Positions 1-64,000 of a DNA stretch of 64,000 nt are shown here, piece by piece; position 1 is the stretch's first letter, and each line of letters opens with the position of its first letter. The stretch covers positions 62,001 through 126,000 of the forward strand of contig NZ_JACHVA010000102.1 of NCBI RefSeq assembly GCF_014230055.1, given 5' to 3'. Both the position numbers and the translations under genes were made by a program. Source of the DNA: Puniceicoccus vermicola (lineage in GTDB: Bacteria > Verrucomicrobiota > Verrucomicrobiia > Opitutales > Puniceicoccaceae). Below the pieces are notes generated by a model. The model was not told the origin of the DNA. It did not search any database and saw only the letters and a program-made list of their open reading frames with translations.

Positions 1-306
1 GAAGAAATCTATCAGCTCTACAACATTTCCAGCCACGACATCGTCGCAAAGTTCAATGATCAAAAAATAGCTCTCGAACCGAATAAACCGCTCATCATCC
101 CGGCACCTGGAACCGATCAAGCCAGCTTTGGGGTCATGATGGCGATTCAGATGGATTCCCAAGAGAACGGGGAATGGCAACTCGTCTACAAAGCCTTCTG
201 GCCCTACCGCCAGGGGCGCAGCAGTTTGGTTTTTATATCCGACCAAGAAGGACGCAAAAACCAAATAAAGGTTCGGCGTTTTTACGTGCCGACTCGCGAA
301 CTTTAA
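1..306 (+). CDS. C-terminal fragment of an unrecognised protein
   Basis: Frame 1 is open from the first base to a TAA at 304-306, giving about 101 residues; the start lies before the window. I recognise no family or catalytic motif. The fragment is mixed in composition with alternating hydrophobic and polar residues, suggesting a beta-rich fold, and ends in FYVPTREL. It lies 84 bp before the beta-helix gene on the same strand, so the two could be co-transcribed, but nothing in the sequence proves this. Confidence 0.55.
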   Translation, partial: EEIYQLYNISSHDIVAKFNDQKIALEPNKPLIIPAPGTDQASFGVMMAIQMDSQENGEWQLVYKAFWPYRQGRSSLVFISDQEGRKNQIKVRRFYVPTREL

Positions 307-390
307 ACATCTCAAATACCCAACAACAGACCAACCCTTACCCAGCCACTGACTCAGTCAAACTCTCAGATTCATACACAAAACCCAACC

Positions 391-3273
391 ATGCGCATCC
401 CAATATTTATCCACCACAAGCCCATACTGACAGCCATCGCCTTACTGGCAGCAACCGTCGCCAACGCAACCAACCTCATTTCCAACGGAGATTTCCAGTC
501 CTTCTCAGGAGACAAGCCGACCGACTGGTTCGCGCCATCCGACGGCACCGTTTCGCTTGAGTATGACACGAGCAACAAACCAACCGATGCCCTGGGCAGT
601 CTGAAAGTAACCTGCACGGGCACCAAAAAGGGCCAAGGCCAAGTCATCCAAAAACTCAAGTTGCCCGAGGCCGGATTGTATTACCTCGAAGGCTGGGTAA
701 ATTCACCCAAAAGTTCCCGGGGTTATATTCAAGTAAAGCTCTACAAAAACGGAAAAGAGTTTAAGCGAATCAGTATTCGGGAATCGGGCAAAGACTGGGT
801 CAAAGTCGGCAAAGAAATAGACACTGCTGGTTCCACTCAGGCCGCCGTTCTACTTCGTTACAACCAGGGCGAACGGAATGTGGGCGACTCAGTTTGGTTC
901 GCAAACATTTCCTTAATCCCAGCCAGTGAGCGCGTTCGCGAGACGCCTCAGATCAGCCAATTGAATGCAGTCCCCACCTTCAACTCAATCGGCGTCTATG
1001 CAGATGTTGAGGGAGACATGAGCGCGACCACCGAAGGCCACATGCAATACCGAGCCAAAGGAGAAGCAGAATGGCGCGACACTCTCGGCGTCGTATGGCA
1101 TGGCGAGACGAAACAAATGCGCGGCAGCCTTCTCAATCTGACCGAAAATACCGAATACGAAGCCAAGGTGTGGATGACGGACGAAACCCTCGAACTCGAA
1201 ACTGAACCTAAAGTCATCGCCTGCACCACCTGGAACAGTCACCCGAAAATCGGCAAAACGATCCACTTGGACCCAGGCCTCTCCACCACCGCCCTGGAAA
1301 TCACCGAAAAGGGGACACCCGACGCATGGGTATTAATTACTCGAGCTCCCGATTCACCCTCTACGCTGGACGTCCAAAACAAAAGCATCAACGCGATCAA
1401 AATCATCAACTCTGAATACATCATTGTTGAGAACCTGAAAATTCAAGGCAGCATCAAAGACGCAGTCGTCATCGAGGACTCGAGTAATATCCGCATTCGT
1501 CGTTGCGACATTTCAAACTGGGGACAACCCGGCACATTCCAAGAAAGCACCAGTTACAAAGGGAAAAAAAGGTTTTTCTATTTAGACGAGGAAGGCAATC
1601 GCATCAACCTGCAGGCTGGCGTCCGCATCAATCATGGCGCCAATCGCGTCGTCGTCGAGAATTGCTTCATCCATGCTCCTCGTGGACACGCGAATAGTTG
1701 GCAGTACGGCCACCCGCTCGGACCTACATCCATCATCATGGCGATGTCCGACGGGAACCACGTCATCCGCAACAACGATTTGATCGGCTCCGAAGACCAT
1801 CGCTTCAATGATACCATTGAGTCCGCCTACAACAATAAGGTCCAAGGCGGTCCCTACCGCGACACAGATATCCAAGGCAATATCATGTTCTTCAGCAACG
1901 ATGATGGCATCGAGTTGGATGGCGGTCAAATGAACATCCGCATGTTCAACAACTGGATCCAGAGTAGTCTCTGCGGCATTAGCACAGCGCCTACGATCTA
2001 TGGCCCGTCCTACCTTTATCGCAATCTGATCGTGCTCGAAGGGGAAGAACGCGGGAATACAAACTTTGCCTTCAAAGTCGGGGGGAACCGCACTCCCGAA
2101 GCGGGCATCAACTACATTTTCCACAACACAGTATACAGCCAAAGCAAAGCGTTACGTGGCGGCAATTGGGGCAAAGGCCCAACGCCACTCAAGACCCGCA
2201 ACAATGTCTTCGCACTCGGCGACATCCTCTATCCACAAATTGCGATGGCAGACTTCGACTATGACATGATGTTGCCTGGATCCATGGATCCAGAGCGAGA
2301 CGAATGGCAGCAGAACGGCGTGGTCAGTGGTGAGAAATTTCGCAATCGCGATGCGGGTGATTATCGCTTATCAGCCAATTCGTCAGCCCTCGATCAAGGG
2401 CAAAGCCTGCCGATGATCAACGATGGGCACACTGGCGATGCCCCTGACCTTGGAGCGTTCCCCGCCAACAGCGATCCGCTCTTCCCTGTTCGACCAGGCG
2501 GAATTTCGGCCCTCCCCATGGTCGCCAACATCGAAATGATCTTGGGCGAAGGACCCACTAAGACCGCAGAAATCAACGTAATCGTTCCGAGCACGTTGGG
2601 CGAGAATTGGAAAGTCATCGCAAACTCTCCGTGGATCCAAACCTCGCCCCAATCCGGCCCATGCGATGACCAAAGCCATACGCTCACCGTTCGCTTTAAT
2701 GAAGCCAACCCTCAAGCCGGCCCGATGGAAGGGGCCATCACGATCCGCTCCGACGCCGGCTACAATCGAACCGTTTTCATCAAGGGCATCGCCCATCCGC
2801 CTTCTCCTCAAATATTTGCCGCAAATGCAGTCGATCTGGAACACGCCGGCTTCACCGTAGTCCAGAAACAAGACGCACCCGTCCCGTCGATATTGAAGGC
2901 CCCCTCCACGCGTATGGAGGCCAAAGACTCTTACATCAAGTTCCCGGTCAACATTACCGAACCGGGAGTCTACTACCTACATGCTTTAACCTTCGTGCCA
3001 GGCCCAGGCGCAGCGACCCACGATAGTATGCGCTTCCAGATCGATGATGGAGAAATCACCTACTGGCCTTTCCGCAAAACAGCACCTGGCATGTGGCACT
3101 GGCAAATCGTCGACAAGTTCAAGGAAGAGTATCCGCAGAAGATCCACCTCACCCAAGGCTCACATACGCTCACCATCTGGGGAAGAGAGGGTGAGACCGA
3201 GATCGCCAAAATCGTGGTCAGCCAAAGCCCGGTTTCCCCGGAAGACGCACCGGTCCCTCTGGCTCAAAAGTGA
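391..3273 (+). CDS. Secreted right-handed parallel beta-helix protein with carbohydrate-binding-like modules
   Basis: A 960-residue exported protein, probably acting on or binding a polysaccharide. The N-terminus is a signal peptide (hydrophobic stretch ILTAIALLAATVANA, likely cleaved after ANA). Residues ~27-180 begin LISNGDFQS, typical of CenC-like (CBM4/9-type) modules. Residues ~190-285 look like an Fn3-type spacer. Residues ~290-700 hold beta-helix rungs rich in N/D turns (IIVENLKIQG, IRIRRCDISNWG, NIMFFSNDDGIELDGG), as in chondroitinase B-like or pectate-lyase-like folds. Residues ~700-800 resemble a BACON-type sandwich (SPWIQTSPQSGP), and ~810-960 a CBM35/GH115-C-like sandwich. The NDDGIELDGG rung is a plausible active-site region, but I cannot assign substrate or lyase versus hydrolase activity. 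A Gfo/Idh/MocA oxidoreductase starts 27 bp downstream, consistent with a sugar-use pair. Confidence 0.8.
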   Translation: MRIPIFIHHKPILTAIALLAATVANATNLISNGDFQSFSGDKPTDWFAPSDGTVSLEYDTSNKPTDALGSLKVTCTGTKKGQGQVIQKLKLPEAGLYYLEGWVNSPKSSRGYIQVKLYKNGKEFKRISIRESGKDWVKVGKEIDTAGSTQAAVLLRYNQGERNVGDSVWFANISLIPASERVRETPQISQLNAVPTFNSIGVYADVEGDMSATTEGHMQYRAKGEAEWRDTLGVVWHGETKQMRGSLLNLTENTEYEAKVWMTDETLELETEPKVIACTTWNSHPKIGKTIHLDPGLSTTALEITEKGTPDAWVLITRAPDSPSTLDVQNKSINAIKIINSEYIIVENLKIQGSIKDAVVIEDSSNIRIRRCDISNWGQPGTFQESTSYKGKKRFFYLDEEGNRINLQAGVRINHGANRVVVENCFIHAPRGHANSWQYGHPLGPTSIIMAMSDGNHVIRNNDLIGSEDHRFNDTIESAYNNKVQGGPYRDTDIQGNIMFFSNDDGIELDGGQMNIRMFNNWIQSSLCGISTAPTIYGPSYLYRNLIVLEGEERGNTNFAFKVGGNRTPEAGINYIFHNTVYSQSKALRGGNWGKGPTPLKTRNNVFALGDILYPQIAMADFDYDMMLPGSMDPERDEWQQNGVVSGEKFRNRDAGDYRLSANSSALDQGQSLPMINDGHTGDAPDLGAFPANSDPLFPVRPGGISALPMVANIEMILGEGPTKTAEINVIVPSTLGENWKVIANSPWIQTSPQSGPCDDQSHTLTVRFNEANPQAGPMEGAITIRSDAGYNRTVFIKGIAHPPSPQIFAANAVDLEHAGFTVVQKQDAPVPSILKAPSTRMEAKDSYIKFPVNITEPGVYYLHALTFVPGPGAATHDSMRFQIDDGEITYWPFRKTAPGMWHWQIVDKFKEEYPQKIHLTQGSHTLTIWGREGETEIAKIVVSQSPVSPEDAPVPLAQK

Positions 3274-3300
3274 CCTTTTCCTCTTTGAATCGTTTTCCCG

Positions 3301-4623
3301 ATGCCTCTCACCAAACCATCTTCCGTCAAAGCGGACTCTCCTCTGTTCGACTTTGAGCCCGAACCTATAGGCGTTCGTCGCAAACCTTTGCGCGTGGCCC
3401 TAGTCGGAGCTTCCGGTTACTCAAAAGCGCATTTCAAGCTAATCAGCATCGCCTCGAGGCAAGGCCTCTATCGTTTAGTCGGCGCTGCCGTCATCAACCA
3501 AGCGGATGAGCCAGAACGCTGTCGGGAAATCGAAGCCATGGGCGGTGCGCTCTATGATGACTTCGACTCGATGATCAGCCAGTTGGCAGGCCAGCTAGAC
3601 ATCTGCTTCATCCCCACGGGCATCCATCACCACGCCCCCATGACCATTGCAGCCCTGAAGGCGGGCGCAAATGTGATGGTCGAAAAACCCATTGCGGCTA
3701 CGATTCAGGAGGTGGCCGAGATCCGCCAATGCGCAAAGGAAACCGGTCGTTTTGTCGCTGTCGGCTTCCAGAGCATCTATGATCCCGCCACGAGATGGCT
3801 GAAAAATGCCCTTCTCCATGGCGCTATCGGCAAAATTCGTTCCATCCGTTCACGCGCCATGTGGCCACGGCCCACCACATATTACCTGCGAAATAATTGG
3901 GCGGGCCACCTGAAAGCAGGTGATCAATGGGTCCTCGACTCTCCCTTTAACAACGCTCTCGCCCATCAACTCAATATGATGTGTTTCTTGGCCGGCGACG
4001 AGGTAAACTCGTCCTCTCGGCCAGCCACTGTTCAAGCCGAGCTCTACCGTGCAATGGACATTGAGAGCGCAGACACCGCCTGCCTGCGCATCATCACGGA
4101 GAATGAAATTTCACTCCACTATTTTGCCAGCCACAGTTGCATCGAGAAGCAGGACCCAATCATCGAAATTATCGGCGAATCAGGAGTCGCGAGCTGGAGT
4201 CTCACCGAGGCCAGCTTTCAGCCCGAAGGCGAACCCCTCCAATCCGTCCGCTGTGGAAGTTTTCCTGATCTACTTCGGTACATCGGTTCAGCCATTCACT
4301 CTCATTCGGAAGAGGGTGAGACTCCCCTTTGCGGACTCGATATCGCAGAGGCGCACACCCTATGCGTAAACGGGGCTCATGAATCATCCGCAATTCACAC
4401 GATCCCCTCTCAATTCCTGAGCACACAGAAATTTCCGAACGGAGAATCTCAAATCGCCATCAACGACCTTCAATCACACATCGAGCAGGCATACCAACAA
4501 GGAAAACTGTTCAGCGAAATCGGAATCCCATGGGCAACTTCCGGCGAAAAAATCGATATGAGGAACTACCGCCAGTTTCCAACCTATCGCAATCCCCTCA
4601 AAGGATCCGGCCAAAGCAGTTGA
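3301..4623 (+). CDS. Gfo/Idh/MocA-family NAD(P)-dependent oxidoreductase
   Basis: 440 residues. An N-terminal Rossmann domain begins at residue ~30 (LRVALVGASGYSKAHF, in which GASGYS replaces the commoner GxGxxG), followed by the family signature VEKPIAA at ~125. A C-terminal alpha/beta domain carries the substrate site. Members oxidise or reduce sugars, inositols and related polyols in the cytoplasm. A ~25-residue N-terminal tail precedes the Rossmann fold. The C-terminal ~80 residues (from about SQFLSTQKFPNGESQ) extend beyond the usual ~350-380-residue length. The gene follows the beta-helix protein by 27 bp, so it probably processes a sugar released by, or related to the target of, that protein; this is inference from position. 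The substrate cannot be read from sequence. Confidence 0.85.
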   Translation: MPLTKPSSVKADSPLFDFEPEPIGVRRKPLRVALVGASGYSKAHFKLISIASRQGLYRLVGAAVINQADEPERCREIEAMGGALYDDFDSMISQLAGQLDICFIPTGIHHHAPMTIAALKAGANVMVEKPIAATIQEVAEIRQCAKETGRFVAVGFQSIYDPATRWLKNALLHGAIGKIRSIRSRAMWPRPTTYYLRNNWAGHLKAGDQWVLDSPFNNALAHQLNMMCFLAGDEVNSSSRPATVQAELYRAMDIESADTACLRIITENEISLHYFASHSCIEKQDPIIEIIGESGVASWSLTEASFQPEGEPLQSVRCGSFPDLLRYIGSAIHSHSEEGETPLCGLDIAEAHTLCVNGAHESSAIHTIPSQFLSTQKFPNGESQIAINDLQSHIEQAYQQGKLFSEIGIPWATSGEKIDMRNYRQFPTYRNPLKGSGQSS

Positions 4624-4961
4624 GCGCAGAACTGAAACGAATCTATACCGAATTTGGCGAAGCGAGGCTGGATTCCGTTAGTGCCAATCGACCCGAGCGA
4701 GGTTCGCTGGAGCGGAAACCGCCGAAACTTTGAAGCAAAAGGACTCTTCCGAAGAATTTGCGAAAACCGCCTCGCCCGACATAGCAACGCCTTCGAAATC
4801 CCCGATCTGATCGACCACAGCGGCTAGTGCGCAAGCTGTCGTCAAGATTTTTAGGCCTGTCTAATATTTGTTCTTTTGCCTCGCTCGGATACTTGATGCT
4901 TGCGAGGTATCGGCCCCTTATCCCATTCTGCGGAGCGGAACCACGTAAAGGAACCTGACAT
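4624..4961. other. Intergenic region without a recognisable gene
   Basis: 338 bp between the oxidoreductase and gpmA. Open frames here are short and lack family features. It holds purine-rich stretches resembling the AGCGGA-type filler seen around 54.0-54.2 kb. The only functional signal I support is the Shine-Dalgarno AAAGGAA at 4947-4953, nine bases before the gpmA ATG. A promoter for gpmA should lie here (TAATAT at about 4861 is a possible -10), but I see no good -35 partner. Confidence 0.4.
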
Positions 4962-5711
4962 ATGCACAAACTTGTACTTCTGCGTCATGGCGAGAGCCAA
5001 TGGAACTTGGATAACCGTTTCACCGGTTGGACTGATGTCGATCTTACCGACACCGGTCGCGAACAGGCGAAGTCCGCTGGTTATTATCTAAAGAAAGAAG
5101 GATTCACCTTCGATCTCGCTTTCACCTCCGTTCTCAAGCGCGCCATGCGCACTCTGTGGATTGCCATGGATGAGATGGACCTGCTCTGGGTTCCCGTCCG
5201 CCGGGCCTGGCAGCTCAATGAGCGTCATTATGGCAGCCTTCAAGGACTGAACAAGGCAGAGACGGCCGAGAAATACGGCGACGAGCAAGTTCTGATCTGG
5301 CGCCGCAGCTATGACGTCCCCCCTCCTCCGCTGGAGAAGGACGACGAGCGCTATGCTGGCAACGATCCGCGCTATGCGAATCTGGATCCGGAACAACTGC
5401 CTTTGACCGAGTGCCTGAAGGACACGGTCGATCGCTTCCTTCCCTATTGGCACGAGTCGATTGCTCCGGAAATTCGCTCCGGAAAGAACATCATCATCGC
5501 CGCCCACGGGAATTCTCTCCGGGCCTTGGTCAAGTATCTCGACGACATGTCGGAAGAAGAGATCCTGAAGCTCAACATCCCGACCGGGATGCCGCTTGTC
5601 TATGAACTCGATGACGATCTCAAGCCTCTCAAGAGCTACTACCTCGGCGATCCCGAGGAGGTAAAGAAGGCTATGGATGCGGTTGCCAATCAGGGCAAGT
5701 CGAAGAAATAG
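4962..5711 (+). CDS. gpmA: 2,3-bisphosphoglycerate-dependent phosphoglycerate mutase
   Basis: Interconverts 3- and 2-phosphoglycerate in glycolysis and gluconeogenesis through a phosphohistidine. The 249-residue length is standard for dPGM. The catalytic histidine lies in [10 protein letters not shown] (residues 7-16, His9), followed by [12 protein letters not shown], the RAMRT motif and [11 protein letters not shown]; the second histidine is in [12 protein letters not shown]. These match the GpmA family almost residue for residue. A good Shine-Dalgarno (AAAGGAA, 4947-4953) fixes the ATG. The next gene on the strand is fructose-bisphosphate aldolase, so two glycolytic enzymes are adjacent, but a 106-bp gap containing a small hairpin separates them. 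Confidence 0.97.
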
Positions 5712-5740
5712 GTCCGATTCCAGCTTGATTGACAAATGCG

Positions 5741-5763
5741 AGAAGCCGATTAAAGCTTCTTTT
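5741..5763 (+). terminator. Possible weak terminator or attenuator after gpmA
   Basis: AGAAGC (5741-5746) and GCTTCT (5755-5760) form a 6-bp stem with an 8-nt loop, continuing into four Ts and then AG. The stem is short and the T-run brief, so partial termination between gpmA and fba is the most I would claim. Confidence 0.35.
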
Positions 5764-5817
5764 AGTCAACAAATCCAAAATCACATTTCCTAATCCAAAA
5801 ACAAACCGGAAAATAAC

Positions 5818-6849
5818 ATGCCAGTAGCAACACCGAAACAATACCGGGCTATGATCGACGCCGCGCAGAAGGGCAACTACGCCTACCCTGCGGTCAACGT
5901 CACCTCCATCACCACCATCAACGCGGCACTGAAGGCCTTCGCGGACGCCAAGTGCGACGGCATCATCCAAGTCTCGACGGGCGGTGGTCAATTCGCCTCG
6001 GGCCTGAACGTAAGCGACGCCGCTTTCGGTGCGATCGTTCTTGCAGAAGCAACTCACCTTTTGGCGGAGAAGTATGACATCCTCGTCGGACTTCACACCG
6101 ACCACTGTCACCCGGAGAAGGTCGACGGATTCCTGAAGCCATTGCTCGAAGCTTCCCGCAAGCGCGTCGCAGAAGGTAAGGGTCCCCTCTTCCAATCTCA
6201 CATGTTTGACGGATCCGTCATCGATCTGAAGGAAAACCTCGAGATCTCCAAGCAACTCCTCAAGGAGTGCGCCGAGCTCGAGATCATCCTTGAAGTCGAA
6301 GCTGGATGCGTCGGCGGAGAAGAAGACGGCCACGACACCTCCGGTCTTCCGATCGACAAGCTCTACACCACTCCCGGCGACATGGTCGAAGTGTACGAAG
6401 CGCTCAACCCGATTGGACCGTTCCTCTTCGCAGCGACTTTCGGAAACGTTCACGGTGCTTACAAGCCCGGCGCGGTTAAGCTCAAGCCCACCATTCTTCG
6501 CGATGGACAGAAGGCGGTCACCGACAAGTACGGTGAAGAAGCGATGATGGACCTCGTCTTCCACGGCGGATCCGGTTCGGAGCTCAGCGACATTCGTGAA
6601 ACTCTCGAATATGGCGTCGTGAAGATGAACATCGATACCGATACGCAATACGCCTTCACCCGCCCGATCGTTACCCACATCTGCGAAAACATCGAAGGTG
6701 TGCTCAAGATCGACGGAGAAGTGGGCAACAAAAAGAACTACGACCCACGCAGCTACCTCAAAAAGGCTGAAAAGAACATGTGCGATCGCCTCATGCAGGC
6801 CGCAGAAGACCTCTGCGCGACCGGCAAGACGATTTTCGGCACCGTCTAA
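5818..6849 (+). CDS. fba: Class II fructose-1,6-bisphosphate aldolase
   Basis: Zinc-dependent aldolase cleaving fructose-1,6-bisphosphate to dihydroxyacetone phosphate and glyceraldehyde-3-phosphate. The 343-residue length matches the long class II type found in actinobacteria and others. The metal and catalytic signature LHTDHCHPEK lies near residue 95. The second block, LEVEAGCVGGEEDGHD, precedes TFGNVHGAYKPG, and the late glycine-rich FHGGSGS binds phosphate. The ATG is preceded by GGAAAAT. A strong intrinsic terminator follows at 6880-6911. This enzyme also serves the fru regulon further along the window, since 1-phosphofructokinase feeds fructose-1,6-bisphosphate to it. Confidence 0.96.
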   Translation: MPVATPKQYRAMIDAAQKGNYAYPAVNVTSITTINAALKAFADAKCDGIIQVSTGGGQFASGLNVSDAAFGAIVLAEATHLLAEKYDILVGLHTDHCHPEKVDGFLKPLLEASRKRVAEGKGPLFQSHMFDGSVIDLKENLEISKQLLKECAELEIILEVEAGCVGGEEDGHDTSGLPIDKLYTTPGDMVEVYEALNPIGPFLFAATFGNVHGAYKPGAVKLKPTILRDGQKAVTDKYGEEAMMDLVFHGGSGSELSDIRETLEYGVVKMNIDTDTQYAFTRPIVTHICENIEGVLKIDGEVGNKKNYDPRSYLKKAEKNMCDRLMQAAEDLCATGKTIFGTV

Positions 6850-6879
6850 GTTCCAGATTGTCGAAAAACATTTGATCAA

Positions 6880-6911
6880 GGCGGCACCGCGAGGTGCCGC
6901 CTTTTTTTTTT
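6880..6911 (+). terminator. Strong rho-independent terminator after fba
   Basis: A perfect 9-bp stem, GGCGGCACC (6880-6888) and GGTGCCGCC (6893-6901), closes a GCGA loop and is followed at once by ten Ts (6902-6911). It lies 31 bp after the fba stop codon. Confidence 0.95.
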
Positions 6912-6930
6912 GCGCTAAAAAAAAGGCGGC

Positions 6931-7116
6931 GTTTGGAGGTTTGGAAGTTGTGAGGTTTAGAAGTTGTAGTGAACGAAGGCTTCTCGGACTGAGAGGGACA
7001 GAGAAATAACCGCCCCCCTTCCCTATGCTGGACAAAGGAAAGCCTCTACCCCGTCTTCTCCCAACCTAGGAACTTCCCAACCTCTAAACTTCCAAACTTC
7101 TCAACCTCCAAACCTC
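6931..7116. repeat. Heptad-like GAGGTTT/GAAGTTT repeat with near-complementary second arm
   Basis: The stretch 6931-6966 is a run of GGAGGTTT / GGAAGTTG / GAGGTTTAG / AAGTTG units. The stretch 7071-7116 is a run of AACTTCCC, AACCTCT, AAACTTCC, AACCTCC units, i.e. the same motifs on the other strand. The two arms could pair imperfectly over about 36 bases around a ~105-bp centre. The rest of the 6912-7181 gap holds no gene I recognise. Function unknown; it may be a dispersed simple-repeat element or a structured 5' leader of proA. Confidence 0.5.
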
Positions 7117-7181
7117 TCCCCCGAACTTCTCACTTCCCGGATTGAACCAACGGCACTTCTGGAACAAAGTGAACATTCATC

Positions 7182-8465
7182 ATGTTTGAAGAACCCGAAT
7201 CTCTGGACCATCTGGTTCAGCGCATCGCCCGGCAGGCTCGCGAGGCCTCCTATGGCGTCGCTGTGGCTAAAACCGAGCACAAGAATGCTGTCCTCTCTCG
7301 CCTCGCCACCCTCATCGAATCCTCCGCTGAGGATTTGGGCGCCGCCAACGAGAAGGATCTAGCCGTCGGACGGGAGCAAGGTCTCTCCAAGGCCCTTCTT
7401 GACCGCTTGGCCCTGACGCCGGAGCGGATTGCCTCCATGGCCGAAGGCGTCCGCCAAGTTGCCTCCCTTCCCGATCCAGTAGGGACAGAAATCGGCCAGT
7501 TGAAACCCGACAGCGGGATCGACATCCGCAAAGTCCGAGTGCCCATCGGAGTCGTCGGCATCATTTACGAATCCCGTCCAAACGTCACGGTCGACTGCGC
7601 CGCTCTCTGCCTCAAATCCGGCAATGCCTGCATTCTTCGCGGGGGACGGGAAGCCTTTCACTCGAATCAAGCTCTCGCGGCCCTGGTCCGTCAAGCGCTC
7701 GAAGAGGAAGGGATGGACAGCAACGCAGTGCAACTCATCCCGACCACCGACCGCACCGCTCTCGGCTTCCTTCTCAAGCAGGACCAGTACGTGCACTGCA
7801 TCGTACCCCGCGGCGGCGAGGGCCTGATCCGCTACGTGGTTGAGAACTCCAATATTCCCGTCATCAAGCACTTCGAAGGGATTTGCAGCCTTTACCTGGA
7901 CTCCGAAGCAGATCTTCAGATGGCCCGCGAAATCGCAGTCAATGCCAAGTGTCAGCGCCCGGGGGTTTGCAACGCCATTGAGAATCTCGTGGTCCACCGC
8001 AGCTTCGCCGCGGCTCACCTGGCCGAGATCGCTCAGGCACTGGCAAATGAAGGAGTCGAGCTTCGCGCCGACGTGGAAGCCGGTGCCATCCTACACCGCG
8101 CCGGAATCGGCTACCGCACCGCGGCCGAAGAAGATTGGTCGACGGAATATCTCGACCTTATTCTATCAATACGCGTGGTTTCCAGCGCCGACGAAGCCAT
8201 CTCCTTCATCAACCGCTACGGTTCCCAGCACAGCGACTCCATCATCACCACCAATGAAGCCACGGCCCGCCGTTTCCTTCGTGCCGTCGATTCGTCGACG
8301 GTTTACTGGAACGCCAGCACCCGCTTCACCGATGGCTACGAATTCGGCCTCGGCGCCGAGATCGGGATTTCCACCGACCGTCTACACGCCCGCGGCCCCA
8401 TGGGCCTCGAAGAACTTTGCACCTACAAATATGAAGTGCACGGCAAAGGAGAGGTCCGGAAATGA
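7182..8465 (+). CDS. proA: Glutamate-5-semialdehyde dehydrogenase (gamma-glutamyl phosphate reductase)
   Basis: Second step of proline biosynthesis: NADPH-dependent reduction of gamma-glutamyl phosphate to glutamate-5-semialdehyde in the cytoplasm. 427 residues, the usual length. Diagnostic blocks are RVPIGVVGIIYESRPNVT (cofactor and substrate site), SGNACILRGG, the catalytic cysteine in NAKCQRPGVCNA, and the C-terminal FGLGAEIGISTDRLHARGPMG. The proB kinase partner is not adjacent in this window. The stop overlaps the start of mazG by 4 bp (ATGA), so the two are translationally coupled. Confidence 0.97.
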   Translation: MFEEPESLDHLVQRIARQAREASYGVAVAKTEHKNAVLSRLATLIESSAEDLGAANEKDLAVGREQGLSKALLDRLALTPERIASMAEGVRQVASLPDPVGTEIGQLKPDSGIDIRKVRVPIGVVGIIYESRPNVTVDCAALCLKSGNACILRGGREAFHSNQALAALVRQALEEEGMDSNAVQLIPTTDRTALGFLLKQDQYVHCIVPRGGEGLIRYVVENSNIPVIKHFEGICSLYLDSEADLQMAREIAVNAKCQRPGVCNAIENLVVHRSFAAAHLAEIAQALANEGVELRADVEAGAILHRAGIGYRTAAEEDWSTEYLDLILSIRVVSSADEAISFINRYGSQHSDSIITTNEATARRFLRAVDSSTVYWNASTRFTDGYEFGLGAEIGISTDRLHARGPMGLEELCTYKYEVHGKGEVRK

Positions 8466-9109
8466 GTCCTATCGAAGAACTCAGGAAAACGGTCAAGAAG
8501 CTACGGGCTCCAGACGGGTGCTCTTGGGACCGCGAACAAACGCACGAGTCCCTCATCTCTTGCCTCATTGAAGAATGTTCGGAAGTGATCGAGGCGATTG
8601 AGGAAAAGGACGATCCCCTTCTCGAAGAAGAACTCGGCGACCTCCTCCTCAGCATTCTCATGCACGCCGAGATCGCCTCGGAAACGGATCGATTCGATCT
8701 CGACGACGTCGCCCGAGGAGTGAACGAAAAGCTGATCCGCCGCCACCCTCACGTCTTCGGCCCCAATGCCGGCAAGATGGGAACCGAAGAGATCCTCGTT
8801 CAATGGGAAAAGATCAAAGCCGAAGAGAAAGCGGCTAAAGGCATCACGACCATGCCTCTCTTCAAGGATCTTCCTCCTCGGCTTCCCGCTCTCAATTACG
8901 CCGGAGCGACCGCCAAACAGATCCGCAAAAAGGAACTAGGCCCCGTACCCTCCTACGACCCAGAGCAACTCCCAACAGCCGACGAGAAGGAAATGGGCAA
9001 GACTCTCTTCCACCTCGCCGCTCTCTGCGACCAAAAGGGATGGGACGCGGAAACACTCCTTCGGCAATATGCCGATCAAGTTCGCAAGGAAGCGGAAGCC
9101 GCTCAGTAA
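8462..9109 (+). CDS. mazG: MazG-type nucleoside triphosphate pyrophosphohydrolase
   Basis: Hydrolyses (d)NTPs to the monophosphate and pyrophosphate, a house-cleaning role. 215 residues, shorter than two-domain MazG of ~260. The N-terminal MazG signature is complete: LRAPDGCSWDREQTHESL, the metal-binding EECSEVIEAIE, and EELGDLLLSILMHAEIA followed by KLIRRHPHVFG. The C-terminal half is less conserved and may lack a functional second domain. The ATG overlaps the proA stop (ATGA), showing coupling to a biosynthetic gene with no obvious functional link. Confidence 0.93.
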   Translation: MSPIEELRKTVKKLRAPDGCSWDREQTHESLISCLIEECSEVIEAIEEKDDPLLEEELGDLLLSILMHAEIASETDRFDLDDVARGVNEKLIRRHPHVFGPNAGKMGTEEILVQWEKIKAEEKAAKGITTMPLFKDLPPRLPALNYAGATAKQIRKKELGPVPSYDPEQLPTADEKEMGKTLFHLAALCDQKGWDAETLLRQYADQVRKEAEAAQ

Positions 9110-9142
9110 ACACGCTATCCGGACCCGGATCAGGGCAAATTT

Positions 9143-9165
9143 CCTTGAGCCCCACTCGCTCAAGG
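9143..9165 (+). other. Perfect 8-bp hairpin between mazG and tRNA-Ala
   Basis: CCTTGAGC (9143-9150) and GCTCAAGG (9158-9165) form a stem with a 7-nt loop, without a T-run. It may end the mazG transcript or mark processing. The same bases also offer TTGAGC (9145-9150), a 17-bp spacer and TAACAA (9168-9173) as a weak candidate promoter for the tRNA that starts at 9192. Confidence 0.4.
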
Positions 9166-9191
9166 ATTAACAATTTCAGCTTCAACCTCGG

Positions 9192-9267
9192 GGGGCCGTA
9201 GCTCAGTTGGAAGAGCGCGTCGTTCGCAATGACGAGGTCGACGGTTCGATCCCGTTCGGCTCCACCA
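9192..9267 (+). tRNA. tRNA-Ala (anticodon CGC), CCA encoded
   Basis: Folds as a complete 76-nt cloverleaf: acceptor GGGGCCG with CGGCTCC, D-stem GCTC/GAGC, anticodon stem CGTCG/TGACG around loop TTCGCAA, a 5-nt variable region, T-stem GACGG/CCGTT around TTCGATC, discriminator A and encoded CCA. Positions 34-36 are CGC, reading GCG alanine codons. The acceptor contains the G3-U70 wobble pair, the main identity element of tRNA-Ala. A T6 run at about 9271-9276 follows and may terminate the transcript. No integrase or att duplication is seen at its 3' end; the neighbouring DNA is the tandem repeat cluster. Confidence 0.97.
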
Positions 9268-9380
9268 AGCTTTTTTCCCAACAAGGAGAAAGAAAACAAC
9301 TCGGCCATGGAGTTCTTTTGGGACTCACATCTCCTTCCGTTTTCCTCTCAATAGATATCCCTCGACAAACGAAGGGAAAG

Positions 9381-10090
9381 AGGTGGGTGCTGAAGCAACC
9401 CACCCACTGCGGGGCATCGCTTCATGCCTTGCCCGCGAAATCGTTGAAACGTCACCTTCGAAAACGACCGAGACAGTCCCAGCAGGGAGGCTCCAACCAG
9501 AAAGTCTCAGGTGGGCGCTGAAGCAACACACCCATTGTGGGGCATGGCTTCAGCCTTGCCCGCGAACTCGCTGAAACATCACCTTCGAAAACGACCGAGA
9601 CAATCCCAGCAGAAAGCCAAAACCCAGAAAGTCTCAGGTGGGCGCTGAAGCAACCCACCCACTGCAGGGCATGGCTTCAGCCTTGCCCGCGAAATCGCTG
9701 AAACGTCACCGTCGAAAACGACAGATACAGTCCCAGCAGGAAGGCTCCAACCAAAAAGTCTCAGGTGGGCGCTGAAGCAACCCACCCACTGGGGGGCATG
9801 GCTTCATGCCTTGCCCGCAAAATCGTTGAAACGTCACCTTCGAAAACAACCGAGACAGTCCCAGCAGGAAGGCTCCAAACAGAAAGTCTTAGGTGGGTGC
9901 TGAAGCAACCCACCCACTGTGGGGCATGGCTTCAGCCTTGCCCGCGAAATCGTTGAAACGTCACCTTCGAAAACGACCGATACAATCCCAGCAGAAAGGC
10001 TCCAAACAGAATGTCTCAGGTGCGCGCTGAAGCAACCCACCCACTGTGGGGCATGGCTTCAGCCTTGCCCGCGAGACTGCGGAAACGTCC
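9381..10090. repeat. Tandem ~127-bp repeat cluster A (six copies)
   Basis: The motif CTGAAGCAAC recurs at 9390, 9518, 9645, 9772, 9900 and 10027, a period of 127-128 bp. Each unit has a core beginning GTGGG(C/T)GCTGAAGC, then ACCCACCCACTGNGGGGCA, then GGCTTCAGCCTTGCCCGCGA, and a ~65-bp linker (ACGTCACCTTCGAAAACGAC then CAGTCCCAGCAG). GCTGAAGC and GCTTCAGC are inverted, so each core can fold as a hairpin, with an inner CCAC/GTGG pairing. Copies differ by a few substitutions. The cluster fills the 9268-10185 gap between tRNA-Ala and the helicase gene. Short open frames on both strands repeat with the unit and are not genes. Confidence 0.92.
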
Positions 10091-10185
10091 CCTTTCGGAC
10101 GTGCGCCTCTCCCGAAAGTCCGCGGGCGGCACCGAAGCGTCCATCCACGAATTTCACGAACTCTGAGATCAGAACTCGGGGCCGC

Positions 10186-11655
10186 TTACTTCTTTTTCTT
10201 CCGCTTGTAGAAATCGTCGCGGTCGCCTCCCTTGCGGGAAGAGCCACCCTTTTTCTTATAGGGACGCTTCCCCTTCTTCCACGGCGCCCCTTTGCCCTTG
10301 GGACCTCCTCCCCGAGGGGAGCTGGATTCTTCGATGATTTGAATCTCCTCGCCGGAGGCCTTGGGATTCTCTTTCTCACGGAGGTCCATCAAAGCCGAGA
10401 TGATATCGGTCGGCGTGTAGCCCTGATTCAGCAAGCGGTCCGTGAAGTCTTCGTAGCGTTTAAAGGATCCTTCCTCGAGAGTGCTGCGGAGCGTGTCGAA
10501 AAAGAGGTTCTCCCGACGGGCCTCGACTTGCTCGAGAGTGGGCACCCGCTCGCGGCGGATTTGGCCCTTCGTGAAGCGCATAATATTCTGCAGCTTGTAG
10601 ACCTCACGACCTCCAACAAATGTGATCGCCTTGCCCTTGCTCCCCGCACGGCCCGTTCGGCCAATCCGGTGGACGTAGTCTTCCCCGTCGTTGGGGAGAT
10701 CGTAGTTGAAGACGACCTCAATGTCTTTGACGTCGAGTCCACGTGCCGCGACGTCGGTGGCGACCAGAAACTCAATCGAGCGGCGGCGGAATCGATCCAT
10801 CACCCGCTCTCGCATGACCTGGGTCATATCCCCGTGTAGCTTGTCCGCCATATAGCCGCGGGCCAACAGGTGCTCGACCAAGCCATCCACCATCACTTTC
10901 GTTGCACAGAAGATGATGGCGTACCGAACATCCTCCAAATCAATCAGGCGGCACAATACCTCGACCTTCGTGCGCCCATGGACCTCATACCATACCTGCT
11001 CGATCGCCGGCACGGTGAGGGACTGTGACTCAATTTTCACCCAGGTAGGATTCCGGGTAAACGTTTTGATCAAAGTGGCAATCGGCTTGGGAACCGTTGC
11101 GGAGAAAAGAACCGTCTGCCGGGAGTCCGGGGCCTGCGAAAGGATCGTCTTGATATCATCAAGGAAGCCCATATCGAGCATCCGGTCGGCCTCGTCCATG
11201 ATGATCGAACGAAGATTCCCCAACTTCAAGGTACCCTTCTCCAAATGGTCCAGAAGACGACCGGGCGTGCCAATGACGATGTGAGCGCCCTGCTTCAGTC
11301 CGCGAAACTGGCGATCGTAGGATTGCCCACCGTAGATCGGCAACTCCCGCACGCCTTTCTTAAAGGAGGCGAGTTTAGAAGTTTCTTCGGCCACCTGCAC
11401 CGCCAACTCACGAGTTGGGCAAAGAATCAAAACCTGCGTTTCCGCCAATGAGGGGTCCACCTTCTCAATCGCCGGAATCGCAAAGGCCGCCGTTTTTCCG
11501 GATCCGGTTTGGGACTGACCGACGACGTCACCGCCCTCTAACAAGGCGGGAATGGCCTCCGATTGAATGGGGGACGCTTCTTCAAAGCCCATCTTCTCGA
11601 CGGCTTTGAGTATCTCCGGCGAAAGCCCGAGCTCACTGAACAACTTTTTCTCCAT
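10186..11655 (-). CDS. DEAD-box ATP-dependent RNA helicase
   Basis: 489 residues. It begins with a Q-motif region (GFEEASPIQSEAIP), then motif I SQTGSGKTAAF, Ia PTRELAVQV, Ib GTPGRLLDH, motif II DEADRM, motif III SATVP, and the second RecA domain with IIFCATK, VATDVAARGLDV and HRIGRTGRAGS. The last ~60 residues are glycine- and lysine-rich (KKGGSSRKGG), a nonspecific RNA-binding tail. The class acts in ribosome assembly, mRNA decay and cold adaptation. Length and tail fit the RhlE/CsdA group but I cannot choose a symbol. The gene converges on repeat cluster A, and the sequence shows no clear intrinsic terminator. Confidence 0.94.
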   Translation of the reverse strand: MEKKLFSELGLSPEILKAVEKMGFEEASPIQSEAIPALLEGGDVVGQSQTGSGKTAAFAIPAIEKVDPSLAETQVLILCPTRELAVQVAEETSKLASFKKGVRELPIYGGQSYDRQFRGLKQGAHIVIGTPGRLLDHLEKGTLKLGNLRSIIMDEADRMLDMGFLDDIKTILSQAPDSRQTVLFSATVPKPIATLIKTFTRNPTWVKIESQSLTVPAIEQVWYEVHGRTKVEVLCRLIDLEDVRYAIIFCATKVMVDGLVEHLLARGYMADKLHGDMTQVMRERVMDRFRRRSIEFLVATDVAARGLDVKDIEVVFNYDLPNDGEDYVHRIGRTGRAGSKGKAITFVGGREVYKLQNIMRFTKGQIRRERVPTLEQVEARRENLFFDTLRSTLEEGSFKRYEDFTDRLLNQGYTPTDIISALMDLREKENPKASGEEIQIIEESSSPRGGGPKGKGAPWKKGKRPYKKKGGSSRKGGDRDDFYKRKKKK

Positions 11656-11813
11656 CCGCTATTCCAATCAGGAAAGCCGCCGCCCCGCTATCCTTAATAT
11701 TGGCCGGAGCGAATTCTCTACTTCAGCGACAGGGCCGGGCGAACGAAGCCCTCTCCTCCATGGGCTGGACGAATCGGTCGATTTTGGTCCGTCTCCGGAC
11801 CTAGACGAACCCC

Positions 11814-13121
11814 TCAGTTTTTTCGAAATTTCCGAATGCTCTTCAGCTTTCTGAACTTGCGGTTGAAGCGAGTGGATCTCTTCGGCAGAGCAAATTCTCC
11901 CAGATTCTCGAGGAGGTTCTCGATTCGAGGCTTAATGAAATGCCAGCGGGCGGTCAGATCGTCCCGTTGGGAAATCGTCAGATCCCGCACGTAAAGTTTG
12001 CTGAAGATGGCATCAAGCTCATCGCGGCGGGCGATTCTGAGCTTATTCACCACAAATCTTCCCAAGAACCAGGTCACAACCGTAAGGCCGGCACCAATAC
12101 CGATAACGAGTGGATCAACTTTGACAAAATAGGCATACGCCGCGGTCCCGAGGCCAAAAATCACCGCGAGAAGACCGACCAGGAAACGCAGACCGAGGTC
12201 CTTGCGCCGCAGATAGCTGCATACTCGGATAAAGAGCTCGAGACGGAGAGATTGCTCTTTGAGGTTCCCGACCAAATTGTCGGCGCGGCGAATGTGAGCA
12301 TTCTGGATCTCGTGGACGACCTCATTGCGAGCGGCATCGAAATCCTCAAGGGCGATCGCATTCGCAGGACGATTGGCCGAATCGGTCGGCACATACATCG
12401 TAAAGATGTGAGGGAGATCCTTCGTCCGCACAACCCGGGCCAGATTCCAGCAAAGGGATCCATAATCGCGGGCGAAGTCGCGGATATTTGAAAAGGTATC
12501 CACCTTATTGAGCACGATGAGGATCTTGTGCTCCATCCCCGTCAGGGACTGAGTGAAGGCGGCAAGAGTTTCTCCGGTAGTTCCCGGTTTTTCCGGATCG
12601 AAGAAAAAGAGGATCAGGTCGGCGTTATCGGCGAAGAAACGCACGGAAGCCATAAAGTCATAGCCGCGCTCGGCCGAAGTCCCGGCCGTGTCGATCATCC
12701 CTGGACTGTCGATAAGATTCACATGCTCGAGAACATTCGAAGTCGAGGATTTCACACGCAGGCGGGAGAGGAAACCCGGCCCTAACTTTTCCATTCCGGA
12801 GAAGGGAAATTCTCGACGCTCGATCGCCCCCGGCCCGCGGCTCTCCTCATTCGTATCTCCGGAAACGATGAGGGTGAACCCGTCATCAGTGGGAGCTACG
12901 CCGGTTTTCTGAAGAGTGCCTCCGAGGAGGTGGTTGATAAAAGTACTCTTCCCGGATGAGTGATTTCCCAAAAGAATGACGGACGGTTTGCCATCCGTAG
13001 CTTTGGGAAAAGGGGGAAGGTCGTAGTGATAACTATCCGCCAGGGGTTGGAGAATGCTTTGGTATTGCAGATAGACGTGCCGCTCGAGAATCTGTAATTT
13101 GTTTTCCACGGAGAGGAGCAT
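11814..13121 (-). CDS. Dynamin-like (EHD-type) GTPase with membrane hairpin
   Basis: 435 residues. G1 is LLGNHSSGKSTFINHLLGG (residues ~51-69), G3 is LIDSPGMIDT (~137-146), and G4 is VLNKVDTF. A short N-terminal helical region precedes the G domain, as in EHD and bacterial dynamin-like proteins. After the GTPase domain a pair of hydrophobic segments (GLRFLVGLLAVIFGLGTAAY and VIGIGAGLTVVTWFLGRFVV, about residues 310-360) predicts a transmembrane hairpin, and the C-terminus is strongly basic. Such proteins remodel or protect membranes; the cellular role here is unknown. It lies 158 bp upstream of the helicase on the same strand and may share a transcript with it. Repeat cluster B lies immediately upstream. 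Confidence 0.82.
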   Translation of the reverse strand: MLLSVENKLQILERHVYLQYQSILQPLADSYHYDLPPFPKATDGKPSVILLGNHSSGKSTFINHLLGGTLQKTGVAPTDDGFTLIVSGDTNEESRGPGAIERREFPFSGMEKLGPGFLSRLRVKSSTSNVLEHVNLIDSPGMIDTAGTSAERGYDFMASVRFFADNADLILFFFDPEKPGTTGETLAAFTQSLTGMEHKILIVLNKVDTFSNIRDFARDYGSLCWNLARVVRTKDLPHIFTMYVPTDSANRPANAIALEDFDAARNEVVHEIQNAHIRRADNLVGNLKEQSLRLELFIRVCSYLRRKDLGLRFLVGLLAVIFGLGTAAYAYFVKVDPLVIGIGAGLTVVTWFLGRFVVNKLRIARRDELDAIFSKLYVRDLTISQRDDLTARWHFIKPRIENLLENLGEFALPKRSTRFNRKFRKLKSIRKFRKN

Positions 13122-13231
13122 TAGGCAAAATCGAGCAGCCTACAATGTTCAACTGAGCGGATCGCACAGGATTCGCAAGAGCCTGATCAAAAGGATTTTT
13201 CCCGCGAACAGGGGAGCTTCCGTAAATGCCC

Positions 13232-13645
13232 AAGTGGGCGCTGAAGCGACTTTTCTCAAAAAGGGAGGCATGGCTTCAGCCTTGCCCGCGAACTCCCCGC
13301 AACCTCCCCTTTCGCCCAATCCCCACAAATCCCGAATCAACGGTTCCATCCCGCAATCCCCCGGCGGGCGCTGAAGCGACCCACCCACTGTGGGGCACGG
13401 CTTCAGCCTTGCCCGCGAACTCGCCGCAACGTCCCCTTCCGCCCAAACCCCACACATCCCGAATCACGGCTCCATCCCGCACCCCCCCCCCGGTGGGCGC
13501 TGAAGCGACCCTCCCACTGTGGGGCACGGCTTCAGCCTTGCCCGCGAGCTTCCCGCAACGCCCCCTTCCGGCCAATCCGCGCACATCCCGAATCAACGGC
13601 TCCATCCCGCAATCCCCCGGTGGGCGCTGAAGCGACCCACCCACA
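13232..13645. repeat. Tandem ~127-130-bp repeat cluster B (three full units plus a truncated one)
   Basis: CTGAAGCGAC recurs at 13241, 13371, 13500 and 13627 (periods 130, 129, 127). The hairpin core is the same as in cluster A (GTGGGCGCTGAAGC, ACCCACCCACTGTGGGGCA, GGCTTCAGCCTTGCCCGCGA), but the linker differs (CAACGTCCCCTTCCGCCCAA, CCGAATCA, GGCTCCATCCCGCA). The fourth copy breaks off at 13645 inside the core, 26 bp before the stop of the ABC permease gene. A run of ten Cs (about 13482-13491) lies in the third linker. Core conservation with divergent linkers says the clusters share ancestry and have since been homogenised separately. Confidence 0.9.
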
Positions 13646-13670
13646 GGAAGAGCCCCCCTTAAGTCTCCTT

Positions 13671-16265
13671 CTAAATTCTTCGCAGGACCTCCAACGGAGG
13701 CGCATTGCAGACGCCTCGACTCACCAGACTCCCCGCCAAGACCGAAAGACCGATCGCCCCGAAGACTGCGGCAAAAACGAATCCGGGGAAGAATTGGGCC
13801 TCTGCCTCGAATGCGTAGATTGCGAGGAGGACGTTCCCACCGACTGCGAGGAGTGCGCCCGCGATCGCCGCGAGAAATCCGAGTGTGGCGTACTCCCAGA
13901 GCAGGATCCGGCGGACCTGCCAACTGGAGGCTCCCAAGGTCCGGAGAAGAACGCTTTCCTGCATCCGCTGCTCTCTCCCGTGTAGGAGGGCTCCAATCAG
14001 AATCGAGACACCGGAGATCAAGGTAAAGATCGCCAAGAGTTCCACCGCCTGGCTCACCCGCCCGAGCATCTCGCGCACCATCTCGAGGATGAGAGTCAAG
14101 TCGATCGCGGAGACGTTGGGAAACTGCTCGGCGAGGACTCGCTGGAGCCCGCCCGAAGAGGCACCGTCGGGAATCCGGGTCGTCGCGACATGAAATCCGG
14201 GAGCGCCTTCCAGCACGCCTTCCGGGAAAACCATGAAGAAGTTCAGGTTGAACCGACTCCAATCCACGAGACGGAGGTGCGCAACCCGGGCCTCCATCGG
14301 AACCCCTTGGATGTTCATCGTAAAGGTATCGCCCAACTGCATGCCCATATCACTGGCCATGTCCTCTTCCACACTCACGGGCACCGGACCTTGACCCACC
14401 TCGACCGGCCAAGTTCCCGCCAAGGTCGTCTCCGTTTCATTGAGGGTGTTGCGATAGGTCGAGCGATATTCCCGCCGCACGACCCAATCGGGCAACTTCC
14501 CTTCTTCCCGCAACTGGCTCGCAGGCTCTCCATTCACCGCTTGAAGGCGCATGGTGACCATCGGTGCACTCTCCAGAAAAGGCAGCCCCTCGGACTCGAC
14601 GACCTCCCGGACGCCATCCACCTGATCCGGCTGCACGTCGACCAGGTAAACATTCGGCATGGTCTCGGCCTCCGAGATCCGGATCTGCTCGAGCAGAAGA
14701 TTCCGGGCGAGGAGGACCGAGAGGATCAAAAATACCCCCAGCCCCAACGACAGCAAAAAGAGCAACGTCTGATTCCGGGGGCGATAGAGATTCGCCACCC
14801 CCTGCCTAAACTCGTAGGGCCAACTGGGGCGCACGATCTTCCTTGCCAATCGGACAATCACCCAAGCCAATCCCGTAAGGACGAGGAAAGCGATGAGGAG
14901 CGCGACCGTCATCTGCACCGCCCGCCCAACACTGGCGCTGTTCATCAGCGAGAGCAGGCAAAGGATCGCAAAAAGAAAGAGATAAATCGGAAGAGCGCGG
15001 AGGAAACGACGCCCCTTCCCGACCCGATCCGCCGATTCCCCGCCGCCCAAGGCTGCAGCCGGGGGGATGTCGCGAATCCCCATGAGTGGCAAGAGGGCGA
15101 ATCCGCAGCATACCGCAAACCCGGCAAAGGTCGTGTTGACCAAAGTCCAAAGACGCGGCCAAGTCGGAAGGTCGACGGGAAAGGCAGCCCCGAAACCGAG
15201 AATCAACCCTGCGTGGAGGAGCGCCCCGAACAGCCCGCCGAGAATCGCTCCCACCCCACCGATGAGACAGGCCTGGACGAGAAAAACCGCAAAAGCCGAA
15301 GCGGTCGGCACCCCGAGACAACGGAAGACGGCAATCGTATCCCTCCTCCGCCTCACTTGGGCATGAACCGCCCCCGCTACTCCAATCGCCCCCAGCACCA
15401 AGGCCGCCAGCGCAATCAATCCCAGAAATTGCTCAAATCGGTCCAGGACCTTACCGATTCTCTCCTTACGGCTTTCCGGCGTCTGGATCCGCCAGCTCTC
15501 GTCGGGGTTCATAGCGCGAATCCTTTCTTGGATCGCCATCGAATCGGCATCCTCGGCTAAACGCAGATAGAGGTAATACCGCGCGAGAGAAGTCGACTCG
15601 AGCAACCCGCTCGCTTCAATGACGGCCTCACTCGTATATACCTCGGGAGCAATTCCAGCGAAGCGTCCACTCCGGGGTGCCGGCTCGGTGATCGTCCCCA
15701 GGACGGGCACCTCTGCCTGCCCCAGCCGCACCTGACTTCCAACACTCTCGGCGAACTGCTCGAGTAACGCCGGTTCAACAAAGATCCCCTGCCCCTCGCT
15801 CCGCTCGTCCGGAGACGTCGCCGGATCGGTGACAATATTGCTATAGAAAGGATAGCCTCCCTGGATCGCCCGGACCTGGACCAACCGCCCCGCATCCTGA
15901 TCAACCCAGTAAAGCATCGTCGAAAAGGAAACCTCAGAAGCCACCTCCTCAGCCATCGCCGCGATCGCCTCCTGATCCGAGGCCGAAAACCCGCCGCGCG
16001 AGGAGACCTGAATATCCGCCCCCAGTAGCCCCCGGGATTGACGTTCAATCCCGGTATCGAGGCTTCCCCGCAGGCCGTGAATAGTCGCGAGGGCCGCAAC
16101 GCCCGTGATCACCGCCGAGGCGAAGACGAGGAGCCTCCGAGCCTCCACTCGGCTATCGCGCCAAGCGACCCTCCACACCCAAGGATGCAAAAGGGCGCGA
16201 AACAGGTTTCGGGGTAACCCCGAAGAAGAGCCAGAAGCGGACATGGGCTTACGCGGGTTTCTCAT
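13671..16265 (-). CDS. FtsX-type ABC transporter permease, YbbP-like
   Basis: 864 residues, close to the two-FtsX-domain permeases of the YbbP group. A first membrane segment (LLVFASAVITGVAALATIHG) is followed by a large extracytoplasmic domain (to ~residue 265), three membrane segments around 270-400, two further central segments, a second extracytoplasmic domain and a final triplet ending near 850. Partner of the ATPase encoded immediately upstream; the two overlap by up to 17 bp. Such permeases handle lipids or hydrophobic substrates or transmit mechanical force, not small-molecule import. The ybbP-ybbA pair divergent from a TesA-like esterase is the same as in E. coli. An alternative ATG 21 bp further in (MSASGSS) would remove the overlap. 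The 3' end abuts repeat cluster B. Confidence 0.9.
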   Translation of the reverse strand: MRNPRKPMSASGSSSGLPRNLFRALLHPWVWRVAWRDSRVEARRLLVFASAVITGVAALATIHGLRGSLDTGIERQSRGLLGADIQVSSRGGFSASDQEAIAAMAEEVASEVSFSTMLYWVDQDAGRLVQVRAIQGGYPFYSNIVTDPATSPDERSEGQGIFVEPALLEQFAESVGSQVRLGQAEVPVLGTITEPAPRSGRFAGIAPEVYTSEAVIEASGLLESTSLARYYLYLRLAEDADSMAIQERIRAMNPDESWRIQTPESRKERIGKVLDRFEQFLGLIALAALVLGAIGVAGAVHAQVRRRRDTIAVFRCLGVPTASAFAVFLVQACLIGGVGAILGGLFGALLHAGLILGFGAAFPVDLPTWPRLWTLVNTTFAGFAVCCGFALLPLMGIRDIPPAAALGGGESADRVGKGRRFLRALPIYLFLFAILCLLSLMNSASVGRAVQMTVALLIAFLVLTGLAWVIVRLARKIVRPSWPYEFRQGVANLYRPRNQTLLFLLSLGLGVFLILSVLLARNLLLEQIRISEAETMPNVYLVDVQPDQVDGVREVVESEGLPFLESAPMVTMRLQAVNGEPASQLREEGKLPDWVVRREYRSTYRNTLNETETTLAGTWPVEVGQGPVPVSVEEDMASDMGMQLGDTFTMNIQGVPMEARVAHLRLVDWSRFNLNFFMVFPEGVLEGAPGFHVATTRIPDGASSGGLQRVLAEQFPNVSAIDLTLILEMVREMLGRVSQAVELLAIFTLISGVSILIGALLHGREQRMQESVLLRTLGASSWQVRRILLWEYATLGFLAAIAGALLAVGGNVLLAIYAFEAEAQFFPGFVFAAVFGAIGLSVLAGSLVSRGVCNAPPLEVLRRI

Positions 16266-17004
16266 CCTGCACCACCGAACCGCCCCGCATGGAAATGACC
16301 CGCCCCGCCAAAGCCGCCAACTGCGGATCGTGAGTGACCAAGACCAAGGCCGTGTTCTGCTCCCGATTCAATTCAAACAGCATTTCCACAATCGGCTTGC
16401 TGGTTTCCTCATCCAAATTCCCAGTCGGTTCGTCAGCGAAAAGAATGCGCGGACGATGGATAAAAGCCCGCGCCAAGGCCACACGCTGCTGCTCCCCTCC
16501 CGACAATTGGGTCGGGTAATGATCCACCCGGTGCCCGAGACCCACTCGATTGAGAAGTTCAATTGCCTGCGCCTTCCCCGAGCGCTCGCCCCGCAGCTCC
16601 AAGGGAACGAGAACGTTTTCCAGTGCCGTCAGAGTCGGGATCAGCTGGAAATTTTGGAAGACGAAGCCGACCGAGCGACTCCGCAGATCCGCCCGGTCGT
16701 CCTGATTCAAATCCCGCAAACGCTCCCCGACCAATTCCACCTCTCCCTCGGTCGGATCATCGAGCCCGGCACACAACCCGAGCAAGGTCGTCTTGCCGCT
16801 GCCCGAGGGTCCGACGATGGCACAGGTCTCGGCCTCCTCAACGGCGAGACTCACGCCCCGCAAAACAGAAAGGTCATGATCCCCTACCCGGTAGGACTTG
16901 CCCACGCCACTCAATTTGAGCAGGGGTCGGTTGACGCCGGGGACATCCCCCTCAGACTGGAGGGGTGATGGATCTTTTTGGGTTTCAATATCGTCTGTGC
17001 TCAT
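16249..17004 (-). CDS. ABC transporter ATP-binding protein, YbbA/LolD-like
   Basis: About 251 residues from the ATG at 17004 (MSTDDIETQ); an upstream in-frame TTG would add 18 residues that look non-native. Walker A is GPSGSGKTTLLG, the Q-loop sits in VGFVFQNFQL, the signature is LSGGEQQRVALARAF, and Walker B is ILFADEPTGNLDEET followed by the H-loop VTHD. These are MacB/LolD/YbbA-class features. It energises the downstream permease, with which it overlaps. Its 5' end overlaps the divergent esterase gene, so each promoter must lie inside the other gene if both starts are right. Confidence 0.93.
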   Translation of the reverse strand: MSTDDIETQKDPSPLQSEGDVPGVNRPLLKLSGVGKSYRVGDHDLSVLRGVSLAVEEAETCAIVGPSGSGKTTLLGLCAGLDDPTEGEVELVGERLRDLNQDDRADLRSRSVGFVFQNFQLIPTLTALENVLVPLELRGERSGKAQAIELLNRVGLGHRVDHYPTQLSGGEQQRVALARAFIHRPRILFADEPTGNLDEETSKPIVEMLFELNREQNTALVLVTHDPQLAALAGRVISMRGGSVVQDEKPA

Positions 17005-17654
17005 ACTTTCGAAAAACGCTGTGCCGAACGCTTCGCCGAAGCGCCCTTTCGACAGCAATGGTCCTTTTTGTGATTTTCACAAGTACGGCAGGCGGGGAAT
17101 CCCGGATTGTTTTTCTCGGAGACAGCCTCACCGCCGGATACGGACTCGACCCTGAGCAGGCCTACCCGGCTCTCTTAGAGTCGCGACTCAGCGACGAAGG
17201 GATCGAGGCCACGGTCGTCAACGCCGGCGTTAGCGGCGACACGTCCGCCGGAGGCCTTCGCCGAGTCAACTGGGTCCTCAGCCAACCGACCGACGTCCTC
17301 CTCGTCGCCCTCGGCGGCAACGACGGCCTTCGCGGACAACCGACCGAAGCCTTGGCCGAAAACCTGACCGCTATCATCGAAACCGCCCGCTCAAAATATC
17401 CCGACATCCAAATCCTCCTCGCCGGCATGCAAATGCCCGCCTCGATGGGGAAGCAGTACCAGCAAAATTTTGCCGCGGTTTATCCCACAGTCGCCGAGGA
17501 AAACGGAGTCACCCTCATCCCTTTCCTCCTCAAAGACGTCGCCGGAGCCCCAGCCCTCAATCAGAGCGACCAGATCCACCCCAACGCCAAAGGACAGGAG
17601 ATCATCGCCGAGACCGTCTGGCCTTATCTGCAGCAAGCAGTGCGCGCGGAGTAA
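16968..17654 (+). CDS. tesA: GDSL/SGNH arylesterase, TesA-like (exported)
   Basis: Hydrolyses acyl esters or thioesters, normally in the periplasm. Block I is VFLGDSLTAGYGLD with the nucleophilic serine, block III is ALGGNDGLRG with the oxyanion residues, and block V is DQIHPNAKGQ with the catalytic Asp-His pair. A hydrophobic segment (ALSTAMVLFVIFTSTAGG) preceded by several arginines acts as signal peptide. I chose ATG 16968 because GGAGG lies at 16959-16963; this leaves an unusually long ~35-residue leader. A GTG at 16965 is equivalent, and ATG 17058 would remove the charged n-region. Divergence from the ybbA-ybbP pair matches E. coli gene order. Confidence 0.9.
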   Translation: MDLFGFQYRLCSYFRKTLCRTLRRSALSTAMVLFVIFTSTAGGESRIVFLGDSLTAGYGLDPEQAYPALLESRLSDEGIEATVVNAGVSGDTSAGGLRRVNWVLSQPTDVLLVALGGNDGLRGQPTEALAENLTAIIETARSKYPDIQILLAGMQMPASMGKQYQQNFAAVYPTVAEENGVTLIPFLLKDVAGAPALNQSDQIHPNAKGQEIIAETVWPYLQQAVRAE

Positions 17655-17681
17655 CGGAACTCTTCGTTGAAGATTGAACTC

Positions 17682-18509
17682 ATGAGCACAAAAAACCCGA
17701 AGCATACTGTCCGCCTCGCAGCCATCGACCTCGACGGCACCCTACTAGGGCCGGACCTCACCATTTCTCCGACCAACCGTCGAGCCCTGGAGAGTCTTGC
17801 CGAAGAAGGGATCGAAGTGGTTCTCGCATCGGGTCGTCACTACCAGTCTATGCACCCATTCGTCGAATCCTTGCCCATGGTGCGCTGGGTCATCTCCGCC
17901 CAAGGAGGAGAACTTTGCAGCCGTGACCGCGAGGAAATCGTCCATCGCAACTTTATCCATCCCGGCGAGCTCCAGCGCATCGCCCGCGAGCGGGAATGCT
18001 ACGGAATCTCCAGTGTTTGCTATACTGCTGAAGGGACCATCACCCATATGGAAATGGATTCTCATATTCAGAGTTATAGCGATCTCGAGGGCCTCGTGCC
18101 CAAGCAAGTCAGTGCCAACGCGCTCCTAGGAGAAGATATTCTCAAAGTCATTTGGATCGGAGAATCCAGTCTAATCGACCAAATTCTCCTGGATCACCGC
18201 GCCCAAGCCCACGAGTCCCAAATCGTTCAGACTTTTTCGACGATGTGCGAGTTTATGCCACACACTACCAGCAAGGGAGCAGCTCTTTCGCAGCTTTCCA
18301 AACGATTGGGCATCGATCCGGGTGCGGCAGTCGTGTTTGGCGACGGCGAAAACGACATCCCGATGTTCGAATGGGCAGGCATCTCCTACGCCATGCCCCA
18401 CGGCTGGGAAAGGGCTCGTAAGAAGGCAACGCACACAGCCCCAGAAGGGAGCCGGGAAGATGCCCTCGCCCGCGCTATCGACGATTACCGTCTTCGCTAT
18501 CGAGACTAA
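17682..18509 (+). CDS. HAD-superfamily (Cof-type) sugar/cofactor phosphatase
   Basis: About 275 residues. Motif I is AIDLDGTLLGPD with the aspartate nucleophile, motif II the serine of LASGRH, motif III a lysine near TSKGAAL, and motif IV GDGENDIPMF. The C2-type cap between motifs II and III is typical of Cof/YbiV-type enzymes, which dephosphorylate sugar phosphates or flavin and pyridoxal phosphates with loose specificity. The ATG at 17682 (MSTKNPK) is preferred to the in-frame TTG five codons upstream; neither has a strong Shine-Dalgarno. It lies 27 bp after the tesA-like gene and may be co-transcribed with it. Confidence 0.92.
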   Translation: MSTKNPKHTVRLAAIDLDGTLLGPDLTISPTNRRALESLAEEGIEVVLASGRHYQSMHPFVESLPMVRWVISAQGGELCSRDREEIVHRNFIHPGELQRIARERECYGISSVCYTAEGTITHMEMDSHIQSYSDLEGLVPKQVSANALLGEDILKVIWIGESSLIDQILLDHRAQAHESQIVQTFSTMCEFMPHTTSKGAALSQLSKRLGIDPGAAVVFGDGENDIPMFEWAGISYAMPHGWERARKKATHTAPEGSREDALARAIDDYRLRYRD

Positions 18510-18524
18510 TTGCCCTGCGAATCG

Positions 18525-18887
18525 TCACTCGGAAGGTCGACGGAGATAGCCTTTCTCCAAGGCCGCAGTCAGGATCCGATGGCTCTGATCCAACTGCTCC
18601 ATTCGAGACTTCACGTTGATGGCTTCTTCTTCGATCACTCTCCGAATTTCCGGATCTTCAAGCTTGCAGTTTATGTTCATCAGAGCGGGAAGGATCCTGG
18701 CGATCGTGCTCAAGGATAAACCGCCGCAAAGAAGAAACCGGATTGCTTTCACCCACTCGACCGTCTCTTCGGAGTAACGTCGGTAGCCATTCTCTGCGCG
18801 ATGCGATCCGATGATCCCTAACTTTTCGTAATGGCGGATGGAGCGGGCACTCGCCCCCGTTTGCTTCGATAACTCACCGATCAGCAT
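18525..18887 (-). CDS. MerR-family transcriptional regulator
   Basis: 120 residues starting MLIGELSKQTG. The N-terminal winged helix is complete: GASARSIRHYEKLGII for the recognition helix and GYRRYSEETVEWVKAIRFLL for the wing. The dimer helix that follows is IRRVIEEEAINVKSRMEQLD. There is no C-terminal cysteine cluster, so a metal sensor is unlikely; the ligand is unknown. Open frame continues upstream to about 19214, but that part is antisense to the divergent oxidoreductase and has no MerR features. The regulator is divergent from that oxidoreductase across 57 bp containing a TTGAC-N11-GTCAA dyad, so it very likely controls it and itself. Confidence 0.9.
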   Translation of the reverse strand: MLIGELSKQTGASARSIRHYEKLGIIGSHRAENGYRRYSEETVEWVKAIRFLLCGGLSLSTIARILPALMNINCKLEDPEIRRVIEEEAINVKSRMEQLDQSHRILTAALEKGYLRRPSE

Positions 18888-18904
18888 AAGCCGAAAAACG
18901 TTCC

Positions 18905-18925
18905 TTGACCTTAACATTGTGTCAA
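18905..18925. promoter_or_regulatory. Candidate MerR operator between divergent genes
   Basis: TTGAC (18905-18909) and GTCAA (18921-18925) are inverted around an 11-bp centre in the 57-bp gap between the MerR gene and the oxidoreductase. TTGACC also resembles a -35 box towards the oxidoreductase and, on the other strand, TTGACA towards merR. MerR proteins bind dyads lying between -35 and -10, so the placement is reasonable; I do not see a convincing -10 on either strand. Confidence 0.5.
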
Positions 18926-18944
18926 CCCCCAAGGTGCCGTTCCT

Positions 18945-20072
18945 ATGAAGAACCAAACCAAGAAAACCACCTCTCACCAACATCCAATTCGCGTTGGAAT
19001 CGTTGGGGTCGGCAATTGGGCGACCTACGCTCACATTCCCGCCCTCAAGCTCCTCCCGGAGTATGAGATTACGGCCGTTGCGACCCGACATCAAGACACC
19101 GCGGAAGCCTATGCCCGGGAGCACGGAATTCCCCATGCCTTCGGAAACTTCGAAGAACTCGTGCGACACTCGGAAGTTGATCTCGTCGTTGTCCTCACGA
19201 TCGCTCCTCAGCACGAGAAAATCGTTCGAGCGGCGATCTCAGCTGGAAAGGACGTATTCTGCGAATGGCCACTAACTCCGAGCACCCAGCAATCCCTCGA
19301 ACTGCTTCGACTCGCCGAAGAATCCGGAGTTCGGCATCTCATGGGGTTGCAAAGACGGCTCAGTCCGAGCTTTCGCTACTTGCGTGACCTCTTAGTCGAC
19401 GGTTATGTCGGAACAATTCGCTCGATTCGGATGAGCGTAAGCGAGCCGGATTACTACGTCCTCAGGTCCAAAGCGGTCGCTTTCACCATTCCCTCGGAGA
19501 ACTTCACCCATGTCGCCGCAACGTTCGGAGGTCACTTTATGGACGCCCTGTTCACCGCCGTCGGACATCCAAAGGAATTCTCGTCTCTCCTCATCAATCA
19601 GTTCAAGCAGGTCACCCTCGTCGAAACAGGAGAGACCGTCGAAACCGACGCTCCCAACGAACTGCTCCTCCATGGACAATTGGACGAAGAGATCGCCCTC
19701 TCGATTCAGATCGAAGGAGGAAAGCGCAATGGATACGGGTTGGAGTTATCCATCACCGGAACCAATGGCGATCTTCAGGTTCTAAACTCTGCGGCCTTTC
19801 ACAACGAGGAGGACAATCGCATTCTCGGAGCGCAAGGATCTGGACAACCGATGAAGGATCTTCCCATCCCGGACCGCTACAACTGGCTCCCTCCGTCCAA
19901 TCTGCCTTCCAGCGCCCTCGAAATGGCCAATCTGTACGCCTCTCATTCGAAGGACATTCAAGACGGCGGACACCAAACCCCCAACTTTTCAGACGCAGTC
20001 AGGCTTCACAGGCTCTTAGATAGAATTTCCGAGGCTTCTTCCTCGGGACAGAGACCATCGTGGCAACCTTAA
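18945..20072 (+). CDS. Gfo/Idh/MocA-family oxidoreductase (Gal80-like variant)
   Basis: 375 residues. The Rossmann motif is VGIVGVGNWATYAHIPAL near residue 18. The usual EKP motif is replaced by EWP (FCEWPLTP, ~residue 107), as in Gal80-related members such as galactose dehydrogenase-like proteins. The lysine of EKP contacts cofactor and substrate, so the change suggests an altered reaction or a sensing role. The C-terminal half carries the beta-sheet dimer domain. It is divergent from the MerR regulator and lies 189 bp before the cobalamin operon, with which I see no functional link. Confidence 0.87.
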   Translation: MKNQTKKTTSHQHPIRVGIVGVGNWATYAHIPALKLLPEYEITAVATRHQDTAEAYAREHGIPHAFGNFEELVRHSEVDLVVVLTIAPQHEKIVRAAISAGKDVFCEWPLTPSTQQSLELLRLAEESGVRHLMGLQRRLSPSFRYLRDLLVDGYVGTIRSIRMSVSEPDYYVLRSKAVAFTIPSENFTHVAATFGGHFMDALFTAVGHPKEFSSLLINQFKQVTLVETGETVETDAPNELLLHGQLDEEIALSIQIEGGKRNGYGLELSITGTNGDLQVLNSAAFHNEEDNRILGAQGSGQPMKDLPIPDRYNWLPPSNLPSSALEMANLYASHSKDIQDGGHQTPNFSDAVRLHRLLDRISEASSSGQRPSWQP

Positions 20073-20261
20073 CCCACAGGATTCTCGTCGGAATCGGGTC
20101 CAACTGGGGAAAATTCCGAGTTCCCAAACAAATTCCCAAGGGCGGCTTATCCCCTCCATTAACCCATCTTCTGTTTCTGCAATTGGCGACCTACTGCCAA
20201 TAAGAAAATTGCCTAATCCTACCCCACTCGCAGACTACGGACAAAAATCCAACTTCTACTA

Positions 20262-21170
20262 ATGCTAAAAATACACATAATTAGACTCACTACTTTAACA
20301 ATCTGCGCAATCACGAGCGTCTTCGGTGCTTCTGCCGGGGAAAAGGAAGCCGCTCCCCAGCAGGGCATTCTTCTCGCAACTTTCGGCACGAGCGATCCAG
20401 ACGCCCTCGCTGCGTTTGAGAATATTGCCACGATGACTCGCGAACGTTTTCCGGGGGTTCCAATCTACTGGGCCTACACCAGCGATTTCATCCGCAAGAA
20501 AATGGCCCGGCAGGGAGTGGAACTAGATTCGCCGCTGGCGGCTCTCTCACGCATGAGGGATGCGGGCATCGACGAAGTGGCCATCCAATCGCTGCACGTG
20601 ATCGCCGGAATAGAATACGAGGAGATCCTGGATGCGGTCGCCGCTTTTCAATCCACCCATCTCCAATTCGGCCGAGTCGAGATCGGCGGGCCTCTCCTGT
20701 TCAGCGCAGCCGACATTGAAAAAACCTCCGAAGCGATCCTCGCGAATGCGGCAGAGTTTCGCAAACCCGGAGACATGCTCATCCTCATGGGGCACGGTTC
20801 CGGTGATCATCCTGCCGATATCACCTACGTGGCCACCAATGCTATCATCCGTGCCCAAGATCCCACGGCTTGCCTGGGAACCGTCGAAGGGCATCCCACC
20901 TTTGATCAGGTTCTTTCTAAAATCGAAGAACAGAATCCGGAAAGCGTCACTCTCTTCCCCTTTATGTCCGTCGCGGGGGATCACGCCCACAACGACATGG
21001 CGGGCGACGAACCTGATTCCTGGAAATCCCAGCTGGAAAGCCGGGGAATCGAGTGTACCGCCGTGCTGCAAGGCATGGGCGAATCACCCGAGATCGTCGA
21101 AATCTGGCTCAGCCACCTCGACGAAGCCATGAACCAACTAGGAGCCAACGAACATGTCGCAGCCCACTGA
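20262..21170 (+). CDS. cbiK: Sirohydrochlorin cobaltochelatase with signal peptide (CbiK-type)
   Basis: Inserts Co2+ into sirohydrochlorin, the first committed step of the anaerobic B12 route. 302 residues, ~40 longer than cytoplasmic CbiK. Visible signatures are GILLATFGTSDPDALAAFE, the metal-site histidine in SLHVIAGIEYEE, MGHGSGDHPAD, and the second histidine region VAGDHAHNDMAGD. The extra N-terminus reads as a signal peptide (IIRLTTLTICAITSVFGASA, cut before GEKE), so the mature enzyme should be periplasmic, as known for Desulfovibrio CbiKP. The ATG has no clear Shine-Dalgarno, but no later methionine would give an intact protein. First gene of a 17-gene operon; overlaps cbiL by 17 bp. 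Confidence 0.92.
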   Translation: MLKIHIIRLTTLTICAITSVFGASAGEKEAAPQQGILLATFGTSDPDALAAFENIATMTRERFPGVPIYWAYTSDFIRKKMARQGVELDSPLAALSRMRDAGIDEVAIQSLHVIAGIEYEEILDAVAAFQSTHLQFGRVEIGGPLLFSAADIEKTSEAILANAAEFRKPGDMLILMGHGSGDHPADITYVATNAIIRAQDPTACLGTVEGHPTFDQVLSKIEEQNPESVTLFPFMSVAGDHAHNDMAGDEPDSWKSQLESRGIECTAVLQGMGESPEIVEIWLSHLDEAMNQLGANEHVAAH

Positions 21171-21900
21171 CATTAAGAGCCCTGCCACGGGAGAGCTAGC
21201 CGGTGTCGGTATCGGCCCTGGGGCTGTCCGGTATTTGACTCTTGAAGCCGTCGAGGCCCTGCGCAACGCGGACATCCTCATCGACATCGCCAGCGCTCAA
21301 TCATCGGAAAGCGTTTCGATGCGCGTCATCGATGAACTCGGAGAGTGCCCCGGCGAGCGAGTCCATTTCATCACACCGATGTCGAGAGATCTCGCCAAGC
21401 GTGAAGTCAATTGGCAAAAGCACGCACGCACGACGGCCAACTGGCTCCGCGAGGGAAAGAAGATCGCCTACGTCACCCTTGGCGATCCCTTGATCTACAG
21501 CACCTTCGGCTACCTGCGAAGGGCGGTTCTCGCCCTCGAACCCACCGCTCGCATTCGCGCTATCCCGGGAATCACCTCCTTTCAAGCCGCCGCCTCACGC
21601 ACTGGAGAAACCCTTTTGGAGAACGAAGAGATCCTCACTCTGATGCCGGCCACCGCCTCTCCGGAGAAACGAAAACAAGTCCTCCCAGGGACGGATACCG
21701 CTGTCGTTTTGAAGGCTTCGCGCAATAAGCCGAGCCTCTTTGCTGAGATCGATGAGTCACTCCAAACTCAGTCTTTCCTCTACGCAACCCGGCTTGAACA
21801 ACCGGACGAAGCCGTGACCCAGGACCCGTCCGAAGCCGAGTCTCTCCCGGACACCTACCTCTCTCTCTTCATCGCCAAACGCCGCAACCATGACCTTTGA
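21154..21900 (+). CDS. cbiL: Precorrin-2 / cobalt-factor II C20-methyltransferase
   Basis: SAM-dependent methylation at C20 of cobalt-factor II. 248 residues, normal for the family. The N-terminal loop is GVGIGPGAVRYLTLEAVEAL (usually GVGPGDPELLTLKA), the second loop YVTLGDPLIYSTFGYL, the third IPGITSFQAAASR. The tetrapyrrole methylase fold is complete to the C-terminal strand YLSLFIAKR. The ATG is preceded by AGGAG at 21140-21144 inside the end of cbiK, and the stop overlaps the next gene by 11 bp. Identified as CbiL by the ST-YLRRA region and operon context; confusion with another methylase of the set is unlikely but possible. Confidence 0.92.
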   Translation: MSQPTDIKSPATGELAGVGIGPGAVRYLTLEAVEALRNADILIDIASAQSSESVSMRVIDELGECPGERVHFITPMSRDLAKREVNWQKHARTTANWLREGKKIAYVTLGDPLIYSTFGYLRRAVLALEPTARIRAIPGITSFQAAASRTGETLLENEEILTLMPATASPEKRKQVLPGTDTAVVLKASRNKPSLFAEIDESLQTQSFLYATRLEQPDEAVTQDPSEAESLPDTYLSLFIAKRRNHDL

Positions 21901-22840
21901 CCTCCTGTGGACGAAAGTCCTCCCCCAAGTCTGGGACCTAACCCTGACCCTGAGTCTGGGCGTCTTCATCGGCGTCCTTCTGGAAGTATCCGGATGCCTT
22001 AAGAAACTGGCCAAGTACGCAGGCCCCCTCCTCTCCCTCGGCCGATTTTCCCCCGAGTCCGGCGCTGCCTTTGTCGCGTCCTTTGGATCGACGAAAGCCG
22101 CCCACGCCATGCTGGCCTCCGCCTACCGGGGAGGAAAGATCCAACGCCGAGAGCTAGTTCTCAGCGCCGTAGCCAACTCGCTGCCCAGCACCCTCTTGCA
22201 TTTGAAGTTTTTTGCACCCCTCATGATCAGTGTTCTGGGCGCAGTCGGGGCCGCCTATGTTGGTTTCGTCATCGGGGCTGCAGTTCTCGTATTCCTGGTC
22301 GCGGTCATCCTCTCCCGCCTTCTGGTCTCGCCAACGATCAACACCGTGGATGCCGAAGACTTGAAGGCGGTCTCCGTTCGGCCAACCCCGAAGATCGCCG
22401 CTCGGATGATGTGGGACCGTTGGTGGAAGATGACCCTCCGCGTCCTTCTCGTCGCGATCCCCGTTTACGCAGCCGTGGACTGGATTCAGGCCGAAGGCGG
22501 ATTCAAATGGATCGCCAGCATTCTCCCCTCCTGGGTTGATGCGATCTTCCCGGTTCAAAGCATGAGCATTATTGTGGCTCAACTTTCCGGAACCACTGCC
22601 GCCGTCTCGACGACGAAAAGCCTTCTCGAAAGCGGAGCCCTCAGCGGCACCCAAGTGTTCTTCACCCTTCTCGCCGGCTACTGTCTCGCACTTCCGGTAA
22701 AAGTTCTACGCCGAAGCCTCCCCTCGGCCGTCAGCATCTTTCCCGACACAACCGGATTCTGGATCATCGGGGTCAGCCAAGGAGTTCGCCTCCTCCTCGC
22801 CGTGAGTATGGTCGGAACCTACATGGTCATCGCCTCATGA
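21890..22840 (+). CDS. Gate-domain (nucleoside-recognition-like) membrane protein inside the B12 operon
   Basis: 316 residues, polytopic. Hydrophobic segments are visible around residues 12-32, 50-70, 95-155, 180-200, 220-245 and 280-316. The conserved blocks SFGSTKAAHAMLASAYRGG, SLPSTLLHLKFFAPLM and QLSGTTAAVSTTKSLLESG place it with Gate/SpmA-like predicted permeases, whose transported substrates are mostly unknown. It overlaps cbiL by 11 bp and cbiC by 4 bp, so it is firmly embedded in the cobalamin operon. Candidate roles are cobalt or tetrapyrrole movement across the inner membrane, which would connect the exported chelatase with cytoplasmic enzymes; this is inference. It is not CbiM/N/Q or CorA by sequence. 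Confidence 0.75.
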   Translation: MTFDLLWTKVLPQVWDLTLTLSLGVFIGVLLEVSGCLKKLAKYAGPLLSLGRFSPESGAAFVASFGSTKAAHAMLASAYRGGKIQRRELVLSAVANSLPSTLLHLKFFAPLMISVLGAVGAAYVGFVIGAAVLVFLVAVILSRLLVSPTINTVDAEDLKAVSVRPTPKIAARMMWDRWWKMTLRVLLVAIPVYAAVDWIQAEGGFKWIASILPSWVDAIFPVQSMSIIVAQLSGTTAAVSTTKSLLESGALSGTQVFFTLLAGYCLALPVKVLRRSLPSAVSIFPDTTGFWIIGVSQGVRLLLAVSMVGTYMVIAS

Positions 22841-23493
22841 ATACGAGAGAAGAGAGTATCACCTGGAACTGGTCCGGGGCCCAGGTCGAGGCAGAGAGTT
22901 TTCGCCGCATCGAAGCGGAGATCGGCGACCACGGGCTCTCTCCCGAGCACTGGCGGGTCGGCCGCCGGATGATCCATACCTGCACCGACTTCCGTCTCGT
23001 CGAAAACCTGTCCTTTCACGGAAGCCCTGTCCCCGCAGCTCTCACCGCCCTCCGCGACGGTGCCTCCATTTATTGCGACTCCAACATGATTCGCTCGGGC
23101 ATCTCCGTCCCCAAGCTGAAGAAATTCAATTCGGACTACGAACGGGAGAGCATCCATTGCTACGTTTCGGACCCGGAGGTAGCCTCCCTTGCCGCCCGAA
23201 ACAACACCACCCGTGCTTTGGCCGCCATTGAGAAAGGTCGTCCAATCATCGACGGAGGGATCGTGCTCATCGGGAATGCGCCCCTCGCCCTCGCTGGGAT
23301 TTGCAGAATGATCGAGGCGGGCGAACTCATGCCTCGTCTCGTCATTGGAATGCCCGTTGGATTCGTCAACGTCATCGAATCCAAACGATGGCTGGCCCGT
23401 ACGGATGTCCCTCACATCGTTCTCCACGGGCGACTCGGGGGCAGCCCTCTCGCAGTCAGCGCCCTGCACGGGATCATGGAGAGCGGCCTGTGA
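22837..23493 (+). CDS. cbiC: Cobalt-precorrin-8 methylmutase
   Basis: Moves the C11 methyl group to C12, giving (cobalt-)hydrogenobyrinic acid/cobyrinate. 218 residues. The catalytic histidine is in GRRMIHTCTDF, followed by the substrate-contact region IYCDSNMIRSGIS and the C-terminal MPVGFVNVIESK, all family hallmarks. The ATG overlaps the upstream membrane-protein stop (ATGA), and its TGA is shared with the GTG start of cbiD. Confidence 0.96.
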   Translation: MNTREESITWNWSGAQVEAESFRRIEAEIGDHGLSPEHWRVGRRMIHTCTDFRLVENLSFHGSPVPAALTALRDGASIYCDSNMIRSGISVPKLKKFNSDYERESIHCYVSDPEVASLAARNNTTRALAAIEKGRPIIDGGIVLIGNAPLALAGICRMIEAGELMPRLVIGMPVGFVNVIESKRWLARTDVPHIVLHGRLGGSPLAVSALHGIMESGL

Positions 23494-24647
23494 ACAAAAA
23501 CCTCCCAACGCCGGTCTTGCCGACCACCGCACCCGGGCCTGGGCTTCGGACAGGGTTCAGCACTGGCGCGTATTTGAGTGCGACCGCGGTGGCCGCCTGG
23601 CTGCGCCTCGAAGGGAGAGCTGTCAAAGATTCGATCTCCATCCTCTTTCCCGATGGAGAGTTACGAAGTGTGAACATCGACGGAGAAGAACCTCTCTCTG
23701 CAAATGGACATGCAGCCTGGGCCGCGAAAGATGCCGGCGAGGATGTGGATAAAACCCATGGCCTGATCATCCGCTCCCAGCTTCAACGCAGCACGTTGCC
23801 CCTCCGGCCCGAAGATACCCGGGAAACGGATTTCGTAGAAGTTACCGGAAGCCTGACCGTCGTCCTTCGAGGCGGAAAAGGAGTCGGACTCGTTACCCGC
23901 AAAGGGCTTGACGTTCCTCCCGGAAAGCCAGCCATCAATCCAACACCGCGAAAGATGCTGCTGGAGAACCTTTCCGAGCTCCCCCATGGCAACTGGCGGA
24001 CGGTCTGGATCGAGGTAAGCATTGAAGGCGGCGAGAAAGTGGCTCGAAGGACCTTAAACCCAACTCTCGGAGTTGTCGGAGGGCTATCGATACTGGGCAC
24101 CTCCGGCCAAGTGATCCCATGCTCCCATGCCGCCTATGTGGCCACCATCGAGATCCTCATCCGCGGGGCGGCCCTCAATCATTTTTCTGAAATCGCCCTG
24201 GTCACCGGAGGACGCAGTCACCGCTGGCTCAAAACCCAGTATCCCGATTTCGAGGACACGGCCATCGTTCGCTTTGGTGATTTCATCGAACAATCGCTCG
24301 CGATCTGCCAACGCCACGGAATCCCATGCATCCGGATCGTTTGCATGGCCGGCAAACTCGCCAAATACGCTCTCGGCATCACGAACACTCATGCCGATAA
24401 AGCCGCACAATCCCCGACCCGGGTGGCCGATTTACTCATCAGCGAGGGAATGGAGTCAGAGAGTCTCCAGCACGCATCGGATTGCCGTAGCGTCCGCGAG
24501 CTCCTCGATGGGCTTGAGACCGAAAACCGCCGTCAAGCCATTCAAATCTTAAAGTCACTCGCCGCGAAACAACTCCAGGCCTGGGCACACCCCTCGCGTA
24601 TCCACCTGCACGTACTCGACACCACCGGAAAGAGAGAACTTCCATGA
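23490..24647 (+). CDS. cbiD: Cobalt-precorrin-5B C1-methyltransferase
   Basis: C1 methylation specific to the anaerobic pathway. 385 residues from the GTG at 23490, which overlaps the cbiC stop as GTGA; longer in-frame readings run through cbiC and are not expected. The signature RTGFSTGAYLSATAVAAW (commonly RTGFTTGTCAAAAAKA) is at residue ~20. Later blocks are VGLVTRKGLDVPPGKPAINP, NPTLGVVGGLSILGTSG and MAGKLAKYALGITNTHADKA. CbiD has a fold unrelated to the other methylases and marks the route as oxygen-independent. Stop overlaps the next ATG by 4 bp. Confidence 0.95.
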   Translation: MNKNLPTPVLPTTAPGPGLRTGFSTGAYLSATAVAAWLRLEGRAVKDSISILFPDGELRSVNIDGEEPLSANGHAAWAAKDAGEDVDKTHGLIIRSQLQRSTLPLRPEDTRETDFVEVTGSLTVVLRGGKGVGLVTRKGLDVPPGKPAINPTPRKMLLENLSELPHGNWRTVWIEVSIEGGEKVARRTLNPTLGVVGGLSILGTSGQVIPCSHAAYVATIEILIRGAALNHFSEIALVTGGRSHRWLKTQYPDFEDTAIVRFGDFIEQSLAICQRHGIPCIRIVCMAGKLAKYALGITNTHADKAAQSPTRVADLLISEGMESESLQHASDCRSVRELLDGLETENRRQAIQILKSLAAKQLQAWAHPSRIHLHVLDTTGKRELP

Positions 24648-25777
24648 AACTCCAAACCGTACTCAACGCACTCGATTCCCATCGGCTCCACCGCGCACCG
24701 GAATGGGACGACAGCCTACGCACCATCCTGATCCGCCACGAAGCGGATCTCGTCCTGCTGGACAGCCCTCCCAATCCGCAAATCTGGAAAGAGGGAATCG
24801 ACGGCTTCATCGCTGTGGACGGCACCCTCTGCTTTCGCCATGGGGATCCGCTCGGAATTGCCCTCCGCCAACTCTTCGTTCATTGCGTAACCTTCGTCGG
24901 AGCAGCACCCAGTCTCAAACAATGCACTCTCGAAGCCATTGAAGCCATTGAGGAGGCCGATGTCTGCCTCCACGATACCCTTTTCGACCCGAGCATCCTT
25001 CGAAAGCTGAAACCTGGGGCAACCCTCTTCAACGTCGGCAAACGCTGTGGCAAACACGCGGTGCGTCAGTCCGACATCAACCGCCTCATCCTCAACCATG
25101 CGCGGATGGGTCTTCGAGTCGCCCGCCTCAAAGCGGGGGATCCGGGAATCTACGGGCGCCTCTGCGAGGAAACCGACGCGCTGACCGACCACGGACTTCC
25201 CTTTCACGTCCAACCGGCAGTGAGTAGTCTCTCCGTCGCGACTACGGGAAGCGGTCTCCTCCTCACCCGCCGAGGATGCCACCGCGGATTCACGGTCATG
25301 ACCCCGCGATGTGCGGGCGGAGTAATCGGAGAACTCAACCCGTCTTCGATGGATTTGCCCATCATCCTCTTCATGGCCTCTCACATTGTTCGCGAGTCGA
25401 TCGAGAATCTCCGCAAGAATGGCCTCAAGGCCCATACCCCCGCCGCTATCATCTACGACGCCGGAACCCCCAGCGAAGAGATCATCGAAGGAACCGTCGA
25501 GACCCTCCCCGACATCGTCGACCAACTACCCCGCCGGACAGGACTGGTCTATCTTGGCGAGGGAGTCACCCACGGTCTTTGGCCCAAATTCGGCCCCCTT
25601 GCCGGAGAGAAATTTCAACTTCCGGACGACGCCCCCGACGAGGTTCTCCATCGTCTCCACGACCTCGGCGGCTCCCGTTCTCCCAACCCGGAGGCTCCGA
25701 TGATTCTCGATCTGGAAACTCTCGAAGCTCTCGCGCTGCGACGGTTCGTGAGGAACCTTGCGCCCTGTGCCGCATGA
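24644..25777 (+). CDS. Divergent uroporphyrinogen-III C-methyltransferase (SUMT-like) with unknown N-terminal domain
   Basis: 377 residues. Residues ~85-330 form a tetrapyrrole methylase domain: FVGAAPSLKQCTLEAIEAI, FNVGKRCGKHAVRQSDIN (the SUMT-specific GKR-G-H region), RLKAGDPGIYGRLCEE and TGLVYLGEGV. Several loops deviate from consensus (GAAPS for GAGPGDP, KAGDPGIYG for KGGDPFIFG, PAVSSLSVATTG for PGITSASGAAA). The first ~85 residues and the last ~45 match nothing I recognise; they do not carry the GxGxxA motif of Met8/CysG dehydrogenases. In context it should make precorrin-2 (C2 and C7 methylation) for this pathway. Overlaps cbiD by 4 bp and ends 4 bp before cbiET. Confidence 0.8.
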   Translation: MKLQTVLNALDSHRLHRAPEWDDSLRTILIRHEADLVLLDSPPNPQIWKEGIDGFIAVDGTLCFRHGDPLGIALRQLFVHCVTFVGAAPSLKQCTLEAIEAIEEADVCLHDTLFDPSILRKLKPGATLFNVGKRCGKHAVRQSDINRLILNHARMGLRVARLKAGDPGIYGRLCEETDALTDHGLPFHVQPAVSSLSVATTGSGLLLTRRGCHRGFTVMTPRCAGGVIGELNPSSMDLPIILFMASHIVRESIENLRKNGLKAHTPAAIIYDAGTPSEEIIEGTVETLPDIVDQLPRRTGLVYLGEGVTHGLWPKFGPLAGEKFQLPDDAPDEVLHRLHDLGGSRSPNPEAPMILDLETLEALALRRFVRNLAPCAA

Positions 25778-25781
25778 GACC

Positions 25782-26999
25782 ATGGCACACCCCATCCACA
25801 TCATCAGTTGCGGCACCTGCCGTGAAGATCTGACTCAAGCTTCGGCCGAAGCCGTCCGGCACTGTGACATTCTCTATGGGGGTAAGCGATTGCTGGACTG
25901 GTTCGACGAACCCGGTTTTCGCAAGATCCCCCTGACTGCATCCCTCGACGCCGAGATACAAGATCTGCGAGACCTCAGTGAGGACCACCCAATCGCCGTT
26001 TTGGCTTCGGGAGACTCCCTCTTCTTCGGAATCGCAAGTCGACTGCGCGCAAGCGTTCCTCTCGATCAGCTTGTCATCCACCCCGGAATCAGTGCGATGC
26101 AAGCCGCATCCTCCCGGCTGGCCCTCGATTGGCATCAGGCACGATTTTTCAGCATTCACGGTCGGAACATTCCTCTTCCCTGGAGGCCTATCCTACAAAG
26201 TCCCCTCGCCGTGATCTACGGCGACAACCAACGCTCCCCGTCCTGGATCGCCCAAGAGCTCCTCAGGCGCTACCCCGAATCTGCCAACCGGCAGGCACAT
26301 ATCGCAGAGAATGTGGGATCTCCCGCAGAACGGATCCTCAGCCTCCCCCTCGGGAAGATCCCCGAGCAGGAAACCAGGGGCCTATCGATGCTAATCCTCG
26401 AAGGAAAGAACTCTCGTCAATTCGCCCCCTTGAGCTTGGGTCTCCCCGATGAAACCTACGAACACGAAAACAACCTGATCACCCACCCGGAGATTCGGGC
26501 TATTGCTTTAGCCAAACTGCAGCTACGACCGGGAGTCCTCTGGGATCTCGGCGCCGGAAGTGGTTCGGTCGGATTGGAGGCCGCGGGCCTGGTCGGTCAA
26601 CTCTCGGTTCACAGCGTTGAGAAAGATCCCCAACGCACGGCGATGATCGAGACCAACCGCACCACCCAGGGCTTGAGCGACTTTACGGTATGGAATGAGA
26701 AGATCAGCGTCGCCCTTCCCCAGCTCCCCGACCCTTCCTCGGTCTTTATCGGAGGCGGAGGACGGGAGATTCGTCATCTCGTTGAAACCGCATTTGAGCG
26801 TCTGCAACCCGGAGGGCGAATCGTCGCCACCGCAATCCTCGCCGACAGCGTTGCCCAACTCTCTTCCACCCTACCGGACTCTCGCCTCGAATGGCTCGAG
26901 GTCTCCGTCCGCCGAGCCAAGCCCCTGGCGCACAGCTCGATCATGCAACTCGACAATCCCATTAACCTCTTCGTCTTCGAAAAACCAATAGCCTCGTGA
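25782..26999 (+). CDS. cbiET: Fused cobalt-precorrin-7 C5-methyltransferase / cobalt-precorrin-6B C15-methyltransferase (decarboxylating)
   Basis: About 405 residues from ATG 25782, 4 bp after the previous stop; an in-frame TTG at 25758 would overlap that gene. The N-terminal CbiE half (1-~220) has ILYGGKRLLDWF, VLASGDSLFFGIASR and HPGISAMQAASSRL. The C-terminal CbiT half (~235-405) has the class I SAM site WDLGAGSGSVGLEAA, the acidic end of beta2 in HSVEKDPQR, and VFIGGGGREIRH. Fusion gives the equivalent of aerobic CobL. Its TGA overlaps the GTG of the next gene. Confidence 0.95.
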   Translation: MAHPIHIISCGTCREDLTQASAEAVRHCDILYGGKRLLDWFDEPGFRKIPLTASLDAEIQDLRDLSEDHPIAVLASGDSLFFGIASRLRASVPLDQLVIHPGISAMQAASSRLALDWHQARFFSIHGRNIPLPWRPILQSPLAVIYGDNQRSPSWIAQELLRRYPESANRQAHIAENVGSPAERILSLPLGKIPEQETRGLSMLILEGKNSRQFAPLSLGLPDETYEHENNLITHPEIRAIALAKLQLRPGVLWDLGAGSGSVGLEAAGLVGQLSVHSVEKDPQRTAMIETNRTTQGLSDFTVWNEKISVALPQLPDPSSVFIGGGGREIRHLVETAFERLQPGGRIVATAILADSVAQLSSTLPDSRLEWLEVSVRRAKPLAHSSIMQLDNPINLFVFEKPIAS

Positions 27000-29641
27000 A
27001 ACCTGGAACCATTACTTTCGCCGGAGCCGGCCCTGGCGCTCCCGACCTGCTCACCGTTCGCGTCCACACGGCTATCGCCGAAGCGGACCTCATCGTCTAC
27101 GCCGGTTCTCTCGTCAGCCCCGAGGTCATGGCCCACGCCCGGCCGGACTGCGCAAAGCATGACAGCGCTCCGCTGAATCTTGAGCAAATTACTGATCTCA
27201 TGATCAACGCCGCGAAGGAGGGCAAAAAAGTCCTTCGGCTCCATACCGGTGATCCCTCAATCTACGGGGCGACGGCCGAGCAAATGCGGATTCTCGATCA
27301 AGCCGGCATCACTTACGAAACCATCCCCGGCGTCAGCGCCGCCTTCGCCGCCGCCGCCGCACTGAATGTGGAACTGACCCAACCGGGCATCAGCCAGAGT
27401 ATGACTATCACCCGCCGGGCCGGACGCACTCCCGTCCCCGACGGGGAGGAGCTCTCTTCTTTTGCCGCGCACGGATCCTCCTTAGCTCTGTATCTGAGCA
27501 TCAGCGACATGGCCGGAGTAGTCCAAGACCTGCTCGCGCCCGGAGCCTTTACTCCCGAGACCCCCGCCGCTGTCGTCTACCGGGCCAGCTGGCCGGATGA
27601 AACCATCGTCCGTGGAACCCTCGCCGATATTGCCGAAAAAGTGCAAACTGCGGGCATCCGACGCCAAGCCATAATCCTCGTCGGTGCAGCTCTTCTCGGC
27701 CAGGGGGAGGATTCCCTTCTCTACGCCAAGAATTTTGCCCACGGCTATCGCAACCGCAGCAGCGAGCCCGTCTCGCTCTCCCCTTCCCTCGTGACCCCGT
27801 TTCTTCGCTTCGGAGGGCGGATCGCTCTCTACGGGCTCACCGAAACCGGATGCGAGACCGCACGCTCATTGTCCCGCCTGCTGAATGCCACCGCCTTTAC
27901 CAGCAAAAAGCACTACCAGGAGATGGAGAACGAGATTTGCTTTGACCCACGCCGATTGGCCCCACTGATTGCCCGGAATTGGCGACGCTTTGATGCTCAC
28001 GTCTGTGTTATGGCTTCGGGCATCGTCGTACGGAAAATCGCCCCTCTCCTCGAATCCAAGGAGACCGATCCCGCCGTCGTGGTCCTCGACGAGCAGAAGA
28101 CCTATGCGCAGAGCCTCGTCAGTGGGCATATCGGAGGAGCCAACCGCCTCTGCCAGGACATCTCCCAGCTCACCGGAGCCCAGGCCGTCTTATCTACTGC
28201 ATCCGACGTCCACGGACACACGGCATTTGACGAGCTCTCCGCTACCCGCGGATGGCGTATTGAGAACATGGATTCGCTCAAGGATCTTAACTCGGCCCTC
28301 GTCGAAGGAAAATCCATCGGACTTCTTGGTTTCAGTGAGTCAGAAAGAGCTGTCTACGAAGATCAATCGAACCTCCACCCGATCACAGAGGAATCCCAGC
28401 TCGCCGAAGTCGACGCGCTGGTCACCCTGGATGCCGAACCGCTCCCGGATTTTGCCGGCCCTTGCCTTCGCCTCACCCGCCTACCCTTGGTCGTTGGAGT
28501 AGGCTGCCGAAAAGGAGTCCCCTCCGAAATGATCGCATCGGCAATTCGTGAAACTTGTGCCCGATACGGTCTGGACGAGCCGCGAATCGAGCAGTTGGCT
28601 TCCGTCGAACTCAAGAAGGAGGAACCAGGGATCCTCGCAGTCGCCGAGGCCAACGGGTGGAAAACTCATTTCCTCCCCTCTTCCGAACTCGAGAAGCAGG
28701 CTTCCCCAAACCCTTCAAACTTCGTAGCGAAAACCGTATCGACCCCATCCGTTGCCGAAGCCGCGTGCCTTGCAGTCGGCCAAGGTCGATTACTCGCACC
28801 CAAGCAAAAGCTGGGACCCGTTACCATCTCGATCGGCACAATGGGGCCACTGACCCTCCGCCAGGGCGCAGCATCCAACTCGGCGGACGCCCGAGGAAAG
28901 ATCGTGGCCATCGGAATCGGCCCAGGAACGCGGGCGGGTATGACCCATGAAGCGGAAGATGCCATTCGCTACGCCGACTGCGTTGTCGGATACAGTTCTT
29001 ACTGCCGCCAAGTCGAGTGGCTCACCGGCAAAGAAAATGTCTTCTCGACCGGCATGCGCTCGGAAATCGAACGTTGTGATGAAGCCGTTCGCCGTGCCGC
29101 TGACGGAAAGACGGTGGCCCTCATCTGTTCCGGAGATGCTGGAGTATATGGCATGGCCGGATTGGCTCTGGAACGAGTCGAGGTTCTCGGCGAACTTCAA
29201 AGAGTCGACGTGGAAGTCATCGCCGGAGTGACGTCCTCCTGTTCCGCAGCAGCAGCTGTCGGAGCACCGTTGATGAATGACTTCGCCACGGTGAGTCTCT
29301 CCGATCTGCTAACACCCCGCGAAATCATCGAAAAGCGTATCGATGCCGTCGTCACTTCCGGTATGGCCTGCGCTCTCTACAATCCCCGCAGTCGAAAACG
29401 GCAAGCGCTCCTCGACGAGGTCTTGGCAAAGTTCTCCGCCGCCCGCGGAGAGCAGACACCCACCGCGATTGTTCGCGATGCGGGTCGTCCGAAGGAGTGG
29501 TCCTGGGTGGGCCCCCTTTGCGATATGCCAATCGAAGAAATCAACATGACCACCATGGTCCTGATCGGAAATGAGCAATCCCTCATCAGCAATGGTCGCT
29601 TCTACACGCGCCGCGGATACGAGAAAAAAGAAAGTTACTGA
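26996..29641 (+). CDS. cbiFGH: Triple fusion CbiF-CbiG-CbiH (C11-methyltransferase, cobalt-precorrin-5A hydrolase, C17-methyltransferase)
   Basis: One 881-residue chain carries three consecutive ring-contraction steps. CbiF (1-~255): FAGAGPGAPDLLTVR, HTGDPSIYGATAEQM, IPGVSAAFAAAAALN. CbiG (~265-625): the N-terminal half IALYGLTETGCETA and VMASGIVVRKIAPLL, the conserved SGHIGGANRLC, and the C-terminal domain starting LVVGVGCRKGVPSE at ~498. CbiH (~632-881): VAIGIGPGTRAGMTHEAEDA, ICSGDAGVYGMAGL, NDFATVSLSDLLTP. Co-linear substrates (cobalt-precorrin-3, -4, -5A) suggest channelling. Order in the chain is F-G-H whereas reaction order is H-F-G. Start is the GTG at 26996 overlapping the cbiET stop. 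Confidence 0.95.
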   Translation: MKPGTITFAGAGPGAPDLLTVRVHTAIAEADLIVYAGSLVSPEVMAHARPDCAKHDSAPLNLEQITDLMINAAKEGKKVLRLHTGDPSIYGATAEQMRILDQAGITYETIPGVSAAFAAAAALNVELTQPGISQSMTITRRAGRTPVPDGEELSSFAAHGSSLALYLSISDMAGVVQDLLAPGAFTPETPAAVVYRASWPDETIVRGTLADIAEKVQTAGIRRQAIILVGAALLGQGEDSLLYAKNFAHGYRNRSSEPVSLSPSLVTPFLRFGGRIALYGLTETGCETARSLSRLLNATAFTSKKHYQEMENEICFDPRRLAPLIARNWRRFDAHVCVMASGIVVRKIAPLLESKETDPAVVVLDEQKTYAQSLVSGHIGGANRLCQDISQLTGAQAVLSTASDVHGHTAFDELSATRGWRIENMDSLKDLNSALVEGKSIGLLGFSESERAVYEDQSNLHPITEESQLAEVDALVTLDAEPLPDFAGPCLRLTRLPLVVGVGCRKGVPSEMIASAIRETCARYGLDEPRIEQLASVELKKEEPGILAVAEANGWKTHFLPSSELEKQASPNPSNFVAKTVSTPSVAEAACLAVGQGRLLAPKQKLGPVTISIGTMGPLTLRQGAASNSADARGKIVAIGIGPGTRAGMTHEAEDAIRYADCVVGYSSYCRQVEWLTGKENVFSTGMRSEIERCDEAVRRAADGKTVALICSGDAGVYGMAGLALERVEVLGELQRVDVEVIAGVTSSCSAAAAVGAPLMNDFATVSLSDLLTPREIIEKRIDAVVTSGMACALYNPRSRKRQALLDEVLAKFSAARGEQTPTAIVRDAGRPKEWSWVGPLCDMPIEEINMTTMVLIGNEQSLISNGRFYTRRGYEKKESY

Positions 29642-29644
29642 TTC

Positions 29645-31024
29645 ATGACCCCGGCCTTCCATCGTTTTTGCATCGCCGGCACCCAATCCGGTGCGGGAAA
29701 GACTACCGTCTCTCTCGGGCTCATGGCCGCCCTGCGAAAACGAGGATTTCGGGTTCAACCGTTCAAATGTGGCCCCGATTATATCGACACGGGTCATCAT
29801 CGCCACGCCGCTGGGGTGCGTTCCCGCAATCTAGATAGCTGGATGATGCCCGCAAAAGCGGTGAGAGATTCATTCGCCAGAGGGAGCACCCAGGCAGACG
29901 TCGCAATCTGTGAGGGGGTCATGGGTCTTTTCGACGGGGCCAGCCCGACCGAACTCAGTGGCAGCTCAGCAGAAATCGCCAAGCTGATCGATTCCCCGGT
30001 CGTCCTAGTCGTCAACGCCCGGGCCATGTCCCGATCAATCGCGGCTCTGGTGGCGGGCTTCACCCATTTCGAGCCGGGAGTGAATATCTGCGGAGTCATC
30101 GCTAACCAAGTCGGCAGCGAACACCATGCCTCGCTTCTTCGTGAAGCCCTCGCTTCTTCAAGTCTCCCTCCTCTGCTCGGATGGCTCCCTCGTGATCCAC
30201 AGTTTTCACTGCCCGAAAGACACCTCGGATTGATTGCCGACACCGAGGCGAATTCCCTCCAAGAGCGAATCGAGGTTCTCGCGAAGGCAATGGAGCGTTA
30301 CATCGATCTCGATCTCCTTCTCTCCACGACAAGCGGAAGCAGGCCCAGCCTCCTGAATCCCCATCCGCCCCGTCCTACCCGCGACCTCCGGCTCGGTCTC
30401 GCCCGTGATCCGGCCTTTCACTTCTACTACGAAGACAATCTCGATGCCCTCCGGTCGAAGGGAGTCGAACTGATCGAGTTTTCTCCCCTGCAAGATGGAT
30501 CCCTCCCCCGTGATTTGAATGGTCTCTACTTCGGCGGGGGCTTTCCCGAACAGTTTGCCCAGGAGCTCTCGAGCAACCAGCCGATGCTGGAAAGTATCCG
30601 AAATTTTGCCCAGCAGGATCGACCCATCTTCGCCGAATGTGGAGGGTTTATGTACCTGTGCCGGGAAATCCGGATGCCGGATGGAACAACCTGGCCTCTC
30701 TCGGGAATCATCCCAGGGGACTGCTTGATGCGAGAGAAACGCCAGCGTCTCGGATACAGTCAAGCGACGACACGGACTGGGAGCCTCTTCGGCCCCATGG
30801 GCACCCGATTGAGGGGTCATCGTTTCCACTGGTCGGAAGTCATCCTTGATTCGGGCATCGACCCTCTTTTCCACCTCGAAAGCGCGCGGGGAATCCCGGA
30901 GCCGGAAGTGGGAATTCAATACGATTCGATCTCCGCCTCCTATTTTCATCCCCATTTCGCCTCCAACCCGGAGGCGCTTGATGCTTGGGTCGAAGCCTTA
31001 TCCCGAACCGAAGCCCCCGTATGA
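29645..31024 (+). CDS. cbiA: Cobyrinate a,c-diamide synthase
   Basis: ATP- and glutamine-dependent amidation of the a and c carboxylates of cobyrinate. 459 residues. The N-terminal dethiobiotin-synthetase-like domain has a P-loop in AGTQSGAGKTTVSLG and the adjacent PFKCGPDYIDTGHH. The C-terminal class I glutaminase domain has GGFPEQFAQEL and the catalytic cysteine in AECGGFMYLC, with a late histidine in SYFHPHFASNP. Family length is ~460. It starts 3 bp after cbiFGH, and its TGA overlaps the cobO ATG (ATGA). Confidence 0.95.
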   Translation: MTPAFHRFCIAGTQSGAGKTTVSLGLMAALRKRGFRVQPFKCGPDYIDTGHHRHAAGVRSRNLDSWMMPAKAVRDSFARGSTQADVAICEGVMGLFDGASPTELSGSSAEIAKLIDSPVVLVVNARAMSRSIAALVAGFTHFEPGVNICGVIANQVGSEHHASLLREALASSSLPPLLGWLPRDPQFSLPERHLGLIADTEANSLQERIEVLAKAMERYIDLDLLLSTTSGSRPSLLNPHPPRPTRDLRLGLARDPAFHFYYEDNLDALRSKGVELIEFSPLQDGSLPRDLNGLYFGGGFPEQFAQELSSNQPMLESIRNFAQQDRPIFAECGGFMYLCREIRMPDGTTWPLSGIIPGDCLMREKRQRLGYSQATTRTGSLFGPMGTRLRGHRFHWSEVILDSGIDPLFHLESARGIPEPEVGIQYDSISASYFHPHFASNPEALDAWVEALSRTEAPV

Positions 31025-31551
31025 GCGCGGAATCAAAACGTCACTACCTGCATCTCTACACGGGCAACGGTAAGGGCAAAACAACCGCTGCCTCCGGTTT
31101 AGTTCTGCGCGGGGTCGCACAAGGGTGGAAGGTATTTTTCGGCCAATTCATCAAGAACAGCCCGAGCGGAGAGATCTCCTTATTGAGAGAGCGCTTTCCG
31201 GAGGTGACGGTCGAACAATTCGGTAGAGGCTTCTTTCTCCGCCGTGCGCCCGAGCCCGCAGACCTCGAGGCAGCGGTGAACGGCTTGCAAAGACTGCAAA
31301 AGGTAGCCGAAGCCGAAGAGCACCGAATGATCGTCGCTGACGAGCTCCTGATCGCTTTGAAATACGAGTTGATCAGCCCATCTGCGGTGCTCCACCTGGC
31401 GGATACCTGCAGCACCCGGGCCGAGCTAATATTTACCGGACGCTATGCCCCGGATTGGCTCATCGAGAGAGCAGACCTGGTCTCCGAGATCCAACCCTTA
31501 AAGCACTACTATCAAGCCGGAGTTCCGGCGCGAAAGGGAATTGAGCGATGA
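31021..31551 (+). CDS. cobO: Cob(I)alamin / corrinoid adenosyltransferase (CobO/BtuR type)
   Basis: Transfers the adenosyl group of ATP to the Co(I) corrinoid. 176 residues from the ATG at 31021, which overlaps the cbiA stop. The reversed P-loop LYTGNGKGKTTAASGL lies near residue 14, followed by FGQFIKNSPSGE, VADELLIALKYELI and FTGRYAPDWLIERADLVSEI, the CobA/BtuR/CobO pattern. It supplies the adenosylated substrate required by CobQ, CobU and, if the identification is right, the downstream CbiR-like protein. Stop overlaps the next gene by 4 bp. Confidence 0.95.
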   Translation: MSAESKRHYLHLYTGNGKGKTTAASGLVLRGVAQGWKVFFGQFIKNSPSGEISLLRERFPEVTVEQFGRGFFLRRAPEPADLEAAVNGLQRLQKVAEAEEHRMIVADELLIALKYELISPSAVLHLADTCSTRAELIFTGRYAPDWLIERADLVSEIQPLKHYYQAGVPARKGIER

Positions 31552-32351
31552 ATGCGCCTCCACCATTTCGCGTGGGGACGACCTCCTTCATCATCCCGGC
31601 CGACTACGGACCCAATATTCAGTTCCTTGCGGGGAAGACCGAGGACATCGCCCTCCTCTTCTTCGAGTCTCTCAAACCGAACACTGAACTGAGCTGGCTT
31701 GAAGAAGCCCGCACCCTTCAAGACCGCCATGACTTAACGTTCACGGTGCACCTGCCAGCCGACATACGCCTGGCATCGACCCGGGAATCTCTTCGAGCCC
31801 AAGCGATAGCCTCCTGTGAGACCATCATGCGAATGCTGGCTCCACTCCAACCCAAGGCCTATGTCTGCCATGCCGATGGGGATTCAGAACAGCCTCTCAA
31901 TCGATCTGAACTCACCGCCCTCTCCCGATCTCTCATCCGCCTGGGAGAATGCTGCGGAGATGCTTCCCGGATCTGTGTCGAGAACGTCCGCGAATCCCAC
32001 GACACTCTCCGACCGGCGCTTCAAGATAGCGGAGCCTCGATCTGCTACGACCTCGGCCACGCTATACTTCGTGATCAACCTGTGCTCCAAGAGCTGCGAC
32101 AATGGCTGCCGCACTGCCGGGTCCTCCATCTTCATGGGGTCAAAGAGGGGAGGGATCATCACCCTTTGTCTGAACTCCCCCCCCATCTACTCCAAGAAGT
32201 TCTGGAAATCTTCGGCTCCCCGGAAGGACCCCCGAACAGGACCCTTACCCTGGAACTATTCCACCGGGATCGCTGGGAATCCTCCGTGAGAACTTTGAAT
32301 GCGATGCTTGCGGAGATGAACCGACTCCGACCGAAAGAAGTCACCCGATGA
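31548..32351 (+). CDS. cbiR: CbiR-like TIM-barrel protein (putative cobamide-remodelling hydrolase)
   Basis: 267 residues with an AP-endonuclease-2/xylose-isomerase-like TIM barrel. Putative metal and acid residues lie at strand ends: the histidine in FTVHLPAD, glutamate in CVENVRES, Asp/His in CYDLGHAIL, histidine in VLHLHGVKEG and glutamate in LTLELFHRD. In Verrucomicrobiota the known B12-linked member of this superfamily is Akkermansia CbiR, which hydrolyses a cobamide to AdoCbi-phosphate so that a new lower ligand can be attached. Its place between cobO and cobU, coupled by 4-bp overlaps on both sides, fits that role. The name rests on fold, context and phylum, not on an alignment. An unrelated sugar-phosphate isomerase role is the main alternative. 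Confidence 0.65.
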   Translation: MNAPPPFRVGTTSFIIPADYGPNIQFLAGKTEDIALLFFESLKPNTELSWLEEARTLQDRHDLTFTVHLPADIRLASTRESLRAQAIASCETIMRMLAPLQPKAYVCHADGDSEQPLNRSELTALSRSLIRLGECCGDASRICVENVRESHDTLRPALQDSGASICYDLGHAILRDQPVLQELRQWLPHCRVLHLHGVKEGRDHHPLSELPPHLLQEVLEIFGSPEGPPNRTLTLELFHRDRWESSVRTLNAMLAEMNRLRPKEVTR

Positions 32352-32869
32352 ATCCTGTTATCTACATTTCCGGAGGCTGCCGCAGCGGAAAGAGCCGCTA
32401 TGCTGAAACACGCGCGAACGAGTTCGCTGCGCCACGGGCCTATATCGCCACCGCCGAGATCTTCGACGAGGAAATGCGGGAGAGGGTCCGCCTCCACCGC
32501 GAGCAGCGCGGCAATGCATTCCACACGGTCGAGGCCCCGGTCCGCCTCGCCGAAGCTCTGCGTTCACTACCCGCCGCAACCAACGTTGCTCTCGTTGACT
32601 GCCTAACGGTCTGGCTCGGAAACCTAATGCACCATCGGGGTGAAGACTTCTCGGAAGACTGCCAAGAGATCCATGCACTTCTCAAGCTGCTTCAGGACCC
32701 ACCCTGCTCGATCATCCTCGTTAGCAACGAACTCGGAATGGGCATTGTCCCTGAGAATGCACTGGCTCGCCGTTTTCGCGATGTCGCCGGACGCCTCAAT
32801 CAACGAGTTGCCGCAGTCGCGAGCGAAGCCTATGTCACTGTGAGCGGGATACCTCTTCAATTGAAATAG
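32348..32869 (+). CDS. cobU: Adenosylcobinamide kinase / adenosylcobinamide-phosphate guanylyltransferase
   Basis: Bifunctional activation of (adenosyl)cobinamide to AdoCbi-GDP. 173 residues, standard. The P-loop is YISGGCRSGKSRYAE at the N-terminus. The guanylylated histidine region is RVRLHREQRGNAFHTVE. The Walker-B-like VDCLTVWLGNLM and ILVSNELGMGIVP complete the family pattern. ATGA overlap with the CbiR-like gene; cobT follows after 7 bp. It would process AdoCbi-P whether made de novo by CbiB or released by CbiR. Confidence 0.95.
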   Translation: MNPVIYISGGCRSGKSRYAETRANEFAAPRAYIATAEIFDEEMRERVRLHREQRGNAFHTVEAPVRLAEALRSLPAATNVALVDCLTVWLGNLMHHRGEDFSEDCQEIHALLKLLQDPPCSIILVSNELGMGIVPENALARRFRDVAGRLNQRVAAVASEAYVTVSGIPLQLK

Positions 32870-32876
32870 CCAAACC

Positions 32877-33971
32877 ATGATCCAAGAAACCATCGCCAAA
32901 ATTCAGCCGGTTGATTCCACTCTGGCACCCGCGGTTCAGAATCATCTCGACGACCTGATAAAACCACGGGGCAGCCTGGGGATGCTCGAGCGATTGGCCA
33001 AACGATTCGTCCTCGCCACGGGGAACCCGCATCCGTCTGCCAAGAAAAAGCGGATCTGCGTCTTCGCCGCCGATCACGGAGTGGTCGACGAAGGGCTCAC
33101 TTTTACCGGATCCGAATTTACGCCGCTGATCGTTGGCAACATGATTGAGGGAAAATCCGGAGTCAGCATTTTCAGCCAGCACGTGGGATCCGAACTGGAG
33201 GTGGTCGACGTGGGGATCAACGCCGACGTCAGCGGTATGAAGAAGCTCCTGCAGCGCAAGATCGCTCTTGGAACCCGTAATCTCGCCCGGGAGCCCGCGA
33301 TGACCTCGGATGAGTGCGCACGTGCCATCGCAGTGGGCATCGAAAGGGCCAATGCCGCTGCCGATGACGGCATCCAACTCTTGGGAACCGGAGAGATGGG
33401 TATCGGCAACACCACTCCGTCCTCTGCGATTCTGGCCGCCCTCCTCCCCAGTTCCGTCCGGGAAGTGACCGGCCCTGGGGCCGGGCTCAAGAATGACGAA
33501 GCGCTGGAGCACAAGATCGAGGTCATCGAGCGTGCGCTTCTCCTCCATCAAAAAGCGCTTCAGGATCCTTTCCAAACTTTGGCCGCCGTGGGCGGACTGG
33601 AGATCGCCGCACTCACCGGACTCTGCCTCGGAGCCGCAGCCCGGCGGCTGCCGGTTGTCATCGATGGCTTCATCGCTTCCGCTGCCGCTCTCGTTGCTTT
33701 TCGTCTCAGCAGCAGCGTTGCCGACTACCTTTTCTACTCGCACCGTTCAGCAGAACCGGGTCACGACACCTTTGCCCGTGAATTGGGAGTCGAGCCCATC
33801 CTTCAACTGGGCATGCGCCTCGGCGAGGGAACTGGAGCCGCACTCGCAATGAACATCATCGAAGCCTCGCTGAAAATGTATACGGAGATGCCGACCTTCA
33901 GTTCCTTCAAAGTCGAAAACACCAATCACGCCCGATGCTTTCCGGCCTCGTCACAGCCCTGCGTCTACTAA
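32877..33971 (+). CDS. cobT: Nicotinate-nucleotide:5,6-dimethylbenzimidazole phosphoribosyltransferase
   Basis: Makes alpha-ribazole phosphate, the activated lower ligand. 364 residues. Diagnostic blocks are KPRGSLGMLERLAKR, VFAADHGVVDEGLT, GEMGIGNTTPSSAI, and the catalytic glutamate in QLGMRLGEGTGAALAM. No bluB, bza or ThiC-like gene for base synthesis lies in this window, so the lower base is imported, made elsewhere, or obtained by remodelling. The stop lies 37 bp inside cobS, a longer overlap than elsewhere in the operon. Confidence 0.96.
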   Translation: MIQETIAKIQPVDSTLAPAVQNHLDDLIKPRGSLGMLERLAKRFVLATGNPHPSAKKKRICVFAADHGVVDEGLTFTGSEFTPLIVGNMIEGKSGVSIFSQHVGSELEVVDVGINADVSGMKKLLQRKIALGTRNLAREPAMTSDECARAIAVGIERANAAADDGIQLLGTGEMGIGNTTPSSAILAALLPSSVREVTGPGAGLKNDEALEHKIEVIERALLLHQKALQDPFQTLAAVGGLEIAALTGLCLGAAARRLPVVIDGFIASAAALVAFRLSSSVADYLFYSHRSAEPGHDTFARELGVEPILQLGMRLGEGTGAALAMNIIEASLKMYTEMPTFSSFKVENTNHARCFPASSQPCVY

Positions 33972-34663
33972 GCATCCTGCCGATTCCCGGACGGGAGGCA
34001 CGGAACTTCTGTGACGGACTTTATTGGTATCCGCTCGCTGGTTTCATTCTCGGCGCACTGGTAACCGGTGTTTCCTGGTCCATCCTCTTGGTAGTCCCCC
34101 AATGGCCGGAACTCTCCGCGTTTGTCGCCCTCGCCTGCACCGTCATCGTGACCCGCGGCCTCCATCTCGACGGGGTGGCCGACTGCGCGGATGGATTCTG
34201 GGGCGAGCACACCCCAGAAAGGCGCTTGGAGATCATGAAAGACTCGAGGACTGGCGCGTTCGGGGTCATCGCATTGATTCTCATCCTCCTTGCCAAATCA
34301 GTCTTCTACACACGGATCTTTACCGAAGAGAATTACTGGCTAATCCCCCTCGCATTCGCAGTCTCCCGCTTCACGCTCACCGTCTTGGCACTTTGCTTTC
34401 GCTACCCGCGCAAGGTCGGAACTGCTGCGACCATCGTCCAAGGCGCCCACCTTCGGCATCTACTGGGAGCGACCGCTCTCACCCTCCTCCTCGGGATTTA
34501 CGCACCTCTCGCAGTTCTGCCGATATTCTTTGTCGGCCTCTTGATTGCGGTAAGCCTGGGATTCCTCGCCCGCTCGCGCATCCAAGGAGTTACCGGTGAC
34601 GTTTTCGGAGCTGCCTGCGAACTCTCGGAACTCGGAGGTCTTCTCGTCATCGCATTACTCTGA
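33935..34663 (+). CDS. cobS: Adenosylcobinamide-GDP ribazoletransferase (cobalamin-5'-phosphate synthase)
   Basis: Integral membrane enzyme joining AdoCbi-GDP and alpha-ribazole (phosphate). 242 residues. The N-terminus MLSGLVTALRLLSILPIPG is typical; the active site is LHLDGVADCADGFWG (DGxxDxxDG), followed by RRLEIMKDSRTGAFG. Five to six hydrophobic segments are visible. The ATG at 33935 lies 37 bp inside cobT; the start is supported by the conserved N-terminal helix that begins there. Confidence 0.95.
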   Translation: MLSGLVTALRLLSILPIPGREARNFCDGLYWYPLAGFILGALVTGVSWSILLVVPQWPELSAFVALACTVIVTRGLHLDGVADCADGFWGEHTPERRLEIMKDSRTGAFGVIALILILLAKSVFYTRIFTEENYWLIPLAFAVSRFTLTVLALCFRYPRKVGTAATIVQGAHLRHLLGATALTLLLGIYAPLAVLPIFFVGLLIAVSLGFLARSRIQGVTGDVFGAACELSELGGLLVIALL

Positions 34664-34670
34664 CACCACG

Positions 34671-36215
34671 ATGAAACACGCAACCTGTCTCTCCTTCCTC
34701 GGAACCGGCTCGGACGTCGGAAAAAGCTTTGTCGTCGCGGGAATCTGTCGAGCCCTCAAGAACCGAGGCTTCTCCGTCGCCCCGTTCAAGGCGCAAAACA
34801 TGTCCAACAACTCCTTCGTCACTTTAGACGGCTTGGAAATGGGACGGGCACAAGTAGTTCAGGCGGAAGCCTCGGGAATCGAACCGGAGGTCGATATGAA
34901 CCCGGTCCTCCTCAAACCGTCGGGAGACTGCCGCTCGCAAGTCGTCCTCCAGGGAAAGGTCGTTGGCTCACGCCATGCGAAGGATTATTACAAGCAAACG
35001 GATGCCCTCTTTGCCAAGGCGATGGAGTCGCTGAACCGACTCCGTGAGCGTCACGATGTCATCGTCATGGAGGGGGCGGGCTCTTGCTCAGAGGTCAACC
35101 TACGGAGTCGAGATATCGTTAACTTCCGACCTGCCCATGAAACGGATGCCCCGGTCATCCTCATCGCCGACATCGACCGCGGCGGGGTATTTGCTCAAAT
35201 CGTCGGGACCCTCGAAGTAATTCCCCCTGAAGATCGAGCCCGCATCGCCGGAATCCTCATCAATCGCTTCCGGGGGGACATTTCTCTCTTCGAAGACGGA
35301 GTGCGTTGGATCGAGGAGCGGACGGGACTCCCAGTTCTCGGAGTCATCTCCTACAACCGCGAGATACTCATCGACTCCGAAGACGGAATGGATGTGCAGA
35401 CCCAGATCAATCCCTCCGGCGCTCTGGACCCCGACAAGATCAACATCGCGACCATACTTTTTCCCCGTATCTCGAATCACACGGACCTCGCCGCGCTCCA
35501 ATGTGAACCGGGCGTGGAGGTTCATTTTCTGACCCGTCCCAAGTCCCTCGTCGGCTATGACCTCCTCATCCTTCCCGGTTCCAAAAACGTGCGCAGTGAT
35601 CTTGAGTGGATGAGGAAGAATGGCTGGGAAGAAAGGATCAACGCCTTCGCACAGTCTGGAGGAAGTATTGGCGGAATCTGCGGTGGTTACCAAATGATGG
35701 GCCAATCCATCCAAGACCCTCACGGGGTCGAAGGATCTCCCGGAGCTGAGTCGGGACTCGGCTTACTCCCCACCGAAACGGTTCTCGCTCCCGAGAAGCG
35801 ACTGACCCGCAACCACGGCACCTGGATTGGCAACCGTCGCCCGGTCCATGGATACGAGATTCATATGGGCCGCACCCGTAGTTCTTCCGAAGAACTGCGA
35901 CCCGCAATTGCATGGAGCGCCGAGAGCGCGACCGCGGAGGCCAATTCCGACGGCCTGTCGACGCCCGATGGCAAAATCTGGGGCACCTATCTGCACGGGC
36001 TCTTCGACTCTGGACCCTTTCGGCAAGAGTTCCTTTCCAATCTTCGTCCCGACTGGCAGCCTCCCGCTCAGCAGAACCCCTTACACCTCGCTCCTGGGGA
36101 AGACTTCGAGAATTTCAAAGCCCGGCAATACGACCGCCTCGGAGACCATATCGAGAAATGCATCGATGTGGAGAAACTCATCGCAATCGGAAAACTTCAC
36201 TGTGAAATCTGCTGA
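34671..36215 (+). CDS. cobQ: Cobyric acid synthase
   Basis: Amidates carboxylates b, d, e and g of adenosylcobyrinate a,c-diamide. 514 residues from ATG 34671 (MKHATCLSFLG), 7 bp after cobS; upstream in-frame starts lie inside cobS and add non-family sequence. The P-loop-like GTGSDVGKSFVVAG and the hallmark PFKAQNMSNNSFVT are near the N-terminus, MEGAGSCSEVNL and ILIADIDRGGVFA follow, and the glutaminase cysteine is in GGICGGYQMMG, with YEIHMGRT and GTYLHGLFD at the end. Confidence 0.96.
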   Translation: MKHATCLSFLGTGSDVGKSFVVAGICRALKNRGFSVAPFKAQNMSNNSFVTLDGLEMGRAQVVQAEASGIEPEVDMNPVLLKPSGDCRSQVVLQGKVVGSRHAKDYYKQTDALFAKAMESLNRLRERHDVIVMEGAGSCSEVNLRSRDIVNFRPAHETDAPVILIADIDRGGVFAQIVGTLEVIPPEDRARIAGILINRFRGDISLFEDGVRWIEERTGLPVLGVISYNREILIDSEDGMDVQTQINPSGALDPDKINIATILFPRISNHTDLAALQCEPGVEVHFLTRPKSLVGYDLLILPGSKNVRSDLEWMRKNGWEERINAFAQSGGSIGGICGGYQMMGQSIQDPHGVEGSPGAESGLGLLPTETVLAPEKRLTRNHGTWIGNRRPVHGYEIHMGRTRSSSEELRPAIAWSAESATAEANSDGLSTPDGKIWGTYLHGLFDSGPFRQEFLSNLRPDWQPPAQQNPLHLAPGEDFENFKARQYDRLGDHIEKCIDVEKLIAIGKLHCEIC

Positions 36216-36228
36216 GCCAGAAGCAAAA

Positions 36229-37326
36229 ATGCCGGCCTCCCACGCCCACGGGGGAAAGCCCGGAAATCTCTTCGCGCGCTATGGCCTTGCCGAGAGAGAT
36301 GTCGTGGATCTCAGCGTCAACCTGAACCCTCTCGGGATCCCTGACTCCATTCGAAAGGCTTGGCCTCAACTCATCGAATCCCTAACTCCCTACCCGTCCT
36401 CTGACGGGGAAGGAATCCGCCGTTTTTACCAAGAACGCTTCGCGCTCAGCCCGGACAGAATTCTACCCGGAAACGGTTCGATCGAATTGATGTATGCGGC
36501 CACACAAACGCTCCGCCCCCGCCGCACCTTGATCCTCACCCCCTCTTTCCACGACTATGAGCAAGCCGTGAGGACGAGCGGCGGAGAGGTGCTTCCCATT
36601 CCGCGCAACCTCGAAGAACCCGTTGACGAGTTCCTGACCGGCGAGTGCTTCCAGAAGGCGCTGACTACGGTGGACTCGGTTTTTCTCGGAAGCCCAAATA
36701 ATCCCGACGGGCAAGCGGTCCCCCGCGAAACGCTTCTGCATGTGTGCCGATCCAATCCCGACACTTTGTTTTTTGTCGATCAGGCTTTTGTTCAATTTCT
36801 CGATGAGGAACGCTACTCCCTCCTTCGAAACGACAGCCTTCTCCCCAATCTGATCGTTTTCTCCTCCCTAACCAAATTCTATGCCCTCGCCGGCCTCCGC
36901 CTCGGCGCAGTGATCGCCGTCCCCAGTATTATTCAAAAATTGCAGCGCCAACGCCCCCCATGGCTGGTCAATGGGCTTGCCGAACGCTGTGCGCAAATCC
37001 TCCTCGAGGATCGCGACTACGAAAGCCGGACTCATCAATGGCTCCGCACCGCCTGCACTTCCTTCGACCGTAAGATCGCTCGGATCCCCAGTGTACATTC
37101 CTACCCTTCTCAAACGAATTTCCGTCTCCTTCGCCTAACGTCTCCTGATCGCTACGATTCCGTGCTTCGAGAACTCCTGCAAAGAGGCTTTCACGTGCGT
37201 TGCTGCCGAAACTTCGAAGGGCTATCGGAAGGGCACTTTCGAATCTGTCTCGACACTCCCGAGCGTAACCAAAAGTTCCTCCACGCCTTGAAATCGAGCC
37301 TTCAAGCTGCCCCTATCCCCTCATGA
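36229..37326 (+). CDS. cobD: L-threonine-O-3-phosphate decarboxylase (PLP enzyme)
   Basis: Produces (R)-1-amino-2-propanol O-2-phosphate for the nucleotide loop. About 365 residues from ATG 36229; a GTG at 36202 that overlaps the cobQ stop is an alternative and would fit the coupling style of the operon. N-terminal SHAHGGKPGNLFARYG and DLSVNLNPLG match CobD. The PLP lysine is in SSLTKFYALAGLRLGA, and HFRICLDTPERN is near the C-terminus. Fold-type I aminotransferase-like; context separates it from histidinol-phosphate aminotransferase. The stop overlaps cbiB by 4 bp. Confidence 0.93.
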   Translation: MPASHAHGGKPGNLFARYGLAERDVVDLSVNLNPLGIPDSIRKAWPQLIESLTPYPSSDGEGIRRFYQERFALSPDRILPGNGSIELMYAATQTLRPRRTLILTPSFHDYEQAVRTSGGEVLPIPRNLEEPVDEFLTGECFQKALTTVDSVFLGSPNNPDGQAVPRETLLHVCRSNPDTLFFVDQAFVQFLDEERYSLLRNDSLLPNLIVFSSLTKFYALAGLRLGAVIAVPSIIQKLQRQRPPWLVNGLAERCAQILLEDRDYESRTHQWLRTACTSFDRKIARIPSVHSYPSQTNFRLLRLTSPDRYDSVLRELLQRGFHVRCCRNFEGLSEGHFRICLDTPERNQKFLHALKSSLQAAPIPS

Positions 37327-38309
37327 CCGCGGTGTCCGCTACGATTCTTCTTGTCGCGATTTCTCTCGACCTGATCATTGGCGACCCGCGCTATCCCCTG
37401 CATCCGGTGCGGTTGATCGGGCATCTCATTCACCTTCTGGAAAAGATCCTTCGGCGCCTCGGACTCGATTCCTATATTGGAGGAGGTCTGCTACTCATCC
37501 TCTCCACGGTGATTCCGGTGTCGACTTGGAGCTCTCTGTATTTCCTATTCTCTGACATCAACTGGCTCCCCGAACTCTGGACGATATTCCTCGTCTACTC
37601 TTGTCTCGGGATGGGAGATCTCATTCGCCATGCCCGACCCATCGCAAAAGCACTAGAACGCCACGACCTCCCGCTTGCCCGAGAACGGGTTTCCTGGATC
37701 GTCGGCCGGGACGTTTCCCAGCTGTACGAATCCGGAATCGCCCGGGCCGCCATTGAGAGTGTTGCCGAAAACTTCGTCGATGCTTTCTTAGCTCCCGTTT
37801 TCTGGTTTGGCTGCGGAGCCATACTCTTCGCTCATACCGGTGGAGATCCTCTACTCGGAGGCGGTCTGGCGATTCTGGTCCACCGGGTTGCGAACACCCT
37901 CGACGCCATGGTCGGCTACCGCAATGAACGATACCGGAAGCTGGGATGCGCCTCCGCGCGCTGCGACGATCTCCTGAACTTTATTCCCGCCCGCCTTTCG
38001 ATTCCGTTGATCAGCCTGGCCGCCCTTATCTCCGGAAATGATGCTCGAAAGGCCATACGGACCGGATGCCGGGACCGCAAAAACCACCCGTCACCGAATT
38101 CCGCCCATGGAGAGAGCACCGTCGCCGGGGCCCTCGACATTGCCCTCGGTGGACCAACCCCCTACCCATACGGAACTGTCGACAAACCATGGCTCAACGC
38201 CGAAGGCCATCCCGCGGAAGCGACCGACATTTCCAAAACGATGCGACTCACAACCGTGTCGGCAATCATCAGTGGAATCCTAATCGCCGGTATCCTCTGG
38301 ATCACCTAG
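37323..38309 (+). CDS. cbiB: Adenosylcobinamide-phosphate synthase (CbiB type)
   Basis: Membrane enzyme attaching aminopropanol phosphate to adenosylcobyric acid. 328 residues. The N-terminal LDLIIGDPRYPLHPVRLIG is the family signature, ARERVSWIVGRDVSQL and IESVAENFVDAFLAPVFWF follow, and the late NSAHGESTVAGALDIALGG is conserved. Four to five membrane helices are apparent. The name clash with bacterial cobD (decarboxylase) is avoided here by using cbiB. Last certain gene of the operon; a 70-bp gap follows without an obvious terminator. Confidence 0.95.
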   Translation: MTAVSATILLVAISLDLIIGDPRYPLHPVRLIGHLIHLLEKILRRLGLDSYIGGGLLLILSTVIPVSTWSSLYFLFSDINWLPELWTIFLVYSCLGMGDLIRHARPIAKALERHDLPLARERVSWIVGRDVSQLYESGIARAAIESVAENFVDAFLAPVFWFGCGAILFAHTGGDPLLGGGLAILVHRVANTLDAMVGYRNERYRKLGCASARCDDLLNFIPARLSIPLISLAALISGNDARKAIRTGCRDRKNHPSPNSAHGESTVAGALDIALGGPTPYPYGTVDKPWLNAEGHPAEATDISKTMRLTTVSAIISGILIAGILWIT

Positions 38310-38379
38310 TCAAGAAAACTCCATCCGGCAAAATCAGTCCTCCGTTTGTGTGGAGGGCGAAAGCGACTATGCTCTCCCC

Positions 38380-39303
38380 ATGGAAAGACGTAAATTCCTG
38401 CAATCCATTCTGGCAGGAACCGGACTCATCGCCCTACGCCCTCGTTCGCTCTTTGCTTCCGAAGCGTATCAAAATTTGATCACCCGCCTCATCCCTAGTA
38501 GCGGGGGCAAGCTGCCTGTCATCGGGATGGGAACCTGGATCACCTTCAACGTCGGCCCGATCCCTTCGCTCATCCAGACACGAATAGAGATCTTGAAAGA
38601 GTTTTTCGCCCACGGAGGTGCCATGATCGACTCCTCTCCCATGTACGGCTCGGCCGAAAAAGTGGTGGGTCAATGCCTCGAAAATCTCGGCACCCCCAAG
38701 AACCTGTTTTCAGCGACGAAAGTCTGGACCTCTTCGACCGATGATGGGTTGAAACAAGTGCGTGACTCGATGCGGCTATGGGGAGAGCCACGGCTCGACC
38801 TCGAACAAGTCCACAACCTCGTAAACTGGCAAGGTCATCTAAAAACCCTCAGAAGGCTTAAAGATGAAGGCACCATTCGCTATGTGGGAATCACCACTTC
38901 TCATGGCCGACGCCACAACGAAATTGAGACGATCATGAAGAATGAACCTCTCGATTTCATTCAACTGACCTACAATATTCAGCGCCGCGAAGCCGAAGAG
39001 CGCCTCCTTCCTCTCGCACAAGAGAGGGGGATCGCCGTCATCGCCAACCGACCCTTCGGCGGCGGTGCCCTCATCAATCAGGTTCAGCGCCAAGGAAACC
39101 TCCCTCCATGGGCGAAAGAAGTCGGAGTCCGCAACTGGGCGGAGTTTTTACTCAAGTTCATTGTCTCCCACCCCGCGATAACCTGCGCCATTCCCGCCAC
39201 CTCAAAAGTGTCCCACATGCGAGAAAATATGGGCGCCTGCTACGGGCCTCTCCCGGACCCATCGCAACGCGAGCGGATGGCGCGATACGTCGCAGACCTG
39301 TGA
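38380..39303 (+). CDS. Tat-exported aldo/keto reductase
   Basis: About 307 residues. The N-terminus MERRKFLQSILAGTGLIAL is a twin-arginine signal, so the protein folds with its NADPH-type cofactor before export. The (beta/alpha)8 reductase features follow: GMGTWITFNV, the catalytic Asp/Tyr pair in MIDSSPMYGSAEKVVG, then RYVGITTSHGR. The usual catalytic lysine is likely in SATKVWTS and the histidine in QVHNLVNW. I start at ATG 38380; a GTG ten codons upstream is less likely. It follows cbiB by 70 bp and overlaps the next gene (GTGA). Any link to cobalamin is positional only. Confidence 0.87.
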   Translation: MERRKFLQSILAGTGLIALRPRSLFASEAYQNLITRLIPSSGGKLPVIGMGTWITFNVGPIPSLIQTRIEILKEFFAHGGAMIDSSPMYGSAEKVVGQCLENLGTPKNLFSATKVWTSSTDDGLKQVRDSMRLWGEPRLDLEQVHNLVNWQGHLKTLRRLKDEGTIRYVGITTSHGRRHNEIETIMKNEPLDFIQLTYNIQRREAEERLLPLAQERGIAVIANRPFGGGALINQVQRQGNLPPWAKEVGVRNWAEFLLKFIVSHPAITCAIPATSKVSHMRENMGACYGPLPDPSQRERMARYVADL

Positions 39304-39902
39304 TTTCCGAGCTCCAGACCTACGCTCTCTCGGATTTCATTCCCTTCTCCCGAGAGGTCTACGAATCGCTAATTGCCTACTACAATGAGCAGATCTGGCC
39401 CCTTCAAATTCTGTTTCTCGCGGTAGCGGCCGTCCTTCTCATTTCTATCGCCGTTCGCTCCAAGCGAAACTTCCTCCTCCCCGGAATCTTTCTCGCCTTT
39501 GCCTGGTGGTGGACGGGCCTCGTCTACCTCCAACAATATCTGCTTCAGATCCTACCCCAAGCGCAATGGGCCTCGGCCCTCTTTGTCATCCAAGGAACTG
39601 CCTGCCTGATCCCCGCCCTCGGCCCCGGCAATCTGCAGATCACCCGCCAGAATTCCCCACGATTCTGGACCGGATGCGGACTTTACGCTCTCGCCAGCAT
39701 TCTTCCCATCGGGATCCTTCTCGGCAATCCCTTCAATGCGACCACCCTATGGGGATGGGGGCCAACCGAAACCGCCCTTGGAACTTTGGGAATCCTCCTC
39801 ATCACTCAGGGATCCCCAATCCGGTGGCTTCTCGTCATCATCCCGATCGTCTGGCTCGTCTTCACCGCCGTCCTTCATCTCGGCCTACAACTGCACCCGT
39901 GA
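39300..39902 (+). CDS. DUF6064-like polytopic membrane protein
   Basis: 200 residues from the GTG at 39300, which overlaps the reductase stop; longer readings run through the upstream gene. The N-terminus (LSDFIPFSREVYESLIAYYN, then EQIWPLQ) is the recognisable start of DUF6064 proteins. Six hydrophobic helices follow, with small polar loops (NPFNATTLWGWGPTE is a conserved-looking loop). No catalytic motif. Function unknown. Translational coupling suggests it works with, or in the membrane near, the Tat-exported reductase. Confidence 0.72.
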   Translation: MISELQTYALSDFIPFSREVYESLIAYYNEQIWPLQILFLAVAAVLLISIAVRSKRNFLLPGIFLAFAWWWTGLVYLQQYLLQILPQAQWASALFVIQGTACLIPALGPGNLQITRQNSPRFWTGCGLYALASILPIGILLGNPFNATTLWGWGPTETALGTLGILLITQGSPIRWLLVIIPIVWLVFTAVLHLGLQLHP

Positions 39903-39911
39903 AAGACCGGG

Positions 39912-41039
39912 CTACCACTGTCCCGTTCGAGCCCAAGTGCGGAAATGCACGAACTGCTCGGGATTCAACCAACTCTCCTCCGTATAGGAGTCACCCAGCT
40001 TCTCGAAGAGTTGTTCCGCCAATTTGCGATCACGGCCCAAGGTTGCCAGTCGGGCCGACGAAGAGAGGAGTTCGAGAGATTCCGGATAATCCTCCAGCAG
40101 ATCATGGAGACCCTCCTGCGCCGGAGGCCACTGCGCCCCGGAGTCCCGAAAGATATTTCCATAAAATCCCACCAGGTTGAAAAGGATCCGCACGTAGGCT
40201 TCTTTCCCAAACTCGCCGCGGGAATTCGCAATCTCTAAAGCGTAGGCCTCCCAATCTCCCTCCTCGCCATTCCAACGCGGCAGGAGAGAATAGGCGCGTT
40301 GCACATAAAAACCCCAATAATCTGGAAACTTTTCTTCGAGTAGCGCCATAAGCTCAGCATATTCGGAGGGAGACCAACCTTGCCCGAGAGCAACCCGGAG
40401 CATGACCATACCTGCGTAAGGATCCTCCAAATCTTCATTGACCAGCGGGCCCACCCGACTGCGGGCAGCCGCCAGTAGCTGATAAAATTGCTTCCATTGG
40501 CGATTGCTCACCGTCCTCGAAAATCCCGAGCCTCGGACATACCACGCCCAGTCCGTCAAAAGTCGCCCGTAGGCAATCTTTGCCGTATCCGAATACGGCA
40601 TTTCTTCCAGCCATCGATCCAACCGTTCGCTATCGAGAATCAACTGATCATCGCTCCTCCCGAAGCGATCCGCCAGCCCTTCATAGAACTGGGAAATTTG
40701 GAAGGAACCATCTCCGAAAACGGACCTACTCTCGCGGGCCTCTTGGGCTTGTTCTTCCAAAAACTCAAAATTCTCTTCCTCGAAAGCCGATCGGATATCG
40801 GCCCGGTAGAGCCGAATCTCGCGCTGAACAGGCCCCAGCCGCTGCTCCAGCAAAGCAGCCTCCCTTCGCTCATTCGCATCAATATGCTCGACCGGACCGC
40901 CTCGATTTCCATGCGAGGACTCCAAGGCCCGATCCGGATCGCGGCCCGGATGATTCTCGAAATCAGAGCGATCGTCCCTGCAGGCACAGAGCAGAAGGAT
41001 GGTCATAAAAGGGAGAAATCGGGTCAGGGCAGACATCAT
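39912..41039 (-). CDS. Putative lipoprotein with DUF4034/TPR-like repeats
   Basis: About 375 residues from ATG 41039 (the next codon is also ATG). The signal is FLPFMTILLLCAC with the lipobox cysteine in LCAC, followed by an acidic, charged linker, so it should be lipid-anchored to a periplasmic face. The rest is helical: FEFLEEQAQEARESRSVFGD and FQISQFYEGLADRFG resemble DUF4034 proteins, and later YPESLELLSSSARLATLGRD resembles TPR helices. No enzymatic motif. It converges on the DUF6064-like gene with only 9 bp between stops. Confidence 0.7.
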   Translation of the reverse strand: MMSALTRFLPFMTILLLCACRDDRSDFENHPGRDPDRALESSHGNRGGPVEHIDANERREAALLEQRLGPVQREIRLYRADIRSAFEEENFEFLEEQAQEARESRSVFGDGSFQISQFYEGLADRFGRSDDQLILDSERLDRWLEEMPYSDTAKIAYGRLLTDWAWYVRGSGFSRTVSNRQWKQFYQLLAAARSRVGPLVNEDLEDPYAGMVMLRVALGQGWSPSEYAELMALLEEKFPDYWGFYVQRAYSLLPRWNGEEGDWEAYALEIANSRGEFGKEAYVRILFNLVGFYGNIFRDSGAQWPPAQEGLHDLLEDYPESLELLSSSARLATLGRDRKLAEQLFEKLGDSYTEESWLNPEQFVHFRTWARTGQW

Positions 41040-41225
41040 ACTCAATAACCCTAACAAATAGGTACGGGAGAGAAAGTCTTATTTTAGAGCGCCCTCAGCG
41101 GGGCAACTCCAGTGGGGAAAATTTTGAAACAAACCGATTCCTATTTCGTCCTTTCGGCATCCATGAAAGGTCGGCAGGGCCCGACCAGGTTTCAAACCGG
41201 CTCAAAAGTCAGAATAACCCTTCTC

Positions 41226-41286
41226 AAAAAAACGGGCCACATATCTGCATAAGAGTAACTTCACCCCCATGCAGATATGTGGCCCG
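41226..41286 (-). terminator. Perfect 18-bp hairpin terminator on the minus strand
   Basis: CGGGCCACATATCTGCAT (41233-41250) and its exact complement (41269-41286) flank an 18-nt loop. Read on the minus strand the stem is followed by seven Ts (complement of 41226-41232), making a textbook intrinsic terminator for transcription arriving from the ROK/NagB operon, whose last stop is 41507. The 220-nt distance from that stop is unusually long. On the plus strand there is no T-run. Confidence 0.75.
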
Positions 41287-41301
41287 AAGAACCAGAGTGA
41301 T

Positions 41302-41407
41302 GTTTTGCCGATGAACCGCCTCTCCCACACCCCTCTCAGGGAAACGACTCTACCCCCCCGGGTATCCTCGTCTGCAGAAATGGAAGAGGCGGCAAATCAG
41401 GCAAAAC
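41302..41407. other. Long two-part inverted repeat, possible structured RNA
   Basis: GTTTTGCC (41302-41309) pairs with GGCAAAAC (41400-41407), and inside it CCGCCTCT (41316-41323) pairs with AGAGGCGG (41385-41392), both perfectly, separated by a small internal loop and capped by ~61 nt. With the neighbouring hairpins (GGTCGG/CCGACC at 41169-41186, GGTTTCAAACC at 41188-41198, and 41233-41286) the 41058-41506 gap is unusually rich in dyads. No convincing gene is present. It may be an untranslated leader or trailer, a small RNA or a mobile-element remnant. Confidence 0.5.
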
Positions 41408-41506
41408 AACCTCAAAACATGAACAACAATAACTATCTTCTACAAATCAAACCAAGAAGATATGTAACAGCTATTTTGATACCAATTTAGTCAGAATCAA
41501 AAAAAA

Positions 41507-42907
41507 CTACAATAAAACGCCTTCAACTACGGGAAGGCTAGCCGCGGCGACGGCCTGCCCGTGTCGTTTCATTTTCTCATCCGGCATCGAGATGGAAATC
41601 TTGCGCGCTAATTGAGGAAACTCGGTCTCGAGAACCTTCTCCGCATGCGCCTGCATAACTTGACCACCCTCACCGGAGGTCACTCGCCCCACCATGATCA
41701 ATTTCTCGATATCATAGAAATCAGCGTAATGAGCAACCGAATACCCAAGATAGACCCCGAGCGTGCGATAGACTGCAGCCGCCCGATCGTCCCCTTTTTC
41801 CATGCATTCCTGGACACGGACTAAACGATCCGGCAGAGAAGTTCCTTCCTTCACCGGAATTCCGGTTTCGGGCAGAAGTCGTCCGACTCCCTGCTGCGAA
41901 AGATACTGCACCCCGCACCCTCGATCGCCACTCCACTCATCGGTCGGGGCGATCTTGCGATAATCGACCGGAACAAATGCAAGCTCGTTCAACCATCCGG
42001 TGATTCTTCCAGAACGATCCACATAACCCGCTGCTTCACTGGTGCCAAACGAAAGACCCAAAACCCGATTTCGCCCGAGAGAGATGGCGCCGGCCAGAGC
42101 CGTCACATCGCCATCGTTCGCAACCACGAAAGGGATCCCGCCCCACTTTTTCTGGAGCTCATGAAAGACAGGACGAACCTTCGCCTCAAAGTCCTTTTTC
42201 GCAACACCCCGAAACAACGAGCCAAGGCGAGGCTCATTATCGATATAGACTCCCGCCGCGCTTCCGCCAATCGCATCCACCCGGGGCAAATGGCGGGCCG
42301 CCCGCTCAAGACTATCGGCGATCCCCTCCAAATGATAATTCGGATCTGTCTGAAAATACGGATCCCACGCTACCTCCTCAGAGAAAACCACCTCGCCATC
42401 AATCAGGGCCGCACATTTGCGGTCACTTCCACCGAGATCGAATCCGATCCGACAACCTCCACGGACCCGACTCACTGAAGAGGGAGATTCCTGATCGTTC
42501 CCCGAGACCAAGAGATTGGAAGACACCTCAAAGGGCTCCCGAAATACCGACATCCCCATGAACTCTGCATCAAAAGCTCTCTCTCCTCCGGGAGAGTAAC
42601 ACGCCTTCAAACGCTCCATAATTTCTGGAGCGCCCGCAATGCGAATCCGGCTTCCGCCCCAGATCCACAACAAGGACTTCACGAGTCGCTCGCAGAAGCG
42701 CCAGTTCAATTCCCGAAACTTTTCCTCGTCCGGCAGAATCATTTCCGTCCGTTCATACGAGGTCTGGTCTGGGCGCGTAACCTGCAGGGTAACCATTCGC
42801 TTCCCGACACATTCGTCGACCAACCGACGAAACTCCCGGTTCCACAATGAAGCCGGCAAGAACTTCGTATCCAACTCGGGCTTAAACTTTGGCTCTACTA
42901 TCAACAT
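41507..42907 (-). CDS. ROK-like sugar kinase with N-terminal extension
   Basis: 466 residues. A ROK/actin-like ATPase domain begins at about residue 150: CRIGFDLGGSDRKCAALIDG for the phosphate-1 loop, GGSAAGVYIDNEP and VVANDGDVTALAGA with the catalytic-type Asp, and GLSFGTSEAAGYV for phosphate 2. The usual ROK zinc motif (CxCGxxGCxE) is not visible. The first ~150 residues match nothing I recognise. It lies 8 bp after the NagB-PIG-L fusion, so it probably phosphorylates an amino sugar such as N-acetylglucosamine or glucosamine upstream of NagB. Substrate is inferred from context. Confidence 0.82.
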   Translation of the reverse strand: MLIVEPKFKPELDTKFLPASLWNREFRRLVDECVGKRMVTLQVTRPDQTSYERTEMILPDEEKFRELNWRFCERLVKSLLWIWGGSRIRIAGAPEIMERLKACYSPGGERAFDAEFMGMSVFREPFEVSSNLLVSGNDQESPSSVSRVRGGCRIGFDLGGSDRKCAALIDGEVVFSEEVAWDPYFQTDPNYHLEGIADSLERAARHLPRVDAIGGSAAGVYIDNEPRLGSLFRGVAKKDFEAKVRPVFHELQKKWGGIPFVVANDGDVTALAGAISLGRNRVLGLSFGTSEAAGYVDRSGRITGWLNELAFVPVDYRKIAPTDEWSGDRGCGVQYLSQQGVGRLLPETGIPVKEGTSLPDRLVRVQECMEKGDDRAAAVYRTLGVYLGYSVAHYADFYDIEKLIMVGRVTSGEGGQVMQAHAEKVLETEFPQLARKISISMPDEKMKRHGQAVAAASLPVVEGVLL

Positions 42908-42915
42908 CTAATTTC

Positions 42916-44820
42916 CTATCGATTAAGGCTCCACTTTTTAAATCCCTCGATCGCCTCGTATTCCGGAAGGCCCAACTGATCGTAAACTTGCGCGGTGGAG
43001 TGATTCAGCTCACTCGCAACGTTCCAGGTATTCCCGGCACCATTTTTTGCAAGACTAGGAGACTGACTCCGCTGAGACTGATGCTGGTAAATGCCCTGAA
43101 TTTTGTTCTCAAACTCGGAAGGAGAAAGCGGAACCGCCATATCAATTTCATGAGCCTCCCACTCTCCTCCCGGCCCACGATAGAGCCAGACATTGCAACT
43201 CGCACGCCATTCGGAATCGGAGGATTTCTCCATAGCATCCCGAAGAACCCCAAAGCAGAGAGCCGGAATCGAAAGGGGATCATGATTCTCACCCGTGACG
43301 AAAATCTGATGAGGCTGCACTTCTTCCAGCAAAGCATGCATTCGATTCACATCTTCCTCCCCGACATTGAAGCGACGATACCGCCCCTCCTCGTAAAACG
43401 GGAGGTCCAAAAAGGTAAGATGGTCCACGGTGAGCCCAAGCATGAGAGCCGAGGAGCGAACTTCACCCCGTCGAATCAACCCCTTCAAACGCCGGATTTC
43501 CGCGGTATCCAACCCAAATTGCCCCTTCTCTTCGAGCTGTCTCTGCACGCAGCGAGCAAATGAAACTTCTGCCTGATCTTCATGACCTTCGCCCAACTCG
43601 ATAATCAACTCAATCGTTCGGCGGACTTCAGTATCGGGAACAGCAAGATTTCCAGAGGTCATATAAGCCACCGTGACCTCGTGCCCCTGATTCGCCAGAC
43701 GGTGAAGCGTCCCTCCCATGCAGCTGACATCATCGAGCGGCTCCGGGCTCAAGACCAAGACCCGCTTCGGATACGGACTCGCACTCTCCGGGCGATTGGT
43801 ATCATCGGCCCCGGGCTTACCTCCCGGCCACCCCGTAATGGTGTGCTGGGTCTGATTGAACAAATCGATATTCAGCTCGTAGGACGATCCCCTCTCAGTA
43901 AGCAGGTCCGCCATCCCATTCTCCGAATAATCCTCATCGACCAGCTTCAAGACAGGTTTCTGCACCTTCTGTGCGAGCCAAGTGACGGCCTTACGCACGA
44001 GAGAAGGACTCCACTCGACCGGACCGACCAGCCAAGGGTAGCGCACTCGCGTCAATTGACTTGCAGCGCCGCCGTCGACACAGAAAACACAATCTTTGTG
44101 CAGCTGAAGAAAACTGGCCGGAATGCTCGCACTCGGCTGCCCTTCGACGGATTCGGAAATCACGCCAGCCTTGGAATCCCCCCAAGCCAAGAGGTAAACC
44201 ACCCGCGCATCGAGAATCGTCCCGACCCCCATGGTAATCGCGTGCCGCGGAACATTTTCCTCCCCCAGGAAGTCCCGGGCGGCATCCCGACGGGTCAAAG
44301 TATCCAGAGTCACCAACCGAGTTCTCGACTCCGGTCCTGAGCCTGGCTCATTGAACCCAATATGCCCGGTCCGCCCGATTCCAAGAATCTGGATATCGAT
44401 GCCCCCAACCTCTTCAATCTTCTCCTCGTAGCGCCTGCAGGAGGCAAAAACGTCCTCCCGCTCCACAGTCCCATCCGGCACGTGGGTCTTCTCAGGATCC
44501 AGATCCACATGATCAAAAAGCTGATCCTGCATAAAACGGCGATAACTCTCGGGATGAGTTCCCTCGAGACCGTAATACTCGTCCAGATTGAACGTAACCA
44601 CATTGGCAAAGCTCAGGCCCTCTTCGCGATGACGTCGAATCAGCTCCCGGTACAACCGCACCGGAGTCGACCCGGTCGCCAGACCGAGAACTGCTGACTT
44701 TCCCTGGGATTGCCGCTCGCGCAGCAAACGCTCAATGGCGTCAGCAACGAACCCACAAGCCCGGTCCGCATCCTCATAGATGTTCGTCGTGATCTGCTCT
44801 CTTTCGGTAAATTCGTTCAT
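42916..44820 (-). CDS. nagB: Glucosamine-6-phosphate deaminase (NagB) fused to a PIG-L/LmbE-like domain
   Basis: 634 residues. The NagB domain (1-~265) converts glucosamine-6-phosphate to fructose-6-phosphate and ammonia: LGLATGSTPVRLY, FNLDEYYGL and GIGRTGHIGFNEPGS match the long NagB subfamily known in Bacteroidetes and relatives. Residues ~355-600 form a PIG-L (LmbE) deacetylase-type domain. Its metal site, normally PHPDD, here reads SPEPLDDVSCMGG with histidine replaced by glutamate, and the later DPxGxH block is TGENHDPLS. The deacetylase is probably inactive or altered. First gene of a two-gene operon with the ROK-like kinase, divergent from an AraC regulator. Confidence 0.9.
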   Translation of the reverse strand: MNEFTEREQITTNIYEDADRACGFVADAIERLLRERQSQGKSAVLGLATGSTPVRLYRELIRRHREEGLSFANVVTFNLDEYYGLEGTHPESYRRFMQDQLFDHVDLDPEKTHVPDGTVEREDVFASCRRYEEKIEEVGGIDIQILGIGRTGHIGFNEPGSGPESRTRLVTLDTLTRRDAARDFLGEENVPRHAITMGVGTILDARVVYLLAWGDSKAGVISESVEGQPSASIPASFLQLHKDCVFCVDGGAASQLTRVRYPWLVGPVEWSPSLVRKAVTWLAQKVQKPVLKLVDEDYSENGMADLLTERGSSYELNIDLFNQTQHTITGWPGGKPGADDTNRPESASPYPKRVLVLSPEPLDDVSCMGGTLHRLANQGHEVTVAYMTSGNLAVPDTEVRRTIELIIELGEGHEDQAEVSFARCVQRQLEEKGQFGLDTAEIRRLKGLIRRGEVRSSALMLGLTVDHLTFLDLPFYEEGRYRRFNVGEEDVNRMHALLEEVQPHQIFVTGENHDPLSIPALCFGVLRDAMEKSSDSEWRASCNVWLYRGPGGEWEAHEIDMAVPLSPSEFENKIQGIYQHQSQRSQSPSLAKNGAGNTWNVASELNHSTAQVYDQLGLPEYEAIEGFKKWSLNR

Positions 44821-44860
44821 GGTCGTTCAGTGATTCCTACTATACCGAATCAAAAGGAAT

Positions 44861-44888
44861 AAAAATTTGCCAATTACGGCAAATTTTT
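44861..44888. promoter_or_regulatory. Perfect 11-bp inverted repeat, candidate operator
   Basis: AAAAATTTGCC (44861-44871) and GGCAAATTTTT (44878-44888) flank a 6-bp spacer, in the 98-bp gap between nagB (minus) and the AraC gene (plus). TTGACA overlaps its right end (44887-44892) and could be the -35 of araC; TATAGT lies on the minus strand near 44839-44844 as a possible nagB -10. A dimeric regulator binding here could control both directions. Confidence 0.6.
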
Positions 44889-44918
44889 GACATATTCGGA
44901 AATTCGATCCTTAGAACG

Positions 44919-45815
44919 ATGAATTTAGACACCTTTCCACGTTCCATACAGGAACCGGATAACCTCTATCGAGGACTCGACGCCCCCTACCGCCCGCGCA
45001 CCCGCAACCTCATCGTTTTCCTTCGAAACCGCGACAAGAGTCTCCAACAGAACAACTTTTCCAATCAATCCCACCACCGCCACGTCTTGATGCTATCGAT
45101 CGAGACCGCCGGATCCGTCATCGTCGACAGCACGGAGTTATCACTCAAACCGGGTCAAGGTCTTCTCGTTCGCCCCTTCCAGTTTCACCATTACATCAAC
45201 TTGGAGAAAACTCGTCTCTGCTGGCTCTTCATCACCTTCGACCTAGGAGCTGGAGGGACCCAACTGCCCGGGCTCGACTATCGAGTTCTCAATCCCAAGC
45301 CCACCACCCTTCAACTCTGGTCCGATATCGCGAACACTTGGACCTCACCCGACTCGGCCAGACGGGCCACGGCTCTCCCCATGCTGGATCTCCTCCTCAT
45401 GCAGCTGGTCCAAGAGAACCAGATCCGCCCGATCTCCACGCCGACCTCCGGAAAGTCCTCATGGATCACCCAGGTGGAGCAGCTGCTCATCCAATCGATC
45501 CACAACAACGGGTCCGTCGAGCAGATTGCCGAACAACTCAACCTCTCCGGACGACGCCTGCGAACTCTTTTCCAAGAACAAACGGGAGTCAGCCTCCGCC
45601 GCTACCGCGCCAACTACCAAGTCCACCGCGCCATGGAACTTATGAACGGCTCCTCCGACAACCTCAGCCAGATCGCCGAACGTTGCGGCTTCCATTCCCT
45701 CTCCGTTTTCACCCGCTTCATTCGTCGCGAAACCGGACTCACCCCGCGAGAGTTAAAGCGATCGCTCACTCCCCATTCCCCCGAGAGCCACCAGCCCAAA
45801 AAGGTGGAAAACTAG
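44919..45815 (+). CDS. AraC-family transcriptional regulator
   Basis: 298 residues. The N-terminal ~150 residues form a cupin-type sensor (SVIVDSTELSLKPGQGLLVR, then FHHYINLEKTRLCWLF). The C-terminal ~100 residues hold two helix-turn-helix motifs (SVEQIAEQLNLSGRRLRTLF and NLSQIAERCGFHSLSVFTRF) and the family end GLTPRELKRS. Divergent from nagB across a perfect inverted repeat, so the amino-sugar genes are the likely target and an amino sugar or its phosphate the likely signal; that is inference from position. Confidence 0.92.
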   Translation: MNLDTFPRSIQEPDNLYRGLDAPYRPRTRNLIVFLRNRDKSLQQNNFSNQSHHRHVLMLSIETAGSVIVDSTELSLKPGQGLLVRPFQFHHYINLEKTRLCWLFITFDLGAGGTQLPGLDYRVLNPKPTTLQLWSDIANTWTSPDSARRATALPMLDLLLMQLVQENQIRPISTPTSGKSSWITQVEQLLIQSIHNNGSVEQIAEQLNLSGRRLRTLFQEQTGVSLRRYRANYQVHRAMELMNGSSDNLSQIAERCGFHSLSVFTRFIRRETGLTPRELKRSLTPHSPESHQPKKVEN

Positions 45816-45924
45816 CCAACCCCGTCGGGTACGCCCCGCATTCTCCTTCCTCAGACTCATGGGAGTCTTCCTCATCTTCCGATAACCAAAAGCCTCATCA
45901 TCGCCACATCTCATGACGCCAACG

Positions 45925-45996
45925 AACTGTCGGTCATCGAGCAAGGCTCGATGCTACGGCGGATCCGCTAGCATCGGCGCCTCGTCGATGACAGTT
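45925..45996. repeat. 72-bp palindromic MITE/REP-like element
   Basis: Nearly the whole element is self-complementary around 45963/45964: AACTGT/ACAGTT at the ends, TCATCGA/TCGATGA next (a CGG insertion sits in the left arm), CGATGCTA (45949-45956) with TAGCATCG (45969-45976), and a central GCGGATCCGC palindrome. It lies between the convergent araC and porin genes and contains no coding frame. It is distinct from the 127-bp repeat family. Confidence 0.75.
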
Positions 45997-46001
45997 CCCC
46001 C

Positions 46002-46040
46002 AAAAAGAAGGGCCCTGAATCTTTCGATCCAGAGCCCTTC
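46002..46040 (-). terminator. Intrinsic terminator downstream of the OprB-like porin
   Basis: GAAGGGC (46007-46013) pairs with GCCCTTC (46034-46040); read on the minus strand the stem is followed by five Ts (complement of 46002-46006). It lies 20 bp after the porin stop codon at 46060. Confidence 0.8.
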
Positions 46041-46059
46041 AATGATGATGACTTCCTGA

Positions 46060-47319
46060 CTAGAACCTTGCGCCGAACTGAACTCCTAGGACGACGGCGT
46101 TATCGATATCGCCGGTGCCGCCCGGATTGATGATATACTGGACATCTGGTTGGGCATAAATGTAGTCGGTGATGGCAACCCGATATCCGGTTTCGAGCAC
46201 CATTTCATTGTCCACACTCGCGCCCCCGGCGGCGACCAATTGATCCGAATAGTCGTCACTGAATTGACCATAGGTGAAGAACAGAACCGCTTGGTCATCG
46301 GGACGTCCGGGAAGCAGACCTTTGTAGTTGGCGCCCACACTGCTTTGAATTGGCACAATGGCGACTTCCTGCTGGGCGGTATAGGCGAAGGTTGCGAGAA
46401 GGACCAGTCCTTCATCACTCTCTTCCCTCTCCCGATAAACCTGATAATCCGTGCCCATGTAGAACCGGGTAAAAGCATCGGTCGTGCTGTCGGAATTGAA
46501 CTCGTCGATGTCATATCCGAAGGTTTGGTTCACCCCCGCATAGAACCGGAAAGGTTTCCCGGCGAGCTCCGGCGTCCAATCATACTGAGTGAAGATCGAG
46601 ACTCCGTCGTCACTGCCAATGTTCAAATCCACCCCATGCTTATCGGGATCAAACATATCCGGAGATAGTTGGAAAACCCCGACCTGAACTTTGCTATCCT
46701 GGGGAAGATTTACCCGAACGCGTCCACCCCAAACGGCATAAGGATAAGAGGTCATGACCCCGTCAAAGAGAACCGCCCGGATCTGCCCGTTCACCGCATT
46801 GTTCAGCGAATAGCCATAGTAAGGAGAACCGACAAAGTCATCGGTCGCCGTCATCCGCCCGCCTTTCACGGAGATATCCCCGTCCCGAAAGAGCTTTTCC
46901 AGCGTCACGTTGTAGAGGAAGATCGTCTGACCGCCGACCAGTTGCATGACGCTGTATTGGCTCCCGATCGCTTCGGTAAGATCGTCACCCTGTCGGTAGA
47001 TTCCCGACACGACAAACTCGGTATCCTCCCAGCCGATCAACTTCTCGAGATCGAACTCCGCGCCGAAAAAGCTGTCACTCGCGAAATCACTGGTTTTCTC
47101 CAATCCACCGGAAACGTTCCCGGCATAAATGGCGTTAAAGTAAGCGAAGACCTCCACGCCTTCATCGACTAATTTCGAGCGATAGCCTCCCCAGTCACCC
47201 GTCAATCGGTCACTGTAAGGCTCGTCTTCGTAGGGATCATAATTCTCATAGCCCATCGAGGCCGAGGCCGCGAGAAGCAAAGCGGATAGGATTAGGGAAC
47301 AAGTAGGTTTTGCATTCAT
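46060..47319 (-). CDS. Carbohydrate-selective porin, OprB family
   Basis: 419 residues. A signal peptide (CSLILSALLLAASASMG) is followed by the OprB hallmark RLTGDWGGYRSKLVDEGVEV. The rest alternates like a 16-strand beta-barrel with many aromatic residues, and the chain ends in FGARF with the terminal phenylalanine expected for outer-membrane insertion. It lies 134 bp downstream of fruA on the same strand with no obvious terminator between, so it probably admits fructose or a fructose-containing sugar for the PTS. Its own terminator is at 46002-46040. Confidence 0.88.
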   Translation of the reverse strand: MNAKPTCSLILSALLLAASASMGYENYDPYEDEPYSDRLTGDWGGYRSKLVDEGVEVFAYFNAIYAGNVSGGLEKTSDFASDSFFGAEFDLEKLIGWEDTEFVVSGIYRQGDDLTEAIGSQYSVMQLVGGQTIFLYNVTLEKLFRDGDISVKGGRMTATDDFVGSPYYGYSLNNAVNGQIRAVLFDGVMTSYPYAVWGGRVRVNLPQDSKVQVGVFQLSPDMFDPDKHGVDLNIGSDDGVSIFTQYDWTPELAGKPFRFYAGVNQTFGYDIDEFNSDSTTDAFTRFYMGTDYQVYREREESDEGLVLLATFAYTAQQEVAIVPIQSSVGANYKGLLPGRPDDQAVLFFTYGQFSDDYSDQLVAAGGASVDNEMVLETGYRVAITDYIYAQPDVQYIINPGGTGDIDNAVVLGVQFGARF

Positions 47320-47453
47320 GGGATATAGTAGGTTTTACGAGATATTTTGAGGGTCAGGGACAGCAGCCCCGGTGAAATTTTTCGAAGGTCCCCCCACGCT
47401 CTTGGGACGAGGCCGAAGAGTTTATGGAGAAACGATGGGAGACAGATGGGGAA

Positions 47454-49208
47454 CTAAGCCGCTGAGGGCACACTCGAGGCGGAAACGCTTTTCTCCGCTT
47501 TCAAGGGTTTCTTGGCAAAACAAAGCGCTACGGTGGAAACCACACATCCGGCGGCGATGGCCCCTAGGTAGGCGAGACCATTCGTGATCGCATTCGGGAT
47601 GAGCATGACGAAGATTCCTCCATGGGGGACGACCAGTTCGCATCCGAAATACATGGAGAGCCCTCCGGTTACCGCCGACCCAAGGACCATGCAGGGAATC
47701 ACCCGCAATGGATCCGCGGCCGCAAAGGGAATCGCTCCCTCCGTGATGAAAGAGAGCCCGAGCACTGCGGTCGCCTTGGAGGCTTGACGTTCCTCGGGAG
47801 TGAATCGGCTTCGAGCAATGTTAGCGGCGGCCGCACAGGCCAGAGGTGGCACCATTCCGCCCGCCATGACCGCGGCCATAGGTCCGTAAATGTCCGTCGC
47901 CAAGAGACCGATACTAAAGGTGTAGGCCGCCTTATTCACCGGCCCACCCATATCGAAGGCCATCATTCCACCGAGAATCAGCCCCAGGGTAATCGCACTG
48001 CCCTCTTGCATGTTGCTCAACCATCCCGACAAAGCTTCGAGAACGACCTTCACCGGAGGTCCGACGACATAGATCATAGCCAACCCGACGATCAGTGTTG
48101 AGAGGAGCGGAAGAATCAGAACCGGCTTCAGCCCCTGAAGCGAGTCGGGGAGCTTGATGGCTCGATTCAACCAAAGGGCCAGGTAACCGGCGAGGAACCC
48201 TGCCGCGAGCCCTCCCAAGAATCCAGAGCCCAACTGCACGGCCAGCATTCCGCCGACCAGACCGGGAGTCAGCCCCGGGCGATCCGCAATCGAGTAGGCG
48301 ATATAGCCGGCCAGGACGGGAACGAATAAGGCAAAGGCTGATTTTGCACCGATCTGCATCAGCGCTGCACCCAGGGTGCCTTCTTCTTCTCCCGCGTAGA
48401 TTCCTCCGACTGCAAAAGCCAAAGCGATCAAAAGACCTCCGGCGACAATGAGAGGGAGCATGTGGGAAACCCCGGTCATCAGGTGCTTGTAGGCTCCGGT
48501 CCGCGCCTTTTTCGGAGGACGCTTGAGTCCTCCGGGCATGGAAGATTTCGCGCCAGCCGGCTCCACCTCGAGGGCCAGCGCCTGATTGATCAACCCCTTC
48601 GCATCGTGGATCGCGGCTTTCGTTCCGGTCTCCAAAAGCTTCTTCCCAGCAAATCGAGTGGTTTCGACGTTGGCGTCGGCGGCGACCACCACGGCATCGG
48701 CCCGCTCGATTTCTTCCTCGGTGAGCTCGTTTTTGGCCCCGACGGATCCTCGGGTCTCCACCTTCATCTCATACCCCATCGCCTTGGCTGCGCGCTGCAG
48801 CGCCTCAGCCGCCATGAACGTGTGCGCAATCCCCGTGGGGCAGGAGGTAACTCCGACGAGAAATGTTCCTCCAGAGTCGGTGGCTTTATCCTCCTCTTTC
48901 ACTCCCATTTCCTTGGGGAAGAGCTGCCCCAAAACCGAACGGGTTTCCCTTGCGAGCCTCGGCAACGCGACCGTGCAAACAGGCACTTCCACTTCGCTCG
49001 GTTTCTCCGGAGCTAAGGGTGCCGCAAGAATCAGAGCACTTCTTTCCTCTCCGAACTTTTTCCAGTTCAAGAGAAAATCGATGTCTTCTTCACAGATGAC
49101 TGAATAATCAATTTCCTTTGTGGATAACTCCGCTGATAGAGCGGCCTTCGCGAGCTGTGCCACCGGGGCATTCTCCGAAGATTGAATCAAGACGAGTAAC
49201 GATTTCAT
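47454..49208 (-). CDS. fruA: PTS fructose transporter subunit EIIBC
   Basis: 584 residues. Residues 1-~100 are a degenerate first EIIB-like domain without a catalytic cysteine. Residues ~115-215 are EIIB with the phosphorylated cysteine in [19 protein letters not shown] (Cys123). EIIC begins at ~240 ([19 protein letters not shown]) with about nine membrane helices and the conserved [19 protein letters not shown] and [13 protein letters not shown]. It imports fructose as fructose-1-phosphate. Third gene of fruB-fruK-fruA. Confidence 0.95.
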
Positions 49209-49248
49209 AGCTGGGGTTTGGGGTTAGAATTTCTGAAGAGATAAAAAA

Positions 49249-50244
49249 TCAGTTTTGCCGTGGGCCACCGCCCGATAATGAGGAAACTTCGGCCTCGGCC
49301 TCCGTCAGCGGCTGAACTGCGATTTGCCGCATTTGCGACTTCAACACATTGCCGGAAGGAAGTTTCGGAAGGAGACTCTCCAAGCGATTCCACGCGTAGA
49401 CCGTGCCCATTCTTGCACAGTCCTCGGGGGTCTCTCCATCGGCGAGGCCTCGAAGGAATCCCGCCATCATCGAATCTCCAGCTCCTACGGTAGAAACCAC
49501 TTTCACATTCGGAGCCGAAGCCTTCCACTCGGACTCCGGGGTCAAAAACAGAACGCCCTCACTTCCGAGAGAGACTACAAGGTTTGCAACTTTCTCTTTC
49601 TGCAAAGAGCGAGCCGCATGCACCAGATCATCAAAATCACGGAGATCCTTATTAAAATATTCGGCGAGCTCATGCTCGTTCGGCTTGGCCAGATCGGCAC
49701 CCGCATCCATCGCCGCTTTTAAAGCTGCACCACTGGAATCGACTGCCACCAGCCCCTCCCCGGAATGGACGACCCGGATCAGCTCTCCGATGAACTCGGG
49801 GGCAACCCCCTTTGGCATACTTCCGGCGATCACGACCCATTTCCCCGGGCGAACCAACTCCTTCACCTTGGCAAGGAGCTCCGCCTGCTGGGATTCCGCT
49901 GCCGCCGGCCCATTCAAGTTGATATCAGTCGTCTCATCCGTCTTCGTATCCACGATCTTGATTCCCGTTCGGGTTTCTCCACCGACGCGAATAAAATGAT
50001 CCAAGAGACCGTGATCCCGAAAATGCCGATCGAAAATCGAAGGATTGTTTCTCCCGAGAAACCCGGAGACCGCGACTGTAGCGCCACCCAGGGCCAGCAT
50101 GGTTGCCACGTTAATTCCTTTGCCCCCCGCCTGCCGCTGGAAGTCAATCGCTCGATTTACACTCCCCAATGTCATTCCATCCACAAACAGGGTATGGTCG
50201 ACCGCGGGATTGAGAGTGATGGTCGTAAAGTCGATGGTTTTCAT
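49249..50244 (-). CDS. fruK: 1-phosphofructokinase
   Basis: Phosphorylates fructose-1-phosphate to fructose-1,6-bisphosphate. 331 residues, PfkB family. TITLNPAVDHTLFVDG at the start, GGKGINVATMLALGG as the sugar-binding signature, KPNEHELAEYF in the middle and VSTVGAGDSMMAGFLRGL with the catalytic aspartate at the end. The last ~25 residues extend beyond the usual end. It sits between fruB and fruA with gaps of 21 and 40 bp, so it is surely in one operon with them. Confidence 0.96.
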   Translation of the reverse strand: MKTIDFTTITLNPAVDHTLFVDGMTLGSVNRAIDFQRQAGGKGINVATMLALGGATVAVSGFLGRNNPSIFDRHFRDHGLLDHFIRVGGETRTGIKIVDTKTDETTDINLNGPAAAESQQAELLAKVKELVRPGKWVVIAGSMPKGVAPEFIGELIRVVHSGEGLVAVDSSGAALKAAMDAGADLAKPNEHELAEYFNKDLRDFDDLVHAARSLQKEKVANLVVSLGSEGVLFLTPESEWKASAPNVKVVSTVGAGDSMMAGFLRGLADGETPEDCARMGTVYAWNRLESLLPKLPSGNVLKSQMRQIAVQPLTEAEAEVSSLSGGGPRQN

Positions 50245-50265
50245 AGGTTTCCTTGGCAGAGATTT

Positions 50266-52728
50266 TTATAGAGGGAGGAGCCGAACCGCTGTCGCGTCTT
50301 CTTGTTCCAGGGCGCGACGCGCCAACTCTTGCAGTTCTTCAAAATGCGAATTCCGGATCTTTTCCTTAATCCCGGGAACGACCGACGGGGGCATGCTCAA
50401 CTCATCAACGCCCAGCCCGGTGAGAATTTGCGCCCCTTTGGGATCTGCCGCAACTCCACCGCAGACTCCAATCCATTTCCCCGCCTCATGCGCGGCCCGA
50501 GTGGCCTGGTCAATCAACCGCAACACTACGGGATGAAGAGCATCGGCCCGCTTGGCCAACAAGGGATGAGTCCGGTCGACCGCCAGAGCGTACTGGGTAA
50601 GATCATCGGTCCCGACCGAGAAGAAGTCTGCCACCCGGGCCAGATCCGCAGCCATGATGGCCGCCGAGGGGACTTCAATCATCACCCCGAGATCGAGGCG
50701 GGGCCCGCCAACTTCCTGGCGAACCGTTTCTGCCAGATGACGGATCCTCCGAAAATCGTTGGAGGTCGCGATCATCGGAAAGAGCAATTTGATCGGCCCA
50801 TGAGAGGCCGCCCGATAAACCGCCCTCAGCTGGGTTGTCACCAGATCCGGTCGCGCCAAACCGATACGAATCCCTCGCAGGCCCAGGAATGAGAGATCCC
50901 GCTGATTCAACCCGAGATAGTCTACCGGTTTGTCTCCGCCGATATCGATCGTTCGCAACACCATTGGCAGTCCGTCGAGAGACTCGACCATCGCCTTGTA
51001 GCTCTCGTATTGCTCGTCCTCAGTGGGAGGCTCATCGCGGTCGAGGAACAAGAATTCAGTCCGGACCAGCCCGACACCTTCGGCGCCACTTTTCAAGGCG
51101 TCCTCCGCTTCCACCACGCGGGAAATGTTGCCAACGACCTCAACGCGATGACCATCCATCGTGATGGCCGGCTTGAAGCGGTCGGTCCATGCATGCTTCC
51201 GGTGAAGATCGATCTCCTTCAGCGCCTTACAGGCCGATTCCTGATCCTCGCAGGATGGCTTCAAAATCAAGCGCCCACCATCTGCGTCGAGAATAACGGA
51301 ATCTCCGGTGTTCGCCGACTCAATCCCCGCTCCGGCCGCCACAAGCATCGGAATCCCCAGAGAACGGGCAACGATGGCCGCGTGGGCATTCGGGCTCCCC
51401 TCTTCCAGGCAGATTCCACAGACCTTCGACTGATTCAGCTGAGCGGCGTCCGAAGGCTCGAGATCCTTCCCGATGAGGATCGAGGGTTCCGTCACTCCCG
51501 ACAAGATTTCGTGACTCTCGCCCATCAAAATCCGGCTCACTCGGGAACCCGCATCCTTGAGATCAACCGCCCGCTGAGCTAAATTGGCCTCCTTCAAAGC
51601 CGCCATCTGCGTAACTTTGCCGTCCACCACAGCATCCCAAGCGGCCAAGGCATCGGTATCTGGACCGATTTGATCCATGGCCTCCGCGAGAAGAGCTTCG
51701 TCTGAGATCAATCCGGCATGGGCATTGAGGAGATCGCACTGCACTTGATTCATCTGCTCGTCCACCGCCAGCTCCCGGAGCGTCTGCACCGCACTGTCCA
51801 CCGCCAGGCGGAGTGCTTCCCGTTCCGATTCATCATCGCCCCGCTGCCGCTCCTTGGGAGTGGAAAGGGCTTCTTCCCATCGAACGACCGGGCCCAGTGC
51901 AATCCCCGGGGCCGCCGTCGCACCGTCAATGATCTCCGAATGCTCGGTTTGAATAGGCTGCCAATTCAGCCGCCGCTCCGAGCGTTCTTTCACCTCCTCC
52001 GGCTCCTCGTTGATCAACTCCACCAAGCGACTCAACTGGTCCAAGTGATCTTCGGCGTAAACCGAATCAGATCGAATCTCGATCTGACTCCCCGGGCCAA
52101 TCCCGAGACCGACAATGCTCATGGCGCGCCGGGCATCCGCCTCCTTGCCATCGACAACGAAGGAGAGTTTCCCATCCATGCATTCAGTCGCGTCGGCCAA
52201 CTGGGTTGCGGGACGGAGGTGAAATCCTCTGGGGTTGGTGAACTCCACCACCTTCCGCAAACCCGTAAAGTCTTCCGCCGCATTTGCATCGAGATCCTCC
52301 GGCTTCTTCTTCAGCTCTTCCGCAATCTCGTTCGCATCCGTGGATCGTGCCAGCCGATCAGCCAGCTCATCGTCCGCCGTCACCGAGGTCAGCTGCCCGA
52401 GGAGTCCAATGTGCTCGTCGCTTCGAGCGGCAATCCCAAAAATGAGACGTGCTTTCTCGCGACCTTTCCACTTCACCCCCTCCGGCACCTGCAGGAGAAC
52501 CACTCGCGTCTGTTTGATCAGGTTCGCTTCCTCGGGTCGACCATGCGGGATCGCCACTCCATTCTCCAAGTACGTGTTCGCTGCCTTTTCACGGGCCAGC
52601 ATGCTGTTCGCGTACTCTTCCTCAACCGCTCCTAGTTCGGCGAGAAAAGAGGCCACAGCGCGCACAGCCTCCTCCTTGGAGGCAAAAGTTTGACCGAGGC
52701 GAATATCCGAGGGTGCAATTTCAAGCAT
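50266..52728 (-). CDS. fruB: Multiphosphoryl transfer protein FruB (EIIA-HPr-EI fusion)
   Basis: 820 residues with a full phosphorelay. EIIA-Fru is residues 1-~145 with its histidine in GVAIPHGRPEE (His62). HPr is ~155-245 with GFHLRPATQLAD (His170), in the FPr-type context. Enzyme I is ~265-820: the phosphohistidine in SPNAHAAIVARSLGIP, the PEP-binding VRTEFLFLDRDEPPTEDEQY and the C-terminal ISIGTDDL-like FFSVGTDDLTQYALAVDR. PEP phosphate therefore passes within one polypeptide to FruA. First gene of the operon; a LacI-type operator lies at 52772-52787, 43 bp upstream of its ATG. Confidence 0.95.
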   Translation of the reverse strand: MLEIAPSDIRLGQTFASKEEAVRAVASFLAELGAVEEEYANSMLAREKAANTYLENGVAIPHGRPEEANLIKQTRVVLLQVPEGVKWKGREKARLIFGIAARSDEHIGLLGQLTSVTADDELADRLARSTDANEIAEELKKKPEDLDANAAEDFTGLRKVVEFTNPRGFHLRPATQLADATECMDGKLSFVVDGKEADARRAMSIVGLGIGPGSQIEIRSDSVYAEDHLDQLSRLVELINEEPEEVKERSERRLNWQPIQTEHSEIIDGATAAPGIALGPVVRWEEALSTPKERQRGDDESEREALRLAVDSAVQTLRELAVDEQMNQVQCDLLNAHAGLISDEALLAEAMDQIGPDTDALAAWDAVVDGKVTQMAALKEANLAQRAVDLKDAGSRVSRILMGESHEILSGVTEPSILIGKDLEPSDAAQLNQSKVCGICLEEGSPNAHAAIVARSLGIPMLVAAGAGIESANTGDSVILDADGGRLILKPSCEDQESACKALKEIDLHRKHAWTDRFKPAITMDGHRVEVVGNISRVVEAEDALKSGAEGVGLVRTEFLFLDRDEPPTEDEQYESYKAMVESLDGLPMVLRTIDIGGDKPVDYLGLNQRDLSFLGLRGIRIGLARPDLVTTQLRAVYRAASHGPIKLLFPMIATSNDFRRIRHLAETVRQEVGGPRLDLGVMIEVPSAAIMAADLARVADFFSVGTDDLTQYALAVDRTHPLLAKRADALHPVVLRLIDQATRAAHEAGKWIGVCGGVAADPKGAQILTGLGVDELSMPPSVVPGIKEKIRNSHFEELQELARRALEQEDATAVRLLPL

Positions 52729-52771
52729 GGGGGTAGTCAGTTGGGGTTATACGAAAATTACAAAACTAAAC

Positions 52772-52787
52772 ATGTAATCGTTTACAT
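52772..52787. promoter_or_regulatory. LacI-family operator O1 before fruB
   Basis: ATGTAATCGTTTACAT is a near-perfect palindrome (ATGTAA/TTACAT around TCGT) with the central CG typical of LacI/GalR operators. It lies 43 bp upstream of fruB and shares the TAATCGNTTA core with the second site at 52892-52907. Confidence 0.7.
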
Positions 52788-52891
52788 ATATTGCAAGGAT
52801 TTATTGACAATTTTCCGAAAAAACCAAATCAATAGAGATACCATCCCCTTGTTTTTCATAGACTTAATCCATGAAAGATTTTCTATTCAGG

Positions 52892-52907
52892 GGTTTAATC
52901 GATTACC
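52892..52907. promoter_or_regulatory. LacI-family operator O2 before the regulator gene
   Basis: GGTTTAATCGATTACC contains the perfect palindrome TAATCGATTA and nearly symmetric flanks. It is 21 bp upstream of the regulator ATG at 52929, consistent with autorepression. TTGACA at 52804-52809 lies between the two operators and may be a -35 element, but no good -10 follows. Confidence 0.65.
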
Positions 52908-52928
52908 TAACCCCAAAACCTTAACAAC

Positions 52929-53912
52929 ATGGCCAGTATCAAGGATGTCGCCCAACGCGCGGGCGTCTCGACCGCAACCGTATCACGCATGATGGCCAAT
53001 AAAGGCTACATCAGCGAAGCCACCCGGGCCCGGGTCCAGAAGGCCGTCGACGATCTGGACTACCGCCCCAACCGGGTCGCCCAACGACTCCGCGAACGCC
53101 ACTCGCGCATTCTCGCCCTCATTGTCTCCGACATCCAAAACCCGTTTTTTGGAAAGCTTTCCCGCGCCATCGAAAAACACTCCCATTCCCAAGGTCTCAA
53201 TGTCTTCATCTGCAATACGGATGAAGACCCCGAAAAGGAAGCCCACTACCTCGATCAAATGCTCCAAGAGAAAGTCGCCGGTATCATCATTTCCCCCACC
53301 CGCAATGCCCTCGCCCCCTTGCGCGAACTCCGCAAAAAGGGCATTCCCATTGTCACCGTCGACCGACAGGTGAGCGCCGAATTCGACTCGGTCCTCATTG
53401 ACAACGCGGAAGCCTCACGGCGCCTCACCACCTTGGCCATCCAAAAAGGCTATCGGAAGATTGCCGGTCTCTTCGGCGCCAACAGCTTCACCGCCGAAGA
53501 GCGCCTCAAGGGATTTCGCGAGGCCCTGAAAGCAGCCAACCTCCAGCCCCTCGCGATCGAGCGCCCAGCCGCCTTTCAAGAGGAAGGCCGCAAAGCCATG
53601 GACCGCCTTCTCCAACATCGCCCCCAGCCCGACGCCGTGATCTGCAGTAGTGCCCTCATCGCGACAGGTGCCTTCGAGGCTCTGAACGAATCGGGCACCG
53701 AGATCGGCTTCGGCTGCTTCGACGACCTCCCCTGGTCCACCCTCGTCACCCCCCGGATCACCGTCATCTCCCAACCGACCGACATGATCGGCGAAACCGC
53801 CTACGACCTTCTCCGCAAACGGATGAAGGACCCCAAACGCACCGCGTCCCACATCCGCCTCCAAGGCGAATTGATTGAACGGGAGTCGCTCCGGGGAGCG
53901 GAGGCGAGATAG
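52929..53912 (+). CDS. LacI-family transcriptional regulator of the fru genes
   Basis: 327 residues. The N-terminal helix-turn-helix and hinge are canonical: MASIKDVAQRAGVSTATVSR, NKGYISEATRARVQKAVDDL and YRPNRVAQRLRERHS. The periplasmic-binding-like sensor follows (ILALIVSDIQNPFFGKLSRA, then GIPIVTVDRQV and FGCFDDLPWSTLVTPRITVI). Divergent from fruB across 200 bp that hold two matching operator-like palindromes, so it very likely represses the fru operon and itself; the ligand is probably a fructose phosphate, by analogy with FruR/Cra. Confidence 0.93.
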   Translation: MASIKDVAQRAGVSTATVSRMMANKGYISEATRARVQKAVDDLDYRPNRVAQRLRERHSRILALIVSDIQNPFFGKLSRAIEKHSHSQGLNVFICNTDEDPEKEAHYLDQMLQEKVAGIIISPTRNALAPLRELRKKGIPIVTVDRQVSAEFDSVLIDNAEASRRLTTLAIQKGYRKIAGLFGANSFTAEERLKGFREALKAANLQPLAIERPAAFQEEGRKAMDRLLQHRPQPDAVICSSALIATGAFEALNESGTEIGFGCFDDLPWSTLVTPRITVISQPTDMIGETAYDLLRKRMKDPKRTASHIRLQGELIERESLRGAEAR

Positions 53913-53939
53913 CGATTCGTTTCCCACCAAGAACTAGAA

Positions 53940-54210
53940 AGCCACACCACGGATCCAATGTGGGGAGGTGGCTTCAGCTCCTTCCAGCCTATCCATAGAA
54001 ACGGCTCTCGCCGTTCCTCTCCGAAACTTCCAAAAACCGGAGCGGAAGCGCGATAGCGATTTCGAAAATCCTCCCAAGAATCCGGAATACCTCCCATCCC
54101 ACGCATAGAAGCGGCTCTCGTCGTTCCTCTCCAAAACTCAAAACAGCGGAGCGAAATGGCGCCGCGCCATTCATAGCTCGAAGAGCGACGTAGCGATTTC
54201 GACCTCGCCC
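53940..54210. repeat. Degenerate repeats between lacI-type gene and antiporter gene
   Basis: ATAGAAACGGCTCTCGCCGT (from 53995) recurs as ATAGAAGCGGCTCTCGTCGT (from 54105), a 110-bp period, each followed by TCCTCTCC and an AGCGGA-rich stretch with GATAGCGATTTCG or GTAGCGATTTCG. The first part (GTGGGGAGGTGGCTTCAGCT, from about 53960) resembles the hairpin core of clusters A and B. No gene is seen in the 53913-54212 gap. Confidence 0.55.
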
Positions 54211-54212
54211 TC

Positions 54213-55544
54213 CTAAACGCCTCCCGACTCCGGCCCCTTCTCCCGATAAAAGATCAGGAAAAGCGGAATGCTCAGGAAGAGGAGAATCATCGAATCGCGC
54301 GCCAGCCGCACTTCCGAGCCGATCAAGGCCCAGAGGCAATAGCCGCAGGCGAGAATCGTGATAATCAGGGCGAAGACTTTCTTCCGCCCCACCATCTTTT
54401 CCTCCCGCACCGCAAAGAGGAAGGTCACGGCACAGTAGAGATAGGGCAACAGGTTGAGGATGATCGCGACGTCGATGATCAGGTTAAACTGCTCGGTCAA
54501 CGTCGGTGAGGCCGTCACCACGATGATGATCGACATCAAGATCGCCGAGATGACGAGATTCCACACCGGAATCCCCCGCCGATCCGTCCGACCGTAGATC
54601 TTCGGAAAGACCCCGTCTTCGGCTGCCGCGTGCGACGACTGACAGATCGTCAACGTCCACCCGACCAACGATCCGCCGGCTTTGAGAATGGCGGCACCGG
54701 CGATGACGAGAGCCCCGACCGAACCCACCGCCTGAAGCGCGGCCTCGGAGAACGGATCGTCAGACTTTGCCAACTCCGCCGCCGGAATGATTCCCATCAG
54801 CACCGTGCAAGTGCTCACGTAGAGCACCGTCGCCACGCCTAAACCCAGCAAGGTCGCGATCGGCACGTTCTTTTTCGGATTTTCGATCACCCCCGCCGAG
54901 ATCGAGGCACTCTCGACCCCCATAAAGGCCCAGAGGGCATACGTCGCACTCGAGGATATCGCGGTCATCGTCGTTTCCCCACTCGGCAGCCACCCGTCCA
55001 TGAACGTTTTCGCATCAAACCAGAACCACCCCAAGGTCGCCACCGCGATCAACGGGACCATGGCGACAACCGTCGTCCACCCCGTCAACATCCCGACCAC
55101 CTTCGGCCCCATGATGTTCAGAATCGTCGCCACCCAAACGAACCCAATCGAAGCGAGGACGGTCCAGGTCTGATCCTTCAGCGCCGGAACAAAGGCCGTG
55201 CAATACCCGACCACCGTTGCCGCCACCGCCACATTCCCCACCAAATTCGCCGTCCAGTAGACGTAGTTCGTCTGGAATCCCAGATACGGCCCAAACGTCT
55301 GCCGCGCGTAGGCATAAGGTCCGCCAGCCTGCGGATTCGTCGATCCGAGGAAGGCAAACATCAGCCCGATGGACCCCGCCCCCAGCGAAGCGACAACCCA
55401 CCCGAGAATCGAAGCCGAGCCCAAAGACGCCATACTGACCGGCAGCAAGAAAATCCCCGTCCCGACCATATTCACCGTGACCAGCATGGTCGCGCCAAAG
55501 AGGCCCATTTTCCGATTCGAAGAGGCAACAATCATATTTCCCAA
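54213..55544 (-). CDS. APC-superfamily basic amino acid / polyamine antiporter (AdiC/PotE-like)
   Basis: 443 residues with about twelve hydrophobic helices. The first-helix substrate loop is NMVGTGIFLLPVSMASLG (family GSGIF type), followed by NPQAGGPYAYARQTFGPYLG and YVYWTANLVGNVAVAATVVG, and the TM6 region YALWAFMGVESASISAGVIE. These match the arginine/agmatine and ornithine/putrescine exchangers closely. Substrate cannot be fixed; no decarboxylase gene is adjacent. It lies downstream of the AraC regulator at 55797, with an apparent terminator between. Confidence 0.88.
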   Translation of the reverse strand: MGNMIVASSNRKMGLFGATMLVTVNMVGTGIFLLPVSMASLGSASILGWVVASLGAGSIGLMFAFLGSTNPQAGGPYAYARQTFGPYLGFQTNYVYWTANLVGNVAVAATVVGYCTAFVPALKDQTWTVLASIGFVWVATILNIMGPKVVGMLTGWTTVVAMVPLIAVATLGWFWFDAKTFMDGWLPSGETTMTAISSSATYALWAFMGVESASISAGVIENPKKNVPIATLLGLGVATVLYVSTCTVLMGIIPAAELAKSDDPFSEAALQAVGSVGALVIAGAAILKAGGSLVGWTLTICQSSHAAAEDGVFPKIYGRTDRRGIPVWNLVISAILMSIIIVVTASPTLTEQFNLIIDVAIILNLLPYLYCAVTFLFAVREEKMVGRKKVFALIITILACGYCLWALIGSEVRLARDSMILLFLSIPLFLIFYREKGPESGGV

Positions 55545-55603
55545 ATCATCAGGTTCACCCGCGCAGAGAAACTTTCGTGCCTAAATCAGAAAAAAGCCCA
55601 CCC

Positions 55604-55643
55604 AAAAACAGACGCAGCACGGACGGCCCGCCTGTGTCTGTTT
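55604..55643 (-). terminator. Intrinsic terminator between the AraC gene and the antiporter gene
   Basis: AAACAGACGCAG (55606-55617) pairs with CTGTGTCTGTTT (55632-55643), with one G-T wobble, around a 14-nt loop. On the minus strand the stem runs into TTTTTGGG. It should end transcripts of the AraC gene (stop 55797) before the antiporter gene starts at 55544. The remaining 55545-55796 gap has no gene. Confidence 0.65.
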
Positions 55644-55796
55644 CCTCCCCGAATCGAGACACCCGTTCCACTCTTCCTCCGAGGCGGATTACAATCCGCA
55701 GACCGTCTGGTCGTCACGCGAGAAATGAAGCGAAGTGGAATAAGGCTCCGTAGAAGAGCCCATACATCGCCAAGCCGACAAACTCCGCATTCAATC

Positions 55797-56687
55797 CTAA
55801 GCTCTCGAACTGAATTCGTTGCGATATTCCCGGGGCGAGCATTTCGCCTGCGATTGAAACCACCTGGTGAAATAAGAAGGCTGTTTAAATCCCAATCGAT
55901 AGGAAATTTCTTTGATGATAAGCTGGGTATCGGCCAGGCAGTGTTTGGCCGACTGCAGCCGAAGGCGATTCCAATACTCTCTCATACTGATGCCAAAATG
56001 ATGCACGAAAAGGTAGTCCAGGCGGGCTCGGCTAAGACCCGTCAACTGCTGGACTTGCGTTTCCGGTAAGCTCTTATTCAACGGAGCCTCATGCAACGAG
56101 CGAACTGCTTTCAACAATCTCGGATCATAAGCACCCGTCTCCGCGAAAGAGTATCCTTTTGCGAGCAGCACATCGGTAAACGCGGTCATCCATCGCAGAA
56201 AGTGGCGTTGTAACAACCAAAAACCTTCATAACTCACATTCTGGTAGATGATCTGTGCCCGAGCCGTCGAATGATAGTGGGAAAAGTGCCTCGCCGCAGC
56301 TTTCTGCATCGAGACCGCACAACGCTCCAGCACGGGACACTCCCCCGCGTCGATCACGAGCCCATCCTTTTCCTCGAATAAATTCTCTCCACTCGGCCAC
56401 TGAGCACGAAAGTGGACTGAAAGAATCCGCGTTCCGGATCCGAATTCTTGGAAGTTGACGCGATTCGGAGTTAATAGCCACTGATTGGGTTGTGCGATGA
56501 GTTCCGTATCCTTTGATGAAACTCTCGCAAACCCCTTGCGCACCAGCCAAACCCAATAGGCATTCTGATGATCGTTCTTACTACGATTCGCCAGGTGTTC
56601 GATGGTCCCATCATACACCCAGAGCAACTCTGTCTGCAGAGTTGCCCACTGATGCATTGGCACACTGTCTTTGCCTACAAACGACAT
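55797..56687 (-). CDS. AraC-family transcriptional regulator
   Basis: About 296 residues from ATG 56687 (MSFVGKDSVPM); an in-frame TTG 78 bp upstream is possible but less likely. An N-terminal cupin-like sensor is followed by the C-terminal DNA-binding domain: helix-turn-helix 1 around LPETQVQQLTGLSRARLDYL and the signature helix IIKEISYRLGFKQPSYFTRW with CSPREYRNEF. It is the last gene of the minus-strand carbohydrate operon, 93 bp after the pseudopilin gene, and probably controls it. TATAAT on the minus strand at 56780-56785 may give it its own promoter. Confidence 0.9.
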   Translation of the reverse strand: MSFVGKDSVPMHQWATLQTELLWVYDGTIEHLANRSKNDHQNAYWVWLVRKGFARVSSKDTELIAQPNQWLLTPNRVNFQEFGSGTRILSVHFRAQWPSGENLFEEKDGLVIDAGECPVLERCAVSMQKAAARHFSHYHSTARAQIIYQNVSYEGFWLLQRHFLRWMTAFTDVLLAKGYSFAETGAYDPRLLKAVRSLHEAPLNKSLPETQVQQLTGLSRARLDYLFVHHFGISMREYWNRLRLQSAKHCLADTQLIIKEISYRLGFKQPSYFTRWFQSQAKCSPREYRNEFSSRA

Positions 56688-56780
56688 AGATCCACCCACC
56701 GAGGATGGGCCTGATGGTGCTGAAACGAAATTTTTAAGCAAGAGCGCAGAATCCAGAGGGATCAAATCAAGCCGACACGA

Positions 56781-57491
56781 TTATAATGATTCGCTCGGGA
56801 ACAGTTGAACGCTCGTGAACAGCTCATCCATGGAGACTAAGCGGACACTACCGTCCGAAAACACCATATTGGTACCAATATTCTTATGTCGCTCGATTGC
56901 ACAGGTATGGGTGCCCGGATCCTCAAAATTACTGGGAACTCCGGAATCCCTTCGAAAATCAGGCCAAGTCGCGTCGCTAAAAACCGGAAGAGGTTTGTCC
57001 AGATCAGTGAATCTCGTCTGGGGAAACTTGTTCCGCAACGTGGAGGAATCGGCGCCCGTTCCCAGATTCTCCGGGTCGGAATACCAATAGAAGTTCATTC
57101 CGTAACCACAGTTCACGAAACCTTTCTTCATATTGATCCACCATTGATACCCGCGGTCCGCCGAACCCGGGATTCCAAAACTCGGCTGGGGCTCCGAGGC
57201 ACTGGGGCAGGTAAAGACGTTACTGTCCGTATCGATGTAGGGCAATATCTGGAGCATCCAACTCGTCGAGCCCCCATCCGGATTGCGGTAGGGAAGCGAA
57301 GCTCCCTGGTGTTCGTTCCCGTAAGCGAGCCATGCTTGACCCAGCGAACGTAAATTCGATGCACATTTCGTCGTATTTGCGGATTCTCTCACTTTTCCGA
57401 CCGCGACGACTGTGATGGAAAAGAGGATCGCGACGACCGCAATGACCGTCAGCAGTTCCAGAAGCGTAAATCCTTGATGGTTTCTCTTCAT
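56781..57491 (-). CDS. Pseudopilin-like protein with prepilin signal (H-X9-DG type)
   Basis: 236 residues. The type IV/type II prepilin leader MKRNHQGFTLLELLTVIAVV has the G-F cleavage site and the +5 glutamate, followed by a hydrophobic helix. After ASNLRSLGQAWLAYGNEH comes a globular part with two cysteine-bearing segments and the late motif HKNIGTNMVFSDGSVRLV, matching the H-X9-DG proteins common in Planctomycetes, Lentisphaerae and Verrucomicrobiota. It is coupled to the FAD oxidoreductase by a 4-bp overlap. Role unknown; assembly or display of a sugar-binding surface protein is possible. Confidence 0.88.
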   Translation of the reverse strand: MKRNHQGFTLLELLTVIAVVAILFSITVVAVGKVRESANTTKCASNLRSLGQAWLAYGNEHQGASLPYRNPDGGSTSWMLQILPYIDTDSNVFTCPSASEPQPSFGIPGSADRGYQWWINMKKGFVNCGYGMNFYWYSDPENLGTGADSSTLRNKFPQTRFTDLDKPLPVFSDATWPDFRRDSGVPSNFEDPGTHTCAIERHKNIGTNMVFSDGSVRLVSMDELFTSVQLFPSESL

Positions 57492-59083
57492 GTTAGCAAT
57501 GCGTTCTCGGGGTTGATTTTATAGAATTCATTTGCGAGCCATTCTTTCTTCTCAGAAGAATTTTCGAGATCAAGAATCTGGCCGACAGAAAGCAGCTCTC
57601 TTCTCAAGTCCGAATAAGATAGATCCTGCACTGCACAATGTTGTGCGAGACACAATTTCGCCGCAAGAACACAAGCCTGAGCCAGCATCATAAAAACGGG
57701 CTCCATGCGAACCGAACCATAAGCGATATGCGAAGCACTCAAGCAAACGGGAACGAGAAGATTCTTCGTCTCCCCTCGCGATGGAATTAACGATCGATAA
57801 GAAACGGGATACGGCTTCACCCATATCTGAACGTCGCCCTCGTTCAAGACCCGGTCACCGACCACAATCCGTTGGCAATTGTGCGAATCCATCCCATAAG
57901 CCCCAAAGGCGACGACATCCTCGGCCCTTGCGATTCCCCGGCAATCCATCTCCGTGATCACGTAGTCTGAGACCATCCGACGAGCCTCACGCACGTAAAG
58001 CTGGGGAGGCCAGTTCGACGTTCCCGTAAATTCATCCTCGGCCAAACCCCAAGAGCTAATTCCAGCCCGAACGTCTTCCGGAACGCGATCATCGTTGGCC
58101 ATAAACCACAAGAGCCCTTGATGGTAACTGACATGCGATTGAAAGATCTCCTCCCGCTCTACGAAGGAGGCCTCCGGGTAAGCATGATTCCCCCCAATGA
58201 AGTCAGAAGAAAACGGCCCATGGTTATTTGTGTCCGTTTTTCCTCCGCGGATGGCATCAAATTTCTCGTATAGATCCCGCCAGCCCGAATCCAGGTAACG
58301 CCCCAGTAATTCGTAACGCTCGGGGTCGTAGTCATCCGGCTTTGGAAATGGTACCCGACCGTCACCCTGCGTCATGCACAGCCGGAAATTGTATGCTTGG
58401 ATCTTATGATCACCGGAACCCTGAGGTTCCAGCGGAGCCTCATTGATCCCTGGGAGCAACCCGGAACGGCGATCATTCGGAACCCGATAGGGAGATACCG
58501 GGAGCAAAAACTGGTGATGCTCGCGCACCTGAACTCCGTTACAGAATTCCCCGTAACAGTCATTGGGTTCACGCCCGACGGTATAACGGACACCCGCCTT
58601 CGCCATCAAGTCACCTTCATAGGTGGCGTCCATAAACATACCCGCCTCGACTCTTAGACCGCTTTCCAAGAGCACTGCCTTCAGAGATTCTTCCTCCATC
58701 TCAACGTCGGCAAGGTACTGTTTAGGGATGGGGGAGACGCCGGCTTCCCGCATCATCCCGTCGAAAACCTTCGAAGCCACCGAGGGCTCGAACCGCCACT
58801 CCTCCTCGACTCCGTAGTGATCGCCGAGGCGGCGATAAAACTCGCGGGAAATACCGCCGATGATGGCCTTATCTCCAAAATCAGTAAACCCAAGACCGCC
58901 CGTCGTCATTCCTCCAATATGATCTCCCGGTGCCAACAGCACAACCGTGAGCCCTTGACGCCTGGCTTCAATCGCTGCGACAACTCCGGCTGATGTCGCA
59001 CCGTAGATACAAAGGTCGCAGCTGAGGGCCTCCCCTTTTCGCAAATCAGTTTCCGGCGTGTAGTATTTCGGAGTTTTCATCAT
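57488..59083 (-). CDS. FAD-dependent oxidoreductase, FAD_oxidored family
   Basis: 531 residues without a signal peptide. The dinucleotide site is DLCIYGATSAGVVAAIEAR (GxTSAG in place of GxGxxG) followed by PGDHIGGMTTGGLGFTDFG, the family's typical second block, and FMDATYEGDLMAKAGV. The late ISR-type block is KNLLVPVCLSASHIAYGSVR. These proteins are frequent in polysaccharide-use clusters of Verrucomicrobiota and Planctomycetes; the substrate is unknown but a sugar or sugar acid is likely from context. It lies 7 bp after the GH4 gene and overlaps the pseudopilin gene by 4 bp. Confidence 0.88.
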   Translation of the reverse strand: MMKTPKYYTPETDLRKGEALSCDLCIYGATSAGVVAAIEARRQGLTVVLLAPGDHIGGMTTGGLGFTDFGDKAIIGGISREFYRRLGDHYGVEEEWRFEPSVASKVFDGMMREAGVSPIPKQYLADVEMEEESLKAVLLESGLRVEAGMFMDATYEGDLMAKAGVRYTVGREPNDCYGEFCNGVQVREHHQFLLPVSPYRVPNDRRSGLLPGINEAPLEPQGSGDHKIQAYNFRLCMTQGDGRVPFPKPDDYDPERYELLGRYLDSGWRDLYEKFDAIRGGKTDTNNHGPFSSDFIGGNHAYPEASFVEREEIFQSHVSYHQGLLWFMANDDRVPEDVRAGISSWGLAEDEFTGTSNWPPQLYVREARRMVSDYVITEMDCRGIARAEDVVAFGAYGMDSHNCQRIVVGDRVLNEGDVQIWVKPYPVSYRSLIPSRGETKNLLVPVCLSASHIAYGSVRMEPVFMMLAQACVLAAKLCLAQHCAVQDLSYSDLRRELLSVGQILDLENSSEKKEWLANEFYKINPENALLT

Positions 59084-59090
59084 AAATCAT

Positions 59091-61262
59091 TTAACGAGAA
59101 GTGTTCGGATCTCCTCCATCTATCGCCGCCAAGGTGACGAGAGAATATTCGTGCGCCCCTAAATGGGCGTTGAAGCCTCCGCTGAGGCTCGAACGCCCTC
59201 CACTATGAGCATCTCCGAGCGCGTTGATGTTCACATAACAATCCAACAGAAACGAATCGGCATCCGGAGAGAGCTTTAGACTCTTCTTGGGCACGACCAC
59301 CCTCACTTGGTAGCCCGAACCGGCCGCTTCCTGCTCGAGCTCTGCTCCTTCGATTTCATGACTCTGCGCATCAACCAATTTGGGCGAAAGCTCCTCCCCC
59401 TTCCCCGGGACCAGAATCACCTGAAACCCGCTACCGCCTTCCGCCGGAGCGAAAAACAGTTCCAGCGAGGAGCCGCTCCACGGAAGCTTCCCAATCAAAA
59501 TGTTCGAATCGTCCACCGAAAATTCCAAAGCGAGAGCCTCTCCCCGGTTCTCGATCCATCCGCTCACCGCCGGCGTTCCGTCGAGCTCTACACAGAACCG
59601 GGCTTCGGACTCTTCTCCGCCAATCAGCCGACGTGGAGGCACTGAAAGATCCACAACCAAGACCGAGTCGGCAACCTCCTCGGCGACAACTTTAAAACCT
59701 TCTTCCGGAGATTCCGGAAAAGACAGCGATACCAGAAGCTCGTTCCCATCAATGACCGACGGCTGAACGGATACGGACTGCCTTTGCAACACCTCTCCTC
59801 CCCATCCGATGAGCACCAATGAAAATTCGATCTCAGGATTCTCCGCCAGCGGATTCTCCCAGCGTATCCGTACATGATCGCTATCATTCACCACCCGTTC
59901 GATCCAGACCAAGGTGATGTTCTCCAGGCCTTCCGACGAACGACCCGTATTCCGCACGACCGGCTCGAAATCTCCGAGCAACCCATGCTGCTGATGGGCC
60001 TCGATCAACTCGTCGCACATCTTCCACATTGCATCCAGAGTCAGGGTCGACGCGGCATTCGGGTCCGCCATAACCGCATGGTAAACATGCTCACGCTTGC
60101 CGGTCATCGCAGCCTCAACCGCCAACGATTGCACCTGCACATTGCTTTGACATAACATGGCCAGCTGCGGCGGCAACGTTCCTACGTGAACCGGCTGAAC
60201 CCCCTGGCCGTCAACCAGGCAAGGCACCTCCACACAGCAGCGCTCCGGCAGGTTTTCAATCAGCCCCGTATTCGGAACGTTTCCGTAAATCGTGCGAGGG
60301 CAATTCGTCTCACAGGAATGAATTATCGAAGAGCCGTATTCGTGGGAACGACGCGGGACCTCCATAGAACCTCCTTCGCCGAGCAACTTCTTTTCCGTCG
60401 CCTCCCAGGTTTCGATCACCCCCTGACATCTGCGCAGATACTCATCCAGAGGAATATCGAATTGCTTAACAACCTTCTCCCCATGATGGATGAAGTAAGG
60501 CAGATATTCGCTCTGATGCTCACTGGATTCGGTAACAAAATAACCGCACCGCCTCATCATTTCGAATCGAACCCGATCTTCACCGAACTCCGCATCATTG
60601 AGCTTTCGAAAAAGAAGCGGATAGGCATCTCTTCCCTTGTAAGCGAACTTCAGGAAGAAGGCCATGTGGTTCACACCCGCCACTAGGTAGGTTACCTCCT
60701 CGTAGTCGAGCCCTGCGTAGGCTGCCAGGCGTTTGGAGGTGCTTTGCACCGAATGGCAAAGGCCCACGTGAGGAATACCAACGCTCTTGTCAACCGCCCA
60801 ACAAATCATCGCCATCGGATTGGTGTAGTTCAACAACAAGCACCCAGGAGCCCCATAGTCCGCAATATCGCGGGCGATTTTGTTGATAACCGGAATGGTT
60901 CGCAGTCCTCGAAAGATCCCCCCTACGCCGATCGTATCCGCTATCGTTTGTCGGAGGCCGTATTTTTTGGGGATCTCGAAATCGATAACCGTTCCCGGTT
61001 CATATCCTCCGACCTGAATCGTGCAAATGACATATTTTGCGCCGCGAATCGCCTCGCGCTGATCCAGGGTCGATCGAATCACCGGCGAAACACCAATCGC
61101 TGCAGCCAGGCGCCTGGCCATTTTATCAGCGACCTTGAGACGACTCGGATCGATATCCATTAAGCAGATCTCCGAGTTCTCCAGCTCGGGGAACTGAAAG
61201 ATATCACTCAGCAAGTTCTTCGCAAAAACGACCGATCCGGCTCCTATCAGTGCAATCCTCAT
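59091..61262 (-). CDS. GH4-family glycosidase with C-terminal beta-sandwich extension
   Basis: 723 residues, versus ~440-460 for ordinary GH4. Residues 1-~450 are GH4: NAD site GAGSVVFAKNLLSDI, NYTNPMAMICWAVD, metal-site cysteine in VGLCHSVQSTSK, and histidine in AGVNHMAFFLKFAY, fitting the alpha-galactosidase/alpha-glucosidase branch. Hydrolysis uses NAD+ and Mn2+ by redox elimination. Residues ~460-723 add beta-rich sequence; its last part (LIGKLPWSGSSLELFFAP and HEYSLVTLAA) resembles CBM9/DOMON-type modules. There is no signal peptide, so a carbohydrate-binding module on a cytoplasmic enzyme is odd. It lies 3 bp after the upstream glycosidase gene. Confidence 0.87.
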   Translation of the reverse strand: MRIALIGAGSVVFAKNLLSDIFQFPELENSEICLMDIDPSRLKVADKMARRLAAAIGVSPVIRSTLDQREAIRGAKYVICTIQVGGYEPGTVIDFEIPKKYGLRQTIADTIGVGGIFRGLRTIPVINKIARDIADYGAPGCLLLNYTNPMAMICWAVDKSVGIPHVGLCHSVQSTSKRLAAYAGLDYEEVTYLVAGVNHMAFFLKFAYKGRDAYPLLFRKLNDAEFGEDRVRFEMMRRCGYFVTESSEHQSEYLPYFIHHGEKVVKQFDIPLDEYLRRCQGVIETWEATEKKLLGEGGSMEVPRRSHEYGSSIIHSCETNCPRTIYGNVPNTGLIENLPERCCVEVPCLVDGQGVQPVHVGTLPPQLAMLCQSNVQVQSLAVEAAMTGKREHVYHAVMADPNAASTLTLDAMWKMCDELIEAHQQHGLLGDFEPVVRNTGRSSEGLENITLVWIERVVNDSDHVRIRWENPLAENPEIEFSLVLIGWGGEVLQRQSVSVQPSVIDGNELLVSLSFPESPEEGFKVVAEEVADSVLVVDLSVPPRRLIGGEESEARFCVELDGTPAVSGWIENRGEALALEFSVDDSNILIGKLPWSGSSLELFFAPAEGGSGFQVILVPGKGEELSPKLVDAQSHEIEGAELEQEAAGSGYQVRVVVPKKSLKLSPDADSFLLDCYVNINALGDAHSGGRSSLSGGFNAHLGAHEYSLVTLAAIDGGDPNTSR

Positions 61263-61265
61263 CTT

Positions 61266-64000
61266 TTACCTTATAATCGCATGTCCGTAGGCGTCAGGGT
61301 CCTTGCGCTCGGCAATGCCGTCATGCCACTTCATGACACGCACACGGCCCTCTCCGTTGTTGTTATTCAAAACCATCGCCATCCGAATTGTCTGAGTGCC
61401 CGCGTCGCGGTCGATCCCAAGGCTCGCGAGAGAGACCGACACTTTGTAACGGGTCGTATCACCATTTTGTTCGATCGAAATTTTCCCTTCCTCGTCCGGC
61501 CAACGTCCTTTGAGTTCATCCTCGCGGGCTATGTCGGACCAGATAATCGCTTCGCCATCGACTCTTCCAAAGGTCAGTTCGGTTTGGTCCCCACCCTCTG
61601 TCATGATGCCGACCTGAACGCTATCCGCCATCCATAGCTTCGACGCATCCCAAGCTTCGACATACTCGCTGTCCGTCACCTCGATATCAAAGAGCAATTG
61701 ATCGCCATCGTGAGAGATGCGCGCCTCCAGGGAGAGATCATCCGCTCCGCCCCACTGGGCCCGGAATGGATCGTAAAACAAGTCATGAACATCACCGGCC
61801 TGATCCAAACGAATGGTTTCAAGAGGCTCTCCTTCGGGATTAATGAGGTAGGGCTGACGGATCTCGACGGGAAAGGTCACGGACTTTTCGACCGGTCCAC
61901 TCAGCGTCACCTTTACCGAAAAGACCTCCCCGCCGAAAGGCTTCCAAAGGTCCTCTCCCAGTGGAACTTCCACTTCCCGACCCATTACAGATGAGATTTG
62001 CTCCACCCTTTCCTGGATGAGTTCTCCTTCCGGGGAAAAGACTTCGATTCGACACTCGATCGACTCCTCCCAGCGGTTCGAAATCTCCACCGGAATGGAG
62101 AGATCCCCTCTCCCGACAACATACTCCGGAACAACCAGCAGGGCATCATCATTCGTGCTGGGCACAAGGGGGTCATCCGTATCAATCGCCACCAGATAGA
62201 TCGGCTCGTTTTTCAGACTGACCATCTGAGCCCCCTCACTCGTTGCCAGGGTTTCACTCGCTCCGAACATGTCGACCCGTTGGTAGTCGCCCTCGGCACC
62301 GACCCAGAAACGCGCGCTCCCCCGCCCGATCATGGGCCATGCCACATAAACGTAACGGCCATCCTCCGTCTTACGAAAAACGTATGCGGTCACATTCGGG
62401 CCGAGGTCGATCTGCCCCTCGGGAGTGGTGTTCGCAAGCCGCCGGATCAATTCGTTATAGGCGACAAACGAGGGCTTTGGGCGGTTATCCGAAGTTACCA
62501 ACCCGAGTGAATCGTCGGCTTTCCGGTCCATGTCCCAGTAATCCTGCAGCGTGAACCAAGCATAGAATTCCGATGATTCACGCGATTTCGCATAAGTAAT
62601 CTTCTGCACGAGCGTCACCGCCTGGGCTAGAGCACCCTGCAGATCGTACTGACTCCGGGAGCCCGCTTCTGTGTTCGCGATCTTTCGGTTTTCACCGACT
62701 TCGTCCAGCCATGCTTCCACCAGCTCGTTGCGCGTAGCGTAATCGTAAACAGAACCGTGGTTATGGAACCCCGCGATATCATAGCTAGAGGTGCTCTTGA
62801 TCACTCCTTCCGAGAAACCCTCTTTCTCGGCCGGATGAATGACCGTCAAGCCACCGCTGATGACCGGAATATCGGGAGCAGTATCCTTAAAATTCCGATA
62901 GAAAGTGGATAGCATCTTTTGATAGTCCTCCAGATCCCCGTGGAAGAACTCGAGGTCCGGCTCATTCCAAAACTCAAAGTATTTCAAATTCGGGACCTGA
63001 GAAAAATACGTACCGAGTCGGCGGGCGTGCTCTCCAAAAGCCTCGTAATCATCCGGAGGCTGCCTCCAGACAAACTGATCCTGCGTCCAGCCCGGCACGG
63101 CGTCCGCGTAGAGAAGAAAAACATCGAGGCCGGCTTCTCCCAAATCGTCCATCATACGCTTGTAGTCCTGAGCCGAGATCTCTCCCTCTCGGACCTCCAA
63201 CCAGTCACCGATTGCCATCAGCCGGACCAAATCGATTCCCAGCTCCTGCATCCACTCGATATGCAGCGCATTCTCAGCCGGACCCTGCCAACTGGAAAAA
63301 TCCTGAACGGCGAACCACATCGGCTCTCGATTGATCCGCCCCCCGTTGGGCTCGAAGACCGCAAAGAAATCAAGATAACGGGTCTCCAACTTTCCGGTTT
63401 TGGCCAGTAGGTGTCCCCGATAAGCACCCAAGGGCATCGACGGCAAGACGAAGGAGGCCACTGTTTCATCATGCGGAGCGACCGTGAACGAGGTTTCAAG
63501 CTGATTCGATGCCCCGCCCCGAACCTCGCCGAAGGCCAGCTTGAGCTCTCCGGTTTGCTCGCTCGAAGATGCGTTCAAGATGCGGTAATCAAGGCGTATC
63601 GGCTCGCCGGGCTCACTCGCCAAGGGTCGCAGAACCGGTCGAATCTCCAAACGATTGGCCCGACTCAACCGACCCGTGATTGCCAGGTCATCGATATAGA
63701 TCACCCCGCGTCCCGGGCTCTCCTTGCTCAGCATCAGTTTGCGTACAACGGCTGGAAAACGAAGCGACTTGAAATCCGGAACCGTATCCCCGTTCAGGGG
63801 CAACGAGTATTCCTGCCAGTCAGCGGAATCGAGGCCGATCTCCTTCGTGTAAAAGAAGTTTCCTCGGGAGTCCTCTATCTGAAACGCCAACCCCAGAGAT
63901 TGACCCATCGTATTCGCCTGGAACCCGATCTCGTCGATGAACGCGCTCTTACGACTGGCCTTCTCGCGTTCCAGCGACATCAGGTAGGGCCCTTCGTCCC
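61266..64000 (-). CDS. Clan GH-A-like glycosidase with accessory modules (5' end outside window)
   Basis: At least 911 residues; the frame is open to the window edge, so the N-terminus and any signal peptide are missing. An N-terminal jelly-roll-like part (GVIYIDDLAITGR) and Ig-like linker precede a TIM barrel. The acid/base is in FEFWNEPDLEFFHG and a likely nucleophile in KIANTEAGSRSQYD about 100 residues later, the GH-A pattern seen in GH39 and related families. After two beta-sandwich linkers the C-terminal ~190 residues resemble a CBM9/DOMON module (LEARISHDGDQLLFDIEVTD, then MADSVQVGIM). It likely degrades an extracellular polysaccharide whose products feed the GH4 enzyme 3 bp downstream. 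Confidence 0.82.
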   Translation of the reverse strand, partial: DEGPYLMSLEREKASRKSAFIDEIGFQANTMGQSLGLAFQIEDSRGNFFYTKEIGLDSADWQEYSLPLNGDTVPDFKSLRFPAVVRKLMLSKESPGRGVIYIDDLAITGRLSRANRLEIRPVLRPLASEPGEPIRLDYRILNASSSEQTGELKLAFGEVRGGASNQLETSFTVAPHDETVASFVLPSMPLGAYRGHLLAKTGKLETRYLDFFAVFEPNGGRINREPMWFAVQDFSSWQGPAENALHIEWMQELGIDLVRLMAIGDWLEVREGEISAQDYKRMMDDLGEAGLDVFLLYADAVPGWTQDQFVWRQPPDDYEAFGEHARRLGTYFSQVPNLKYFEFWNEPDLEFFHGDLEDYQKMLSTFYRNFKDTAPDIPVISGGLTVIHPAEKEGFSEGVIKSTSSYDIAGFHNHGSVYDYATRNELVEAWLDEVGENRKIANTEAGSRSQYDLQGALAQAVTLVQKITYAKSRESSEFYAWFTLQDYWDMDRKADDSLGLVTSDNRPKPSFVAYNELIRRLANTTPEGQIDLGPNVTAYVFRKTEDGRYVYVAWPMIGRGSARFWVGAEGDYQRVDMFGASETLATSEGAQMVSLKNEPIYLVAIDTDDPLVPSTNDDALLVVPEYVVGRGDLSIPVEISNRWEESIECRIEVFSPEGELIQERVEQISSVMGREVEVPLGEDLWKPFGGEVFSVKVTLSGPVEKSVTFPVEIRQPYLINPEGEPLETIRLDQAGDVHDLFYDPFRAQWGGADDLSLEARISHDGDQLLFDIEVTDSEYVEAWDASKLWMADSVQVGIMTEGGDQTELTFGRVDGEAIIWSDIAREDELKGRWPDEEGKISIEQNGDTTRYKVSVSLASLGIDRDAGTQTIRMAMVLNNNNGEGRVRVMKWHDGIAERKDPDAYGHAIIR

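Follow-up and report, generated by a model that had tools for sequence, protein, structure and literature searches.

CbiR was characterised from Akkermansia muciniphila (Amuc_1679), where the enzyme, under anaerobic conditions and in the presence of DTT, converts AdoCbl to AdoCbi-P and alpha-ribazole and acts likewise on MeCbl (PMC7733943). All seven cobamides tested are cut, the end product of Akkermansia itself included, and the cbiR gene widens the use of cobamides in E. coli (PMC7733943). For Akkermansia, it was not settled how a CbiR-bearing cell spares its own product (PMC7733943). A sequence-only reading of the DNA described here had taken CbiR as a tool of organisms without ring synthesis. 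This is true of the strain from which the enzyme was characterised, but all 75 recently sequenced A. muciniphila strains carry CbiR, including 26 with the de novo pathway (PMC7733943), and for such Akkermansia de novo B12 synthesis is backed by bioassay (PMC6974653).

Here we describe a cbiR gene from Puniceicoccus vermicola that is located within an operon for cobamide synthesis. The analysed stretch of 64,000 nucleotides is called the window in the following. It is well supported that the gene codes for a new member of the CbiR family; the family itself, and its coexistence with de novo synthesis, were already known.

A cobamide operon with an embedded cbiR gene

Family scans revealed a cobamide operon which extends from cbiK to cbiB (20262 to 38309), with all genes on the forward strand. 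It begins with cbiK for an anaerobic-type cobaltochelatase (20262-21170; PF06180 228.6 bits, NF047852 199.5) and cbiL for the C20-methyltransferase (21154-21900; TIGR01467 183 bits, cut-off 163). These are followed by a gene for a Gate-like membrane protein (21890-22840), by cbiC for precorrin-8X methylmutase (22837-23493; NF006136 163.5 bits) and by the corrin ring gene cbiD (23490-24647; TIGR00312 279.7 bits, cut-off 200). Next are a CobA-type uroporphyrinogen-III methyltransferase (24644-25777; TP_methylase, with NF004790 at 157.9 bits and thus under its cut-off) and two fusions for corrin ring synthesis, cbiET (25758-26999, start not exact; TIGR02467 126.4 and TIGR02469 105 bits) and cbiF-cbiG-cbiH with 881 residues (26996-29641; TIGR01465 363.3 bits, TIGR01466 308.3 bits and CbiG models). 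The cobyrinic acid a,c-diamide synthase gene cbiA (29645-31024; NF002204 512.1 bits) precedes cobO for the corrinoid adenosyltransferase (31021-31551; NF004637 170.6 bits, just under the cut-off of 185, and sequence overlaps).

Downstream of cobO and cbiR the operon continues with cobU for AdoCbi kinase / AdoCbi-P guanylyltransferase (32348-32869; NF004469 192.4 bits, cut-off 161), cobT for the lower-ligand phosphoribosyltransferase (32877-33971; TIGR03160 411.5 bits) and cobS for AdoCbi-GDP ribazoletransferase (33935-34663; PF02654, and TIGR00317 119.6 bits, cut-off 110). The last genes are cobQ for cobyric acid synthase (34596-36215, with a true start probably after the cobS stop; NF001989 627.4 bits), cobD for threonine-phosphate decarboxylase (36208-37326, start not exact; TIGR01140 293.6 bits) and cbiB for AdoCbi-P synthase (37323-38309; TIGR00380 221 bits). 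CbiK, CbiC, CobA and CobO score under the narrow cut-offs of individual equivalog models and are clear by family and position.

CbiK and CbiD are marks of the anaerobic cobamide route. Judged by its gene content, the operon is of the anaerobic type for de novo synthesis and lacks only cbiJ, which agrees with its earlier description as near-complete. All other ring-synthesis enzymes were found, and CbiJ was detected neither in the operon nor in the rest of the 96%-complete assembly, nor in G089, a further genome from this order that carries a colinear operon. The ring cluster of B12-producing Akkermansia is described as cbiK or cbiX, L, C, D, ET, FGH, A and a putative cobalt transporter, with cbiJ unnamed (PMC6974653). 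For this reason the gap is probably not fatal, and we infer that cobamide synthesis is probably not abolished. In both genomes, the step for which CbiJ was not detected may use an unrecognised reductase.

Two further proteins of the operon deserve mention. The Gate-like (nucleoside-recognition) membrane protein matches PF07670 with 23.8 bits, which is under the cut-off, but its position between cbiL and cbiC is kept in G089, where the homolog is 63% identical. A homolog is also found beside cbiC/cbiL in two loci from Desulfobacteraceae (L129, L131). Possibly, this protein is the putative cobalt transporter of the Akkermansia ring clusters. In the CobA-type methyltransferase, the N-terminal end is extended by about 80 residues and the C-terminal end by about 70-90, both without a Pfam match; the homolog in G089 is also long (360 aa).

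The open reading frame at 31548-32351 (267 codons, forward strand) is a genuine gene between cobO and cobU. Its product of 267 residues matches the NCBIfam CbiR equivalog NF041277 with 233.1 bits (cut-off 105, E = 3.4e-69), residues 7-251 being aligned to positions 1-248 of the 249 in the model, so that a chance ORF can be dismissed. No other protein of the 5.2 Mb assembly matches this model at E <= 0.001. In addition, Pfam AP_endonuc_2 (PF01261) is matched with 44.9 bits (cut-off 31.1), and the barrel gene read from the sequence at this place is thus confirmed. The cobO stop and the cbiR start share an ATGA overlap, as do the cbiR stop and the cobU start, and also the cbiA stop and the probable cobO start at 31021. 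Three consecutive junctions are therefore coupled, as had been proposed for cbiR within its operon.

The window does not contain a B12 riboswitch, and RF00174 is absent from the genome of the window species, from G089 and from two congeners (G001, G002). All four genomes nevertheless encode B12-binding proteins. Regulation must use other means, and a B12 riboswitch was rejected as regulator of the operon.

Residues, tree and modelled fold

The identification as CbiR had first been suggested from metal-ligand motifs, and ICVENV, ICYDLGHA, LHLHG and TLELF were all found in the cbiR translation. H68, H108, E145, D168, H171, H194, H204 and E236 are invariant when the protein is aligned with CbiRs from the phylum, Akkermansia-type ones among them, and equally when it is aligned with 50 CbiRs from many phyla. 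The full superfamily ligand set is thus kept in the comparison with Akkermansia CbiR that had been recommended. D203 aligns with residue 228 of the 284-residue Akkermansia-type CbiR, which is consistent with the D228A mutant described for Akkermansia CbiR in the original study.

However, the metal ligands do not by themselves identify a CbiR, because they are mostly common to the CbiRs and to 20 superfamily paralogs of the same order. These paralogs are low-scoring matches to the CbiR model, unnamed and not characterised as enzymes. The ligands alone were therefore rejected as proof of CbiR, and from the motifs quoted originally only the G of LHLHG and the F of LELF point to this family. Residue 197 is G in all 53 CbiRs, the cbiR product among them, and D in all 20 paralogs. 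A D after the second His-x-His was taken as the mark of a sugar isomerase/epimerase; the cbiR product has G197 instead. D72 is found in 53 of 53 CbiRs but in only 2 of the 20 superfamily paralogs, and F238 in 53 of 53 but in only 3 of the 20.

In a maximum-likelihood tree the 53 CbiR rows (the window protein and 52 others) are set apart from the 20 paralogs by a branch with an SH-aLRT of 100, in a quick search that left some long branches. A phylogeny that placed the protein among the sugar-phosphate isomerases, away from CbiR, had been named as an outcome that would refute the proposal, but the protein was found in the CbiR clade. Within this clade its partner is the CbiR of G089, with 53% identity, and the two sit alone on a long branch. 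It is not close to Akkermansia CbiR, with which it has about 25% identity.

The AlphaFold2 model of the protein is a TIM barrel with a mean pLDDT of 95.9. Searching solved structures by sequence yielded no informative match. By fold comparison, the closest solved structures are sugar epimerases (3wqo_A with Z 26.1, and many at 21-23), while xylose isomerases and endonuclease IV match at similar Z, so the fold backs the superfamily but not a substrate. Alternatively, the operon might by chance contain a sugar isomerase or epimerase from this superfamily; the epimerases as nearest folds would agree with this, although they are level with endonuclease IV. We consider this highly improbable in view of the NF041277 match, the tree and the residues G197, D72 and F238, and also because every other named gene of the operon serves cobamides. 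Equivalog model, tree, class-specific residues and operon setting together support the predicted CbiR identity of the gene at 31548-32351, which bears out the original proposal.

The divergence from the characterised enzyme, the isolated long branch and the position just before cobU might also reflect a drift to another, related substrate, for instance a biosynthetic intermediate (AdoCbi-GDP or cobamide 5'-phosphate), so that the protein would be a pathway hydrolase and not a remodeller. This appears improbable, as all CbiR-invariant residues are kept. To our knowledge, no member of the family uses AdoCbi-GDP or cobamide 5'-phosphate.

Distribution of cbiR and ring-synthesis genes

Among 388 genomes of the phylum, CbiR was found above cut-off in 37, CbiD in 45 and both in 12 (counts uncorrected for relatedness). 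Only in two of these 12, the window genome and G089, is cbiR within about 10 kb of cbiD. In an Akkermansia-like genus, the two genes are more than 500 kb apart in the four genomes that have both on one contig; in six other genomes they are on different contigs, where linkage cannot be judged. Within the order, 11 of 132 genomes encode CobS, and CbiR as well is encoded only in the window genome and G089.

A scan of contigs with the single CbiR protein as query found no relatives, and an alignment of 22 CbiR sequences was too diverse for patterns. A seven-row alignment was used instead and led to 80 loci from many phyla. Flanks of up to 10 kb were inspected and many contigs are short, so that all counts from flanks are lower bounds. 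With this proviso, cobamide genes are present in the flanks of 67 of the 80 loci. While in 30 of 77 loci the gene directly after cbiR is cobU, cbiR is immediately preceded by cobO in only 3 of 78, and cobO in this position was rejected as a general rule. Ring-specific genes are near cbiR in 4 of 80 loci. They are on the cbiR strand in a Kiritimatiellia locus (L113) and in the two Desulfobacteraceae loci (L129, L131), and on the opposite strand in Desulfatibacillum (L096). A literature search, limited in its wording, returned no paper on de novo cobamide synthesis in Chlorobi.

The pairing of CbiR with de novo synthesis is thus less novel than it had seemed from the window alone: it is known in Akkermansia, and cbiR is near ring genes in G089, in the Kiritimatiellia MAG and in Desulfobacteraceae. 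Within this phylum such a setting is uncommon, but it has precedents. What is distinctive is that cbiR is fully embedded in one operon and that the predicted CbiR product is the substrate of CobU, the enzyme encoded by the next gene.

A predicted re-entry loop in a probable cobamide producer

In de novo synthesis AdoCbi-P is made by CbiB. CobU converts AdoCbi-P to AdoCbi-GDP, and CobS then links this to the riboside that CobT helps to make. These reaction steps are mirrored in the gene order cbiR-cobU-cobT-cobS.

For a CbiR, EDTA-sensitive hydrolysis under anaerobic conditions is expected, and the window CbiR is predicted to be a metal-dependent cobamide phosphodiesterase. Its product AdoCbi-P would be converted to AdoCbi-GDP by CobU, encoded by the next, overlapping gene, and CobT and CobS would then attach a lower-ligand riboside. 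CbiR would thereby add a re-entry loop to the de novo operon. As judged from family, residues and operon, we consider it very probable that the gene codes for a CbiR-type phosphodiesterase that feeds CobU. Several points are against this: the identity of only about 25% to Akkermansia CbiR, the long branch, the ligands and the fold shared with sugar isomerases, and the fact that no FecCD permease is assignable to B12. Of the two full-length FecCD permeases in the genome, one has a heme-type ATPase partner and the other is ambiguous.

Enzymes that use cobamides are present. The genome encodes MetH (1834 bits, cut-off 1497) as well as methylmalonyl-CoA mutase (1292 bits, cut-off 876), the latter accompanied by a small-subunit-like partner. 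The most probable role of CbiR is to turn cobamides from outside into the form preferred by these two enzymes, while the cell's own synthesis would still be possible. In the genome of the window species BluB was not detected above cut-off, which suggests either that the lower ligand has another base than DMB or that DMB is imported, and CbiZ was not found.

The source of the cobamides that are cut can be seen in two ways. With moderate confidence we rank the remodelling of foreign cobamides first, given the known function of the family and the wider cobamide use conferred by cbiR in E. coli (PMC7733943), and that foreign cobamides are the main substrate seems somewhat better than an even guess. 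Alternatively, CbiR may act mainly on the product of the cell itself, stripping wrong lower ligands or recycling, so that CobU, CobT and CobS can refinish the molecule. The coupling of cbiR with its two neighbours cobO and cobU and the lack of an adjacent transport gene would suit this, as would a lower-ligand supply that may vary when BluB is not detected. A similar hint comes from G089, where CbiR is in the de novo operon and CbiZ in a cluster of uptake type (TonB-dependent receptor, periplasmic binding protein, FecCD permease, ATPase). We nevertheless regard action on self-made cobamides as unlikely, as the Akkermansia enzyme, which cuts its own end product along with the other cobamides tested (PMC7733943), is not known to discriminate, and as membership in the operon suits both roles. 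A stricter version is less probable still: here the cell would be a self-sufficient producer that uses CbiR, translated together with CobO and CobU, for the editing of its own cobamides, while foreign ones would play little or no role.

Remodelling of foreign cobamides thus remains our preferred reading. The embedding of cbiR, together with the predicted use of its product by CobU, makes the choice between remodelling foreign cobamides and editing self-made ones testable, and the value of the locus is that the role of CbiR in a cobamide producer can be studied cleanly here. Beyond its use by scavengers, CbiR can thus belong to an operon for the whole pathway, which makes a cobamide and would also be able to break it down to one of the operon's own intermediates. 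De novo flux, remodelling and the subsequent CobU step are all encoded in a single operon, which bears on the question left open for Akkermansia (PMC7733943).

The locus also bears on predicting which organisms make cobamides and which need them. The congeners G001 and G002 (97% and 99% complete) encode B12-binding proteins, but CbiR above cut-off, CbiD and CobS were not found in them. They look dependent on others, as importers, while the window species can probably produce a cobamide. By gene content, producing and dependent species seem to coexist in one genus.

Compared with known systems, the closest characterised relative is Akkermansia CbiR (PMC7733943), which shares the NF041277 match, the AP-endonuclease-2 barrel, the His/Asp/Glu set and the vicinity of nucleotide-loop genes. 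It differs by its low identity and in MucT serves a strain without ring synthesis; in the Akkermansia genomes with both genes cbiR is remote from cbiD where this can be judged, while in the window both are in the same operon. CbiZ, which also starts cobamide remodelling, has no sequence relationship to CbiR, and its cut is at the amide bond adjoining the aminopropanol linker (PMC7733943). The loci L129, L131 and L113 resemble the window in having cbiR on the strand of the ring genes and cobU next in order, but differ in gene order and by a separate CbiR branch. The most similar locus is that of G089 (L061, cbiR at 13437-14243 on the minus strand), with an operon colinear from cbiK to cbiB, although cobO is missing between cbiA and cbiR and cobQ is elsewhere. 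Unlike the window genome, G089 also has CbiZ, in a second cobamide cluster (L175, C1:698000-712000, at 1071-12518) together with a second CbiB, the uptake genes listed above and a CobQ-like protein. One genome thus combines a CbiZ associated with uptake genes and a CbiR associated with de novo genes.
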